DNA of 46,493 bases from a virus: positions 1 to 46,493 of IMG/VR virus record IMGVR_UViG_3300035698_005072. One strand, written 5' to 3'. A program made the translations under genes and the position numbers. Shown piece after piece: positions 1 to 46,493 of the stretch; the stretch's first letter is position 1, and every line of letters starts with the position of its first letter. The notes below the pieces were generated by a model that worked only from the letters and a program-made list of their open reading frames with translations, was not told where the DNA came from and made no database searches.

Positions 1-111
1 AGTAGTATCACGTATTAGCTTAGCCTCATGTATATCAAAGGCACGTTCTGTATCCTCATAGTCGTGATCATAGTAGTCATCATATTCAGGTGATATGTTA
101 TTATTATTCAT
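1..111 (-). CDS. 5' end of a leftward hypothetical gene (partial)
   Basis: Read on the minus strand, an ATG at 111-109 is preceded by a good ribosome binding site (AAAGGAAG, about 6 nt upstream) and the frame is open for all 37 codons to the window edge. The visible N-terminus is polar and strongly acidic/aromatic (Asn run, then EYDDYYDHDYEDTE) and then becomes amphipathic. No family is recognised. It is the only leftward gene seen, so transcription diverges here and 112-548 must serve both directions. The gene is real as far as RBS and frame show, but its length and function lie outside the window. Confidence 0.6.
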   Translation of the reverse strand, partial: MNNNNISPEYDDYYDHDYEDTERAFDIHEAKLIRDTT

Positions 112-257
112 GTTATACTTCCTTTCTGTTATATGTCTCGCTATTACAAACGGGGGTGGGCACGAAACGGGATTAACTTACTCTGGATATACTTAATATT
201 CACCCTTAAACACCACCTAGTACCCACACCTACCATATAAAGCACAAACATCTAAGA

Positions 258-274
258 GTACCCACACAGGGTAC
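258..274. other. Small perfect inverted repeat
   Basis: GTACCC, loop ACACA, GGGTAC. The left arm overlaps the second copy of AGTACCCACAC and the right arm runs into GTACATAAG, so the palindrome joins two of the direct-repeat families. It has no T tract, so it is not a terminator. It could be an operator for a dimeric regulator. Confidence 0.4.
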
Positions 275-386
275 ATAAGGCGGAGGTGCTTACTAAGAGG
301 ACTATTAGACCTTTAAGCGCTCTTGTATCAGAAGAGGGGGTGGCCTCGGGAGAAATATATAGGTTTTCCTATTTAATCCTTAAATC

Positions 387-455
387 CCAAAAAAATATAT
401 AAATTTTTACATTGTTCTTTTAGTACAATTACTGAAAGCCAAAAAAATATATAAA
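387..455. repeat. Two 17-bp direct repeats, 52 bp apart
   Basis: CCAAAAAAATATATAAA occurs at 387-403 and again at 439-455. Each copy is an A tract followed by TATATAAA. The copies lie 94-162 bp upstream of the first rightward start codon. They could be tandem promoter elements (the cores resemble TATAAATA-type phage late promoters) or regulator sites. Function is inferred from position only. Confidence 0.5.
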
Positions 456-548
456 AATATAAGGTTGAGTACATAAGAGACGTAATCTAGGGATATTGAG
501 TTATTACTAAGTTATAGATAAAATATAAAAATAAATATAAGGAAACTT

Positions 549-725
549 ATGAAAAATACATCTAAATTCTCTCAATGGGAGAGGGCCTGTAAGGCCAAGC
601 TACGGTACAACATGATCATACACCTTGTTAAAAAGGAGCTAGCCAATGGTAGTACGAGACTTCGGAGAGGGCTCAGAAGACTTAATAAAGCGTTTAGAAA
701 AGCTAAGAGATACAGCTTTAAATAG
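549..725 (+). CDS. Small very basic hypothetical protein (58 aa)
   Basis: An ATG at 549 follows TAAGGAAAC and opens a 58-codon frame. The product is highly basic in its second half (dense Arg/Lys, for example RLRRGLRRLNKAFRKAKR) and starts with a polar stretch containing one Trp and one Cys. Such charge suggests nucleic-acid binding, but no family is recognised. It overlaps the next gene by 80 nt in a different frame, and that gene has the better RBS, so at least one of the two must evolve under double constraint. It is the first rightward gene after the divergent control region. Confidence is moderate because of the overlap. Confidence 0.45.
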   Translation: MKNTSKFSQWERACKAKLRYNMIIHLVKKELANGSTRLRRGLRRLNKAFRKAKRYSFK

Positions 726-828
726 AGTAGATGAGAATGATCGCTGGGAAAAGATATATAAGCATTTAGATATGACAATCTATAAAATAAATTACGAACT
801 ACATAAAATAGGGGAAGAAAGCTTATAA
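646..828 (+). CDS. Small charged, probably helical hypothetical protein (60 aa)
   Basis: The start at 646 is supported by AAGGAG seven to eight bases upstream. The product is mixed-charge and looks entirely alpha-helical (EDLIKRLEKLRDTALNR and IYKHLDMTIYKINYELHKI have heptad-like leucine/isoleucine spacing). No domain is recognised. Its TAA stop shares a base with the ATG of the downstream methyltransferase (TAATG), so the two are probably translationally coupled. Its first 80 nt lie inside the preceding basic ORF in another frame. This is the more credible of the two overlapping frames. Confidence 0.6.
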   Translation: MVVRDFGEGSEDLIKRLEKLRDTALNRVDENDRWEKIYKHLDMTIYKINYELHKIGEESL

Positions 829-1400
829 TGATACCAAATATAAAAAATCTTATAGAAAAATATACACAGTTTGCATTAGCTAACAATATAGTATTTGAAG
901 GTGGTAGCGATGCGAGGAAATGCATGTTTTTGATGTCATTAGTAGGAATGATGGGGGATGAAGTTTTAATCGTGGAAACAGGTTTTAATGCAGGATCATC
1001 AGCTACAGCATTCTGTGAAGCATCTAAACTAAGAAAGATGAATTGTAAGGTAATCTCTATAGAAATAGACGAAAAGAAAAGACCTATAGCGGAAGAAGTA
1101 ATAGATGACTACCCTAACTTAGAAGTTATCTTTAATGATAGTACAACAGCACTATTTGATCTATTACCTAAGTATACAGAAAAGGTTGACATTTTTTTTG
1201 TAGATGGAGGTCATTTACCCGATCAATGTATTATAGATATAAAATTTGCTCTAACCTTACTGAAACCTATGGGAATATTACTTATAGACGACTCAGGTCA
1301 TGAATGGATACAAAAGGCGATTAAAGAAACAATAGGGTTAGCTAGCACAGTACAGATATCACATGGATCAGGAATATCAATGTATCAGAAAAAAGCCTAA
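828..1400 (+). CDS. Class I SAM-dependent methyltransferase-like protein
   Basis: This 190-aa protein has the layout of a Rossmann-fold class I methyltransferase of the Methyltransf_24 / O-methyltransferase-like type. The SAM-binding motif I is VETGFNAGSS (about 49-58), the acidic end of strand 2 is ISIEID (about 76-81), and FVDGGH (124-129) and LLIDDSGH (151-158) match the later strand motifs of that family. The substrate cannot be told; small molecules, sugars or a virion protein are possible, and no DNA-methylase NPPY/DPPY motif is seen. The start overlaps the preceding stop (TAATG). A methyltransferase among virion genes suggests modification of a capsid, fibre or surface component, but this is inference. 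Confidence 0.75.
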   Translation: MIPNIKNLIEKYTQFALANNIVFEGGSDARKCMFLMSLVGMMGDEVLIVETGFNAGSSATAFCEASKLRKMNCKVISIEIDEKKRPIAEEVIDDYPNLEVIFNDSTTALFDLLPKYTEKVDIFFVDGGHLPDQCIIDIKFALTLLKPMGILLIDDSGHEWIQKAIKETIGLASTVQISHGSGISMYQKKA

Positions 1401-1431
1401 AGGCTTAGTCATATAAATAGGAATAATAAAA

Positions 1432-1535
1432 TACACAGGGACAGGGTCAAAACATAACATACAGGGAAAATACACAGGGACAGGGTCAAAACATAACATA
1501 CAGGGAAAATACACAGGGACAGGGTCAAAACATAA
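1432..1535. repeat. 39-bp tandem repeat, about 2.7 copies
   Basis: The unit starts TACACAGGGACAGGGTC and repeats with an exact 39-bp period at 1432, 1471 and 1510. The first two copies are complete and the third breaks off after about 26 bases at 1535. Each full unit contains ACAGGG three times, so there is a second, shorter periodicity. The array fills much of the 195-nt gap between the methyltransferase and the next gene and is non-coding. It may be an array of protein-binding sites or an untranslated leader element of the following operon. The copies directly abut, so it is not a CRISPR array. Confidence 0.85.
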
Positions 1536-1595
1536 TTTTCGGACGGAATCGAGTGTCGTATTTAGTGTAAAAATCCATGTAAAAAGGAGAATAAA

Positions 1596-1865
1596 ATGGC
1601 AAATGCAATAAAAGCATCATCAATAGTTGTGGGCTCCACATCCGCAGTGATACCTAGATTAATAGACGACGGGTATTCTAAAATGCGTATTAAGAACATG
1701 GGAGACGTAGACGTATATATAGGAGAAGAAGATATAGTAACTGCTAGTGGATACCCTATATTCGCGCAGACTGCAGAAGAATTTGAATTCGATACTGAAC
1801 TAGACGTATATATTGTATGTGCGGCAGGAGAAGCACCTACAGTTAAAATACTGGAAACGAGATAA
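1596..1865 (+). CDS. Small beta-rich virion-type protein (89 aa)
   Basis: The start has an excellent RBS (AAAAAGGAG). The product is short, acidic, and dominated by alternating hydrophobic strands (SSIVVGSTSAVI, MRIKNMGDVDVYIG, LDVYIVCAAG), consistent with a compact beta-sandwich. Similar small proteins with an RIKNxGxxxVYIG pattern occur near head-decoration and fibre genes in tailed phages, from family knowledge rather than a search. It sits two bases before the collar-fibre gene and follows the repeat-bearing gap, so it probably opens this operon. A structural or decoration role is likely, but the exact role is unknown. Confidence 0.55.
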   Translation: MANAIKASSIVVGSTSAVIPRLIDDGYSKMRIKNMGDVDVYIGEEDIVTASGYPIFAQTAEEFEFDTELDVYIVCAAGEAPTVKILETR

Positions 1866-1867
1866 CT

Positions 1868-1977
1868 ATGAATACAGTAACTAGACCTTTACTCATAAAG
1901 GAAGAAACTAGTGGAGTGTCCCAAAGGGTCACTGAGTTAATAGTACAAGATGGTACTCTAGCTACTTCAGGTACTCA
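1868..1977. repeat. Fibre leader repeat, copy 1 (110 bp)
   Basis: This stretch is nearly identical to 2703-2808. The only length difference is the tetranucleotide ACTA, present here after GAAGAA and absent in copy 2. Here the whole repeat is in frame with the collar fibre from ATG 1868. It encodes a short N-terminal segment ending in TELIVQDGTLATSGTQ. Confidence 0.9.
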
Positions 1978-2449
1978 GTCTACAATGCAAACATTCCCAA
2001 TGGGTATGATCTCTCCCTTTATAATAGCTAGTATACCTAGTGGTTGGTTATATTGTAATGGACAAGCTATATCCCGAGAAACGTATGCTAATTTGTATGC
2101 AGCGTTAGGGGCTACATATGGTCCAGGAAATGGATCGACTACATTTAATCTACCAGATTGTCGAGGGTACTTTCTAAGAGGCCAAGATGATAGCGCTACT
2201 ACTGATCCAGATGCAGCAAGTAGAACAGACAGAGGAGATGGAGCTGGTGGAGATAATGTAGGATCTAAACAACCTGATGCATTTAAATCACATAGGCATG
2301 GATTACTAGTACAATATGGTGCAGGTACTAACTATGGTCAAGAAGTTAATCAAACTGCAACCACTGTAACTGATAAGTATATCGCATACGCCGGTGGAAA
2401 TGAAACTAGACCTACAAATATAAACGTTAGATACTATATTAAATACTAA
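1868..2449 (+). CDS. Minimal tail fibre with phage tail-collar domain
   Basis: This 193-aa protein contains a tail-collar domain (PF07484 type). GMISPFIIASIPSGWLYCNG (46-65) is the classic opening, followed by ANLYAALGATYGPGNG and TTFNLPDCRGYFLRG, then a His pair (SHRHG) and the usual ending ETRPTNINVRYYIKY. Collar proteins form the tip or shaft of trimeric fibres that contact the host. There is no long shaft, so it is a minimal fibre. Residues 1-35 are a separate leader shared with the downstream gene at 2703-2808. The ATG at 1868 has only a weak RBS, while an in-frame GTG at 1916 lies downstream of AAAGGAAG, so the real start could be the GTG. Confidence 0.85.
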   Translation: MNTVTRPLLIKEETSGVSQRVTELIVQDGTLATSGTQSTMQTFPMGMISPFIIASIPSGWLYCNGQAISRETYANLYAALGATYGPGNGSTTFNLPDCRGYFLRGQDDSATTDPDAASRTDRGDGAGGDNVGSKQPDAFKSHRHGLLVQYGAGTNYGQEVNQTATTVTDKYIAYAGGNETRPTNINVRYYIKY

Positions 2450-2460
2450 AAGGAGGATGT

Positions 2461-2706
2461 ATGTATATTGTTATAGATAAAGTTGCAAAAGAAATATTAC
2501 ATGTAAATTATGCACCTCTCACGCAGGTATTAGATGGATTTGAGGTATATCACTTATATAATGAAGATACAATGAGCACTTTGTATTATGAAGGTTCTGT
2601 ACTTCCAGAACACTGGGTAGCTCCATCAGGAAACATAAGAGCTATGACAGATGCAGAGTTAATAGAAGAGGGTATTATTGAAGCACCAACAGAGGATACA
2701 GAATGA
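2461..2706 (+). CDS. Hypothetical protein between two fibre genes (81 aa)
   Basis: It starts 11 nt after the collar fibre with a strong RBS (AAAAGGAGG). The product is acidic, begins with a predicted beta strand (MYIVIDKVAKEIL) and ends in an acidic helix (MTDAELIEEGIIEAPTEDTE). The MTDAEL-type ending resembles small fibre-associated or fibre-assembly proteins. No family is firmly recognised. Its TGA stop overlaps the ATG of the downstream repeat copy (ATGA). Position suggests a fibre chaperone or a fibre-bound accessory protein, which is inference. Confidence 0.6.
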   Translation: MYIVIDKVAKEILHVNYAPLTQVLDGFEVYHLYNEDTMSTLYYEGSVLPEHWVAPSGNIRAMTDAELIEEGIIEAPTEDTE

Positions 2707-2808
2707 ATACAGTAACTAGACCTTTACTCATAAAGGAAGAAGTGGAGTGTCCCAAAGGGTCACTGAGTTAATAGTACAAGATGGTACTCTAGCTACTTCA
2801 GGTACTCA
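2703..2808. repeat. Fibre leader repeat, copy 2, with a 4-nt deletion (106 bp)
   Basis: This copy matches 1868-1977 but lacks ACTA after GAAGAA. The ATG at 2703 therefore runs out of frame and stops at 2771 after 22 codons. The conserved part of the leader is entered instead from GTG 2747, which has AAGGAAG about 8 nt upstream. The deletion has converted an in-frame leader into a short upstream ORF overlapping a GTG-started fibre gene. Confidence 0.85.
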
Positions 2809-3541
2809 AGCCACCCTAAGTACTACTAATAATGTTAGTACAGATGTATATAATTATGATCAGAACTTTATACTTACTGCAAAGTCTGATACAGAGATAG
2901 ATATTGACTGTGATATACTAAGAGTACAGGGTATAGTAGTAACTTCAGTAGATCTTACTATTGATATCTCCGGGACTGGTGCAAATGGTTTAGACACTGG
3001 GGCAGCGGCAGCAGATACTGAATATAATATATTTGTAATTTATAATCCTACGACTTACACAGAAGCTGGATTAGCAAGTCTTTCTCCTACTGCACCAACA
3101 ATGCCAGCAGGATATACTTTAAAAAGACTAGTTAGTCAGATTATATTAGATGCAAGTGCTGATTTAATACTAGCAACTCAGTATGGGAATAAATTATATA
3201 CAGATGCTATCAGGACCATATTAGGTGCTGGGTCTGCTGGTACTTACACAGCTGTAGATTTATCTGGTTCGATACCCTCGAAAGCGGTATATGCAGAAGT
3301 ATATGGCTTTATAGATGGCGGAGCTAACTACTTAGACGCATCTATACGAGCTACTGGATCTACGTCAATGGGTTGGATGGGCTTTTATACTAGAGCTACT
3401 GGTTCCTCAGAAGTAAGATCTGGCAAAAGAGGTGAGATAGCACTAAGTGCTGCCAACTCTATAGACTATGTAGTATTGGTAGGTGACGACATGGACATAT
3501 ATTTAGAGGGATACACATTTAATTTAGGATTGGGGGGATAA
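2747..3541 (+). CDS. Tail fibre-like structural protein, GTG start (264 aa)
   Basis: The N-terminal 18 residues match the leader of the collar fibre (SQRVTELIVQDGTLATSGTQ), but the rest differs. The body is beta-rich and Gly/Ala/Ser/Thr-rich, with TEYNIFVIYNPTT and TMPAGYTLKRLVSQI, a pattern common in C-terminal halves of phage fibres and receptor-binding proteins. There is no collar domain. The GTG start is chosen because the upstream ATG (2703) is frameshifted by a 4-nt deletion and the GTG has its own RBS. It is probably an alternative or partner fibre using the same attachment peptide. Receptor specificity cannot be read. Confidence 0.65.
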   Translation: MSQRVTELIVQDGTLATSGTQATLSTTNNVSTDVYNYDQNFILTAKSDTEIDIDCDILRVQGIVVTSVDLTIDISGTGANGLDTGAAAADTEYNIFVIYNPTTYTEAGLASLSPTAPTMPAGYTLKRLVSQIILDASADLILATQYGNKLYTDAIRTILGAGSAGTYTAVDLSGSIPSKAVYAEVYGFIDGGANYLDASIRATGSTSMGWMGFYTRATGSSEVRSGKRGEIALSAANSIDYVVLVGDDMDIYLEGYTFNLGLGG

Positions 3542-3542
3542 T

Positions 3543-3755
3543 ATGACATTAAATATGATTTTTTATGTGAATGATTTAACAGATAAAATAGGCGAGGTAA
3601 GGCAAAATACTTCTGTAAATAAACAAGTGATGTACGATAACTTACCTTCAGGTAGTACACTTATTGAAAAGAAATGTAACCAAGACGATTTAGATTTGTT
3701 AGCGGATAGAGATAGGCCTTGTAAGTATGTTAATGGATGCATAACCAGCATATAG
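3543..3755 (+). CDS. Small hypothetical protein (70 aa)
   Basis: It starts one base after the fibre stop, with GGGGGGATA upstream acting as RBS. ATG 3555 is an alternative start (MIFYVNDLTDK). The product is hydrophilic with three cysteines near its C-terminal half (KKCNQDDL, RPCKYVNGC), enough for a metal or disulphide link but without a clear motif. No family is recognised. Tight spacing on both sides indicates cotranscription with the fibre genes. Confidence 0.5.
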   Translation: MTLNMIFYVNDLTDKIGEVRQNTSVNKQVMYDNLPSGSTLIEKKCNQDDLDLLADRDRPCKYVNGCITSI

Positions 3756-3764
3756 GGGTATATT

Positions 3765-3935
3765 ATGGAGATAAACATAAAGCTAGACAAGAATAAAGAG
3801 GTAGTATACTCAATTAAAGGTGAATGTGATACTCCCACGGCCGTTAAGGTGTTAACTACTGTAATTAACGCTATAGTAGATGATCTAGAAGAATATGATA
3901 CTGATATAAGCTTTAAGGATCTTTTAGATGAATAA
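3765..3935 (+). CDS. Small acidic hypothetical protein (56 aa)
   Basis: A 57-codon frame runs from ATG 3765 (weak RBS AGGGGT) to TAA 3935. The product begins with a beta-hairpin-like MEINIKLDKNKEVVYSIKG, continues in a helix (TAVKVLTTVINAIVDDLEEY) and ends acidic. No family is recognised. The next gene starts 8 nt before its stop, in another frame, so the two are probably coupled. Confidence 0.5.
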   Translation: MEINIKLDKNKEVVYSIKGECDTPTAVKVLTTVINAIVDDLEEYDTDISFKDLLDE

Positions 3936-4080
3936 AAATGAAATGATATCCTACTTAAATCATTTAGCCTGGAAGCTTGGCACATATGATGAAATGTGGG
4001 GTATAATAGACGAAGGAGCATTATATGAACGCAGGGGAAAAATCGATAGAGACAAAGAAGAGACAAGTACTAACATTTAG
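3928..4080 (+). CDS. Small hypothetical protein (50 aa)
   Basis: ATG 3928 follows AAGGATC about 10 nt upstream and the frame runs 50 codons to TAG 4080. The product is helical and rich in aromatic residues in the middle (NHLAWKLGTYDEMWGIIDEG), turning highly charged at the end. It overlaps the preceding gene by 8 nt and the next gene by 56 nt. The next gene's RBS (GAAGGAG) lies inside this frame. No function is recognised, and it may partly serve as a coupling ORF. Confidence 0.4.
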   Translation: MNKNEMISYLNHLAWKLGTYDEMWGIIDEGALYERRGKIDRDKEETSTNI

Positions 4081-4741
4081 TAAAAAAGGAATATCAGGTG
4101 AAGTAGGAAACTCTAATCTAGAAGAACTCAAAGAGTTCTTACCAGAAGGGACAACTTTATCTAAAGAGGAGGCTATTACATTAACTTCTTATTTAAACAA
4201 TGTAACACATGGATTTTATGCAAGGACTCCTATGGTATGCCTAGATGATAAATGTCCTTATGTTAATACATGTCCTTTAGCAGAAATACATAAAGCTCCA
4301 GTAGGAAAGAAGTGTCCTCTTGAACTATTCCAGATGGAGAAGTGGATTAACCAATATGTAGATGATTTAGATGTAGATGTAGAAAGTAAGACAGAAATGG
4401 CACTGGTACAAGAGTTAGTTAAGTTTGATATACTGGAAGGAAGAGCTATGGACTATTTAGCTAGTAATCCAGCTATTATACAGGAATATAAGTCTCTACC
4501 TTCTGCAAACGGAGGAAGTGTTATTAAGATAGAAGAAGAGAATAAAGCTTTTGGAGTGATAGAAAAAACTACAAATAAGAGACTTAAACTTTTAGAAGCT
4601 TTAGTAGCTACAAGAGAGTCTAAGTTAAGAAACAGTGATATAGGTAAGAAGGATCCAGCACAATATGTTAAAGATACTTTACAAAAAGTAGATGAGATCA
4701 TAGCAGCAGCAAAGGGAGCCAATAGACCTATAGACGTATAA
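4025..4741 (+). CDS. Cys-cluster protein upstream of the packaging genes (238 aa)
   Basis: The start is set by GAAGGAG six bases upstream of ATG 4025. A cluster of four cysteines (C72, C77, C83, C97 in CLDDKCPYVNTCPL and KKCPLE) suggests a structural zinc or iron-sulphur site. The C-terminal half is helical and charged (KRLKLLEALVATRESKLRN, AQYVKDTLQKVDEII). It lies upstream of the terminase large subunit among small genes, so a terminase small subunit or another DNA-packaging or transcription helper is a reasonable guess. No helix-turn-helix is clearly visible, so the assignment stays open. Confidence 0.55.
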   Translation: MNAGEKSIETKKRQVLTFSKKGISGEVGNSNLEELKEFLPEGTTLSKEEAITLTSYLNNVTHGFYARTPMVCLDDKCPYVNTCPLAEIHKAPVGKKCPLELFQMEKWINQYVDDLDVDVESKTEMALVQELVKFDILEGRAMDYLASNPAIIQEYKSLPSANGGSVIKIEEENKAFGVIEKTTNKRLKLLEALVATRESKLRNSDIGKKDPAQYVKDTLQKVDEIIAAAKGANRPIDV

Positions 4742-4750
4742 GGAGAAGAA

Positions 4751-4942
4751 ATGGCTAAAAAATCAAGTATTAAAGTTTTTACACCTAAAGTTAAAATAGG
4801 GAAGGCAGCTGAGGCAGCATTAGCTAAAGCAGCACCTGGAGGATTCAGTATACCTAAAACAAATGGTAATAGTAGTAGAGTTACTGGATTTATGAAAACA
4901 ACGCAGAAAGCGTATACACCTCCTAAATCAAAGGGGAAGTAA
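4751..4942 (+). CDS. Small basic protein (63 aa)
   Basis: The gene has a good RBS (AAGGAGAAGAA) nine bases after the preceding stop. The product is strongly basic, Lys/Ala/Pro/Gly-rich (MAKKSSIKVFTPKVKIGKAAEAALAKAAPGG) and probably disordered. It opens a set of very small basic proteins (4751-5189). A DNA-condensing or head-internal role is conceivable, but no family is recognised. Confidence 0.55.
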   Translation: MAKKSSIKVFTPKVKIGKAAEAALAKAAPGGFSIPKTNGNSSRVTGFMKTTQKAYTPPKSKGK

Positions 4943-5080
4943 ATGAGGATTGGTAACTTGTTTACCAGAAATGCACCGACGGTAGTACCTTTAAGAATGG
5001 TAATGCCTCCTTGTTTGAAAACACCAATAAAAGGAAAGAAAAATGATAAGAACAATAAAAAGACCAATAAAAGTAAATAA
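4943..5080 (+). CDS. Very small basic protein (45 aa)
   Basis: ATG 4943 abuts the preceding stop and is preceded by AAGGGGAAG. The 45-aa product has an apolar, Pro-containing first half and a nearly pure Lys/Asn tail (GKKNDKNNKKTNKSK). It overlaps the next small gene by 38 nt in another frame. No homology is recognised; the start signals and position in a row of similar genes support it. Confidence 0.45.
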   Translation: MRIGNLFTRNAPTVVPLRMVMPPCLKTPIKGKKNDKNNKKTNKSK

Positions 5081-5189
5081 CCCAACTGTAACATTTATGA
5101 ATAGATTCACTAGATCAAAACTACCTAAGACTGTGGGACTAGTACAGCATTTGGGAGAGAATGCAGTTAAACATGGTAGATATAAATAA
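5043..5189 (+). CDS. Very small basic protein (48 aa)
   Basis: ATG 5043 has AAAGGAAAG upstream and the frame runs 48 codons to TAA 5189. The product is basic throughout (MIRTIKRPIKVNNPTV, FTRSKLPKTVG, ending VKHGRYK). It overlaps the upstream gene by 38 nt. Function is unknown; charge and neighbourhood suggest a nucleic-acid or virion-associated peptide. Confidence 0.45.
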   Translation: MIRTIKRPIKVNNPTVTFMNRFTRSKLPKTVGLVQHLGENAVKHGRYK

Positions 5190-5201
5190 AAGGAGATGGA
5201 C

Positions 5202-5555
5202 ATGGCGGGTATAAGTAAATTAACTACATTAGCAAGAATTTTTGGTACTAAAGATTTAGCTAAAACAGGTAAAATTGCTAAATCTTTATTCTTTGAATCA
5301 ACTAGTAAAAAAGCCGCACAAGCAGGTTGGAAGTCCTTAGGTAAATCAGCTGGGAACTATTTAGGGGCAGGAAGCTATGGTGGAAGAGGATGGACTAGAT
5401 CAGGATTTTCTGCAGCTAGAATAGGTGCTACTGGAATAGTAGCAGGAGCTGCAGTAGGCGGAGTTTTTGGTGCTCTTAGAGGGGGTTTTAGGACAGCCAC
5501 ATCGCCATTTAGGAGTAAAATAAGTACCAATCAACCAATTATACGAGTAAATTAA
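5202..5555 (+). CDS. Gly/Ala-rich basic protein with hydrophobic segment (117 aa)
   Basis: The start is placed at ATG 5202 because AAAAGGAG lies at the right distance; ATG 5196 is possible but sits on the RBS. The N-terminal half is basic and helical (LTTLARIFGTKDLAKTGKIAKSLF). A Gly-rich hinge (YLGAGSYGGRGW) leads to GATGIVAGAAVGGVFGAL, a small-residue hydrophobic segment typical of membrane-inserting or tightly packed helices, with a basic tail. It is the first of three consecutive proteins of this style. An internal or ejected virion protein is a reasonable guess. Confidence 0.5.
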   Translation: MAGISKLTTLARIFGTKDLAKTGKIAKSLFFESTSKKAAQAGWKSLGKSAGNYLGAGSYGGRGWTRSGFSAARIGATGIVAGAAVGGVFGALRGGFRTATSPFRSKISTNQPIIRVN

Positions 5556-5556
5556 T

Positions 5557-6060
5557 ATGCAAACATATCAAGGCCCTTCAGAATACGATCTTAATGCCGG
5601 AGATACTACTTCTGGCGCTGTAGGTCATGCTATGTCCTTAGCAGCTGGTCTAGGATTTTTGGGTGTTATGGAAGTACCTGCACTAAGAAAGACAGCTTGG
5701 AGTTCTTTAAAGGGAATAGCGAAACTTACTAGACTTGGAGGACAGGCAGGAATTGGGGCTACAAAATTTGGGGTAAATATGGCATCAGTACTTCCAGCTT
5801 ATGGCGTAATGGGAGCATCCGCTGGAGCTAGAAAGTTTGCTAAAACAGAATTTACAAAATCAATACTTGGACAGAAAGGGGCTATATCCGCAGGTTTGTA
5901 TGCTGATAAGTTAATAAGAGCAACACGTAAACATCCTGTAACGTCAGTTATAGGTACAGGTGTCGCATTAGCTGGAGTAGGCTATGGAATTAAAAAAATG
6001 CATGATATTCCTGAAGGATTAGTTCAAAACCTCAGTGAGATTGGAGGTAACTTCCTATAA
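5557..6060 (+). CDS. Gly/Ala-rich protein, second of three (167 aa)
   Basis: ATG 5557 lies one base after the previous stop and has no clear RBS, so translation is probably coupled. The product has several Ala/Gly-rich hydrophobic stretches (GAVGHAMSLAAGLGFLGVM, VTSVIGTGVALAGVGYGI) separated by basic segments, and ends LSEIGGNFL. It shares composition with both neighbours, but clear sequence identity is not visible. No enzyme motif is seen. It may belong to a set of internal or membrane-active virion proteins. Confidence 0.5.
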   Translation: MQTYQGPSEYDLNAGDTTSGAVGHAMSLAAGLGFLGVMEVPALRKTAWSSLKGIAKLTRLGGQAGIGATKFGVNMASVLPAYGVMGASAGARKFAKTEFTKSILGQKGAISAGLYADKLIRATRKHPVTSVIGTGVALAGVGYGIKKMHDIPEGLVQNLSEIGGNFL

Positions 6061-6620
6061 TGACAAATTATACGCCTACTAAGGCTGAGCAACTATTACG
6101 TTCTGGAGGAGATCTAGGATTTGGTGTATGGGCAGGGGGAGCTATAGCAGGATGGGGAGCTAGAAAAGTAGGAGGACACAGTAGTGCAGGAGTAGCACAA
6201 CTTACTAATAGGATAGCTAAAGGTAACCAGATGAGTACTATAGGAGGTCGTTTATTTGGTGGTGCAGGAGTACCTAGATCATTTGCTACTAAAATGTCCT
6301 GGGCGCAAAAGGTAGCAACAGCAGGCGGTAAAAGAAAACTTATTTCTGCACAGGTAGCTAAGTATGGTGTGAAAGCAGCTGGCATGGGTATAAGAATAGG
6401 TATCGGATTAATGATTGCAGAAGCAGCAATAGGTATACCTGTAGCCGGAGTAAAAGTGGCTAGCGCTGCGGGACAGAGAAGATTACTAAGTGCAACACCA
6501 CAATTTCATGATTTACAAGAAGCATATACTGAAAGACAAAGAGGGATACAGGCTTTACATAATTCATCAATGAATGCTAGGAGTATAATTGGTAAAGAAG
6601 CTAGCCTAGTCCATAAGTAG
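6060..6620 (+). CDS. Gly/Ala-rich protein, third of three (186 aa)
   Basis: The start overlaps the previous stop (TAATG), and GGAGG lies about 12 nt upstream. The product is basic and very rich in Gly and Ala, with hydrophobic stretches near the N-terminus (GFGVWAGGAIAGWGARKVGG) and centre (IRIGIGLMIAEAAIGIPVAGV), and a hydrophilic helical end. Composition and order link it to the two genes before it. A shared virion-internal or membrane-associated role is inferred; nothing more specific is visible. Confidence 0.5.
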   Translation: MTNYTPTKAEQLLRSGGDLGFGVWAGGAIAGWGARKVGGHSSAGVAQLTNRIAKGNQMSTIGGRLFGGAGVPRSFATKMSWAQKVATAGGKRKLISAQVAKYGVKAAGMGIRIGIGLMIAEAAIGIPVAGVKVASAAGQRRLLSATPQFHDLQEAYTERQRGIQALHNSSMNARSIIGKEASLVHK

Positions 6621-6642
6621 TTACTACATAAGGAGATACACA

Positions 6643-6918
6643 ATGGCAATAGTAAATGGAGTAGTAGTAAAGGATACAACAGATCCATTACATAACCCAA
6701 GTACATACAAAGTAGCGGAAAGATCTAAGTTAAACAGAAGTGCAGCACCTATTCCGACAAAGTATAGTCTTGCTGGTAATGTAAATGGGACAGACATATA
6801 TGAAGAGAATCACATGACAGATCCAATAGAATTTAAAAGTGTAAGAGTACTGGGCTGTCCACAGGCACAAGAGCAAGATGAGTGGAGATCTGCACAGGAA
6901 CAAATTACAATAGAGTAG
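6643..6918 (+). CDS. Small hypothetical protein before terminase (91 aa)
   Basis: A strong RBS (AAGGAGATACACA) supports ATG 6643. The product starts with a short beta hairpin (MAIVNGVVVKDTTD) and is otherwise polar and loop-rich, ending in an acidic/Gln-rich helix (QAQEQDEWRSAQEQ). It lies nine bases before the terminase gene. No family is recognised; a packaging accessory or minor virion protein are possibilities. Confidence 0.5.
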   Translation: MAIVNGVVVKDTTDPLHNPSTYKVAERSKLNRSAAPIPTKYSLAGNVNGTDIYEENHMTDPIEFKSVRVLGCPQAQEQDEWRSAQEQITIE

Positions 6919-6927
6919 GAGACTCAC

Positions 6928-8742
6928 ATGATTTTTAGAATGGATGATGTATGTGCTACATGTAAGAATGTGCACTGCGCTAAGTTAGTTAAGAATAAAA
7001 CAGCGCTAGAGTCTGCTAAGGACTCTACTAAGTATTGGCAAGTAAGGTGTGGGGGGAGATACCATACAGAAGAGTTTTTAAATAATAAAACATTAACTGA
7101 TGAAGAAGCTAAGATAGCTATGATACATACTGATCCTATACATTGGGCTAATATGTATTTAGATTGGAAACCCAGATTTTATCAGGAAATGATGTTAAGA
7201 TGTACAGCTAAAAGAAAAGTAATGCGACTAGGTAGGCGTTTGGGAAAAACTGAGGCTATGTGTGTAGATATGTTATTTCAGTGTTTTGCTAATCCTGGAA
7301 TACGCCTTCTTGTAGTAGCTCCTTATAAGAATCAGGTAGAACTTATATTTAATAGGCTAACTGAGTTTATTGAAGGAAATCCATATTTACGAGATAAAGT
7401 ATCAACTAAGAAGAGTAATCCATTTACATATGCATTTGAATTTATACAAGGGGACATGTTACTAAAATCACGTGTATTGGGACTGACATCAGGTACTAAG
7501 TCAGGAAACAAGGGTGACTCTATTAGAGGGCAGGGAGCGGATAGGATATATTTTGATGAGGCAGACTATATGGATCAGGGGGATATTGATACGTTAATGC
7601 CTATTATTACTGAAGATGAAAATAGATTTTTATGGGCATCTTCCACACCAACAGGAAGACGAGCCCATTTTTACAACTGGTCACACAATGCTAGATTCAA
7701 GGAGTTCTTTTATCCATCTAGTGCTTCTCCTAATTGGGGTGAAGAGATGGAAGCTGAAATGGTAGAGTCTTATGGTGGTAAAGCTTCTCCTGGATATCAG
7801 CATGAGGTATTGGCTGAGTTTGGAGAAGAGGCTGAAGGTGTTTTTAATAATACTAAAATAGATGAAGCACTGCAAGAGTATACATACCATCATGAATTAG
7901 ATGTAGTAAATGATGAGGAACATATAAGATGTATAGGAATTGATTGGAATAAGACACATGGTACACATTATGTAATAGTAGAGTGGACAAAAGAAACTAA
8001 TAAGTTTAAAGTAATAGATCATACTATCATACATTCTACGGAATATAATGATATGGCTGCTATGTCTGAAGTTATTAGATTAAATGAAGTATACGACCCT
8101 GCATATATATATGTAGACAGGGGATACGGGGATACGAAAGTTGAGTTATTACATAAGTATGGAGCAGATAATCCGAAATCAGGGTTATCAGAAAAGTTGA
8201 AAGCAATAGACTTTGGTTCTAACATAGAGATTGACGATCCATGGGGAGAGAATCACGCATTAATAAAAAAGAAAATGAAGCCTTTTATAGTAAATATAGC
8301 TTCTAACTTTTTAGATCAAGATAGATGTATTCTCCCAGCACATGAAGATATAAAAAATGATACTGAGTTTGGTTCTGGTATTGTAGCAGATATTAGAGAT
8401 TATGCTGTTATAAAAATAACAGTAAATGGACAACCTACTTACAGTACAGAAAATGATCATACAGTAGTTGCTTGGATGCTTGCTCTATTTGCATTTCATC
8501 AGGAGCTAGCTAATATATTTGAAGTAAACTGGACTTCCTTTGTAGGATACGCTCCTAACTTTGGTAAGGAAGGTAGAAGTTCTAATGTTGTACAAGCTAC
8601 TAATACACTAGAAAAAGCAATAAAGTCAGCAGAGACTACAGTTTCTATACCGGAAAGAGATTCTTTCTCAGGTGTTGGATTTGGGCGTAGTTCCAGTACG
8701 GGGATAAGACCCAGACATGCCATAGGAAGACCTATGTTTTAG
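6928..8742 (+). CDS. terL: Terminase large subunit (ATPase and nuclease)
   Basis: This 604-aa motor protein pumps DNA into the prohead through the portal and cuts it. The ATPase shows a Walker A-type RLGRRLGKTE (100-109), a Walker B RIYFDEADYM (207-216) with adjacent acidic residues, and the coupling segment WASSTPTG (236-243). The RNase H-like nuclease shows CIGIDWN (D339), YVDRGYGDT (D397) and ENDHTVVAW (D510). An unusual N-terminal Cys group (C9, C12, C17, C41) lies ahead of the ATPase and looks metal-binding. TAGGAGA precedes ATG 6928. Length is normal for the family. Two RNA hairpins follow the gene. Confidence 0.95.
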   Translation: MIFRMDDVCATCKNVHCAKLVKNKTALESAKDSTKYWQVRCGGRYHTEEFLNNKTLTDEEAKIAMIHTDPIHWANMYLDWKPRFYQEMMLRCTAKRKVMRLGRRLGKTEAMCVDMLFQCFANPGIRLLVVAPYKNQVELIFNRLTEFIEGNPYLRDKVSTKKSNPFTYAFEFIQGDMLLKSRVLGLTSGTKSGNKGDSIRGQGADRIYFDEADYMDQGDIDTLMPIITEDENRFLWASSTPTGRRAHFYNWSHNARFKEFFYPSSASPNWGEEMEAEMVESYGGKASPGYQHEVLAEFGEEAEGVFNNTKIDEALQEYTYHHELDVVNDEEHIRCIGIDWNKTHGTHYVIVEWTKETNKFKVIDHTIIHSTEYNDMAAMSEVIRLNEVYDPAYIYVDRGYGDTKVELLHKYGADNPKSGLSEKLKAIDFGSNIEIDDPWGENHALIKKKMKPFIVNIASNFLDQDRCILPAHEDIKNDTEFGSGIVADIRDYAVIKITVNGQPTYSTENDHTVVAWMLALFAFHQELANIFEVNWTSFVGYAPNFGKEGRSSNVVQATNTLEKAIKSAETTVSIPERDSFSGVGFGRSSSTGIRPRHAIGRPMF

Positions 8743-8752
8743 GAAATTAGCT

Positions 8753-8770
8753 CTCAACTTTCGAGTTGGG
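8753..8770 (+). other. RNA hairpin with UUCG loop after terL
   Basis: CTCAACT, loop TTCG, AGTTGGG: a 7-bp stem with one G-U pair and a UUCG tetraloop, starting 10 nt after the terminase stop. No T run follows, so it is not a standard intrinsic terminator. It may protect or help process the mRNA 3' end. Confidence 0.5.
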
Positions 8771-8789
8771 TATCTATCCTTCCACGTGA

Positions 8790-8817
8790 TCAGAGGTGCT
8801 TTCCCCAGTACCTCTGA
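8790..8817 (+). other. Second RNA hairpin between terL and the next gene
   Basis: TCAGAGGT and ACCTCTGA form a perfect 8-bp stem around a 12-nt loop. The hairpin ends just upstream of the AAAAGGAAA ribosome binding site of the gene at 8836. There is no T tract. Together with the hairpin at 8753 it suggests a structured intercistronic region, perhaps for processing or translational control. Confidence 0.5.
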
Positions 8818-8835
8818 TACTATAAAAGGAAATAT

Positions 8836-9795
8836 ATGACAGTAAATTCAAAGCTAACATATAGGCCACACGTCGAGATAAATAAAGAAATAATACTAGA
8901 GCTATCTAATGTTCGTAATAGTAAGCAGATATCTCCTTATCCTGAAGAGGATACTTTACAACTAATAAAAGATATAGATGAAACTATAGCGTATACAGAC
9001 TACTCTATAGATAATATAGATACTCATTATTCTGAGTATTCATTCCCTGTGTCAGAAGAACAACTTTCTTCTGGATTGCGTTATTCTATCAAACAGATAG
9101 ACAGTACAAGTAACGGAGATAAGTTGACATTTCAAACATACAGGGATGTTATTAAAAAAACAATAGACATAGAAGAGGTATCATTGGATAATGTACAGGA
9201 TCAATTAACAGGGGATCCCGAGTCAGACAATAGGACCATTAATTCATATGTCAAGGAACAAGACCCTAGTTACTTAGAAAAGAAAGTACATTATGATAAA
9301 GTGGAGTCACATGCATCTCTTTATTTTAGAACAACAGAAGATGTAGGTACTCAAGGATTAGAAACACTACCAGAGTTATTTAGAAATAAAAAATCTCTGC
9401 AAAGTAACAAAAAGGTACTAACCAGTTATTTGAATAAAGGATATGATATAGATCCACTTGTATCTGGATCCATTCGTTCTTCACAAAAAGAAAGTAGCAA
9501 TTTTGCAATTCTTTCAAACAATTCATTAGGTGGGTACCTAAACTCTGAGGAGATATCTACTATTGTAAATAAGGTTATGGATTACGGGGAAAAAGACCTA
9601 AATGCAGTTAGTTACATGTTTAGTGAGAAAAAAACTACGTTAATGGGAGATAGCTCTATTATGTCTAATGCATTAAAAGCAGTTAAGAGTGGTACTAATA
9701 CTATTAATTTGAGTTATTTAATAAGTAAAGACGGAATTGGTCAAATGATAAATCAACTTCCTATTGTTTCTAAAATAAAAGGAAATATATTATGA
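8836..9795 (+). CDS. Hypothetical protein between terminase and portal (319 aa)
   Basis: ATG 8836 follows AAAAGGAAAT. The product is acidic and polar, rich in Ser, Asp and Tyr, with helical stretches; it has no hydrophobic segment and no recognisable catalytic motif. Its last 4 nt overlap the next gene (ATGA), so the two are likely coupled and may act as partners. Similar positions in other large phages carry head or packaging accessory proteins, but nothing in the sequence proves that. Confidence 0.5.
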   Translation: MTVNSKLTYRPHVEINKEIILELSNVRNSKQISPYPEEDTLQLIKDIDETIAYTDYSIDNIDTHYSEYSFPVSEEQLSSGLRYSIKQIDSTSNGDKLTFQTYRDVIKKTIDIEEVSLDNVQDQLTGDPESDNRTINSYVKEQDPSYLEKKVHYDKVESHASLYFRTTEDVGTQGLETLPELFRNKKSLQSNKKVLTSYLNKGYDIDPLVSGSIRSSQKESSNFAILSNNSLGGYLNSEEISTIVNKVMDYGEKDLNAVSYMFSEKKTTLMGDSSIMSNALKAVKSGTNTINLSYLISKDGIGQMINQLPIVSKIKGNIL

Positions 9796-10235
9796 TAAGA
9801 GGAGGACTACCCTCACTAGATTCTTTAGTTAAAAAAGGAGTAGGTCTTATTCCAAATGAGCTATCCTCATTCAATGTGGGAAGCTTTTCAAAGTCTAGTG
9901 CTCCAACATCCATTAATGATGTACTTAGCAAAATAGGAAACTTAAATACAAATTTTCCTGTTAACGATGAGTTTGATTCTCTAGTTAAAAGTGGGTATAT
10001 GGAAATACAAGCATCGTTGAATATATTAAAGGTTGATTTTTATAAAAAACAAATGTTAGATGTATATAGAAATAGTAATAAAACAGTAGATATACATGCA
10101 AGTGGTAAGCTAAAAAGCTATAAAAAAATAATAGAGGATGTAATTAGAGCTAAGGCATCTGGTCTTTTAGATAGTAACTCTAGTAAAATTACTGGACAAA
10201 TAACAAACCTAGTACAAAATATAGGGATTGTATAA
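9792..10235 (+). CDS. Hypothetical protein coupled to the preceding gene (147 aa)
   Basis: The start overlaps the previous stop by 4 nt. The N-terminus is Gly/Ser-rich with hydrophobic positions (GGLPSLDSLVKKGVGLIPNELSSF); the remainder is polar and helical, with a basic region (KLKSYKKIIEDVIRAKASG). No family is recognised. The coupling suggests equal amounts of this protein and its upstream neighbour. Confidence 0.5.
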   Translation: MIRGGLPSLDSLVKKGVGLIPNELSSFNVGSFSKSSAPTSINDVLSKIGNLNTNFPVNDEFDSLVKSGYMEIQASLNILKVDFYKKQMLDVYRNSNKTVDIHASGKLKSYKKIIEDVIRAKASGLLDSNSSKITGQITNLVQNIGIV

Positions 10236-10246
10236 AGGAGTAGTCT

Positions 10247-10690
10247 ATGAGCGAGCCTGAAAATGGAGATGTAAAGATTCAGTTGGCTGTTGGGGAACAG
10301 AGATTTAAAGTACTTGAAGAAAAAGTGGGAGGCCTTGAGGATAAGGTAGAGGATCTTAGAGTAGATGTTCAAGATACAGTTAGAAAGATGGACTCTATAG
10401 AAACATCTATGGACAGTCTGACAAGTAAAATGGATGATAAGATTTTTGATGAAGATGATGGTTTGCTAGTTAAATGTTCTAGCACTAAGGCTCAGTTTAA
10501 TGAAAGATTTAGTTGGCTACGAGGTATATTTGTTGCTATACTATTATTAGTATTAGGAATAGTTGCAGGAGACATTTACCAGAATTCGCAGAATGCTACT
10601 ATGGTATCTAAGATTACATCAATGTACTCAGAAGCTACAGACTTGCTAGGAGAAGTAAGTTCAAAACAAAGTAAAGTAAAGGGTCCTTAA
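10247..10690 (+). CDS. Coiled-coil membrane protein (147 aa)
   Basis: ATG 10247 follows AAGGAG. Residues about 18-66 form a heptad-patterned coiled coil (FKVLEEKVGGLEDKVEDLRVDVQDTV and so on). One transmembrane helix (GIFVAILLLVLGIVAGDIY, about 93-111) follows, then a polar C-terminal tail. The layout recalls XhlA/holin-like accessory proteins or spanin-like membrane anchors, but the extra C-terminal tail and the location between terminase and portal are atypical. It is likely to lie in the host membrane or the virion; lysis, superinfection exclusion or DNA entry are possible roles. Confidence 0.6.
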   Translation: MSEPENGDVKIQLAVGEQRFKVLEEKVGGLEDKVEDLRVDVQDTVRKMDSIETSMDSLTSKMDDKIFDEDDGLLVKCSSTKAQFNERFSWLRGIFVAILLLVLGIVAGDIYQNSQNATMVSKITSMYSEATDLLGEVSSKQSKVKGP

Positions 10691-10693
10691 TAC

Positions 10694-12784
10694 ATGGGTG
10701 ATATCTTTGGAATAAAAAAGAAGAAAACATTTCAGAAATCTGAGGGCGCTAGTGTTATACCTCAAATTATAGGAGGTAGATCTCTTGCAGAAATGCGTAC
10801 TGTGTTTGGTTTAACTAGGCATGGTTTTGAAGATTCTCCATTTGATTTAGGTGAAATACGAAGAGCAGCGGATACGGATTCCTATATACGCAGGGCTTTT
10901 GATATTCATGTAGAAACATCCTTAAGACAAGGATATACATTAAAATCTAGAAATAAAGAAGCAGCTAGCTATATTAGAAATAGATTAGAGCATATGTCTA
11001 TTTTGGCAGGAAGACCTTTAGATTCATTACTTGAAGGAATTTTTAATGATATAATTACCTACTCAAATGTTTTCATTTATCTTATTAGGGATACTAAATC
11101 ATTAGGTAATCCAATTAGGTTAAAGTCTGGAAAAGTGTTGAAGCCCATAGCTGCAATGAAATTACTAGACCCTACCACAGTAAAAATACATAGAAATAAA
11201 AATGGGAAGGTATTAAAGTATAGACAGCAACTTTCTACAATAGGGGGAGAATATGTAGATTTTGCACCTGAAGATGTTATCCATATTTATCATAATAGAA
11301 AAGATAATCATGCCTTTGGGACTCCTTACGTAGTTCCCGTAATAGCAGATGTTAAGCTACTTAGGAGATTAGAGCAGAACGTAGAGCTACTTACTATTAA
11401 GCACCTATTCCCACTATATCAATATATAGTTGGTACTGAAAAGTCTCCAGCTAAAGAAGCTGAGTTAAAAAAGCTACAGAACGTTATACACTCACTTCCT
11501 ACTGATGGGGCTATAGTAACTCCTGAGAGACATAAAATAGATGTGATAGATGGTGGTAAGGCCACTCTAGATATAACACCATTCTTAGCCTACCTAGAAA
11601 ATAGAATATTTACAGGACTTGGCGTTTCCTCAGTATCTATGGGGCGTGGAGGTACTTCTAATAGAAGTACATCAGATACTTTAGATAAAATACTTCAAGA
11701 CAGATGTACCTTTTATCAAAGAACTGTATCCTCTTTTATAAATTCATACTTATTTATTCCACTCCTTTTAGAGGGTGGCTTTTCTTTACAAAATGCAGAT
11801 GATGAAGATCTTGTTACATTAAATCTAGGTACTCCTGATATAGATAGAGAAATTAAGCTTAGAAATCAAGCGGTACAGGAATGGTTAAATGACCTGCTTA
11901 CTGTAGATGAAGCACGTGTAGATATCGGAAGAGACCCACTTACAGAGGAAGAGAAACAAAGTACTCATATTACCACTATAGGTAAGATTACTAATGAGTA
12001 TGCGATGGAAGCTGAATCTAAGAAACAAAGTCTTGTCAAAGCCAATTCCAATACAGTTAAACCTACAAATCAACATGGATCTAAAACATCATCTACTTCT
12101 CCAAAAAAGGATATGATGGATAAGATTACTGTAGATTTAATGAATGACTTACGTATCCCTGATATGGTAGCTTTTTTAGAAAGTCAGTGGAGACTTACTC
12201 GAGATGATATAACTAGTACTGTACAAGAGTTAAAGGAAGAGGTAGATTATAAAGAATTTAATAGAGATAAACTAGGTCTAGTAATAGGACTTACTAGGGA
12301 TGCGATGTTATTAAAAACTAAGTCTCATATGCTATCTGCATTTACAGCAGGATTAAACAAATGTTATGAAGTTCATCAATTTAAAATGGATGGAGTAATA
12401 GCTAATAATAGATCTATTAAAATTAGGGATAGAGTAGATACATATATAACAAAGTTATTAAATGAGTTAGCTGATGAGGTTACTAGTAGAATACAGAAAA
12501 CAGATGATATTAAAGAGCTTACTCTAAACGCTACGAGTGCTTTTGACTCTCTTAAATATAGATTACAATTAATTACAAGAACAGAAACAGTAAGATCGTA
12601 CAACTATGGTATAGCTAGTGGATTACAAGCTGCAGGCAAAGAAGATGCAGTATGTGAGGCTACTGAAGATAGCTGTGATCTTTGTAAGAAAGAGGGAGCT
12701 AAATCTATTTCATTAAGTCCTTTAGTTTTAGATAACATACCTCCTTTTCACCCTAACTGTTTAGACACTATTAAACTAAAATAA
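10694..12784 (+). CDS. Portal protein with C-terminal MuF-like domain
   Basis: This 696-aa protein is the dodecameric channel at the head vertex. The portal region runs to about residue 430 (VRPY-like core with IRRAADTDSYIRRAFDIHVE, SNVFIYLIRD, LDPTTVKIHRN, and a GTSNRSTSDTLDKILQD segment). After a polar linker (about 435-470) comes a helical region and a MuF-type minor-head domain near the C-terminus, with RTETVRSYNYG and the Cys/His set C654, C661, C664, H686, C689 (CDLCKKEG and FHPNC). Portal and MuF are often separate genes; here they are one chain. The RBS (AAAGGG) is weak. The protease gene follows 11 nt later. Confidence 0.88.
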   Translation: MGDIFGIKKKKTFQKSEGASVIPQIIGGRSLAEMRTVFGLTRHGFEDSPFDLGEIRRAADTDSYIRRAFDIHVETSLRQGYTLKSRNKEAASYIRNRLEHMSILAGRPLDSLLEGIFNDIITYSNVFIYLIRDTKSLGNPIRLKSGKVLKPIAAMKLLDPTTVKIHRNKNGKVLKYRQQLSTIGGEYVDFAPEDVIHIYHNRKDNHAFGTPYVVPVIADVKLLRRLEQNVELLTIKHLFPLYQYIVGTEKSPAKEAELKKLQNVIHSLPTDGAIVTPERHKIDVIDGGKATLDITPFLAYLENRIFTGLGVSSVSMGRGGTSNRSTSDTLDKILQDRCTFYQRTVSSFINSYLFIPLLLEGGFSLQNADDEDLVTLNLGTPDIDREIKLRNQAVQEWLNDLLTVDEARVDIGRDPLTEEEKQSTHITTIGKITNEYAMEAESKKQSLVKANSNTVKPTNQHGSKTSSTSPKKDMMDKITVDLMNDLRIPDMVAFLESQWRLTRDDITSTVQELKEEVDYKEFNRDKLGLVIGLTRDAMLLKTKSHMLSAFTAGLNKCYEVHQFKMDGVIANNRSIKIRDRVDTYITKLLNELADEVTSRIQKTDDIKELTLNATSAFDSLKYRLQLITRTETVRSYNYGIASGLQAAGKEDAVCEATEDSCDLCKKEGAKSISLSPLVLDNIPPFHPNCLDTIKLK

Positions 12785-12795
12785 GAGGTAACATT

Positions 12796-14247
12796 ATGGA
12801 TAAGAAAAAATTAGTAGTAGACAAAGATGGTTATATAGATATAGCCGATACGTATGATTTTAGTATTGATATGGGTAGTAACATGGAGATTATAGATTCT
12901 TCTAGTAAAGGTAAAGTAGATCATCTAGTTGTTAAAGTAATAGCTACACATGCTGATAAGCTTATAAACAACAGGTTATATCCTTCCTTTAGAATGAAAG
13001 CTGCTGTGCCTTCATGGACAGAACCTTATGCTAAACCAGTATTGGTTAATCATGATACAGAAAAGGATCCTATAGGAAGAGTGCTAGATGCAGAGTATAT
13101 TGAAGCATCTGATGGAAACAGTGCTAAAACTAAGATAGAATACTCTGAAGAAGGATCGGGATATATAGTATTAACTTTAGATATATTAGATCCTGTTGCA
13201 GTAAAAAAGATACTAGATGGTAGATATACAACAGTATCACAAAGACTGCAGACGGATAGTCTAACATGCAGTATATGTGGCTCTGATTGGCTTAAAGGAG
13301 ACTATTGTGAGCATAACCCTGGGTTAGAGGATAAGGAAACGGGAGAAGTGTGTTATTTAAGAACTGGAGGGATAAAGTATTCTGAAATTTCTTTTGTAAG
13401 TATTCCCGCTGATCCACTAGCTTCTGTTATTAATACATCAAAGGATTCACTAGAAGTAATAGGGATACAAGAAGATAGTCACTTAATGGTAGATCTTCAA
13501 CGAAGTGATAAGAAAAATCTGTTTGACTCTAAAAGAGGTCAAAGTTTAATGTCTCTTGTAGATAAACAACAAAAACACGTTAATGCTGATGTAGACAAAG
13601 GTACCGCCAATTCTGATGCTACAAAAGAGGATAACGTAGTTCTCGATAAGGAGGATAATCTAAAGATGAAAGACGATAAGAAAAAAGAAGAAATTAAAGA
13701 CGAGAAAGTAGATGCAACTAAAAAAATGGAAGATGCAGCTGCTAAAGAAAAAGAATCTTCTAATGAACTTTCGGAGGATCTTAAAGGCTTAAAAGATGCT
13801 TGTAGTGCACTATCTAAAGAAAAAGATGAATTACAAGTTAATCTTGATGCAGCTAACGAATCTATCAAAAAGTTAGGCGAAGAAAAAGATAGTCTTATGA
13901 GCGAAAATGAAACAGTTACTAAAGACTTGAAAAAATCACTAGCAGATAGGGTTGTTGATTTGAAACTAGGACTTGATAGAGCTACAGCTGATAGCGTAGA
14001 AGCTAGAAATGAACTAGTGGAAAAACATGTATCTAGATCAAAAGAATCACTAGAGGATAGCTTAGCAGATTTATTGCAAGAACAATATACTGCTGTTGCA
14101 AAGGGTACTATGTATTCTGATGACAGTAAGGTAGACGATAAAAGTGTCGCAGAAGATAAAGATAATAAGAAAGATGTAAAGGATGAGGAAGACGAAGTTA
14201 TAGTTAAATCACCTAAAGACATCGCAAAAAAGAAACTGTTCGGTTAA
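12796..14247 (+). CDS. Prohead protease fused to scaffold domain
   Basis: Residues about 40-215 look like a prohead serine protease: PVLVNHDTEKDPIGRV (His86) and YSEISFVSIPADPLA (a serine around 199 and the PADP turn) match the PVLxxHD and ExSxVxxPAxP pattern. An insertion holds C158, C161, C171, H173 and C186, a likely zinc knuckle. Residues from about 285 on are highly charged and coiled-coil, as in scaffolds (SKEKDELQVNLDAANESIKKLGE), with an acidic tail ending KKKLFG. Protease and scaffold would act inside the prohead before the capsid expands. A strong internal RBS at 13648 may produce the scaffold alone. Confidence 0.8.
   Translation: MDKKKLVVDKDGYIDIADTYDFSIDMGSNMEIIDSSSKGKVDHLVVKVIATHADKLINNRLYPSFRMKAAVPSWTEPYAKPVLVNHDTEKDPIGRVLDAEYIEASDGNSAKTKIEYSEEGSGYIVLTLDILDPVAVKKILDGRYTTVSQRLQTDSLTCSICGSDWLKGDYCEHNPGLEDKETGEVCYLRTGGIKYSEISFVSIPADPLASVINTSKDSLEVIGIQEDSHLMVDLQRSDKKNLFDSKRGQSLMSLVDKQQKHVNADVDKGTANSDATKEDNVVLDKEDNLKMKDDKKKEEIKDEKVDATKKMEDAAAKEKESSNELSEDLKGLKDACSALSKEKDELQVNLDAANESIKKLGEEKDSLMSENETVTKDLKKSLADRVVDLKLGLDRATADSVEARNELVEKHVSRSKESLEDSLADLLQEQYTAVAKGTMYSDDSKVDDKSVAEDKDNKKDVKDEEDEVIVKSPKDIAKKKLFG
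13648..14247 (+). promoter_or_regulatory. Internal ribosome binding site for a nested scaffold protein
   Basis: AAGGAGGA at 13648-13655 precedes an in-frame ATG at 13666 (codon 291 of the protease/scaffold gene). The spacing of about 11 nt is slightly long but usable. The nested product would be 193 aa: the charged coiled-coil scaffold without the protease. Nested scaffold genes in this arrangement are known, for example lambda C/Nu3. Internal initiation here is inferred. Confidence 0.6.
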
Positions 14248-14289
14248 TAAAAGAACGGTAAATAAGACATTTAAGGAGGAATATAAATT

Positions 14290-15045
14290 ATGGGAAGTAA
14301 TCGTATACCTAGAGGGTTTTCTACTGTCTCTGCATTCAGAGAAGTATCAGAGGGTATTAGACCTCACGAAGAACTATACCCTGCAAAGTACCTTCCAGTT
14401 CAAACATTAGATCAACATACTAATGATTATTTTGTAATTGAAGGTGGTACTATTGTAGCTATAGAAGCTTCAGGGTTTGCACCAAACGCTAACACAGGTG
14501 CGGTAAATGGATTGGTTAATTGTAATGGAGGTACTGCTAGTGCTGTTACTTATACAGCTAATGATGTAGGTGTTACTATTGATATTGATGACACAGATAG
14601 TTATGTAACTGCAGCAGGGATAGCAAATACTAATTTGGCTGCAAATAAACCTATTGGTGTTGCACCTTACTCAATGTATCAAGCTACTATGCAAGATCTT
14701 TATAACAACTATGTATCAGGTGTACAAGATAAAGTAACTGTTTTAACTAATTACTATATTGAAGTACCTTATGTTACAGCTGTTAACGATGCAGGTGGAA
14801 CTTTAAAACCAGGTGATAGAGTAATGTCTGATGCTTCTGGTAACTTCATTATATGGGACGGATCAGATGCATCTCAAATAGTTGGAGTACTTTGGGTTAA
14901 AGATACTACATTAGTAAAAGATAGTCTTGATAAAGTATTAACTGTAGCTGGATTAGACTTACCAGGATCTGCTACTAGTGGAGTTGCTGGTAATCTAAAT
15001 GTATCTGGAGCTACTGGTGCTTTAAGAATTAAATTGTTACTATAA
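14290..15045 (+). CDS. Probable head decoration protein (251 aa)
   Basis: A strong RBS (TTAAGGAGGAA) precedes ATG 14290. The product is Gly/Ala/Thr/Asp-rich and beta-dominated, with repeated short strands (YFVIEGGTIVAIEASGF, TYTANDVGVTIDIDD, GTLKPGDRVMSDASGNFIIWDG) and a hydrophobic basic end. Location between protease/scaffold and major capsid is the classic place for decoration or capsid-cementing proteins. A hairpin follows the stop. It could instead be a minor capsid protein; composition and order are the evidence. Confidence 0.65.
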   Translation: MGSNRIPRGFSTVSAFREVSEGIRPHEELYPAKYLPVQTLDQHTNDYFVIEGGTIVAIEASGFAPNANTGAVNGLVNCNGGTASAVTYTANDVGVTIDIDDTDSYVTAAGIANTNLAANKPIGVAPYSMYQATMQDLYNNYVSGVQDKVTVLTNYYIEVPYVTAVNDAGGTLKPGDRVMSDASGNFIIWDGSDASQIVGVLWVKDTTLVKDSLDKVLTVAGLDLPGSATSGVAGNLNVSGATGALRIKLLL

Positions 15046-15062
15046 AATAAAAATTATTACTC

Positions 15063-15085
15063 TCTCCCTGAAATGATCAGGGAGA
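15063..15085 (+). terminator. Hairpin between decoration and capsid genes (weak terminator or attenuator)
   Basis: TCTCCCTGA and TCAGGGAGA pair as a perfect 9-bp stem around AATGA, and the stem can extend 3 bp past one bulge. No T run follows, so strong intrinsic termination is unlikely. It could stabilise the upstream mRNA end or cause partial pausing before the capsid gene. Confidence 0.5.
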
Positions 15086-15122
15086 AGAGGTATTATACAT
15101 CCTAAGAAGGAGGAAAAACTTA

Positions 15123-16424
15123 ATGTCAAAAGAAAAAGTATTAGACAAGGAAGCACAAGAAAAACTTGTATCCGAAGTCAAAGATGAAGTTGTAGGACTA
15201 ATTAAAGAAAGTGTTGATATTCTTAGACAGAATAAGAGTAAAACAGATGAAAACTTAGAACCTACACTTAGGGATAAGTATGAAAACGCTTTAAGTATTT
15301 GGAAAAACAATGGATATGAAGCAGGAAAGATGGTTAAGGATTTGGATTCTAGATTGACTATTAATGATCTTGTAGATGCACTATCAACTACAGATGCACC
15401 TATTTTAATTCCAAAAGTTATTTCAACTATAGTTAAAGAAGCTGTAGAACCTATCATGGTAGGTACTAGCTTACTTCAAACTATTAGACTTGAAGCTGGA
15501 CAACAAATTACTTTTCCAGCAATGAGTGCTTTTACTGCTTCTGATATTGCAGAAGGACAAGAATACCCAGAACAAAAGTTACAATTCGCGGGTACTGTTA
15601 CTGCTAAAATCGGAAAAAGTGGTGTGAAGGTTAAATTCACAGAAGAAATGTTACGTTATAGTCAGTACGATGTAATGTCAATGCACTTGAGAGCAGCTGG
15701 TAGAGCAATGGCTCGCCATAAAGAAACAAAGATATTCAACATGATCAATGCTTTAGGTAACACTAAGTTTGATAATGGAACTGCAGGGGTTGCTAATACT
15801 AGCGGTAGAGATTCTGCTGGTGCAATTAATGGGACTATTACATTAGACGATTTAATCGATATGTATGGTGCTATTCTTACTAGTGGATTTTATGCAGACA
15901 CTTTGATTATGCATCCATTGGCGTGGACTATCTTCGCTAAGGATCCTGTTATGAGAGCCTTCGGGTTCAACAACGGTGGTCAAATGTGGCAAGCACCTAC
16001 AGGAGCTACTGGATTACATCCAAGCAGCACTGGAGTTGGTCCATACACACAAGGTGTGAATCAAAGTAATACATCTACACAATTACCTTCAGTATTTCCA
16101 GTATCTTTAAATATTATTATAAGTCCATATGTAGCGTATGATAGTACTAATAGTACATGCTCTATCATAATGGCTGATAGTAGAGAACTTGGAGCAATAT
16201 GTATAGATGAAGACTTATCTACTGATGAGTTTAATGATCCAGAAAGAGACCTTAAAGCTATTAAATTAAGGGAAAGATATGGATTGTGTATTTTTAACGA
16301 AGGTAACGCAGTTTCAGTTGCTAAAAACGTTAAAATTACTAAAGGTTATGATATGGATGATCTTCTTAGATGGACAGCTGGATCTGGAGAATTACCTGCA
16401 CCAGGTACTGCCGACATTATATAA
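15123..16424 (+). CDS. Major capsid protein
   Basis: This 433-aa protein fits the HK97-fold major capsid layout. Residues 1-80 form a charged helical arm that may be a scaffold-like or protease-removed segment. A conserved-looking middle follows: PVMVGTSLLQT-like region, QQITFPAMSAFTASDIAEGQEYPE (E-loop/N-arm-like), KIGKSGVKVKFTEEMLRYSQYD (P-domain start), LRAAGRAMARHKETKIFN (long spine helix), and ITLDDLIDMYGAILTSGF with DTLIMHPLAW (A domain). The RBS is AAGGAGG. It follows the scaffold and decoration genes and is closed by a strong intrinsic terminator, as expected for the most abundant virion protein. Confidence 0.9.
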   Translation: MSKEKVLDKEAQEKLVSEVKDEVVGLIKESVDILRQNKSKTDENLEPTLRDKYENALSIWKNNGYEAGKMVKDLDSRLTINDLVDALSTTDAPILIPKVISTIVKEAVEPIMVGTSLLQTIRLEAGQQITFPAMSAFTASDIAEGQEYPEQKLQFAGTVTAKIGKSGVKVKFTEEMLRYSQYDVMSMHLRAAGRAMARHKETKIFNMINALGNTKFDNGTAGVANTSGRDSAGAINGTITLDDLIDMYGAILTSGFYADTLIMHPLAWTIFAKDPVMRAFGFNNGGQMWQAPTGATGLHPSSTGVGPYTQGVNQSNTSTQLPSVFPVSLNIIISPYVAYDSTNSTCSIIMADSRELGAICIDEDLSTDEFNDPERDLKAIKLRERYGLCIFNEGNAVSVAKNVKITKGYDMDDLLRWTAGSGELPAPGTADII

Positions 16425-16450
16425 GTTAACTAGCCTGTTTATATAGAATT

Positions 16451-16476
16451 GGGGAGGCTTAGTCCTCCCCTTTTTT
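16451..16476 (+). terminator. Rho-independent terminator after the major capsid gene
   Basis: GGGGAGG and CCTCCCC pair around CTTAGT and are followed at once by six T residues. The next gene starts 19 nt later, leaving no room for a promoter, so downstream genes depend on readthrough. This would lower neck and tail expression relative to the capsid protein. Confidence 0.9.
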
Positions 16477-16494
16477 ACTTGGAGAAAAATTAAT

Positions 16495-17178
16495 ATGGCA
16501 AATCCTACAGTTTCTAAAACAACACCAAGTGATCTTGGTACTGGTATTTATATAGATCAACAAATAGTTATTGTTTTTGATCAAGCATTAGATTCTAGTA
16601 CTATTAATACTTCTACAATGTTGTTTTATCCTACTGATACAATAATACCTATTGCTGGAGAGGTATTGTATAGTGCAAGACTTCATACTATTACTTTTAT
16701 ACCTAAGAATATTTTAGAGAATAATACAGAATACTCTATTTTACTAGTAGGACAAGAGTCTCAAGGAAACTATATTAAAAGTTTAGCAGGAGAGTGCCTA
16801 GAAGATAATTATATATTTTCATTTACTACAGGAACTGAACTTACACCAGTTACAACAACATCTACGAATTCTGTAACTACCAGTGTAACAGGTTCCTCAG
16901 AAGATTTTGTTACTACGTTAGCACCCTCAGGTATTCCGAAGGATTTACAGATAGTTAGTGTAGTTCCAAATAATAGAGCAACTAACTTAGACCCTACGGA
17001 TATCACGGAGGTAGTTGTTACATTTAATCAAAACTTAGATCCTAATATAGACCCTTCTGAATGGATGACTATTTATGAAGAAGCAGTAGATGAAGACCCT
17101 CAGATGGATGCATCTGGTAGATATATGCCAGGAGTTATTACAGCTAGTGGGAATATCCTAACATATACTTTTAGCTAA
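16495..17178 (+). CDS. Big_5 (SbsA-type Ig-like) domain protein, truncated at its second domain
   Basis: Residues about 5-112 form an SbsA-type Big_5 domain (VIVFDQALDSSTINTSTMLF, TITFIPKNILENNTEYSILL, YIFSFTTG). A Thr-rich linker (115-141) follows, then the start of a second domain (QIVSVVPNNRATNLDP, VVVTFNQNLDPNIDPSEWMTIY) that stops at ILTYTFS. The missing half of domain two (KEIL, then NRKYTITLTQD and KYYFTSKY) is found in the +1 frame running into the next gene. The original protein was therefore probably one chain of about 430 aa with a connector domain at the C-terminus. Such Ig-like domains decorate phage heads, necks and tails. Confidence 0.75.
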   Translation: MANPTVSKTTPSDLGTGIYIDQQIVIVFDQALDSSTINTSTMLFYPTDTIIPIAGEVLYSARLHTITFIPKNILENNTEYSILLVGQESQGNYIKSLAGECLEDNYIFSFTTGTELTPVTTTSTNSVTTSVTGSSEDFVTTLAPSGIPKDLQIVSVVPNNRATNLDPTDITEVVVTFNQNLDPNIDPSEWMTIYEEAVDEDPQMDASGRYMPGVITASGNILTYTFS

Positions 17179-17188
17179 GGAGATACTT

Positions 17189-17791
17189 ATGGGAGCATGG
17201 TATAATAGAAAGTACACTATCACACTTACACAAGATATTCAATCAGAAGATGGTGACAATTTAGCTTCAATAATTAAATATTACTTTACCTCTAAGTATA
17301 GACCACTATATACAAGTTCTTTAATTGTTAGATCTAAAATAGGTCCTTTTCTACTAGATATTCCAGAGGATACAATAAATTTAATAATATACCAAGAAAG
17401 TTTACTTTTCCATAATAGATATCCTTGTATTGTAGCTAAGTACGGAGTGGACGATTATGGAGTACTTTTAACTATACCTAGAGAGGTACAGGCATATATT
17501 ACGGCTAAAGTACAGTACGAGTTGCTAAACACAGTTATACTTGAAGGATCAAGAGCAGTTGGATCTAAACTACTAGGTGATTTTAGAGTAGACAAAGCGT
17601 TTGGGGTAACAGCTACACTAGCTAGAATACAACCATCACTAACTGTAGCTCAAGAAAGTATGGATTATTGGGATAACAAGATTGGTGAGTTATGTACAGG
17701 CACTACAAAAGGACCGAAAGTAGCAATAAAAGGATATAACTATAATAGAGGTAGTGAGGCTACCATAAATAGAAATTGGAGCTTTAGTTAA
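17189..17791 (+). CDS. Head-tail connector-like protein starting inside a Big_5 domain (200 aa)
   Basis: Residues 5-36 complete the second Big_5 domain begun in the upstream gene. The remainder (about 55-180) is helical, with LLTIPREVQAYITAKVQYELLNTV and ATLARIQPSLTVAQESMDYWDNKIGELC, resembling head-completion/connector proteins by position and helical content. ATG 17189 has AAGGAG six bases upstream, so it can be translated separately, but those bases also encode Lys-Glu in the open upstream frame and match PKNIL of the first domain. A single T fewer in the run at 17169-17172 would fuse the two genes. Confidence 0.6.
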   Translation: MGAWYNRKYTITLTQDIQSEDGDNLASIIKYYFTSKYRPLYTSSLIVRSKIGPFLLDIPEDTINLIIYQESLLFHNRYPCIVAKYGVDDYGVLLTIPREVQAYITAKVQYELLNTVILEGSRAVGSKLLGDFRVDKAFGVTATLARIQPSLTVAQESMDYWDNKIGELCTGTTKGPKVAIKGYNYNRGSEATINRNWSFS

Positions 17792-18348
17792 TGACTGACC
17801 TATTTCCAGGAGGTTCTTCAGAAGATTTCAGTTTATATGGAAGTGTAAGTAATTCTACTACTGGAGAACTAATATTACGAGATCACTTTAGAGATTTTTT
17901 ATATGGTACACAGGACGAGCCTAGAAGAGGTTTCTATGTGTTATATAAAAGAGCTAACAAGAGGCAACTATGCGCCTGTGTTAACCCACAAACGCATGAA
18001 AGAGCTAGTGGGTGTACTATGTGCTCTAGAAAAGGATATGTCTTTTCAGAGGAACTAATGATGTCCTACATGGGACTATCTATGACATTAGGTTTTGGAT
18101 CTAAATCGCAAGAAGTAAGAACTGAACCAGGAATAACAAATCCTAAAGTAATAAAGTTTTATTTAGAGCATGTTAAGGATCCCCATGTTAATGATGAGAT
18201 TGTTACACTAAGTCAGTATGAAAATGGAGACTTAATTACACCTATACAGAGAGTAGAAATATATGACATATTAAATGTCTTAACATATAGAGATATAAAT
18301 GGTAGAGTAGTATATCATATTTGTATTACTGAGAAGAGGGAAGTATAA
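17791..18348 (+). CDS. Neck/head-closure protein with Cys cluster (185 aa)
   Basis: The start overlaps the upstream stop (TAATG). A Cys group C61, C63, C75, C78 (LCACVN, then GCTMCSRKGYVF) forms a zinc-ribbon-like knuckle. The rest is beta-rich (VIKFYLEHVKDP, TPIQRVEIYDILNVLTYRD, VVYHICITEKREV), consistent with a small head-closure or stopper protein. It sits between connector and tail-completion genes, which supports a neck role. It ends in a TAATG overlap with the next gene, so the three are probably made in a coupled way. Confidence 0.6.
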   Translation: MTDLFPGGSSEDFSLYGSVSNSTTGELILRDHFRDFLYGTQDEPRRGFYVLYKRANKRQLCACVNPQTHERASGCTMCSRKGYVFSEELMMSYMGLSMTLGFGSKSQEVRTEPGITNPKVIKFYLEHVKDPHVNDEIVTLSQYENGDLITPIQRVEIYDILNVLTYRDINGRVVYHICITEKREV

Positions 18349-19499
18349 TGAGTGTTGCTGGACAACCACTAGATTCTTTTGTATCTATAGATAAACTCAA
18401 TGATACCGCAGGAGCTAGAAAAGAAAGACCAGGTAGCTTACAGGAGTTTTTTACTCATGTACGCCTTTCTCTAATAGATTATCAACAAAGATTAGGAATG
18501 AAAGAAAATAACTTTGTACGTTTTGCACATGATAATCCACCAATTTCATTAGAAGAAATAAATCCAGACAGCCAGGGAGAAGATACTCTTTTAGCAGTAG
18601 GAGGAGTTACATACCCACAAAATATGTCTAGAATAGATTTAACATCTGCATCAACAGTTACAGATGATGATCAATATGGGGAGTTTTCAGTAGTAAAAGT
18701 ATATGACCCTTATGGAGTAGAAAGGGTAAGTGGAGGAGATATAGGAAGAATTATAATGAGGAACAACAGTGTATATACCATGGAAGTTACTAGTATATAC
18801 CCTGATGCCTCTGGAATACCAGTAGTAAATGTACAAGGAGATATAGCCCCTAATACTAATGTAGCGGTAGTGGCTCCCTCTGGATCCAGTATTAATCAAG
18901 AGGTTAGTATTGTATATCATGGTCAGCTCTTAAATTCTAATCTATATGATGATAGAAATATAGGAGATAGCTTAGTAGATAAACAATTCAACCCCACAAT
19001 AACATATTCATTAAAATTAAAAGAACCTGGCACATCCGGACAAGGAGGTCCATTTGGAGATAAAAGGGAATATAGACCTCGGATTAGAACACCAAAAGGA
19101 TACACAATATCGAATGATGCAGGGGATAGAAGCGCTATAGAGTACGGACAGAAATTTGATTGTTTAGTTCAGTTTGATGTTTGGGCGGAAACGCATACTG
19201 ATGCTGAGGAATTAGCAGACTGGTTCGAAGACTTTATGGTAAAATATGCTGGAGTGTTTGAAAAGAACGGGATGGATAGAGTTCTATTCTGGCAAAGATT
19301 ACGAGATAGTACTAAAGAAGCATGGAGAGACAATATAGTTAGTAGGTCCCTTATATACTTTATAAGATACGATCAAACTTCTTATGTAGACTTAGGTGTT
19401 ATAGAAGAAGTTAATTATGTTATTAGGACCTTATCAACAATAACTATGGATCCAAGCGGTAATTTCTCGTGGGTAAGTGCAAACGCTCTAACACAATAA
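18348..19499 (+). CDS. Neck / tail-terminator-like protein (383 aa)
   Basis: AGAGGGAAG precedes ATG 18348 (TAATG overlap). The N-terminal part is a helix-containing segment (LQEFFTHVRLSLIDYQQRLG) followed by beta-rich regions. Residues about 265-350 (KFDCLVQFDVWAETHTDAEELADWFEDFMVKYAG, IYFIRYDQTSYVDLG) resemble tail-terminator/tail-completion proteins, which carry a beta sheet packed against helices and cap the tail tube. It lies directly before the sheath gene, the usual order. Its length is greater than most terminators, so the N-terminal half may be an additional collar or neck domain. Confidence 0.6.
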   Translation: MSVAGQPLDSFVSIDKLNDTAGARKERPGSLQEFFTHVRLSLIDYQQRLGMKENNFVRFAHDNPPISLEEINPDSQGEDTLLAVGGVTYPQNMSRIDLTSASTVTDDDQYGEFSVVKVYDPYGVERVSGGDIGRIIMRNNSVYTMEVTSIYPDASGIPVVNVQGDIAPNTNVAVVAPSGSSINQEVSIVYHGQLLNSNLYDDRNIGDSLVDKQFNPTITYSLKLKEPGTSGQGGPFGDKREYRPRIRTPKGYTISNDAGDRSAIEYGQKFDCLVQFDVWAETHTDAEELADWFEDFMVKYAGVFEKNGMDRVLFWQRLRDSTKEAWRDNIVSRSLIYFIRYDQTSYVDLGVIEEVNYVIRTLSTITMDPSGNFSWVSANALTQ

Positions 19500-19521
19500 A
19501 ATAACAAAGGAGGACAAACAC

Positions 19522-20889
19522 ATGGCAACACCAAGATTTCCCAATGTACCTGGTGTTAATGTTGAAGTTCAGGATGGTAATTTAATTATACCTAGACCTG
19601 AAGTCAGACCTGTAGTTGTGTTATTAGGATCTACAACATCAACACAGATAGATAGTAGTGCAAATCGCTACGCAGAGCCATTTGAGCCTTACGGTATTGG
19701 AGTAGAACCTTTAGACTTAGCCTATAGGATGAAGAACAGTGATGGTACCTGGTCTGAGCTTTCAAAAGCAGTTCTTGAAGCACAGGGCGGAGGAGCTGAA
19801 GCAATAGTTTGTGTTAATATTGCTGCTAGTGGTATTGATACTGATACTGCAAGATATCATGCTCTTAATGAAGCGTATAGAAAGTTACAGAACTTTGAAA
19901 ATATTGATATTGTTGTTCCTGTTGGTGCTTATGCAGATGCCAGCGGACTAGCTACTGATCAAAGCTATGCATACCAGCTAGCTAATTTCTGTTATCAAGT
20001 AACTCGTAATAACAATGAGACTGTTGGTATTTTAGGAGTTAATCAAGCAGATGCTACATGTCAGCCTTCATTGTCTGATGTCGAAGCTTGGGTAATTAGA
20101 CTAAAGAATTACGAAGGAGCTTTAAGTATATATGATGGTACAACAGATGCTGATGGTGATGATCAACCAGAAAATTATCAGTTTTATGCATCGCATGCTA
20201 CTGCTTATACGGAACTTACTGGTCCAGCACCTTTACCTAGAGCTAATGCTCAATTAGATGAAGATGGTACTCCAATTGATATAGGAATGTATATCAGTGT
20301 ATGTGCAATGGATGTTAACTGTTATAATGCATCAGCTGATAGGAATCCAGGATATTACAAAGCTAATGGAGCAGCAGCGTATGCTGGATCTATAGCTAAG
20401 TTACCTGCGCAAGAGGCGCCTACAAACAAGGTAATGTCTGGAGTAACTATACAACGACCTTTATCATTAAGACAAGTTCAATATCTTAATAAAGGAAGAT
20501 ACGTATGTTTACAACAGAAACCTAAAGGTCTTGTAGTTTCTAATGCAATGACCGGAGCGCACCACATAGATGATTATGCAAGATCTGATTTTGTTAGATT
20601 AACATCTGTGCGTATTATGTATGATGCAGTTAATTATATTAGGAGAGTAGGAGATAGATTTATTGGTGGCCCTAACAATGCCTATGTAAGAAATGCTTTA
20701 GATTCAGCTATTGATGAAGCATTGACTGACATGGTTAAAGCAGGCGCATTAGAAGACTATCAATATACAATAATTGCGTCTCCAACAGATAGAGTATTAG
20801 GAAATGTAAACATTCCATTAACTATAATCCCAGCTTATGAGATTCTACGTATTAATGTAGTTGTAGGTCTTTCGGCAGCAACAGCTTAA
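19522..20889 (+). CDS. Contractile tail sheath protein
   Basis: This 455-aa protein has sheath features: PNVPGVNVEVQDGN near the start, an alpha/beta middle (AEAIVCVNIAASGIDTDTARYHAL, NIDIVVPVGAYAD, NNETVGILGVN), and a C-terminal region with VRLTSVRIMYDAVNYIRRVGDRFIGGPNN and PLTIIPAYEILRINVVVGLSA. Sheath subunits wrap the tube and contract to drive it through the host envelope. The RBS is AAAGGAGG. It precedes the first tube gene by 16 nt, the canonical order of contractile tails. Confidence 0.9.
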   Translation: MATPRFPNVPGVNVEVQDGNLIIPRPEVRPVVVLLGSTTSTQIDSSANRYAEPFEPYGIGVEPLDLAYRMKNSDGTWSELSKAVLEAQGGGAEAIVCVNIAASGIDTDTARYHALNEAYRKLQNFENIDIVVPVGAYADASGLATDQSYAYQLANFCYQVTRNNNETVGILGVNQADATCQPSLSDVEAWVIRLKNYEGALSIYDGTTDADGDDQPENYQFYASHATAYTELTGPAPLPRANAQLDEDGTPIDIGMYISVCAMDVNCYNASADRNPGYYKANGAAAYAGSIAKLPAQEAPTNKVMSGVTIQRPLSLRQVQYLNKGRYVCLQQKPKGLVVSNAMTGAHHIDDYARSDFVRLTSVRIMYDAVNYIRRVGDRFIGGPNNAYVRNALDSAIDEALTDMVKAGALEDYQYTIIASPTDRVLGNVNIPLTIIPAYEILRINVVVGLSAATA

Positions 20890-20905
20890 AAGGAGGTACT
20901 AAAAT

Positions 20906-21550
20906 ATGGCAGGAGTAAGTGAATATACTAAAAGTTACAATTCATTCTCAGGTGTTGATATTACAGCTACCTTTCAAGGGAAAGTTATAGGTTCTTTGCA
21001 AGGAGTGTCTTATTCAATAACTAGAGAAAAGGCTCCTATCTATACGATGGGGTCAGCTAATCCACGTAGTTTTTCTAGAGGTAAAAGAGGAATTGCTGGT
21101 GGGCTAGTATTTACTGTATTTGATAGGTCTGCTTTACTTGCAACTATACAAGACCTTGGATATGGAGAACAAAATGTAGATCAGTTCTACGCTTACAAAT
21201 CGGATAAACAGCATTTTGACAATACTGTAGGAGGTGCGGAAAGACAAATAGCTAACATATCTAGTGGTATGACTGGCCTTGTTGATTCTGCGGGAGTTGT
21301 AAGTCCAAGAGATTGGTCTACTCCTTACTACACGGATCAAATCCCACCTTTTGATATTGTTCTTTCAGCTGCTAATGAATTTGGAAGTATAGCATCTATG
21401 TCAATAGTAGGAGTAGATATCTTGAACGAAGGTTCTGGAATGTCTATAGATGACATCGTTACAGAAGAACAATTTACATTTGTATGTAGAGAGATTAAAC
21501 ATTGGAAATCACATAATGCAGAAAGTACGTTTAGTCCATACTTTGGTTAA
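20906..21550 (+). CDS. Tail tube protein, paralog 1 (probable main tube)
   Basis: This 214-aa protein follows the sheath (RBS AAAAGGAGG) and is closed by a strong terminator. Its fold signature is shared with the next gene: SFSGVDITATF, LQGVSYSITREKAPIYTMG, PRSFSRGKRGIAGGLVFTVFD, IPPFDIVLSAANEFGSI and FTFVCREIK. Position after the sheath and before a terminator points to the abundant tube subunit that forms the DNA channel. The adjacent paralogs probably serve as tube-end or specialised rings. Confidence 0.8.
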   Translation: MAGVSEYTKSYNSFSGVDITATFQGKVIGSLQGVSYSITREKAPIYTMGSANPRSFSRGKRGIAGGLVFTVFDRSALLATIQDLGYGEQNVDQFYAYKSDKQHFDNTVGGAERQIANISSGMTGLVDSAGVVSPRDWSTPYYTDQIPPFDIVLSAANEFGSIASMSIVGVDILNEGSGMSIDDIVTEEQFTFVCREIKHWKSHNAESTFSPYFG

Positions 21551-21570
21551 TAATTAGTTTAGTACTATTA

Positions 21571-21594
21571 GGGGGAGGAAACACCTCCCCCTTT
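21571..21594 (+). terminator. Rho-independent terminator after the first tube gene
   Basis: GGGGGAGG and CCTCCCCC form a perfect 8-bp GC stem around AAACA, followed by TTTAAATA. The next gene begins 17 nt later with no space for a promoter, so partial termination would favour sheath and main tube over downstream products. The T tract is short (three), so readthrough should be substantial. Confidence 0.8.
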
Positions 21595-21610
21595 AAATAG
21601 GAGTCACTAT

Positions 21611-22336
21611 ATGTCATTATATACAGAACAGGATTTAAAAGATGGTCTTTCTGGTAAGTTGATATCTTCGTTTTCGGGTGCAGATATTCAGGTAATGCTA
21701 GGAATACCAGGAAAATTTAATGATGGTAACTACTATGATGGTGCCTATGTACAGCTAGGTAATTTACAAACGCTTTCTTATTCTATGCATAGGGAGGTTT
21801 TTCCTGTAAGATCTCTAGGCGCAGAGTACGGTCAAAATCCAGAGACTTTCACTAGAGGCCCTAGAACTTGTGCTGGTACTCTAATATGGACAGTACTTGA
21901 CATGGGTATTTTTGAAAGATTATACTCTGTGCATACACATTTAAAAAATGGTACAAGTGCTGATAAGCGCGGTGATCTAACTCCATACCTTAGAGAGCAT
22001 GATAAAGACCCTAATATTAATACAGAAGTTAAAATGGATCAGTTACTTCCTTTTGATTTGTACATTACATTTCAGAATGAGGTTGGTAGCATTATGGCTA
22101 TGGATATATTAGGTATTCGTATAACGGATGATAGCATGGTTCTAAGTTCTAATGATGTATTAACTGAGCAAACTATGAGTTTTGTATGTAGGGAAGTTAA
22201 ACTACCTTATAGACAGGTAAGTTATAAAAGTGCATACAGCCCTTCTGCATCTGTTCGTAGTACACTTAAAGGAAGACCAGATACTTATAGAAAAAAACAA
22301 AATGAGCTACTAAGGTATAGTAATAAGTATAAATAA
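21611..22336 (+). CDS. Tail tube-like protein, paralog 2 (241 aa)
   Basis: It aligns clearly with the preceding tube protein: SFSGADIQVML, LQTLSYSMHREVFPVRSLG, PETFTRGPRTCAGTLIWTVLD, LLPFDLYITFQNEVGSI and MSFVCREVK occur in the same order. It is about 27 residues longer, with an insertion near the start (GIPGKFNDGNYYDGAY) and a basic C-terminal tail. The RBS is AGGAG. It lies after the attenuating terminator, so lower expression is expected. It may form a tube-initiator or terminal ring on the baseplate or neck side. Confidence 0.7.
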   Translation: MSLYTEQDLKDGLSGKLISSFSGADIQVMLGIPGKFNDGNYYDGAYVQLGNLQTLSYSMHREVFPVRSLGAEYGQNPETFTRGPRTCAGTLIWTVLDMGIFERLYSVHTHLKNGTSADKRGDLTPYLREHDKDPNINTEVKMDQLLPFDLYITFQNEVGSIMAMDILGIRITDDSMVLSSNDVLTEQTMSFVCREVKLPYRQVSYKSAYSPSASVRSTLKGRPDTYRKKQNELLRYSNKYK

Positions 22337-22348
22337 AAGGGGCTATTT

Positions 22349-23131
22349 ATGGCAATGTCAAGTGCATATGATGCAACAAATGAATCTACAGTATATAGTG
22401 GTTCTCAAGTATCTGTTTTAATTAAAGCGGATGGTGCCTTGAACATGCCTATTCCTGTTAATTTTACTTCTGTAGACTTCCAGGTAAGTCAGTCTAAAAG
22501 ACCTATATATGGATTTGCATCTCAATATTTTGATGCAGTAGCAAAAGGACAAGTTATTGTAAACGGAACTTTTTCTATTAATTTTTCTGAAAGAAATCAT
22601 CTTACTATGCTATTAAATGATTCTCTAGGTATAGAGCCTTTCTTAGAAGAGAAAGTAGTAGAAAGTAATAAGAAAGCTTTTACTCTAGATGATGTAGCCA
22701 CTAATGTATCTAATATGATGAATCCCGGAAAGCCCACCTTTCAATTAGGAGGAGCTCCTGTTGATGTATCTAATAGCCCGGAAGAGCTTAGAAAGATGCA
22801 AAAGGATGTACTTAGTAATAAGATGAAAGAAGACTCTAAACAATGGGGAGATGTAGGGAATCATTCAAGTGTAAAAAGTAACTTAGAAAAAGAGGCAGGA
22901 AGTATAACATCATTACAAAACGTATTTAAGTATCTTAGCAATAATGGATTTACATTAACATTACTATATGGTGCATTTTCTGGGGAAGATGATTCACTCC
23001 AAGATAGTAGTGGGTATCAGAATAAGATTATCCTTGATGGAATGCACGTGCTAGGTCAAGGACAAAGGATAGAGGTAACTGGACAACCAGTACAGGAAGT
23101 ATACCAATTTATAGCTAAAAATTTAGTTTAA
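22349..23131 (+). CDS. Diverged tube-like protein, possible third paralog (260 aa)
   Basis: An AAAAGGGG-type RBS precedes ATG 22349. The two ends keep the tube pattern: YSGSQVSVLI, VDFQVSQSKRPIYGFASQYFD, KGQVIVNGTFSINF at the front and FTLTLLYGAF, IILDGMHVLGQGQRIEV at the back. Between about 100 and 190 lies a long polar, helical insertion (LSNKMKEDSKQWGDVG). Identity with the other two tubes is weak, so the fold assignment is an inference from strand order and location. It is probably a minor ring or tube-baseplate adaptor. Confidence 0.5.
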   Translation: MAMSSAYDATNESTVYSGSQVSVLIKADGALNMPIPVNFTSVDFQVSQSKRPIYGFASQYFDAVAKGQVIVNGTFSINFSERNHLTMLLNDSLGIEPFLEEKVVESNKKAFTLDDVATNVSNMMNPGKPTFQLGGAPVDVSNSPEELRKMQKDVLSNKMKEDSKQWGDVGNHSSVKSNLEKEAGSITSLQNVFKYLSNNGFTLTLLYGAFSGEDDSLQDSSGYQNKIILDGMHVLGQGQRIEVTGQPVQEVYQFIAKNLV

Positions 23132-23150
23132 CTAACGGAGGTATTATTTT

Positions 23151-23498
23151 ATGAATGAAGAATTAGTAGTAGAAGCGGTAGTAGCGCCTAAGAAGTCACA
23201 AGAAGATATTGATAAAATGAAAGCACAATTTGGTAAGGTTTTTCTTATTTTAATAGATGGGGATGAATATTACTATAGACCCATGAACAGAAAAGAATAT
23301 AGAGATATTTATTCTAATCCTGCTCTTGTAGAAGATAAGTTTCAACTAGAACAAAGTATTTCTCAACACTGTGTAGTTTCCCCTCAAATGACTTTAGAGT
23401 ATTTTCAAGTAAAGCCTGCTGGGATTGTTTCTTTACTTTCAGATCTAATACTAGAAGCTAGCAGTTTTGTACCGGATACTAAACCAGTACAACTATAA
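23151..23498 (+). CDS. Tail assembly chaperone, paralog 1 (115 aa)
   Basis: It lies between the tube genes and the tape-measure-sized genes, where tail assembly chaperones are found. The pattern VFLILIDGDEYYYRPMNRKEYRDIY, later VKPAGIVSLLSDLILEASSF, matches the next protein (IHYIVLDGIDFVYRSLIKKEYVIAV, then VSPGCLIKVSELILQASGF). Such proteins coat the tape measure during assembly. Its TAA overlaps the next ATG (TAATG). Classic phages join the two chaperones by ribosomal frameshift; here they are simply coupled separate genes. Confidence 0.65.
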   Translation: MNEELVVEAVVAPKKSQEDIDKMKAQFGKVFLILIDGDEYYYRPMNRKEYRDIYSNPALVEDKFQLEQSISQHCVVSPQMTLEYFQVKPAGIVSLLSDLILEASSFVPDTKPVQL

Positions 23499-24178
23499 TG
23501 ATTAATACAGCTACTATATGTGAGTTAAAAGAGAAATACAATAAGCATACTATACACTACATAGTATTGGATGGTATTGATTTTGTATATCGTAGCTTAA
23601 TTAAAAAAGAATATGTAATTGCTGTTGAGCTCCATAATAGAAGTGTTGTTGGAGCTCAGGAGTATGTTGCTGATATAGCAATAATATATAATAAAGATAA
23701 GATTTCTGAAGTATCTCCTGGTTGCTTAATAAAGGTATCTGAGCTTATACTTCAAGCTAGTGGATTTACTGCTAGCGAGAAATCATTAGAAGAAAAGATA
23801 ACTAAGTATAGAGATAATTTAGGTTTCTTAACAGAGCAGGCTGTAGCACTTATATGTCATGTTTTTAACTACAAGTTTGAAGATCTAGATTATTTTACAC
23901 ATGATCAATTACTACAAGGACTCATGATGGCAGAGTATGTATTAAGCATGAATCCTACATATGGTGAATTTAAATTAAACTTTTCTTGGGAAACTGAGAA
24001 AGGAAACATACCTAATTCACCTAACCCAACAACTCATAATCAAAAGAAGATGGCAGTATCTATGGAGCAGTTACAAGAAACTAGCACTAATAATGCTAAG
24101 TCTGCTTTAAATAAAACTCTTAAAGAAACTAATGGTCAAGTGCCTAAAAAGACCTTCGATTGGCAGAATGATATCTAA
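23498..24178 (+). CDS. Tail assembly chaperone, paralog 2 with C-terminal extension (226 aa)
   Basis: Residues 1-95 are paralogous to the upstream chaperone, and residues 100-226 add a helical extension (LTEQAVALICHVFNYKFEDL, HDQLLQGLMMAEYVLSMNP) ending in a polar tail KKTFDWQNDI. The longer second chaperone parallels the G/GT pair of lambdoid phages, although no slippery frameshift site was needed here. The following 104 nt before the tape-measure gene contain a weak 6-bp hairpin (24221-24242). The TAA stop at 24176-24178 is followed by an open frame for about 33 codons. Confidence 0.65.
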   Translation: MINTATICELKEKYNKHTIHYIVLDGIDFVYRSLIKKEYVIAVELHNRSVVGAQEYVADIAIIYNKDKISEVSPGCLIKVSELILQASGFTASEKSLEEKITKYRDNLGFLTEQAVALICHVFNYKFEDLDYFTHDQLLQGLMMAEYVLSMNPTYGEFKLNFSWETEKGNIPNSPNPTTHNQKKMAVSMEQLQETSTNNAKSALNKTLKETNGQVPKKTFDWQNDI

Positions 24179-24282
24179 TACTTGGGAAACTATTTATATA
24201 ATATAGCTGCATCTACTTTTATACCTTATTCTTGTGAGGTATACTTACGTATTTCTGTCTCTACTCCCAGTGGAGGTGTATA

Positions 24283-27200
24283 ATGTATACTACGTTAAAC
24301 AATGGTTTCCCAGAGTGGGAAGATAATGTATCTATACGGGCTGGAAAGTATAGTACTAATATAAAACAAGCATCTAGACACTATAAAACTAATCCTAGAA
24401 CTTCCTTACATAAAGCAAAAAAATATACAAACCCCCCTGCATCTATTAAAAAATTAATAGGTATTGATACTAAAAGTATACTATCTAAGTATAGAGAGAA
24501 AATTAGTAATACTACCTTTCTTAGAAAGAATCGTGTACTTATAGGAAGTGCAGTGGCAACTGCTGCAACTGCATATGTAGGGTATAATATGTTTACTAAG
24601 GATACTGAGTCTACTTCAGAGTTACCTATACCTGTACCAATACAGCCCTTACCAAAGCAGCCACATAAAACTACTAAATTAGAGATGCTAGGCAAAGCAG
24701 CGTTATATGCGGGTACGTTAGCGCTTACTGCAAAGTTTAATAAGGTAACTAAACCCCTATATAAAAGACTTGCAAAAAGTACAAAACCTATAGTAGCATC
24801 AAGTTTATCTGGATATGGTAGGCATGCTGTTGCTATGTTTGCTACTACACAACTAGGAAATTCTGTATTTAGGGGAGATAGTCTTACTAAAGATATTGCA
24901 AAGAGTGCTGTATTTTCATTAGTTGCAGCAGCTCCTATGTCTATGTCTGCACGGGGAATAAGAACTGCTTGGAAATCAAAAGCTGTTCGTGCTATAAAAA
25001 TGGAAGCACATATAGCAACAATAGAGGCTGTAGGTAAACTACAAGGATCTAAAATAGCAAGAAAAGCTAGTAATTCTTCTTTAATGAATAATATGCGAAA
25101 GTTATTTAAAACACCTGAGGGTACTACATATAGAAGATACTCAGATATTTTACAAGAGTATACTAATACTGCAGCAAGAAGAGGGGAAGAGCTTACTAGT
25201 AAAAGTGTGTTAAGTTACACAAATAAAGAGTATAAGTTGTGGGAGACTTCCAAAATCGCACAATTAGATAAGCTACGTGGAGCAGGTAGTGCAGATAAGT
25301 TTTATAAAATAAATACAGAACTTAGTGCTGCTCGCTCTAAAATACAAGCGCAAAGAGAGGCACTAAGATTATCATTTGAAAATAAAGTACTTAAAGGTAG
25401 CTATACTAAATCTGGTATTAAATATACATCAGCATTAGATGATGTAGCAGCTAAGTATGGAGATGAGGGCTCTCGTCTTGTAGGTTTTGAAGATGATGTA
25501 TTACGTGGACTACGTGCAGATAAGAATCTATTTCAAGTAGGTAACACTTCTGTTAACCTTAACCTGCTAAATCCATTAAGGTTATTAAATGTAGGAGTAT
25601 CCGGTGCACAGGCACACGCTAGGGGAGTGCTGGGTACTGTTGTGGGGTTGTTCTCTCATCAAGGGTACAAAGCGCCACTAAGAGCAAGTTTAGGTGGCAA
25701 CAAGTACTTTGTACGTAATGCTGGTAAGCAAATAGGGGATGTGTACAGAGGAGTAGGGGGAAGTAGAGAACTACTAAAAAAAGGAGTATATCTAGGAGAG
25801 AATAGGATACGTAGAGTAGCTAAGAGTGCTAGTACTATTGCAAGAGAAAAAGGATGGGATACTGGATGGAAAGATACATGGTTAAATAGAGCTACTAAAA
25901 AGGTTGGGGGTAGGCTTGGTATAAAAAGATGGAGTAGGCTTAGATCTCATATGTTTGCTAGAAAAATGGGGTTTAGTGCAGCTGACTCCGCTTCTCCTTC
26001 TATTTTTAAGAGTATGTCAGCAGCGTACAAACAAGATACTTTATATGTACCTTTTATATCTGATATATTTGCATCATTATCTAAAGGTGCAGATGATGTA
26101 CTATTTAAAGGGAAAGCGCCTGGATTAAGTAAATATAAGAAAAGTATAGACGCGGCTAAAGAAGCAGCTAAAAAGGAACACTTAAGTTTTTTTAAAGAGG
26201 GTGTTGACCTACCTAAATATACTACTATGAATAGATCAGAATCTATTTCTTTTAGGTTTGCACAGATGCTCGAAAAGCCCCTTAGATTAGCAGAAGACTT
26301 AGGTATTGGGGGGATGCTGCCTTCAGTAGCAAAAACACCTGGTCAGTTTATAACTACATTTATGCTTAAAAGAGTGTTGCCTGCTGCTTTACTTTATGAA
26401 GGTGCTCGTTTTGCTGACTATGCCTCTAGAAAGGTAACTGGTGGATTTGGTCTACTAGGAGAAGGAGTAGGGCCCATTAGTTTAGTTGCGGATGCACTAG
26501 CAGCTACTAATGTAGCGGGAGGATATGTAAGGGATAAATTAGGAATTACCAAAGCTGGCGATTATTTAGAAGATTTAATGCCTGGCTCTGTAACTAGCTC
26601 TGCCTCTAAATTATTACGTATGTCTGCAGCTCCTGTATTAGTACATAAACTAGGGAGTATGGGAGGATCCGTTGGTCCAAAAGCTAGGATGCTACAACTT
26701 GCTGTAGGTCTGTCTATGTCTTATTTTGTAGGAGGAGATCTTACTTCTGCTAAATCAGGACCACAATTAAAGTCTGAATACTTTGGAGACGAAGAAGTAG
26801 CTATAAAGAAGGGTCGTTGGTGGGAATTCGGGAAATCTCCATTTGAAGGACAGGGTGTAGAGTACTATAGACCTAACTGGTATAGAATGCACCGGAGTCA
26901 CTATAAAGAAAAAGCCATGTATGGTAGTGAAAGTATGTACTGGCTTAAGGGCAGTTGGGCATCTCCTGGAAGATACCAGGATCCTTACTACTTCGAGAAA
27001 CTACATTATAAAGATAGACCATATCCCGTTACAGGAAAGTTATTTTCTGATGTTCCATTAATAGGCCCTGCATTAAGTCCATTAGGTAATATGATAAAGC
27101 CAAGAAAGTATATGCATACTGATGAGTTATACCCTACTTCTTATAGTAGTACTGCGAGTGGTTATGGTACTCCTGGAGGAGGACTCTCATACCGTGGAGT

Positions 27201-29076
27201 ACCTACTTCTTTCTTTAAGTCTAATATGACTAGCAGAGAACAGCGCTTAGGTAAATCAAAATCATACCCTATGCAAGCTCCTAAATATGTAAACCCTAAT
27301 CTAGTAGCAGCCTCTGAACAAGCATATCGTGCAGCTGAATGGATGGGTTTAAGAGGATTTGCAGCGCAGTCTATTGTTGAAAAAGCTACAGGAGTTTCTG
27401 AGTTTAATGTAGCGCAGGGAAGTATGGTGCTAGATGATCCAACATACGCAACTAGTTTTAGTAGGGATTACTGGGATAGAGATCTTGGTGGACTTGCTGG
27501 TGCTACAGAGTTTTTTAGAAGGCTGTTTCCTAGGCCTAGAAGAAGTGGAACTAGATACAATCCAATAAGAAATACAATGCCTGAATGGATGCCTGGAGAA
27601 GATTATTTTACTAACTTTAAGCTAGGGGATCCTTACACTAAAATAAAGATGGGGGAAGCTAGGCTTCCAGGTGCAGGATATGAGGCACTACACGGCAAGT
27701 CGCTAGAGGACTTTAATTCTTTAGATGCTTTTAAAGTACTTGCAGATGTAGCTCCATATTCTAATGAATATAAAATGTTAAAAGGACAACTACAAGAACA
27801 AGAACTATACTCTGAAGATGCTTCAAAATTCCAAAAGATAATAGAACAAGTGGAGAGTAGGTATGATGTTAAAGATTTTGCTCCTAGAAAGTTTACATAT
27901 GGGGATATAGGCAGCTACAATACTGTAGAAAAAGGATTAGGGCGTATTTGGGAAGAATTCTCTCATCTACATACTCCTTTTCATACTAAGTTATTACATA
28001 AAAGAAGTGCACTAGAGGATTATAGAAGATCAGAAGTATATGGTAGAAGTACTGCTTTCTGGGACTCTCCTTATAGAGACTTTATTAGGCCTATGTTCTC
28101 TGAAATGACTGCTCCTGCAGACTCATCAAAAGGTGCCATAATTAAGACGGCAGCTATGGCAAGTCTCGCTATGGGTATTGCTGCTGTATCTTTAAAAGGA
28201 AATACTTCTCTTAGAAAAGCAGCTATAGGAGCTGCAGGTATAGCAGTAGCAGGTACTAGTATATATCAAAATATTAGAAAAGGTTTAGGTTTTTCTATAG
28301 ACATTCCTGATGAAGTTAAAGAGAGAGCTAGTGTAGAAGAATACTTTGATAAGATGTCCTACTTAAAATATAGTAGATTAGAGGCTAGTAGTAAAGATTA
28401 TAATGAAAAGATGTTTTATAGAGCCCAGAAGAGTAATACACTTATGGGAATAGACCCATATGCTTATTGGGGTAAGATAATAGCAGTAGTACCTAAAAAA
28501 GAAAGAGCTTATTTTAAATCATTTATAGAAGCTGAAAGTGGAGAGAGATCCAAGATAATGGAAGTAGCTCCTGGTTACATGAAAAGGATATACCAAGCAC
28601 AGTGGGAAAAGGCAGATAAAGCAAGGGGAGAGCTAGCTACTCCTCAATATATATCATTACCATCAGCTGAGGAAGAGATGAATACCTTTCAAGAGAGTTC
28701 ATATATACCAGATGACGAGTGGGTAGGATGGAATGAAAATGTAGATCTAAACAAGGTTAAATTGAAAAGTATAATGGCGGCTGGAATGACACCGCAGGAC
28801 TTTAACTTCTGGGATAAAGATATAGCTGATTTAAAAAGAATGTCGTATATTCCTACAATATCTCTAAGTGGCATGGATTCTACTGATTATAATAAGGTAG
28901 CCCCTCGTGACGTTAGAAAACAGTTATTAAGTAAGAAAGGGCGTAGTAAGTCTTATACATTAGTAGACTTTAGTTCTAAGGATAACTTTGAGTTTAGTGT
29001 TACTGTACACAAAAATAGTATTAATACTAAGAATGATATACGTTATAGAAAAAAACAAATAGGAGTTGAGTACTAA
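24283..29076 (+). CDS. Giant tail protein in the tape-measure position (1597 aa)
   Basis: GGAGGTG precedes ATG 24283. The chain is basic, has an early hydrophobic segment (VLIGSAVATAATAYVGYNMF, about 84-103), several Ala/Gly-rich amphipathic stretches (about 135-230), a Tyr/Trp/Pro-rich middle (YYRPNWYRMH, GRYQDPYYFEKLHYKDRPYP) and a second hydrophobic zone (about 1284-1325). Order after chaperones and before the hub makes it the prime tape-measure candidate, but long heptad coiled coil is scarce. It may combine length control with a membrane-active ejected part. Its stop is two bases before the next gene. Confidence 0.6.
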   Translation: MYTTLNNGFPEWEDNVSIRAGKYSTNIKQASRHYKTNPRTSLHKAKKYTNPPASIKKLIGIDTKSILSKYREKISNTTFLRKNRVLIGSAVATAATAYVGYNMFTKDTESTSELPIPVPIQPLPKQPHKTTKLEMLGKAALYAGTLALTAKFNKVTKPLYKRLAKSTKPIVASSLSGYGRHAVAMFATTQLGNSVFRGDSLTKDIAKSAVFSLVAAAPMSMSARGIRTAWKSKAVRAIKMEAHIATIEAVGKLQGSKIARKASNSSLMNNMRKLFKTPEGTTYRRYSDILQEYTNTAARRGEELTSKSVLSYTNKEYKLWETSKIAQLDKLRGAGSADKFYKINTELSAARSKIQAQREALRLSFENKVLKGSYTKSGIKYTSALDDVAAKYGDEGSRLVGFEDDVLRGLRADKNLFQVGNTSVNLNLLNPLRLLNVGVSGAQAHARGVLGTVVGLFSHQGYKAPLRASLGGNKYFVRNAGKQIGDVYRGVGGSRELLKKGVYLGENRIRRVAKSASTIAREKGWDTGWKDTWLNRATKKVGGRLGIKRWSRLRSHMFARKMGFSAADSASPSIFKSMSAAYKQDTLYVPFISDIFASLSKGADDVLFKGKAPGLSKYKKSIDAAKEAAKKEHLSFFKEGVDLPKYTTMNRSESISFRFAQMLEKPLRLAEDLGIGGMLPSVAKTPGQFITTFMLKRVLPAALLYEGARFADYASRKVTGGFGLLGEGVGPISLVADALAATNVAGGYVRDKLGITKAGDYLEDLMPGSVTSSASKLLRMSAAPVLVHKLGSMGGSVGPKARMLQLAVGLSMSYFVGGDLTSAKSGPQLKSEYFGDEEVAIKKGRWWEFGKSPFEGQGVEYYRPNWYRMHRSHYKEKAMYGSESMYWLKGSWASPGRYQDPYYFEKLHYKDRPYPVTGKLFSDVPLIGPALSPLGNMIKPRKYMHTDELYPTSYSSTASGYGTPGGGLSYRGVPTSFFKSNMTSREQRLGKSKSYPMQAPKYVNPNLVAASEQAYRAAEWMGLRGFAAQSIVEKATGVSEFNVAQGSMVLDDPTYATSFSRDYWDRDLGGLAGATEFFRRLFPRPRRSGTRYNPIRNTMPEWMPGEDYFTNFKLGDPYTKIKMGEARLPGAGYEALHGKSLEDFNSLDAFKVLADVAPYSNEYKMLKGQLQEQELYSEDASKFQKIIEQVESRYDVKDFAPRKFTYGDIGSYNTVEKGLGRIWEEFSHLHTPFHTKLLHKRSALEDYRRSEVYGRSTAFWDSPYRDFIRPMFSEMTAPADSSKGAIIKTAAMASLAMGIAAVSLKGNTSLRKAAIGAAGIAVAGTSIYQNIRKGLGFSIDIPDEVKERASVEEYFDKMSYLKYSRLEASSKDYNEKMFYRAQKSNTLMGIDPYAYWGKIIAVVPKKERAYFKSFIEAESGERSKIMEVAPGYMKRIYQAQWEKADKARGELATPQYISLPSAEEEMNTFQESSYIPDDEWVGWNENVDLNKVKLKSIMAAGMTPQDFNFWDKDIADLKRMSYIPTISLSGMDSTDYNKVAPRDVRKQLLSKKGRSKSYTLVDFSSKDNFEFSVTVHKNSINTKNDIRYRKKQIGVEY

Positions 29077-29078
29077 TA

Positions 29079-32000
29079 ATGAAAAAATGGGCAGGTAAAA
29101 CAGTATTAAATCAAGATTGGATTGATCCTTCTGAAATATTCAGTGAGGGTACTATGCCTACTAGTGAGATTCATGAGTTAGTAAACCGTGGTCTGACTCA
29201 AGATCCTGTTGGTTTTACGTTTAGTGCGCTAGAGGAGGCTACTGATTTAGCAAAAAGAAATACATTCCTAAAGAGTAATCTTAGTTTAGAGCAGTATAGA
29301 GATAAGTATATAGTTGCATATAAAATGGCAGGAAATGCAGAGATAAGTAGTAAAAATGCATCAAGGTTATTTAAAAAAGGATCTGATGCTATGCTATCTT
29401 ATGGAGAGGATGTATCTAAGCGTGTAGGCTCTAATACAAAGTATATTAATTCTTTGCTAGATACAAGATTTTTAACAAGCGATGGGTCTGCTTTCTATAA
29501 AGATACTATAAATAATCTATCTAATATAAAAAAGTATACTGAAAATGCTTCCTTAGAATTTATGGATAACACATTAAAGTCTTCAAGCCCAAATTGGTTT
29601 CTATCGGGACAGGGTGTAGTCAAAGGTGCGCATGCTAGTGTAAATGTAAAGAAAGGGTATTCTACAGCAGATGCAACTAAGGCAGCCTATCTTAAAATAA
29701 GGAACTTTGGTACTAAGGCGGAGCACTCTATCTATAAAATTCAAGATGTGTTAATTTATGCACATGCAGGTGGCTGGAATAACGTAAGGCTAGCTGAAGA
29801 GTTATCTAAAGAAGGATTTGGTGCACTTAGTAGCTTAGAGAGAAGTGCACTTAACAGGAATAATGCGTTAGCACAAGCAGGAAGAGGATACTTCTGGGAT
29901 TTTAATGAAGGAAAGTATGTAGATTTATATCCTCTAATAGATAGCAAGGGGAAGCATATAAGATCTTCTGCACAAAGAACAGAAGAGATTAAAGCTTTAA
30001 AAAGAAATATGTCCTTTACAAAATCTCCTGGGTTTGAAAAAGATATAAGAAAGTCTATGGATTCTCTTAGAGGTCTAATGGGCACGTTAAAAGAAGGAAG
30101 TATAATAGATGCACGTAAGGGTGGGACTTCAGTATCTGACGTAGCTGATGCAGCCACTGCTGCATTCAAGGAAAGAGGAAAGCTTCTAGAGGGAGTTACT
30201 CTAGGCGATGATATACTTTTAAGAAATAATGTTCTCCCAAATAGTGGAGAAGCTCGCGCAATGAGTTCCAGATTATCTGCTATAAAAAGTAAAATATGGA
30301 GTTCATTACCTAAGCTTCAAAGGGGGGAGTATGGAAAATATGGTATATTTTCTAGTAAAGGAGAGGCAGGTTTAATACGTACAGATTTACTACAAGCTGC
30401 GTATGATAGATTAGCTTTGCTGGATAAAGATACTACTAATTTAAGAATATCACCTAAGGATATAGGGAAACCTGGAAATAAAACAGCTAAACAACTAGTA
30501 GATGACATAGCTGCTAGGATGGTATCAATGGAGTTAGATAGTGTAGATAATATAGTAACACAAATACCTCAAACAGGAGCCATTAAAGAATTAGTAAAAC
30601 AGAAATTTAAAGAAGGTAAGTCAGTAGAGGCATATGCTTTAATGGGGTATCAAGTGGATCCCAGAAAGTCTACTGCTATATTTAATACAGTATTTAGAGA
30701 TACTTCTAAAGTAAAAAAAGCAGCTGAAATAGGTTATGAAGAACTACGTAGAATTACAGATTATGAAAGCGCGGCACCTTTCCTTATGCCACAAAAAGGT
30801 TTTCTTAACAAAGCACGTGAAATGAAAGATAGATTAGCTAGTAATATAGATAAAGGTGTTACTTCTGGTGTGTATGGTACAGGTAGTGACGTATCTTCTA
30901 TTAGTACATCTTCTATTATACAGGATGAGGGAGAGGAGTTAGCAGCATTAACAGAAAGCATAGTACATCCGACAGATACTAGAAAAGGTACAGAGTTTAT
31001 TCCGGAGACTACTATTAGTGAAATGCTACCTAAATCTACTGGAAACTTTACTTCAGATGATATAGTAGAAAACTTTAAAAGAACCCAAGAAAGTGTTACT
31101 CTTGAAAAAGAGTATGGTAATATACTATACAGTAATAAATCTTACAGTAATAAAGCGGATGACCTTATGCAGGTAGCTCGAGTAGAGGCAGCTAAGTTAG
31201 AAGAAATGAAGCTTACTGCATCAGATAGTATCCATATTAAAGAAATAGAACATATGCAAAAAGTGGAGAATACTAGGGCTTTAGATAAGTTAAATAATAT
31301 GGAGATGCAATCGGCTAGAGAACTTTCTGAAGAAGTAGTTTCTGGAAAAACTATAAGTGAGTCCATGGATGGAGTGCAGAATAGACTACAGGCATATAAT
31401 GAGGAAGCTAGAGGTATAGTACAGGAGCATGCGGGGTCTAGCCATGTTTCTGGGATAAGCAGAAAAGGTAGAAATCTTATAAAAGAGGCACAGGATAGGT
31501 TGGTGTTTGGAGATACCGCTAATGATGTAACACTAGGGGTACGCGATGATATAAGAACAAAGTTATTTGGTGAATGGAAAGACCGTAAATATATATTTGA
31601 GACAGGTGATCTTAAACTAGGAAGAGAAGCATCTGAGAAATTGAAAAGAGCCGTTGGTGCAACTAAACCTACTATTAAAGGTATAACGGATGCTGCACTG
31701 GGTGGCTTAGGTATAGATCCTGAGGTACTAGCCAGAGGTTTAGGTAGTAGATTGGATCATAAAGAGTATCTTAGTGCTATAAATAAGGGTATTACAGATA
31801 TGGGGGAAACAGCAAAGAGATTCAGGATAAAGCATGCTGGACTTACCCCTGAAAGAAAAAATCTAATAGATGCAATAATAAGTACGAAGGCACAGGCTAA
31901 AGTAAATAAAGGTTCTCTTAGCCTATCTGGATTAGACTACCTAGCTGAAGGCGAATATAAAACATTAGGAGAAACTTACTTTGGTAGTTATGGTAGTCAT

Positions 32001-32732
32001 TTTGATGTAAGCATAGATCCATATGAAGATACATATAGAATGTCTATGAAGAGAATAAAAAACTTTGATGATAACATGCTTGCTAAGCTGGACAACATAG
32101 GTATATCAAAAGAAACAGCGTTTAAGGCATTTCCTGAAATAGGTAAGCGCGTAACTGTAGGTACTATACAAAAAACTAAAGATGGTGTAGGTTATATAAA
32201 TGCACTTAATGAGATAAATGAGCAGACATATAAAGAGGTATCAGGTGGAGGTATTGCAGGTATAATAAGGGAAAAAGCAGAGAGAATAAAAGGTAAGGCT
32301 AAAAGTTTAGGGGATGATGCTATGCGAGGACTTAGTTTAGCTAGAGAAGGTGCTGGTGCCTGGTGGAAAAGCGCTTCTTTTGCACAACGTGGAGGAACCT
32401 CCGCGGCTATTGTAGGAGGTGTTATAGCTACAGCTATGGTAGCTGCTAGCGTATTCAAAGATAGGCCGGGAACAGATCCTGCTAATATAGTAATAGATCA
32501 AAAAGCTCCTGAACATAATGTAGCAAGAATAATACCTGAGGAAGGTTATCGTAAGGATACTTCAGTACGACAAGTAGATAGATATGAAGACGGATATGAT
32601 GATCTATATAAAGACTTAGGTAGTATGCAGGCTCCTAATACAGTAATAAAAAGAATAGACAGCTATAAAAATATGAGCCCACAATCAAGAGAGATGTTGA
32701 TAACAAAATCAATGAATAGACCGGAGTACTAA
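29079..32732 (+). CDS. Second giant tail protein (1217 aa)
   Basis: The gene starts two bases after the 1597-aa gene and ends one base before the next. The product is largely helical and polar, with long charged stretches (for example KADDLMQVARVEAAKLEEMKL and RALDKLNNMEMQSARELSEEV, about 685-760) that suit a tape measure. A Gly/Ala hydrophobic segment (SAAIVGGVIATAMVAASVF) lies at about 1106-1126, followed by a polar tail ending SMNRPEY. No enzyme motif was recognised. It could be the true tape measure, with the upstream protein as companion, or the two may act together as a split tape measure. Confidence 0.55.
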   Translation: MKKWAGKTVLNQDWIDPSEIFSEGTMPTSEIHELVNRGLTQDPVGFTFSALEEATDLAKRNTFLKSNLSLEQYRDKYIVAYKMAGNAEISSKNASRLFKKGSDAMLSYGEDVSKRVGSNTKYINSLLDTRFLTSDGSAFYKDTINNLSNIKKYTENASLEFMDNTLKSSSPNWFLSGQGVVKGAHASVNVKKGYSTADATKAAYLKIRNFGTKAEHSIYKIQDVLIYAHAGGWNNVRLAEELSKEGFGALSSLERSALNRNNALAQAGRGYFWDFNEGKYVDLYPLIDSKGKHIRSSAQRTEEIKALKRNMSFTKSPGFEKDIRKSMDSLRGLMGTLKEGSIIDARKGGTSVSDVADAATAAFKERGKLLEGVTLGDDILLRNNVLPNSGEARAMSSRLSAIKSKIWSSLPKLQRGEYGKYGIFSSKGEAGLIRTDLLQAAYDRLALLDKDTTNLRISPKDIGKPGNKTAKQLVDDIAARMVSMELDSVDNIVTQIPQTGAIKELVKQKFKEGKSVEAYALMGYQVDPRKSTAIFNTVFRDTSKVKKAAEIGYEELRRITDYESAAPFLMPQKGFLNKAREMKDRLASNIDKGVTSGVYGTGSDVSSISTSSIIQDEGEELAALTESIVHPTDTRKGTEFIPETTISEMLPKSTGNFTSDDIVENFKRTQESVTLEKEYGNILYSNKSYSNKADDLMQVARVEAAKLEEMKLTASDSIHIKEIEHMQKVENTRALDKLNNMEMQSARELSEEVVSGKTISESMDGVQNRLQAYNEEARGIVQEHAGSSHVSGISRKGRNLIKEAQDRLVFGDTANDVTLGVRDDIRTKLFGEWKDRKYIFETGDLKLGREASEKLKRAVGATKPTIKGITDAALGGLGIDPEVLARGLGSRLDHKEYLSAINKGITDMGETAKRFRIKHAGLTPERKNLIDAIISTKAQAKVNKGSLSLSGLDYLAEGEYKTLGETYFGSYGSHFDVSIDPYEDTYRMSMKRIKNFDDNMLAKLDNIGISKETAFKAFPEIGKRVTVGTIQKTKDGVGYINALNEINEQTYKEVSGGGIAGIIREKAERIKGKAKSLGDDAMRGLSLAREGAGAWWKSASFAQRGGTSAAIVGGVIATAMVAASVFKDRPGTDPANIVIDQKAPEHNVARIIPEEGYRKDTSVRQVDRYEDGYDDLYKDLGSMQAPNTVIKRIDSYKNMSPQSREMLITKSMNRPEY

Positions 32733-32733
32733 T

Positions 32734-35160
32734 ATGATAATTACAGATGATGATCTAGACTTAAATGATAAGATAGAAAAAGGAGCTACTAAAATAGGAG
32801 CTACATGGTTAATGGTTCCTCCTACGAGTATATCTATAGAGGATGAGAAGGGGTTAGAGCAGTACGCTATGCTAAGATCTACTTCTAATACTAGTCTAAA
32901 AACAGGAAGAGGTCGTATTAGTATAAGCATGTCTCTTATATTTGTAGATAAGGAAGATATTGATATGCATTTAATTCCTATATTAGCGCAGTTTAAAAGA
33001 TCTCCATTCCTACCTATAACTAATAAATTTCTAAGAGATGCACTTTATCCTGATTTAAAAAGTAATCCTATAATTAGTGAATATAATAAAGGTAAAGAGA
33101 ATGATGAAATCTCAGGCATTAATGCAAAGATGAATAATCTATCTACTAAGATAGGCATATACGAAGAGGATATAAAAGAATTGATGAAGGAAGATGCAGC
33201 AAATACATCTCCAACTACAGAGCAGCAAGCTATGTATGGTGCCTACTCCTCTAGAAATGTAGAGTTACGAGGTACTTTTAGTGAGGGATCTATTGAACTA
33301 GGTGGAGGAAGTAGCGGTGGCGGTGGAGCAAGTGGAAGCTGGGACTCCTTTAAAAATAACGCTAATAAGATCAAATTGTTGCAGGATAAAGTCGTAGATA
33401 TGGTTCAGGAAAAAGGTATATTATTATCGAAAAAGAATATGAAAGTAGAGGAGTTAGAGAATAGTAAATTAAAGATCAAAAAAGGGTATTCTCCTGGAAT
33501 ACATGTAACTCTAGAAAGCATCAATATTAGTAATGTACCTAATCTCCCAAATTCTGTTGTTGTTTCTTTTTCTTTATTATACTTTAATCATTCTATTTAT
33601 ATACCTAGTGTAGAGTATATTATAGGGAGAGACATTAATGATCCTATTACTATAAATAAGAAACAAGGAATACAATATAGCAGTAATATAAGTGATAGTA
33701 TTCTATTTAAGCAATTATATACTTCTCTAATAAGTGATAAATCTGAATATCCATTCCTAACAAATACAAGTACACGTATAGATAATGCTAGTTTGGATAC
33801 TATAGTCTTTGGATATAGCACTACTTCTAGAAAGACAGGAGAGAGTCCACAGGAACTAGTACCTACTAATTCTTTAGGTATTAATGTACAGGGAGACATA
33901 AAGAATGATCCAATTTTAATTAATATACCAGGCGTTCACATACAAGGAGTATCTGTTGGATATATAAATTATATACCTGAGATTCCTATATTAGGACATA
34001 GCCGAGCTGCACATCAGTTTATAGGGTGTTCTTCCTATACTGCTAGTATACACCTTCAAGTACATGACAATGATGAGACTGGAAGCTTGGGTATTCTTAG
34101 AAGTTTTGTAGAACGTATGGAAGAATTAGCCTTATATAAGGATAGATCACAATATAGACATTGGTTTAAAATTACATCTCCAATTATGAATTTAATAGGG
34201 ATGCATTTTGGAATAATTAAAAATATGGAAATAAGTACAGTGGAGGGGAGTCCTGGTTTATACGATGTTGTTTTATCTATAAATGGTTTTGATCCTAGTA
34301 ATATAGCTTGGGATAAGAACAACCTAAACCCTTGGATTAATGATGACTTACGTTATGAAGTACTATCTGGTATACTTAAGGGGAAGTTTAATGCTCCTAT
34401 ACTTGAAAAATTAAAAGACTTTGCATTTGGAGAGGATGTCTCTCTTGAAGGAAATATAAAACCACTACTTGATGATATTGGTTACAAAAAGATAAGTGAT
34501 GATAGCTACTTACCAAATCCAGACAGTGTTATTAAGTATACAGGATTTAGTCCTGATAATCCTATACATACTACAGAAGCTACTGTTGTGGATGGAGATA
34601 CTATATCCGTGGATGGTGCTGCAATTAGATTAAAAGGTATAGATACTCTTGAATCTGGAATAACTGTGGGAGGTAAGCCTAATACTAAAGTATATGCACA
34701 GGCTGCTAAGTATGGTAAAACTCCTGATGAAGTAATTGCACAAGGAAAAGCAGCCTCTGATTATACTAAAAGTTTAGTAGAAGGTAGAGATATTACTACT
34801 GAAGCATCCCCTTCAGATAAGAAGACTCATTATAAAGGTAAGTATGCAAGGAATTTAGGATATGTATATACTCCTGTAACGGATACGGAGCGTAATGATC
34901 CAGAAATAACTTCTGACTGCTACACTACCTTAGAAGGTAAAGAAGATCCACAATTAGATGTACAAGCATGTCTAGTATCAAAAGGACTTGCTATATCTCC
35001 TGTGTATAGTCATGATAAAAAAGAACTTTATGATAAGTTACAAAAGGAAGCTAAGAAAGATAAGCGTGGTATATGGGCTGAAAAAGTAGATGGAGAAAAT
35101 GTAATGGTAGGAAAAGCTAAAGAAATTTATCGTAACCTCAAAAGTATTATAGTAGCATAG
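32734..35160 (+). CDS. Baseplate protein with C-terminal staphylococcal nuclease domain (808 aa)
   Basis: Residues 1-110 are beta-rich (MVPPTSISIEDEKGLEQY, RGRISISMSLIFVDKEDID) and recall tail-hub/tube-adaptor proteins. A Gly/Ser linker (about 187-206) and a coiled coil follow, then another beta-rich block to about 560. Residues about 612-790 are an SNase/TNase domain: VVDGDTI (D622), IRLKGIDTLE (R632, D637, E640), YARNLGYVY (R706) and ending KKDKRGIWAE. All residues equivalent to SNase D21, R35, D40, E43 and R87 are present, so calcium-dependent phosphodiesterase activity is plausible. The protein also shares GAYSSRN-x-ELRG (169-180) with the next gene. Confidence 0.8.
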   Translation: MIITDDDLDLNDKIEKGATKIGATWLMVPPTSISIEDEKGLEQYAMLRSTSNTSLKTGRGRISISMSLIFVDKEDIDMHLIPILAQFKRSPFLPITNKFLRDALYPDLKSNPIISEYNKGKENDEISGINAKMNNLSTKIGIYEEDIKELMKEDAANTSPTTEQQAMYGAYSSRNVELRGTFSEGSIELGGGSSGGGGASGSWDSFKNNANKIKLLQDKVVDMVQEKGILLSKKNMKVEELENSKLKIKKGYSPGIHVTLESINISNVPNLPNSVVVSFSLLYFNHSIYIPSVEYIIGRDINDPITINKKQGIQYSSNISDSILFKQLYTSLISDKSEYPFLTNTSTRIDNASLDTIVFGYSTTSRKTGESPQELVPTNSLGINVQGDIKNDPILINIPGVHIQGVSVGYINYIPEIPILGHSRAAHQFIGCSSYTASIHLQVHDNDETGSLGILRSFVERMEELALYKDRSQYRHWFKITSPIMNLIGMHFGIIKNMEISTVEGSPGLYDVVLSINGFDPSNIAWDKNNLNPWINDDLRYEVLSGILKGKFNAPILEKLKDFAFGEDVSLEGNIKPLLDDIGYKKISDDSYLPNPDSVIKYTGFSPDNPIHTTEATVVDGDTISVDGAAIRLKGIDTLESGITVGGKPNTKVYAQAAKYGKTPDEVIAQGKAASDYTKSLVEGRDITTEASPSDKKTHYKGKYARNLGYVYTPVTDTERNDPEITSDCYTTLEGKEDPQLDVQACLVSKGLAISPVYSHDKKELYDKLQKEAKKDKRGIWAEKVDGENVMVGKAKEIYRNLKSIIVA

Positions 35161-35175
35161 GTAGGAGAATATAAA

Positions 35176-38100
35176 ATGGAACTAGATAAATTTGGTTTAC
35201 CAAGAATAACAGCTGAATCTAGGCTACACATCCCTGTATCAAAAACAGAATGGGAAGCTGAAAAGCAGAGAAAAGGATACATACGTAAAAATGGTGGATG
35301 GATGCCTGGTGGTGAGTATGGAGGGTTAATAGTAAAGTACGAGGACGGTAATCGTGAAGAAATCATTGAGAATCCAGAATGGCGTGCACAGTTTAATGAA
35401 AGAATGCGTGTCGAGGATGAGCACTATAGAATATATGAAGAAAAGCAAGAGAAGAAGAAAGCAAAGGTAAAAGAAGCGGAAGTTGAATCCTCTCTGTCTA
35501 AAGAAAAGGCATCAGCAGAGTCTAAAATAGAGGAGGAAGCATCTAGACAAGAATTAGAAAGAATGGTTGCAGAACTACATAAAGAGGAACTAGCCACTTT
35601 AAAACAAAGAACTTATAGTGAGCTATCTTATGGGGAAAAACAGGATCTAAAGGAACTTCAAATCCAAGTTGCATTAGATGAGAGAGCTGTAGGTCTAAAA
35701 AAGAAGGATACTAAACTAGAGACTAAACCTAAACCTGGATCTACTATTACACAAGAACATATAGACGCAGCACTTAAAGCAAATAAGGAAGTAGAAGATG
35801 CATATGCTCGAAAAGCATTAGGGGAACAAAACAAAGACCCTAAATACTATAACTACGAGTATGGTCCTGGAGGTAAGGCTACTCCTGTAGTTAGTAAAAG
35901 TAAAACTAATAAGGAAATAGATAATGGTGCTATAGTCCCCGTAAAAGTACAAAGTAAAGCAAGTATGCAAGGAGCTTATTCCTCTAGAAATAGGGAGCTT
36001 AGAGGAGGAGAGGCTGTTCTAGATAAAAATATAGACGTTGAGTTACCTGGATACTCCAGCCCTACGCTAGAAATGTCAAAAACTCAAGCAGGGATAATAA
36101 AGAAGATAAAAGGAGACATACTAAGGTCTCCTAATAATGAAAGAATGCTTCGTAATTATATAGCTAGTCTATCAACTGAGTCAAAAAGAATGATAGATAC
36201 TGCTATACTTAAAAATAAAAATAAGTTAGATTTATCTACAAGAAAAAAGATTAATAAAAAAACACTCAATCTATCTGTTAGAAACTTATATCCTGATCTA
36301 GGGCTTAAACGATACATAGATTATAATCTAAGACCACCTACTTACGCTGAGCTTGGAGAGGGTGCTCCAGTATTTGTTAGTAGAAAAGTACAAAGTAACA
36401 GAACAGAGCAAGACTATGTAGAGCCTGATTTTATATATAGAAGACTATGCATTTTAAAGGACGACAATAATCTCATAGGAAATAAAAAGTCATATGATAA
36501 TGCTATAGATGATGTTATAGACGATGTTATGTCTGTCACGAGTAAAGGCCCTTTAGATTTATTAGCTAAGAATTATGCACAGCTAGAGGAAACTACAACT
36601 AGTAATAAAACACCTATAGAAAAGGCGGACTCTGGGGAAGTGAAAAATCTAGAGTATGGTAATAATGACATTAAAAAATATAATAAACACCATAAAAAAG
36701 ATATAGCTTCCTTAGCTAAAAAGTTACATGATAATCTTAATGATAGTACATACTCTTTGGCAAGAGCATTTCCTACATATCAGATATTATTTAGACATCC
36801 TAAGTACAGCTCCTGGTTTGGTTTATCTTATAGTGATTATTTTGAGACGGATACTGTATCTAGTTTAGAGATAATAAAGAATAGACAAAGAGCCTCTGAT
36901 ATTGCTGTTATAAAGATAGTAGATCTATTTGAAGGATTAACAGAAAGGGTTGTACATGTTTTAGATGATGAGGGAAGAATAGCATCTAGAAAGTTAAGTA
37001 AAAAAGATGATAACAAATTTAAAGACTTTGTGTTAAGGCCTGGAATTGAAGTTCAAATAAAGATAGGCTACGCAAATAAGGCAGCTGCTCTTCCTACTGT
37101 ATTTACTGGTATCATCACTGAAATGTCATACGATGAGAATATTGTTCTCGTAGCACAAGGTTTTGGGTATGAGTTACTTGCTCCAAAGAATGCAGATAAA
37201 TCTAGTACTATGAATTCTAAGTGGGCAGAGGATAAAAATATACTAGCAGATCTTTTGCATGAGTCTAAGGAAGTAGCTCATTTTGGTAAGGAGACAATGC
37301 TGCGAAGATATTTAAATAGTAAAAATAGTGGTATAGAGGCTTACGCTCCTGATTATGTAACTAAGAATGGTAAGAATATAAAAGATAATATGATTAAGGG
37401 AGCTTTCAAGGACTGGTCTGGGCAAGGCCAAACAGACATAGATATAGTTAGAAGAGCTAATGAAAGTACTCTAGAAACAATACAAAGACGTGGAAATATA
37501 ATATTAGATAAGCTTAATATATTTACTAAAACTAGAAAAGCACTAAACATATATGGTAACTTTTCAAAAAAGGTTAATCCTGGAGAAGAAGAATGTAACG
37601 TTATAAACAAAGAAATTAGAGATAAGAAAATTAAAAGAAATAAACTAAATGCTCTAGTAGATCATATAGAAGATAATAACTTATTCTTTGATTACACGGG
37701 TAAATCGCATAAGTTTAAAGGGAAAGACTATAAATTTTATATGAAGGATACAAATATCTGGAATATAGCAAAGGAGTTAGAATTAAGGCATCCCGGATTT
37801 ATAGCCACTGTAGTACCCTTTGATGAAAGAGCTACATTATTCTTTGGAAGACCTGAGCAGCCTTACTGGTGGACTACGGATACTGATAACTTAACTGATT
37901 TTTATACATATCAAGATGGTGTAAATAGGAATGATGTAGACGCTACTAAGAGTGATCCTAGATTAAAGCCTCTTACTAACTACTTTTTTGCACACAGTAG
38001 TCTTAATCTTGTATCAAATAACATAACACCTTCAGCAGAAGGTACTTATAACATGGTGTCCGTATCCTCATATAAGCAAGGATCCTTTAGAAAGATAGCA

Positions 38101-39237
38101 AGTAAGGCTCTTTTTGGGGTGTTTGGAAAAAGTACTGATACTTTAAAAAGAGGACGTACTCGCTACAGTAAGTTAAATGATAACATACCAGACTATCTAC
38201 TTAGACATCAACACTTCGAAGAAATAAATGCAGCAAACAGTACCTTGACTAAGAAGTATGCATTAGGTCATTTAGTTAAAGGAGTGCGTGATATGTATAA
38301 GGGTGAGCTAGTGATGCTCGGAGATGGGGCTATTAAGCCATATGATACTGTATTCATATATGATGAGTATCGTGATATAGTTGGGCCTGTTGAGGTTGAG
38401 CAAGTAGTACACAGTTTTACATTAGAGCATGGATTTATTTCTACAATAACTCCAGATCTATGTCTGGATATAGACAATCCCTTTAAGTTTACAGTGCTAC
38501 ATGCTTTCTCTAATAAAGCAACAATAGCTGCTAATAAGATAGAGAAAGAAAGAGAGGCATCAAATGCAGCACACTATAAAAGGGTAACTGGAGATGATTA
38601 TAGTATTAAATTTAAGAAGAAAGTGTACCTTGCAAAAGGAGAAAATTTGAAAGAAACACTTAGTACCGTCAGAAAAGGATCTGTGTTATTATCTATGGTA
38701 GGGGGATATACACGTACAGTCTCAAAAGCAGTAATGAAAACAGGGTTTATAGGTGCAGGAATTCCAATGGCTATAGCATCCGGGATAGTTAATAAAATAA
38801 AAGATAAAGTGTATAATAGAAACCCTATTAATATACATCCATTATTATATAAAGGTAAGCCATATGTTGCGGGAGTAGATGGTTATGAACAAAATAGCAT
38901 ATTTGGTCACTATGGTACTAAAGTTAAAAGATTTACTGACAATATAGACTCTTTTTATGATGCATGGAGTGATGGTCTCGATGAAGAAGCAGCTAATTAT
39001 AATAGTGCGGAACTGGAGACTGCCGAAAAATATACTAGATTACAGTTAAAGACAGTTAAAACAGCAGCGCTTGCAGCTTTGGGTATGGTATCTACTGCAT
39101 CAACGCCTCAACTAGTAGGTAAAGAACTTACAAAGGACTATAGTAATATTACTAGAAAAGGGGTAGTAAGGACATTGCAAGGTAAAACTAAATCATTTCT
39201 CACTAATGTTAGTAATTGGTTTGATAAGAAGGATTAA
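35176..39237 (+). CDS. Baseplate hub protein, gpD/gp27-like (1353 aa)
   Basis: The RBS is TAGGAGAA. Residues 1-255 are highly charged coiled coil (KQEKKKAKVKEAEVESSL, EEASRQELERMV). GAYSSRN-x-ELRG lies at 266-277. Residues about 535-1100 contain a phage late-control/hub domain: VLRPGIEVQIKIGYAN, LPTVFTGIITEMSYDENIVLVAQGFGYELL and, later, GELVMLGDGAIKPYDTVFI. A small hydrophobic patch (GAGIPMAIASGIVN) is near 1194. Hubs form the trimeric or hexameric end of the tail tube that carries the spike. The length is far beyond typical hubs (about 350-400 aa) because of the charged N-terminus and insertions. Confidence 0.75.
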   Translation: MELDKFGLPRITAESRLHIPVSKTEWEAEKQRKGYIRKNGGWMPGGEYGGLIVKYEDGNREEIIENPEWRAQFNERMRVEDEHYRIYEEKQEKKKAKVKEAEVESSLSKEKASAESKIEEEASRQELERMVAELHKEELATLKQRTYSELSYGEKQDLKELQIQVALDERAVGLKKKDTKLETKPKPGSTITQEHIDAALKANKEVEDAYARKALGEQNKDPKYYNYEYGPGGKATPVVSKSKTNKEIDNGAIVPVKVQSKASMQGAYSSRNRELRGGEAVLDKNIDVELPGYSSPTLEMSKTQAGIIKKIKGDILRSPNNERMLRNYIASLSTESKRMIDTAILKNKNKLDLSTRKKINKKTLNLSVRNLYPDLGLKRYIDYNLRPPTYAELGEGAPVFVSRKVQSNRTEQDYVEPDFIYRRLCILKDDNNLIGNKKSYDNAIDDVIDDVMSVTSKGPLDLLAKNYAQLEETTTSNKTPIEKADSGEVKNLEYGNNDIKKYNKHHKKDIASLAKKLHDNLNDSTYSLARAFPTYQILFRHPKYSSWFGLSYSDYFETDTVSSLEIIKNRQRASDIAVIKIVDLFEGLTERVVHVLDDEGRIASRKLSKKDDNKFKDFVLRPGIEVQIKIGYANKAAALPTVFTGIITEMSYDENIVLVAQGFGYELLAPKNADKSSTMNSKWAEDKNILADLLHESKEVAHFGKETMLRRYLNSKNSGIEAYAPDYVTKNGKNIKDNMIKGAFKDWSGQGQTDIDIVRRANESTLETIQRRGNIILDKLNIFTKTRKALNIYGNFSKKVNPGEEECNVINKEIRDKKIKRNKLNALVDHIEDNNLFFDYTGKSHKFKGKDYKFYMKDTNIWNIAKELELRHPGFIATVVPFDERATLFFGRPEQPYWWTTDTDNLTDFYTYQDGVNRNDVDATKSDPRLKPLTNYFFAHSSLNLVSNNITPSAEGTYNMVSVSSYKQGSFRKIASKALFGVFGKSTDTLKRGRTRYSKLNDNIPDYLLRHQHFEEINAANSTLTKKYALGHLVKGVRDMYKGELVMLGDGAIKPYDTVFIYDEYRDIVGPVEVEQVVHSFTLEHGFISTITPDLCLDIDNPFKFTVLHAFSNKATIAANKIEKEREASNAAHYKRVTGDDYSIKFKKKVYLAKGENLKETLSTVRKGSVLLSMVGGYTRTVSKAVMKTGFIGAGIPMAIASGIVNKIKDKVYNRNPINIHPLLYKGKPYVAGVDGYEQNSIFGHYGTKVKRFTDNIDSFYDAWSDGLDEEAANYNSAELETAEKYTRLQLKTVKTAALAALGMVSTASTPQLVGKELTKDYSNITRKGVVRTLQGKTKSFLTNVSNWFDKKD

Positions 39238-39245
39238 TATAGATT

Positions 39246-39653
39246 ATGGACATTACTGCTAATAATATATATGAGGGTGTTATAGTAAAGCATGATATAT
39301 CAAGCAATACCGTAGACGTGTATATTGGATCTCTATCTGAAATTGATGGTGAGGTATCTAATGGACTGGAAATAGAGAAATACCTAGCTGAAGATGATGG
39401 ATCTAGAGATCCTATTAATGGTGAGATATTGTATAATCTACCACTTAATTATACTGGGATAATGACATACCTAGAACCCAAGCATGTAGGTAATAATGGT
39501 GAATACTTAAAGTTACATTATGCTATGATCATCACTAAGGTACCCGGAGACCCTAAACAGGGTATAGTATTTCCTCAATTTAGAAGATTCACAGCAAAGA
39601 AGAGTGTTAAAGTTAACTCAGTTGTAAACCCTTTTGGTAGCAGAATAGTTTAG
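39246..39653 (+). CDS. Small OB-fold-like baseplate/spike-base protein (135 aa)
   Basis: ATG 39246 follows AAGGATTAATATAGATT. The product opens with a strand-turn-strand pattern (NIYEGVIVKHDISSNTVDVYIGSL) like the OB-fold base of spike proteins, continues with strands (YLKLHYAMIITKVP, GIVFPQFRRFT) and has no long helix. Directly downstream of the hub, an OB-type spike base or hub plug is the natural guess. There is no spike beta-helix or PAAR motif in it. The assignment is by strand pattern and position. Confidence 0.5.
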   Translation: MDITANNIYEGVIVKHDISSNTVDVYIGSLSEIDGEVSNGLEIEKYLAEDDGSRDPINGEILYNLPLNYTGIMTYLEPKHVGNNGEYLKLHYAMIITKVPGDPKQGIVFPQFRRFTAKKSVKVNSVVNPFGSRIV

Positions 39654-39660
39654 GAGCGTT

Positions 39661-40488
39661 ATGGAAGAAACTCATACATCAGAAAATATAGGACAAAGTA
39701 AGTATCTTGAAGCTAATGCAGTTAGTCCCGGAGATAAGATTATAAAGTGGGGAGATGAGGACGATGAGCATGCTTCATCACTATCACTTAGACGTAAAGA
39801 AGCTTTTTTAACTCCAGGTAACTTTATTGGATATTATACTAATATAGAAGATGGTAACACTATATGTGGTAGACTAAACCTAGCCACTCAACCTAGTGAG
39901 ATCTTTTTAGATGGGCAGTACAGAGGTAATAGCAGATTGCCATTTTTATTTGGTATTGATCCTTTTCAAATATCTTTTAAGTTTAAAAGTACAGCTGCTA
40001 CTGAGATGTCAAGTATGTTGCTAGATTACAGTAATGATTATGATAAATTAGCATATGCTATAAAAGAAGGTGTGAGTTGTATTGTTGATGATGATACATG
40101 GAGTTACTTATACTTAATAGAGCCTGGAATTGCTGGATATTATTCAGAGGGGCATACTACTAGACCTTATCCACATTGTGATCCAGTTACTGGAATACCA
40201 GTATTTACTAGTAAGGGTATTGCAGCTAAGGATACTGAAGAATTAATTACAGCTAAGCCTACATTTCCAAGTTCAGGTAAGTATTATCCAGAGTCAAATG
40301 TAGCTAAGAAAAAGGGAGAAGATCCTTTACACGAGGCAAGTCCTGGAGACACTGTACAACATATAGTATATACACTACGTAAAGTATACCATAAGGTACG
40401 CTTATTTAAACCTTGTGTAGGAGTAGATCCGGGTGTGGCAGCAGCTACATCACTTGAAGCAAAGCTTGCAGGTGGAGGTATAGTTTAA
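39661..40488 (+). CDS. Hypothetical baseplate protein (275 aa)
   Basis: TAGGAGCG precedes ATG 39661. The protein is polar with mixed strands and loops (NFIGYYTNIEDGNTICGRLN, PFLFGIDPFQISFKFKS), Cys and His scattered (YPHCDP), and a basic region HIVYTLRKVYHKVRLFKPC before a Gly-rich end. No family is recognised. It sits between the spike-base candidate and the gp25-like gene and ends in a TAATG overlap with the latter, so it most likely belongs to the baseplate. Confidence 0.5.
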   Translation: MEETHTSENIGQSKYLEANAVSPGDKIIKWGDEDDEHASSLSLRRKEAFLTPGNFIGYYTNIEDGNTICGRLNLATQPSEIFLDGQYRGNSRLPFLFGIDPFQISFKFKSTAATEMSSMLLDYSNDYDKLAYAIKEGVSCIVDDDTWSYLYLIEPGIAGYYSEGHTTRPYPHCDPVTGIPVFTSKGIAAKDTEELITAKPTFPSSGKYYPESNVAKKKGEDPLHEASPGDTVQHIVYTLRKVYHKVRLFKPCVGVDPGVAAATSLEAKLAGGGIV

Positions 40489-40943
40489 TGATTAAATATA
40501 ATAATATAGATTTAGGGTTAACTCAGGGCGGGGATCTTGATGTTACCAATGGTGATTTAGGAGTAGTACGTGATACTACGGTACTAAATAACAATGGGGT
40601 GCCTACTAATAAGGTGTTAGCTACTGCATTAAAAAGAGATGTATTAAAAAGAATAGCAACAGACCCCGAAGATTACCTTGAGGCAGAGATGTTATCAGCT
40701 AACTTACAACGATTTAGAAGTCAGAAAGTAACTCCATACTTAGTAGCTCAAATGGAAGAGGCAATAACAAGAGCTCTAACTATAGATGGAAGAATGGATA
40801 AAAGTGATTTAGATGTAGTGTGTTTGCCTGTAGATAAGAAAACTGTACTACCTTTTATATTCATAACTATTGACGGGGAGAGAATTAATCTTAATCCTGG
40901 GTTAGTCTTTGATATGAGTGAAGGGATAACACTGCCTTCATAA
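40488..40943 (+). CDS. gp25/XkdS-like baseplate wedge protein (151 aa)
   Basis: GGAGG precedes the overlapping ATG (TAATG). Size, acidic character and place immediately before the J-like gene are as in gp25/W-type wedge proteins of contractile tails. The N-terminal strand IDLGLTQGGDLDVTNGDLGVV, the central helices (ALKRDVLKRIATDPEDYL, QMEEAITRAL) and C-terminal strands (LPFIFITIDGERINL) are compatible with that fold. These proteins join wedge and sheath-initiator parts. The call rests mainly on order and layout. Confidence 0.6.
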   Translation: MIKYNNIDLGLTQGGDLDVTNGDLGVVRDTTVLNNNGVPTNKVLATALKRDVLKRIATDPEDYLEAEMLSANLQRFRSQKVTPYLVAQMEEAITRALTIDGRMDKSDLDVVCLPVDKKTVLPFIFITIDGERINLNPGLVFDMSEGITLPS

Positions 40944-40953
40944 AGGAGAATAT

Positions 40954-42096
40954 ATGGCACTTTTTACAAAAGATCTAGATACTATTACAAGTGAAGTAAC
41001 AAATAAACTAATTAATAATACAGTTATAACTAGCATAGGGGAAGGTACTACTTCTAAGCTATTTGTAGATGCATTTGGTGAAGAGATAAGGGACCTGTAT
41101 AGTTCAGTTGATATAAATCAAAAAATGTCATTCTTATCCTCTGCGGATGGTCTATACTTAGATTTTATAGGGCAACTATTAAATTTATCAAGAGATTCTG
41201 AAACTAAGGGAATAGTAACTGCTTCTAATAGTAATATAAAGTTTTATGTAACTTCGGGTGTTTTATATGATGTACTAAATGGTGCTAACTATATCTCTGA
41301 AGGTACTGTAATTAGTAATACAGCGGGCACTATATTCTACTCTGTAGAGGATACAGTGTTAGTACCCCCTAGTGCAACTGAAGTATATGTTGCAGCCACA
41401 TCTCTTAATCAAGGAGCTGAAGGTAATCTAGGAGCTAATGAGCTTACTGTACATGATATTCCAGATGTTACAGATATATATGTTACAAATTCAGAGGCAA
41501 TACTAAGTGGTACAAGTGCCGAAGATGATGATAACTTTAGAGCACGTATTGCAAATGCTGTAGTAGCTTCGCAGAAAGCTAATAAAACCTCAATAGAACA
41601 AGCAGTTATTGGGTTAACTGAAGTAGCTGATGTTTACCTTAGACCATATGTTAGGGGTATTGGTACTTATGATGTATATGTGTTATCTCGTTCTGGTTTT
41701 CCTTCTGCATCTCTACTCGCGGAAGTGCAGACTGAGATAGAAGCAGTACAGAGTTTTGGAGCTAGTGGATTAGCTAGAAGTCCTAGAAAGTTAGATGTGG
41801 AATTATCTATTAGACTACTATTTAAAGAAGGTACTGACTTATCCTTAAGAGAGAATATAAAAAGTGATGTAACTTCTATTACCATAGACTATATGGCGTC
41901 TATCCCTATGGGTGGGGCTTTTATATATAATGAAATGATACAGAGGATACATGATGTTAGTAGTAACATTATTGATAGTCATATATCCATATATAGATTT
42001 AAAGGTAAGGATTCTTTAAAAGTAAATGTGTTAGCAGATTTTGATGAGATGTTTTTTCCTGATGAAAATATAAACGAAGCTATAAAGGTAATTTAA
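40954..42096 (+). CDS. Baseplate J-like protein
   Basis: AAAGGAG precedes ATG 40954. The 380-aa protein follows the BaseplateJ (gp47-like) plan: an N-terminal helical part ending in SADGLYLDFIGQLLNLSRD, strands with GTVISNTAGTIFYSVEDTVLV, a Gly/Asn turn region (AATSLNQGAEGNLGANEL), the hallmark GTSAEDDDNFRARIANAVV, then VYLRPYVRGIGTYDVYVLS and a final alpha/beta domain. J proteins form the wedge that links the hub to peripheral baseplate and fibres. The next gene overlaps its stop by one base (TAATG). Confidence 0.88.
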   Translation: MALFTKDLDTITSEVTNKLINNTVITSIGEGTTSKLFVDAFGEEIRDLYSSVDINQKMSFLSSADGLYLDFIGQLLNLSRDSETKGIVTASNSNIKFYVTSGVLYDVLNGANYISEGTVISNTAGTIFYSVEDTVLVPPSATEVYVAATSLNQGAEGNLGANELTVHDIPDVTDIYVTNSEAILSGTSAEDDDNFRARIANAVVASQKANKTSIEQAVIGLTEVADVYLRPYVRGIGTYDVYVLSRSGFPSASLLAEVQTEIEAVQSFGASGLARSPRKLDVELSIRLLFKEGTDLSLRENIKSDVTSITIDYMASIPMGGAFIYNEMIQRIHDVSSNIIDSHISIYRFKGKDSLKVNVLADFDEMFFPDENINEAIKVI

Positions 42097-44165
42097 TGGA
42101 ACTAATTGTAACGAACGGTACATACTCTGATAGCATATATTATTCTTGGATAGTGGATACCTCTAACGTAGCTGCCCAAGTTACTCCTGACAATTACTTA
42201 TACACAAAATATAAGACAAGTGTGGATACTGAAGAATGGAGTTCCTGGAGTAATTTTACCCCATTATCTACATTAAGTTTAAACTATGATACTACTAGTG
42301 CTGGGCTGCATAGGTTACAAGTGCAGTTTATGGATGAGTTCTATAATACTAGTGAGGTAGTTACACTAAACGTTATTAGACGTGTAGACGAGGATTGGCA
42401 GCATATTACTAAGGTAGATGCAATTGACTCCGGAGTATATGGTAGCTACAGACTTAGTGATTCTAATATACCTAATTATTCTTATCTATCTCCTTACTAT
42501 GTTCCGCATTGTGATAGCTATTCATACTATACTCAGCTAATTGCTAATAACTTTCCTAAGTGGTCTGCTATTAGAAAAGAACCTAGTTCTAATGGTCAGC
42601 AGTTTATATCTGGATTTAGTGGTCATCTAGAAGATATCAAAGTAGAGATGGATGTTATAAGTGATAATCAATATCTAGCTACTGCAAGACTAGATGAGAT
42701 TAGTGATGTTTTTAAAGTAATACGTCCTTCTGGCGTAGCAATGCAGTCTACAGATGACGTTACTATTATAGAAGAAGTAGCCAGCGGTGTTAAATTATGG
42801 GAAGCAGAAGATCTACGAGAGTTTTATGATGCTCTTCCTAATAGAGCTTTTATTAATAAATTAAGTTCTCCTATAGAGTATGATAGAATATCTCCATCCG
42901 GCTCTGCTCTTGATATGTATACTAAGCATATAGAAAGTAGCCCAGAGGATATAGGTGCTCTAGCATTTCTTGAAGAGAGACCTGTTACCTGGAAGATAGA
43001 TAGTACTTCTAGATCTTTAGAAGATGGTAGTGTAGTTTTAGATATAGCTAGTTATAAGGAAGATATCTGGCTACTAACGGATAACAATATATCAAAGGAA
43101 CTTTGTCAAGTATCAAAAAGAACCTTTAATCCAGAGCCAGATAGTCTACGTATTAGAAGAAAGATAGATATTACAGTGGATGCCTCTGGTATTGATATTA
43201 CAGGATTAGTATTTGATGGTGCAGGAGATTTATATTTATTAGATCCTAGTGGGCTAGCTTCACATTCAGTAGACTTTTGTTATGATACTTTCTTAATAGA
43301 TAAAACGTCTAGTACTATTTTCTTTAGAGATGCGCATATTGATGGTGTGTATATATACCCTTCTGGTAATTCAGAAAAAGGTATTCCAGAAGTACCTAAC
43401 CATCAGCCTGTGTGGAACGCATTTGATGAGTTTGGTTTCTTACTTGGATTAGATAGAATACCTAGAGAGTATAATAGTGATTACAGAGATAGGCTTTTTG
43501 ATGTATATGAAAGTCCGGCTGACAGTACTGAACAAGGTATGATAAATGGTATAGTTAGGGAACTAGGTATAAAGAAATTAATAATAGATTATGATGATAG
43601 CGATCCTACTAGCATTCTAGCTTCTGGTTATGGTGTTAGATTAAATACATTAAATGATGAGGATTATATAGACTCTCAATTAAATAATCAAGACAATGCT
43701 TTAGATACATATTTAGAAGAAGCAGTTACAAAATTAGATGATGTAGGTCCTGTACTCTGGGATAAAGCATCTTTTGATTTATCATTTACAGATGTTATAA
43801 GTGATGAATATACAGGATTGGCGTATCTACCTAATCTATATGATGCTGATGCTAGCGGTTTTTTACTAACACAGTATGTTAATGGTGTAGGGGATCTAAA
43901 TGATTTAAAAATTGTAAAGGCAGATGGTATTGATCCTAGCTATGTACAAGTAGCTGGCTACTCTACAGAAGATCTACCTTTTAGATTAGATGGTTTAAGT
44001 GACGATGATGAATCTAGACTAGATGATATTTATTGGATGATATCGGAAGATATGTATGATAACTATTATGATGTAGCTGGTAATCCAGCTGGTGGTGCTT
44101 TAGCAGGTAGTGATGAAGCATTTAATATATTTTTATATGATAGCGAAGGTAACTATATAACATAG
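42096..44165 (+). CDS. Baseplate/tail fibre-anchoring protein with shared C-terminal module (689 aa)
   Basis: Directly after the J-like gene this is the tail-protein-I position. The N-terminal region (1-100) looks like an Ig-type beta domain. A Ser/Asp-rich middle with a beta-propeller-like turn (DITGLVFDGAGDLYLLDPSG) follows, and then a segment IPREYNSDYRDRLFDVYESPADSTEQGMINGIVRELGI (about 465-502) of the kind found in baseplate wedge and fibre-anchor proteins. Residues 626-689 are a terminal module (FRLDGLSDDDESRLDD, WMISEDMYDNYY, LYDSEGNYI) repeated at the end of the next protein. Confidence 0.6.
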   Translation: MELIVTNGTYSDSIYYSWIVDTSNVAAQVTPDNYLYTKYKTSVDTEEWSSWSNFTPLSTLSLNYDTTSAGLHRLQVQFMDEFYNTSEVVTLNVIRRVDEDWQHITKVDAIDSGVYGSYRLSDSNIPNYSYLSPYYVPHCDSYSYYTQLIANNFPKWSAIRKEPSSNGQQFISGFSGHLEDIKVEMDVISDNQYLATARLDEISDVFKVIRPSGVAMQSTDDVTIIEEVASGVKLWEAEDLREFYDALPNRAFINKLSSPIEYDRISPSGSALDMYTKHIESSPEDIGALAFLEERPVTWKIDSTSRSLEDGSVVLDIASYKEDIWLLTDNNISKELCQVSKRTFNPEPDSLRIRRKIDITVDASGIDITGLVFDGAGDLYLLDPSGLASHSVDFCYDTFLIDKTSSTIFFRDAHIDGVYIYPSGNSEKGIPEVPNHQPVWNAFDEFGFLLGLDRIPREYNSDYRDRLFDVYESPADSTEQGMINGIVRELGIKKLIIDYDDSDPTSILASGYGVRLNTLNDEDYIDSQLNNQDNALDTYLEEAVTKLDDVGPVLWDKASFDLSFTDVISDEYTGLAYLPNLYDADASGFLLTQYVNGVGDLNDLKIVKADGIDPSYVQVAGYSTEDLPFRLDGLSDDDESRLDDIYWMISEDMYDNYYDVAGNPAGGALAGSDEAFNIFLYDSEGNYIT

Positions 44166-44172
44166 GTGATGA

Positions 44173-45666
44173 ATGTTTAATTTAGAGATAGAAGCAGATG
44201 ATCAACAATTAACTTTACAGTGGGATGAAGTAACTGCATCAGGATATTATGTATACAGATCTGATGTACTGAGGGATAACTATAGTTTAGTAAGTACTGT
44301 ACTTAGCTCAAGTTACGTAGATAAGGATTTGACTAATGATATTACATATACATATTACATAGAAGCATATAGTGATAGTACCATAGTAGACACAAGTAAT
44401 ACTATATCTATATCTCCTCATACAGAATACAACTGGACTTTACCTACATATGTTGGTGGTGTATTTTACGGAGATGAAGTAAATAAGAATAGAGAATTTT
44501 ATATGTACTCTGATTTGGAAGTAGAGACAGTGCCCTCTGGTACTCTTTCTTATATACTTAAACAAGCACCTACACAGCCTGCACCTATAATTATACACAA
44601 TCCGAGTTCGGATATACCTATGATATCATCTGCGCTTATGTGTTCCAATGTAGATGCCTCTGGTAGGCTAATGAAAATACCAGAAGATAGAACTACTGAT
44701 CTTAGTGCATTAGAAATGCAAGAAAGAGATTACTATAACTATGATTATAATGATTTTACAGTATCTTCTTCAGGTGTATTATCTTTTACGGATGCATTAG
44801 TTACTGATGTAGATGTATATTATGAAACAGGAGCTACTATGTTTAATAGCAATAGTACTATAAACATAAATCCTATGGATGGAAATATACATACTGGGTT
44901 TATCTACATAGATGATATAGGTAGCGGGAGTAACATAGCATTAAAACAAACTAGATATTATATACCTACAGATGGTAAGTCTAGTGTAAAATTTATAGCA
45001 ACACTTAGAGATACAGTAGGAAACAGATCCTGTTTAGATGTAGATACTAAGAATATTCAAGAGATTCAATACGACTTAATGCTTAGTATAAATAGAATAT
45101 TACTTACAAACACTACTGAACAGACTTTTTATAATCCAATAGATGGTGAGATAACCTGTTCAAGTAGTAGTATATCTAATATAACAGCTGTAGATAATTA
45201 TACTATCACTTTTGATAATGCATTAGCTTCCACTAGTATAGTGAAGTTTTATTTTAAAACTACACAAGAGATTGGTGTTCTTGAAGAAACAAGTTTAGGA
45301 GATAATATAAGTGATACACAAATAAAAGAGTCAGTGGACAGGTATGGTCAAACAGTTGCTACACTTAGGTCTTCAACAGTGAATTATGGAGATGTCTGTG
45401 TTAAAGCTTCATTAGTATCTGATCCAACTATATACACAATATCAAGAGGTGATACTACCTATGGTGGTGCTAGTATTTATGAGATGCCTTTTAGGTTAGA
45501 TGGTGATTCCGATGCCAACGGATCGCGATTAGATGATGGATTTTGGTTAATCTCGGAGGATATGTATAATAATTTCTATTATGGTACATATGATCCTGCT
45601 TTACAGGGTACTTTAGAGGCATATGATATCTCATTATATGATGAAAGTGGAAATTATTTATTTTAA
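44173..45666 (+). CDS. FN3-domain tail/fibre protein with shared C-terminal module (497 aa)
   Basis: ATAGGTGATGA precedes ATG 44173. Residues about 1-85 match a fibronectin type III domain (LEIEADDQQLTLQWDEV, GYYVYRSD, YTYYIEAYSD). The following regions are Ser/Thr/Asp-rich beta segments without a recognised enzyme site. Residues 437-497 (FRLDGDSDANGSRLDD, WLISEDMYNNFYY, LYDESGNYL) repeat the C-terminal module of the preceding protein. FN3 domains in phage tails often bind host surface sugars or act as spacers. It is likely a fibre or fibre-connector. Confidence 0.65.
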   Translation: MFNLEIEADDQQLTLQWDEVTASGYYVYRSDVLRDNYSLVSTVLSSSYVDKDLTNDITYTYYIEAYSDSTIVDTSNTISISPHTEYNWTLPTYVGGVFYGDEVNKNREFYMYSDLEVETVPSGTLSYILKQAPTQPAPIIIHNPSSDIPMISSALMCSNVDASGRLMKIPEDRTTDLSALEMQERDYYNYDYNDFTVSSSGVLSFTDALVTDVDVYYETGATMFNSNSTININPMDGNIHTGFIYIDDIGSGSNIALKQTRYYIPTDGKSSVKFIATLRDTVGNRSCLDVDTKNIQEIQYDLMLSINRILLTNTTEQTFYNPIDGEITCSSSSISNITAVDNYTITFDNALASTSIVKFYFKTTQEIGVLEETSLGDNISDTQIKESVDRYGQTVATLRSSTVNYGDVCVKASLVSDPTIYTISRGDTTYGGASIYEMPFRLDGDSDANGSRLDDGFWLISEDMYNNFYYGTYDPALQGTLEAYDISLYDESGNYLF

Positions 45667-45681
45667 TAGGAGGAATTAGGT

Positions 45682-46493
45682 ATGAGTAGTGCAACAAATA
45701 GCGAAAGGTTTGTATATCAAGAATATCCAGCATATACTAAACTAAACAGTTTCTTAGAAGCTCTAGATGAGCATGGACATGGAGCTAACGGAGGAGCAGA
45801 CTTAGATATTAATACTGTATCACATACACAAGTATCTATATTAAGGCCCTCTGCACAGGCTACCGCAGATGCAACAGTACTAGTACAAGGAGGTACGTTT
45901 CTTAAGACGGATGGAACGGGTAGCGTTACTGTAGTATCACAAAACAGTCCTTCTTTTAATGTGGTACCAGCTGCATCCGGAAGTCGTATTGATTTATTAA
46001 CTATGGGTAATACTGGAGTATTATCAGTAACTGAAGGGGATCCCTCTGGAGTTCCTTCTGCACCTTCATATCCTAGTGATCTAATACCTGTTGCTGAAGT
46101 TACTATTACAGAATCTTCAGGTGTAGAGATTGAGACTGCTGATATTAAGGATGTTAGACCTATATTATGTTTAGGTACTGGCACTACAGGTAGTGGTGGG
46201 TTAGGTACAAGTAGTGAAGTTGTAACAGCATTTACATCATCTACTAGTAAGGTAGTTAACCATAACTTAGGAAATTATCCTGCAGTTACAGTAATGGATT
46301 CTTCTAATATTGAATTAATACCAGAAGATATAACACATAATAGTACTAACCAAGTTACAGTTACATTTAATGAAGCAGAGACAGGAAATATTATATGTAT
46401 CGCTGGAGGTACAGCATCAGATCACGGTGGATTAACCGGTCTATCAGATGATGATCATCCTCAGTATATGTTAATTAATGGATCTAGAGCAAT
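45682..46493 (+). CDS. Tail fibre protein, 3' end outside window (partial)
   Basis: AATAGGAGGAATTAGG precedes ATG 45682 and the frame is open to the edge (270 codons visible). The N-terminal part contains LNSFLEALDEHGHG and a beta-rich stretch typical of virion fibres (VLVQGGTFLKTDGTGSVTVV, SRIDLLTMGNTGVLSVTEG). Near the edge the phrase GGLTGLSDDDHPQYMLINGSRA is the well-known fibre repeat HxxLTGLSDDDHPQY found in tail fibre and tail spike shafts. It is probably the long fibre for which the preceding genes form the attachment base. Confidence 0.75.
   Translation, partial: MSSATNSERFVYQEYPAYTKLNSFLEALDEHGHGANGGADLDINTVSHTQVSILRPSAQATADATVLVQGGTFLKTDGTGSVTVVSQNSPSFNVVPAASGSRIDLLTMGNTGVLSVTEGDPSGVPSAPSYPSDLIPVAEVTITESSGVEIETADIKDVRPILCLGTGTTGSGGLGTSSEVVTAFTSSTSKVVNHNLGNYPAVTVMDSSNIELIPEDITHNSTNQVTVTFNEAETGNIICIAGGTASDHGGLTGLSDDDHPQYMLINGSRA

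Follow-up and report, generated by a model that had tools for sequence, protein, structure and literature searches.

This locus raises the question of what a nuclease domain is doing in a structural protein of a phage tail. The window (the whole stretch of DNA that was analysed, 46,493 nucleotides of IMG/VR virus record IMGVR_UViG_3300035698_005072) contains an 808-aa ORF that the initial annotation described as a baseplate protein ending in a staphylococcal nuclease (SNase)-like domain. The features of this ORF that concern the nuclease are as follows, with all positions given in window coordinates.

32734-35160, + strand: putative N-terminal half of a hub protein, 808 aa, ATG start, SNase domain at its C-terminus
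34570-35103, + strand: SNase (PF00565) domain, aa 613-790, located by Pfam, fold match and the profile of a 33-row alignment
34591-34602, + strand: DGDT motif, aa 620-623 (SNase D19, G20, D21 and T22), invariant in 33/33 aligned SNases
34627-34629, + strand: R632 (SNase R35), invariant in 33/33 aligned SNases
34642-34653, + strand: D637, T638, L639 and E640 (SNase D40, T41, P42 and E43)
34849-34851, + strand: R706 (SNase R87), invariant in 33/33 aligned SNases

The SNase-like domain was borne out. PF00565 is the only Pfam family found in the 808-aa protein (residues 631-782, E-value: 5.6e-11), and its score of 43.3 bits lies above the curated gathering cut-off of 21; an SNase profile made for this study covers aa 617-790. 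The domain scores below the NCBIfam equivalog cut-offs, and a phmmer search of the PDB with the whole 808-aa protein returned nothing. The window domain was then aligned with those of six hub relatives and with 26 stand-alone phage SNases. In this 33-row alignment, 9 of the 88 well-filled columns are invariant (D620, G621, D622, T623, G628, R632, E640, G671 and R706), and these include the SNase motif and active-site positions. The E640 column is invariant (33/33), the D637 column holds D or N and the T638 column T, A or C. All of the catalytic and calcium-binding residues (D21, R35, D40, T41, E43 and R87) have their counterparts in the window domain (D622, R632, D637, T638, E640 and R706), and Y85 is present as Y704; the five residues singled out by the initial annotation (D622, R632, D637, E640 and R706) are exactly where it had placed them and in register with SNase. 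The departures from textbook SNase are the replacement of P42 by L639 and two insertions, at approximately aa 641-670 and 713-745.

Structure prediction gave the same result. An AlphaFold2 model of the SNase domain alone, rather than of the whole 808 aa, was built from the 33-row alignment (pLDDT 80.6, pTM 0.74), and its 48 best PDB fold matches (E below 0.001) were all staphylococcal nuclease (best E-value: 3.7e-6, probability 1.00), the top match being a calcium-and-inhibitor complex. An earlier model, for which 17 divergent hub SNases had been aligned, was of low quality (pLDDT 66), with Tudor-SN as its best PDB matches (E-value: 0.008). The profile of the 33-row alignment retrieved SNases from the PDB at 3e-20. 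Both the predicted model and its PDB matches place the domain in the SNase fold (an OB-barrel with helices). Judged by sequence and model together, the match is genuine rather than a product of chance, and the predicted catalytic potential of the domain is well supported.

The second part of the description, that of a baseplate protein, depends on the remainder of the ORF and on its neighbours.

24283-29076, + strand: giant tail gene, 1597 aa, conserved in the nearest hub relative (L008) and in other relatives
29079-32732, + strand: giant tail gene, 1217 aa, immediately upstream of the 808-aa ORF, with no family match in Pfam or PHROGs
32746-33045, + strand: HubN1 scaffold domain, aa 5-104 (HMM from relatives with the window in the seed, E-value: 5.3e-39)
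33922-34296, + strand: HubN2 scaffold domain, aa 397-521 (HMM made here; phrog_20474 match at 258-522, E-value: 3.2e-21)
35158-35160, + strand: single in-frame TAG parting the two hub halves
35163-35167, + strand: AGGAG ribosome-binding site for the C-terminal half
35176-39237, + strand: C-terminal half of the hub, 1353 aa (phrog_20474, E-value: 5.4e-41; phrog_8809, E-value: 2.7e-23)
36619-38478, + strand: gp27-like hub region, aa 482-1101 of the C-terminal half, located by profile and homology to relatives
40954-42096, + strand: baseplate wedge protein (Baseplate_J; Pfam E-value: 5.4e-29)

Both the 808-aa ORF and the ORF that follows it match phrog_20474, a family of proteins of approximately 1950 residues, and in Bacillus phage KLEB27-3, Moorella phage MTATph1 and Acinetobacter phage ME3 a single protein of 2200-2330 aa spans the two window genes. 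These full-length counterparts are annotated as baseplate protein, endolysin or hub/peptidase. The HubN1 region matches the KLEB27-3 hub by BLASTP (E-value: 2e-11), and the C-terminal half matches the MTATph1, KLEB27-3 and ME3 hubs by tblastn. HubN1, HubN2 and the gp27-like region occur in this order, homologous to the hubs of named phages, and the genes flanking them are those expected, with the giant tail genes (24283-29076 and 29079-32732) directly before the 808-aa gene, as the initial annotation had noted, and Baseplate_J after. On the strength of the homology to KLEB27-3 gp035, MTATph1 CDS0032 and ME3 gp037, the assignment of the 808-aa gene as the N-terminal half of a baseplate-hub protein, in a lineage of myoviruses resembling 0305phi8-36, is well supported by sequence. 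The protein is thus a baseplate protein as described, but it corresponds to half of the hub and not to the whole. The terms "hub" and "gp27-like" derive from HMM work on 0305phi8-36 gp147 (Hardies et al. 2007, PMC2147016); in a direct comparison with the T4 gp27/P2 gpD family, the gp27-like profile gave no match in the PDB at E 1.

Three other observations were made in the structural genes of the window. A 275-aa gene of the baseplate region (39661-40488) has no relative in Pfam, PHROGs, NCBIfam or the loci that were fetched. Two adjacent genes beside the tail sheath gene (20906-21550 and 21611-22336) both match phrog_9206 and are probably paralogues. The portal protein (10694-12784) matches head-morphogenesis families at its C-terminus (aa 576-692) and appears to be a portal-morphogenesis fusion.

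The hub of the window is not a single long ORF because of the TAG at 35158-35160, although this is not a strict requirement, as split hubs also exist in three other contigs (L016, L050 and L065). The two halves share one frame and the split falls directly after the SNase domain. As one TAG is the sole in-frame stop between the halves, read-through would rejoin them into a 2167-aa hub like those of the relatives, with the SNase domain internal, and almost all relatives with an M23 peptidase in the corresponding slot have the hub in one ORF. Read-through bears on the form of the protein and is compatible with any role of the nuclease, but we consider it improbable: the next gene has a good AGGAG and its own ATG after the stop, the other split hubs provide a precedent for separate halves, and general recoding of TAG was rejected as this codon ends six window genes (five besides the 808-aa ORF).

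To place the fusion among its relatives, approximately 120 hub loci were collected from two IMG/VR profile searches with the gp27-like region, from plasmids, from named phages and from one genome scan, and the scaffold was mapped in them with in-house profiles of HubN1, HubN2 and the gp27-like region. One scaffold order was found throughout, and the catalytic domain varies around it: the scaffold is constant, while its catalytic cargo is exchanged between M23 peptidase, glucosaminidase, lysozyme and SNase. M23 is central in 12 representatives (lying between HubN2 and the gp27-like region in L007, L097, L101, L112, L115, L116 and L118), and glucosaminidase or lysozyme is C-terminal in four. The same fusion with SNase recurs in the hubs of other tails at three positions. 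It is N-terminal in KLEB27-3, MTATph1, the phage-plasmids pN497 and pAD3, and L009, L107 and L100, weakly so in L126, and diverged N-terminal copies were recognised by motif in L093, L096, L109 and L117. It is central in the window and in ME3 (which has both SNase and M23). A large clade of giant hubs has it at the C-terminus, in some cases as a separate ORF (L120, L081/L083 and L032/L041). Pfam gives no score to the C-terminal copies that were tried; an SNase profile built from the window, ME3 and N-terminal copies, with the C-terminal copies left out, still matches L052, L073, L081 and others at 1e-7 to 1e-8. In L073, L062, L060 and L065 the C-terminal domain retains its active-site motifs and is lengthened by insertions, of approximately 70 aa or larger, that separate E43 from the helix after it. 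Two further phages (those of L106 and L108) have hubs with no recognised SNase and carry the domain in another protein of >1,300 aa, far from the hub gene (L129, Pfam E-value: 1e-13, and L130, 3e-12, respectively). One hub of the lineage (L128), from a contig putatively assigned by binning to Acholeplasmataceae, a group of hosts lacking a cell wall, has no recognised catalytic domain.

No close relative of the window emerged from single-sequence searches of IMG/VR, whether the query was the 808-aa protein or the portal. The nearest hub relative (L008, approximately 21-30% identity) has its scaffold in one ORF and no recognised enzyme, SNase included. The 480 residues that follow the split do not align with L008, and it is by domain order that the window SNase is assigned to the slot between HubN2 and the gp27-like region. 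The window terminase is closest to those of MTATph1 (37%), KLEB27-3 and ME3, and the hubs of all three carry SNase. In the SNase tree, a single clade of all hub copies (p-AU 0.42) and a grouping of the window with ME3 (p-AU 0.51) are both accepted, and the tree fits several independent captures as well as a single capture with later moves. No support was obtained in pAD3, pN497, L052 or L100 for a recent origin of the hub domain from a stand-alone SNase in the same genome, as their hub copies group with other hub copies (with weak support).

If the catalytic activity of these domains is under selection, their active-site residues should be kept or lost together. In 17 hub SNases from the three positions, a set picked by similarity to SNase and hence biased, the only invariant columns are D19, D21, T22, R35, G38, E43 and R87. 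A less biased test was made in the C-terminal class, in which the domain was located by the conserved sequence just before it. T22, E43 and R87 are all kept in 44 of these hubs and all lost in 17 (counts of sequences, many of them closely related); the sole exception is one hub with E43 in which no R87 motif was recognised. Such a coupled pattern is what would be expected if catalysis is selected. The 17 all-lost hubs form one clade (99 support between two representatives), and their coupled loss was probably a single event. In these loci (L019, L051 and 15 others) substitutions at T22, D40, E43 and R87 occur jointly (DGDE, I, S/K/N and K, respectively), and by its residues the domain is a pseudo-nuclease in a virion protein. 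Two representative contigs of this clade also carry a stand-alone SNase gene, as do several contigs with live hubs. By the same residues, the window SNase belongs to the live type.

The persistence of the fold in these 17 hubs in the absence of T22, E43 and R87 points to a non-catalytic role in some hubs, and it could be argued that the domain is in general a structural module of the hub spike, with its catalytic residues incidental, particularly as SNase is an OB fold like the domains of spike collars. We regard this as rather doubtful for the window. Fold alone hardly explains the full catalytic motifs of the window and of 44 C-terminal-class hubs, and the domain differs in position among hubs, with three positions in all, and is lacking in L008, the nearest relative.

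The reading that we favour, if tentatively, is that the window domain may be a live, calcium-gated nuclease that is carried as exchangeable hub cargo and acts outside the cytoplasm during adsorption and penetration. The slot between HubN2 and the gp27-like region holds an M23 cell-wall peptidase in many relatives and appears to hold SNase here instead; the window has no recognised wall hydrolase that could stand in for the absent M23, which counts against this reading. The nuclease would form part of the tail tip in the virion and would cut extracellular or envelope-bound DNA or RNA at the host surface, while the phage genome would be shielded within the tail tube. Enzymes of the SNase family are secreted and need millimolar calcium, a level present outside cells and far above that of the cytoplasm. 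An extracellular site of action is suggested by this knowledge of the family together with the sharing of the slot with cell-wall enzymes, which work in the envelope. A nuclease so near the DNA channel would put the phage itself in danger, and this too speaks against the reading. A calcium switch, with the enzyme working outside the cell and idle in the calcium-poor cytoplasm, is a reasonable idea. The separate wall hydrolases encoded downstream of the SNase hubs of pAD3 and pN497 appear to lend further support to this role.

The intact catalytic set would also suit a nuclease delivered with the tail tip into the cell or periplasm, there to cut host, plasmid or competing-phage DNA early, in rival exclusion or host take-over. 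Hub domains sit where tip proteins can enter the envelope, and several members of the lineage are phage-plasmids that would gain from excluding rivals. The calcium need of the family, however, far exceeds cytoplasmic levels and argues for action outside the cytoplasm and against the cutting of host DNA in the cell; in addition, the hub is a structural part and not a known injected protein. The initial annotation had proposed an attack on host or competitor DNA, for which no evidence was found, and we consider delivery unlikely. Its other proposal was that the nuclease trims the incoming genome end; in a wider form of this reading, the end of the phage's own DNA would be trimmed or released at the tip of the tail, either ahead of ejection or in its course. 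The domain has an intact active site and, from hub homology, would lie near the DNA exit, but an SNase without sequence specificity would threaten the whole genome, and the many relatives with the same scaffold that lack SNase (having M23, glucosaminidase, lysozyme or no recognised domain) argue against a conserved ejection step. No evidence for such processing was found and it is very improbable. Delivery, a structural role and genome-end processing are thus each less likely than action at the host surface, in that order.

More speculatively, hub SNase might belong to a small set of interchangeable tip enzymes, functionally on a par with the wall hydrolases, in a large, old lineage of contractile tails, clearing or breaking nucleic acid in the surface layer of the host, with repeated gains or shifts of position and a loss of activity in some clades. 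Provided that the enzyme is active, the targets of tail tips include nucleic acid besides peptidoglycan and glycans; this would bear on how phages enter cells that have a coat of extracellular DNA and on how phages exclude one another. The live and dead copies of one protein provide a matched natural set, and together with the recurrence at three positions with catalytic residues kept and the sharing of a wall-hydrolase slot, they turn a curiosity of 2007 into a testable question.

The fusion of SNase to a hub has been known since that year, when Hardies et al. (PMC2147016) reported an SNase-related domain, of no obvious purpose, in the hub of prophage BtI1. No later treatment of hub SNase was found in the literature searched (in which few subscription journals were covered), and the term SNase is not used in a 2021 jumbo-phage survey. 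Databases do hold hubs annotated as "nuclease", and a BFVD entry named "Baseplate hub protein" is among the fold matches of the window domain. Three findings are new here: SNase lies centrally in a hub that is split, it recurs at three positions, and live copies contrast with dead ones.

Like the window, the BtI1 hub (RBTH_07687 of Bacillus thuringiensis israelensis) has SNase fused to a homologue of 0305phi8-36 gp147, but its SNase is N-terminal and its hub is described as one gene, whereas in the window SNase is central and the hub is split after it. Paralogous wall hydrolases are encoded just downstream of the BtI1 hub (Hardies et al. 2007, PMC2147016). In ME3 gp037 (YP_009595869), SNase (aa 1126-1241, Pfam E-value: 4.7e-14) occupies the same slot, after the N-terminal part of the hub and before its gp27-like region; unlike the window, ME3 has an M23 peptidase after SNase and a single ORF of 2329 aa. 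MTATph1 CDS0032 and KLEB27-3 gp035 have a hub SNase as in the window, but at the N-terminus, and in KLEB27-3 D40 is replaced by Q and the Pfam score falls under the cut-off. The hubs of the phage-plasmids pAD3 (B. velezensis) and pN497-ZHONG (Cytobacillus) are annotated as "nuclease" and have an N-terminal SNase; in contrast to the window, both encode separate wall hydrolases just downstream of the hub and have another SNase gene, a stand-alone one, at a different site. No wall hydrolase is listed just downstream in those relatives whose hub contains glucosaminidase or lysozyme. Finally, the window domain has its fold and catalytic residues in common with staphylococcal nuclease (thermonuclease, PF00565), from which it differs in the L in place of P42, the two insertions and the fusion to a hub protein.
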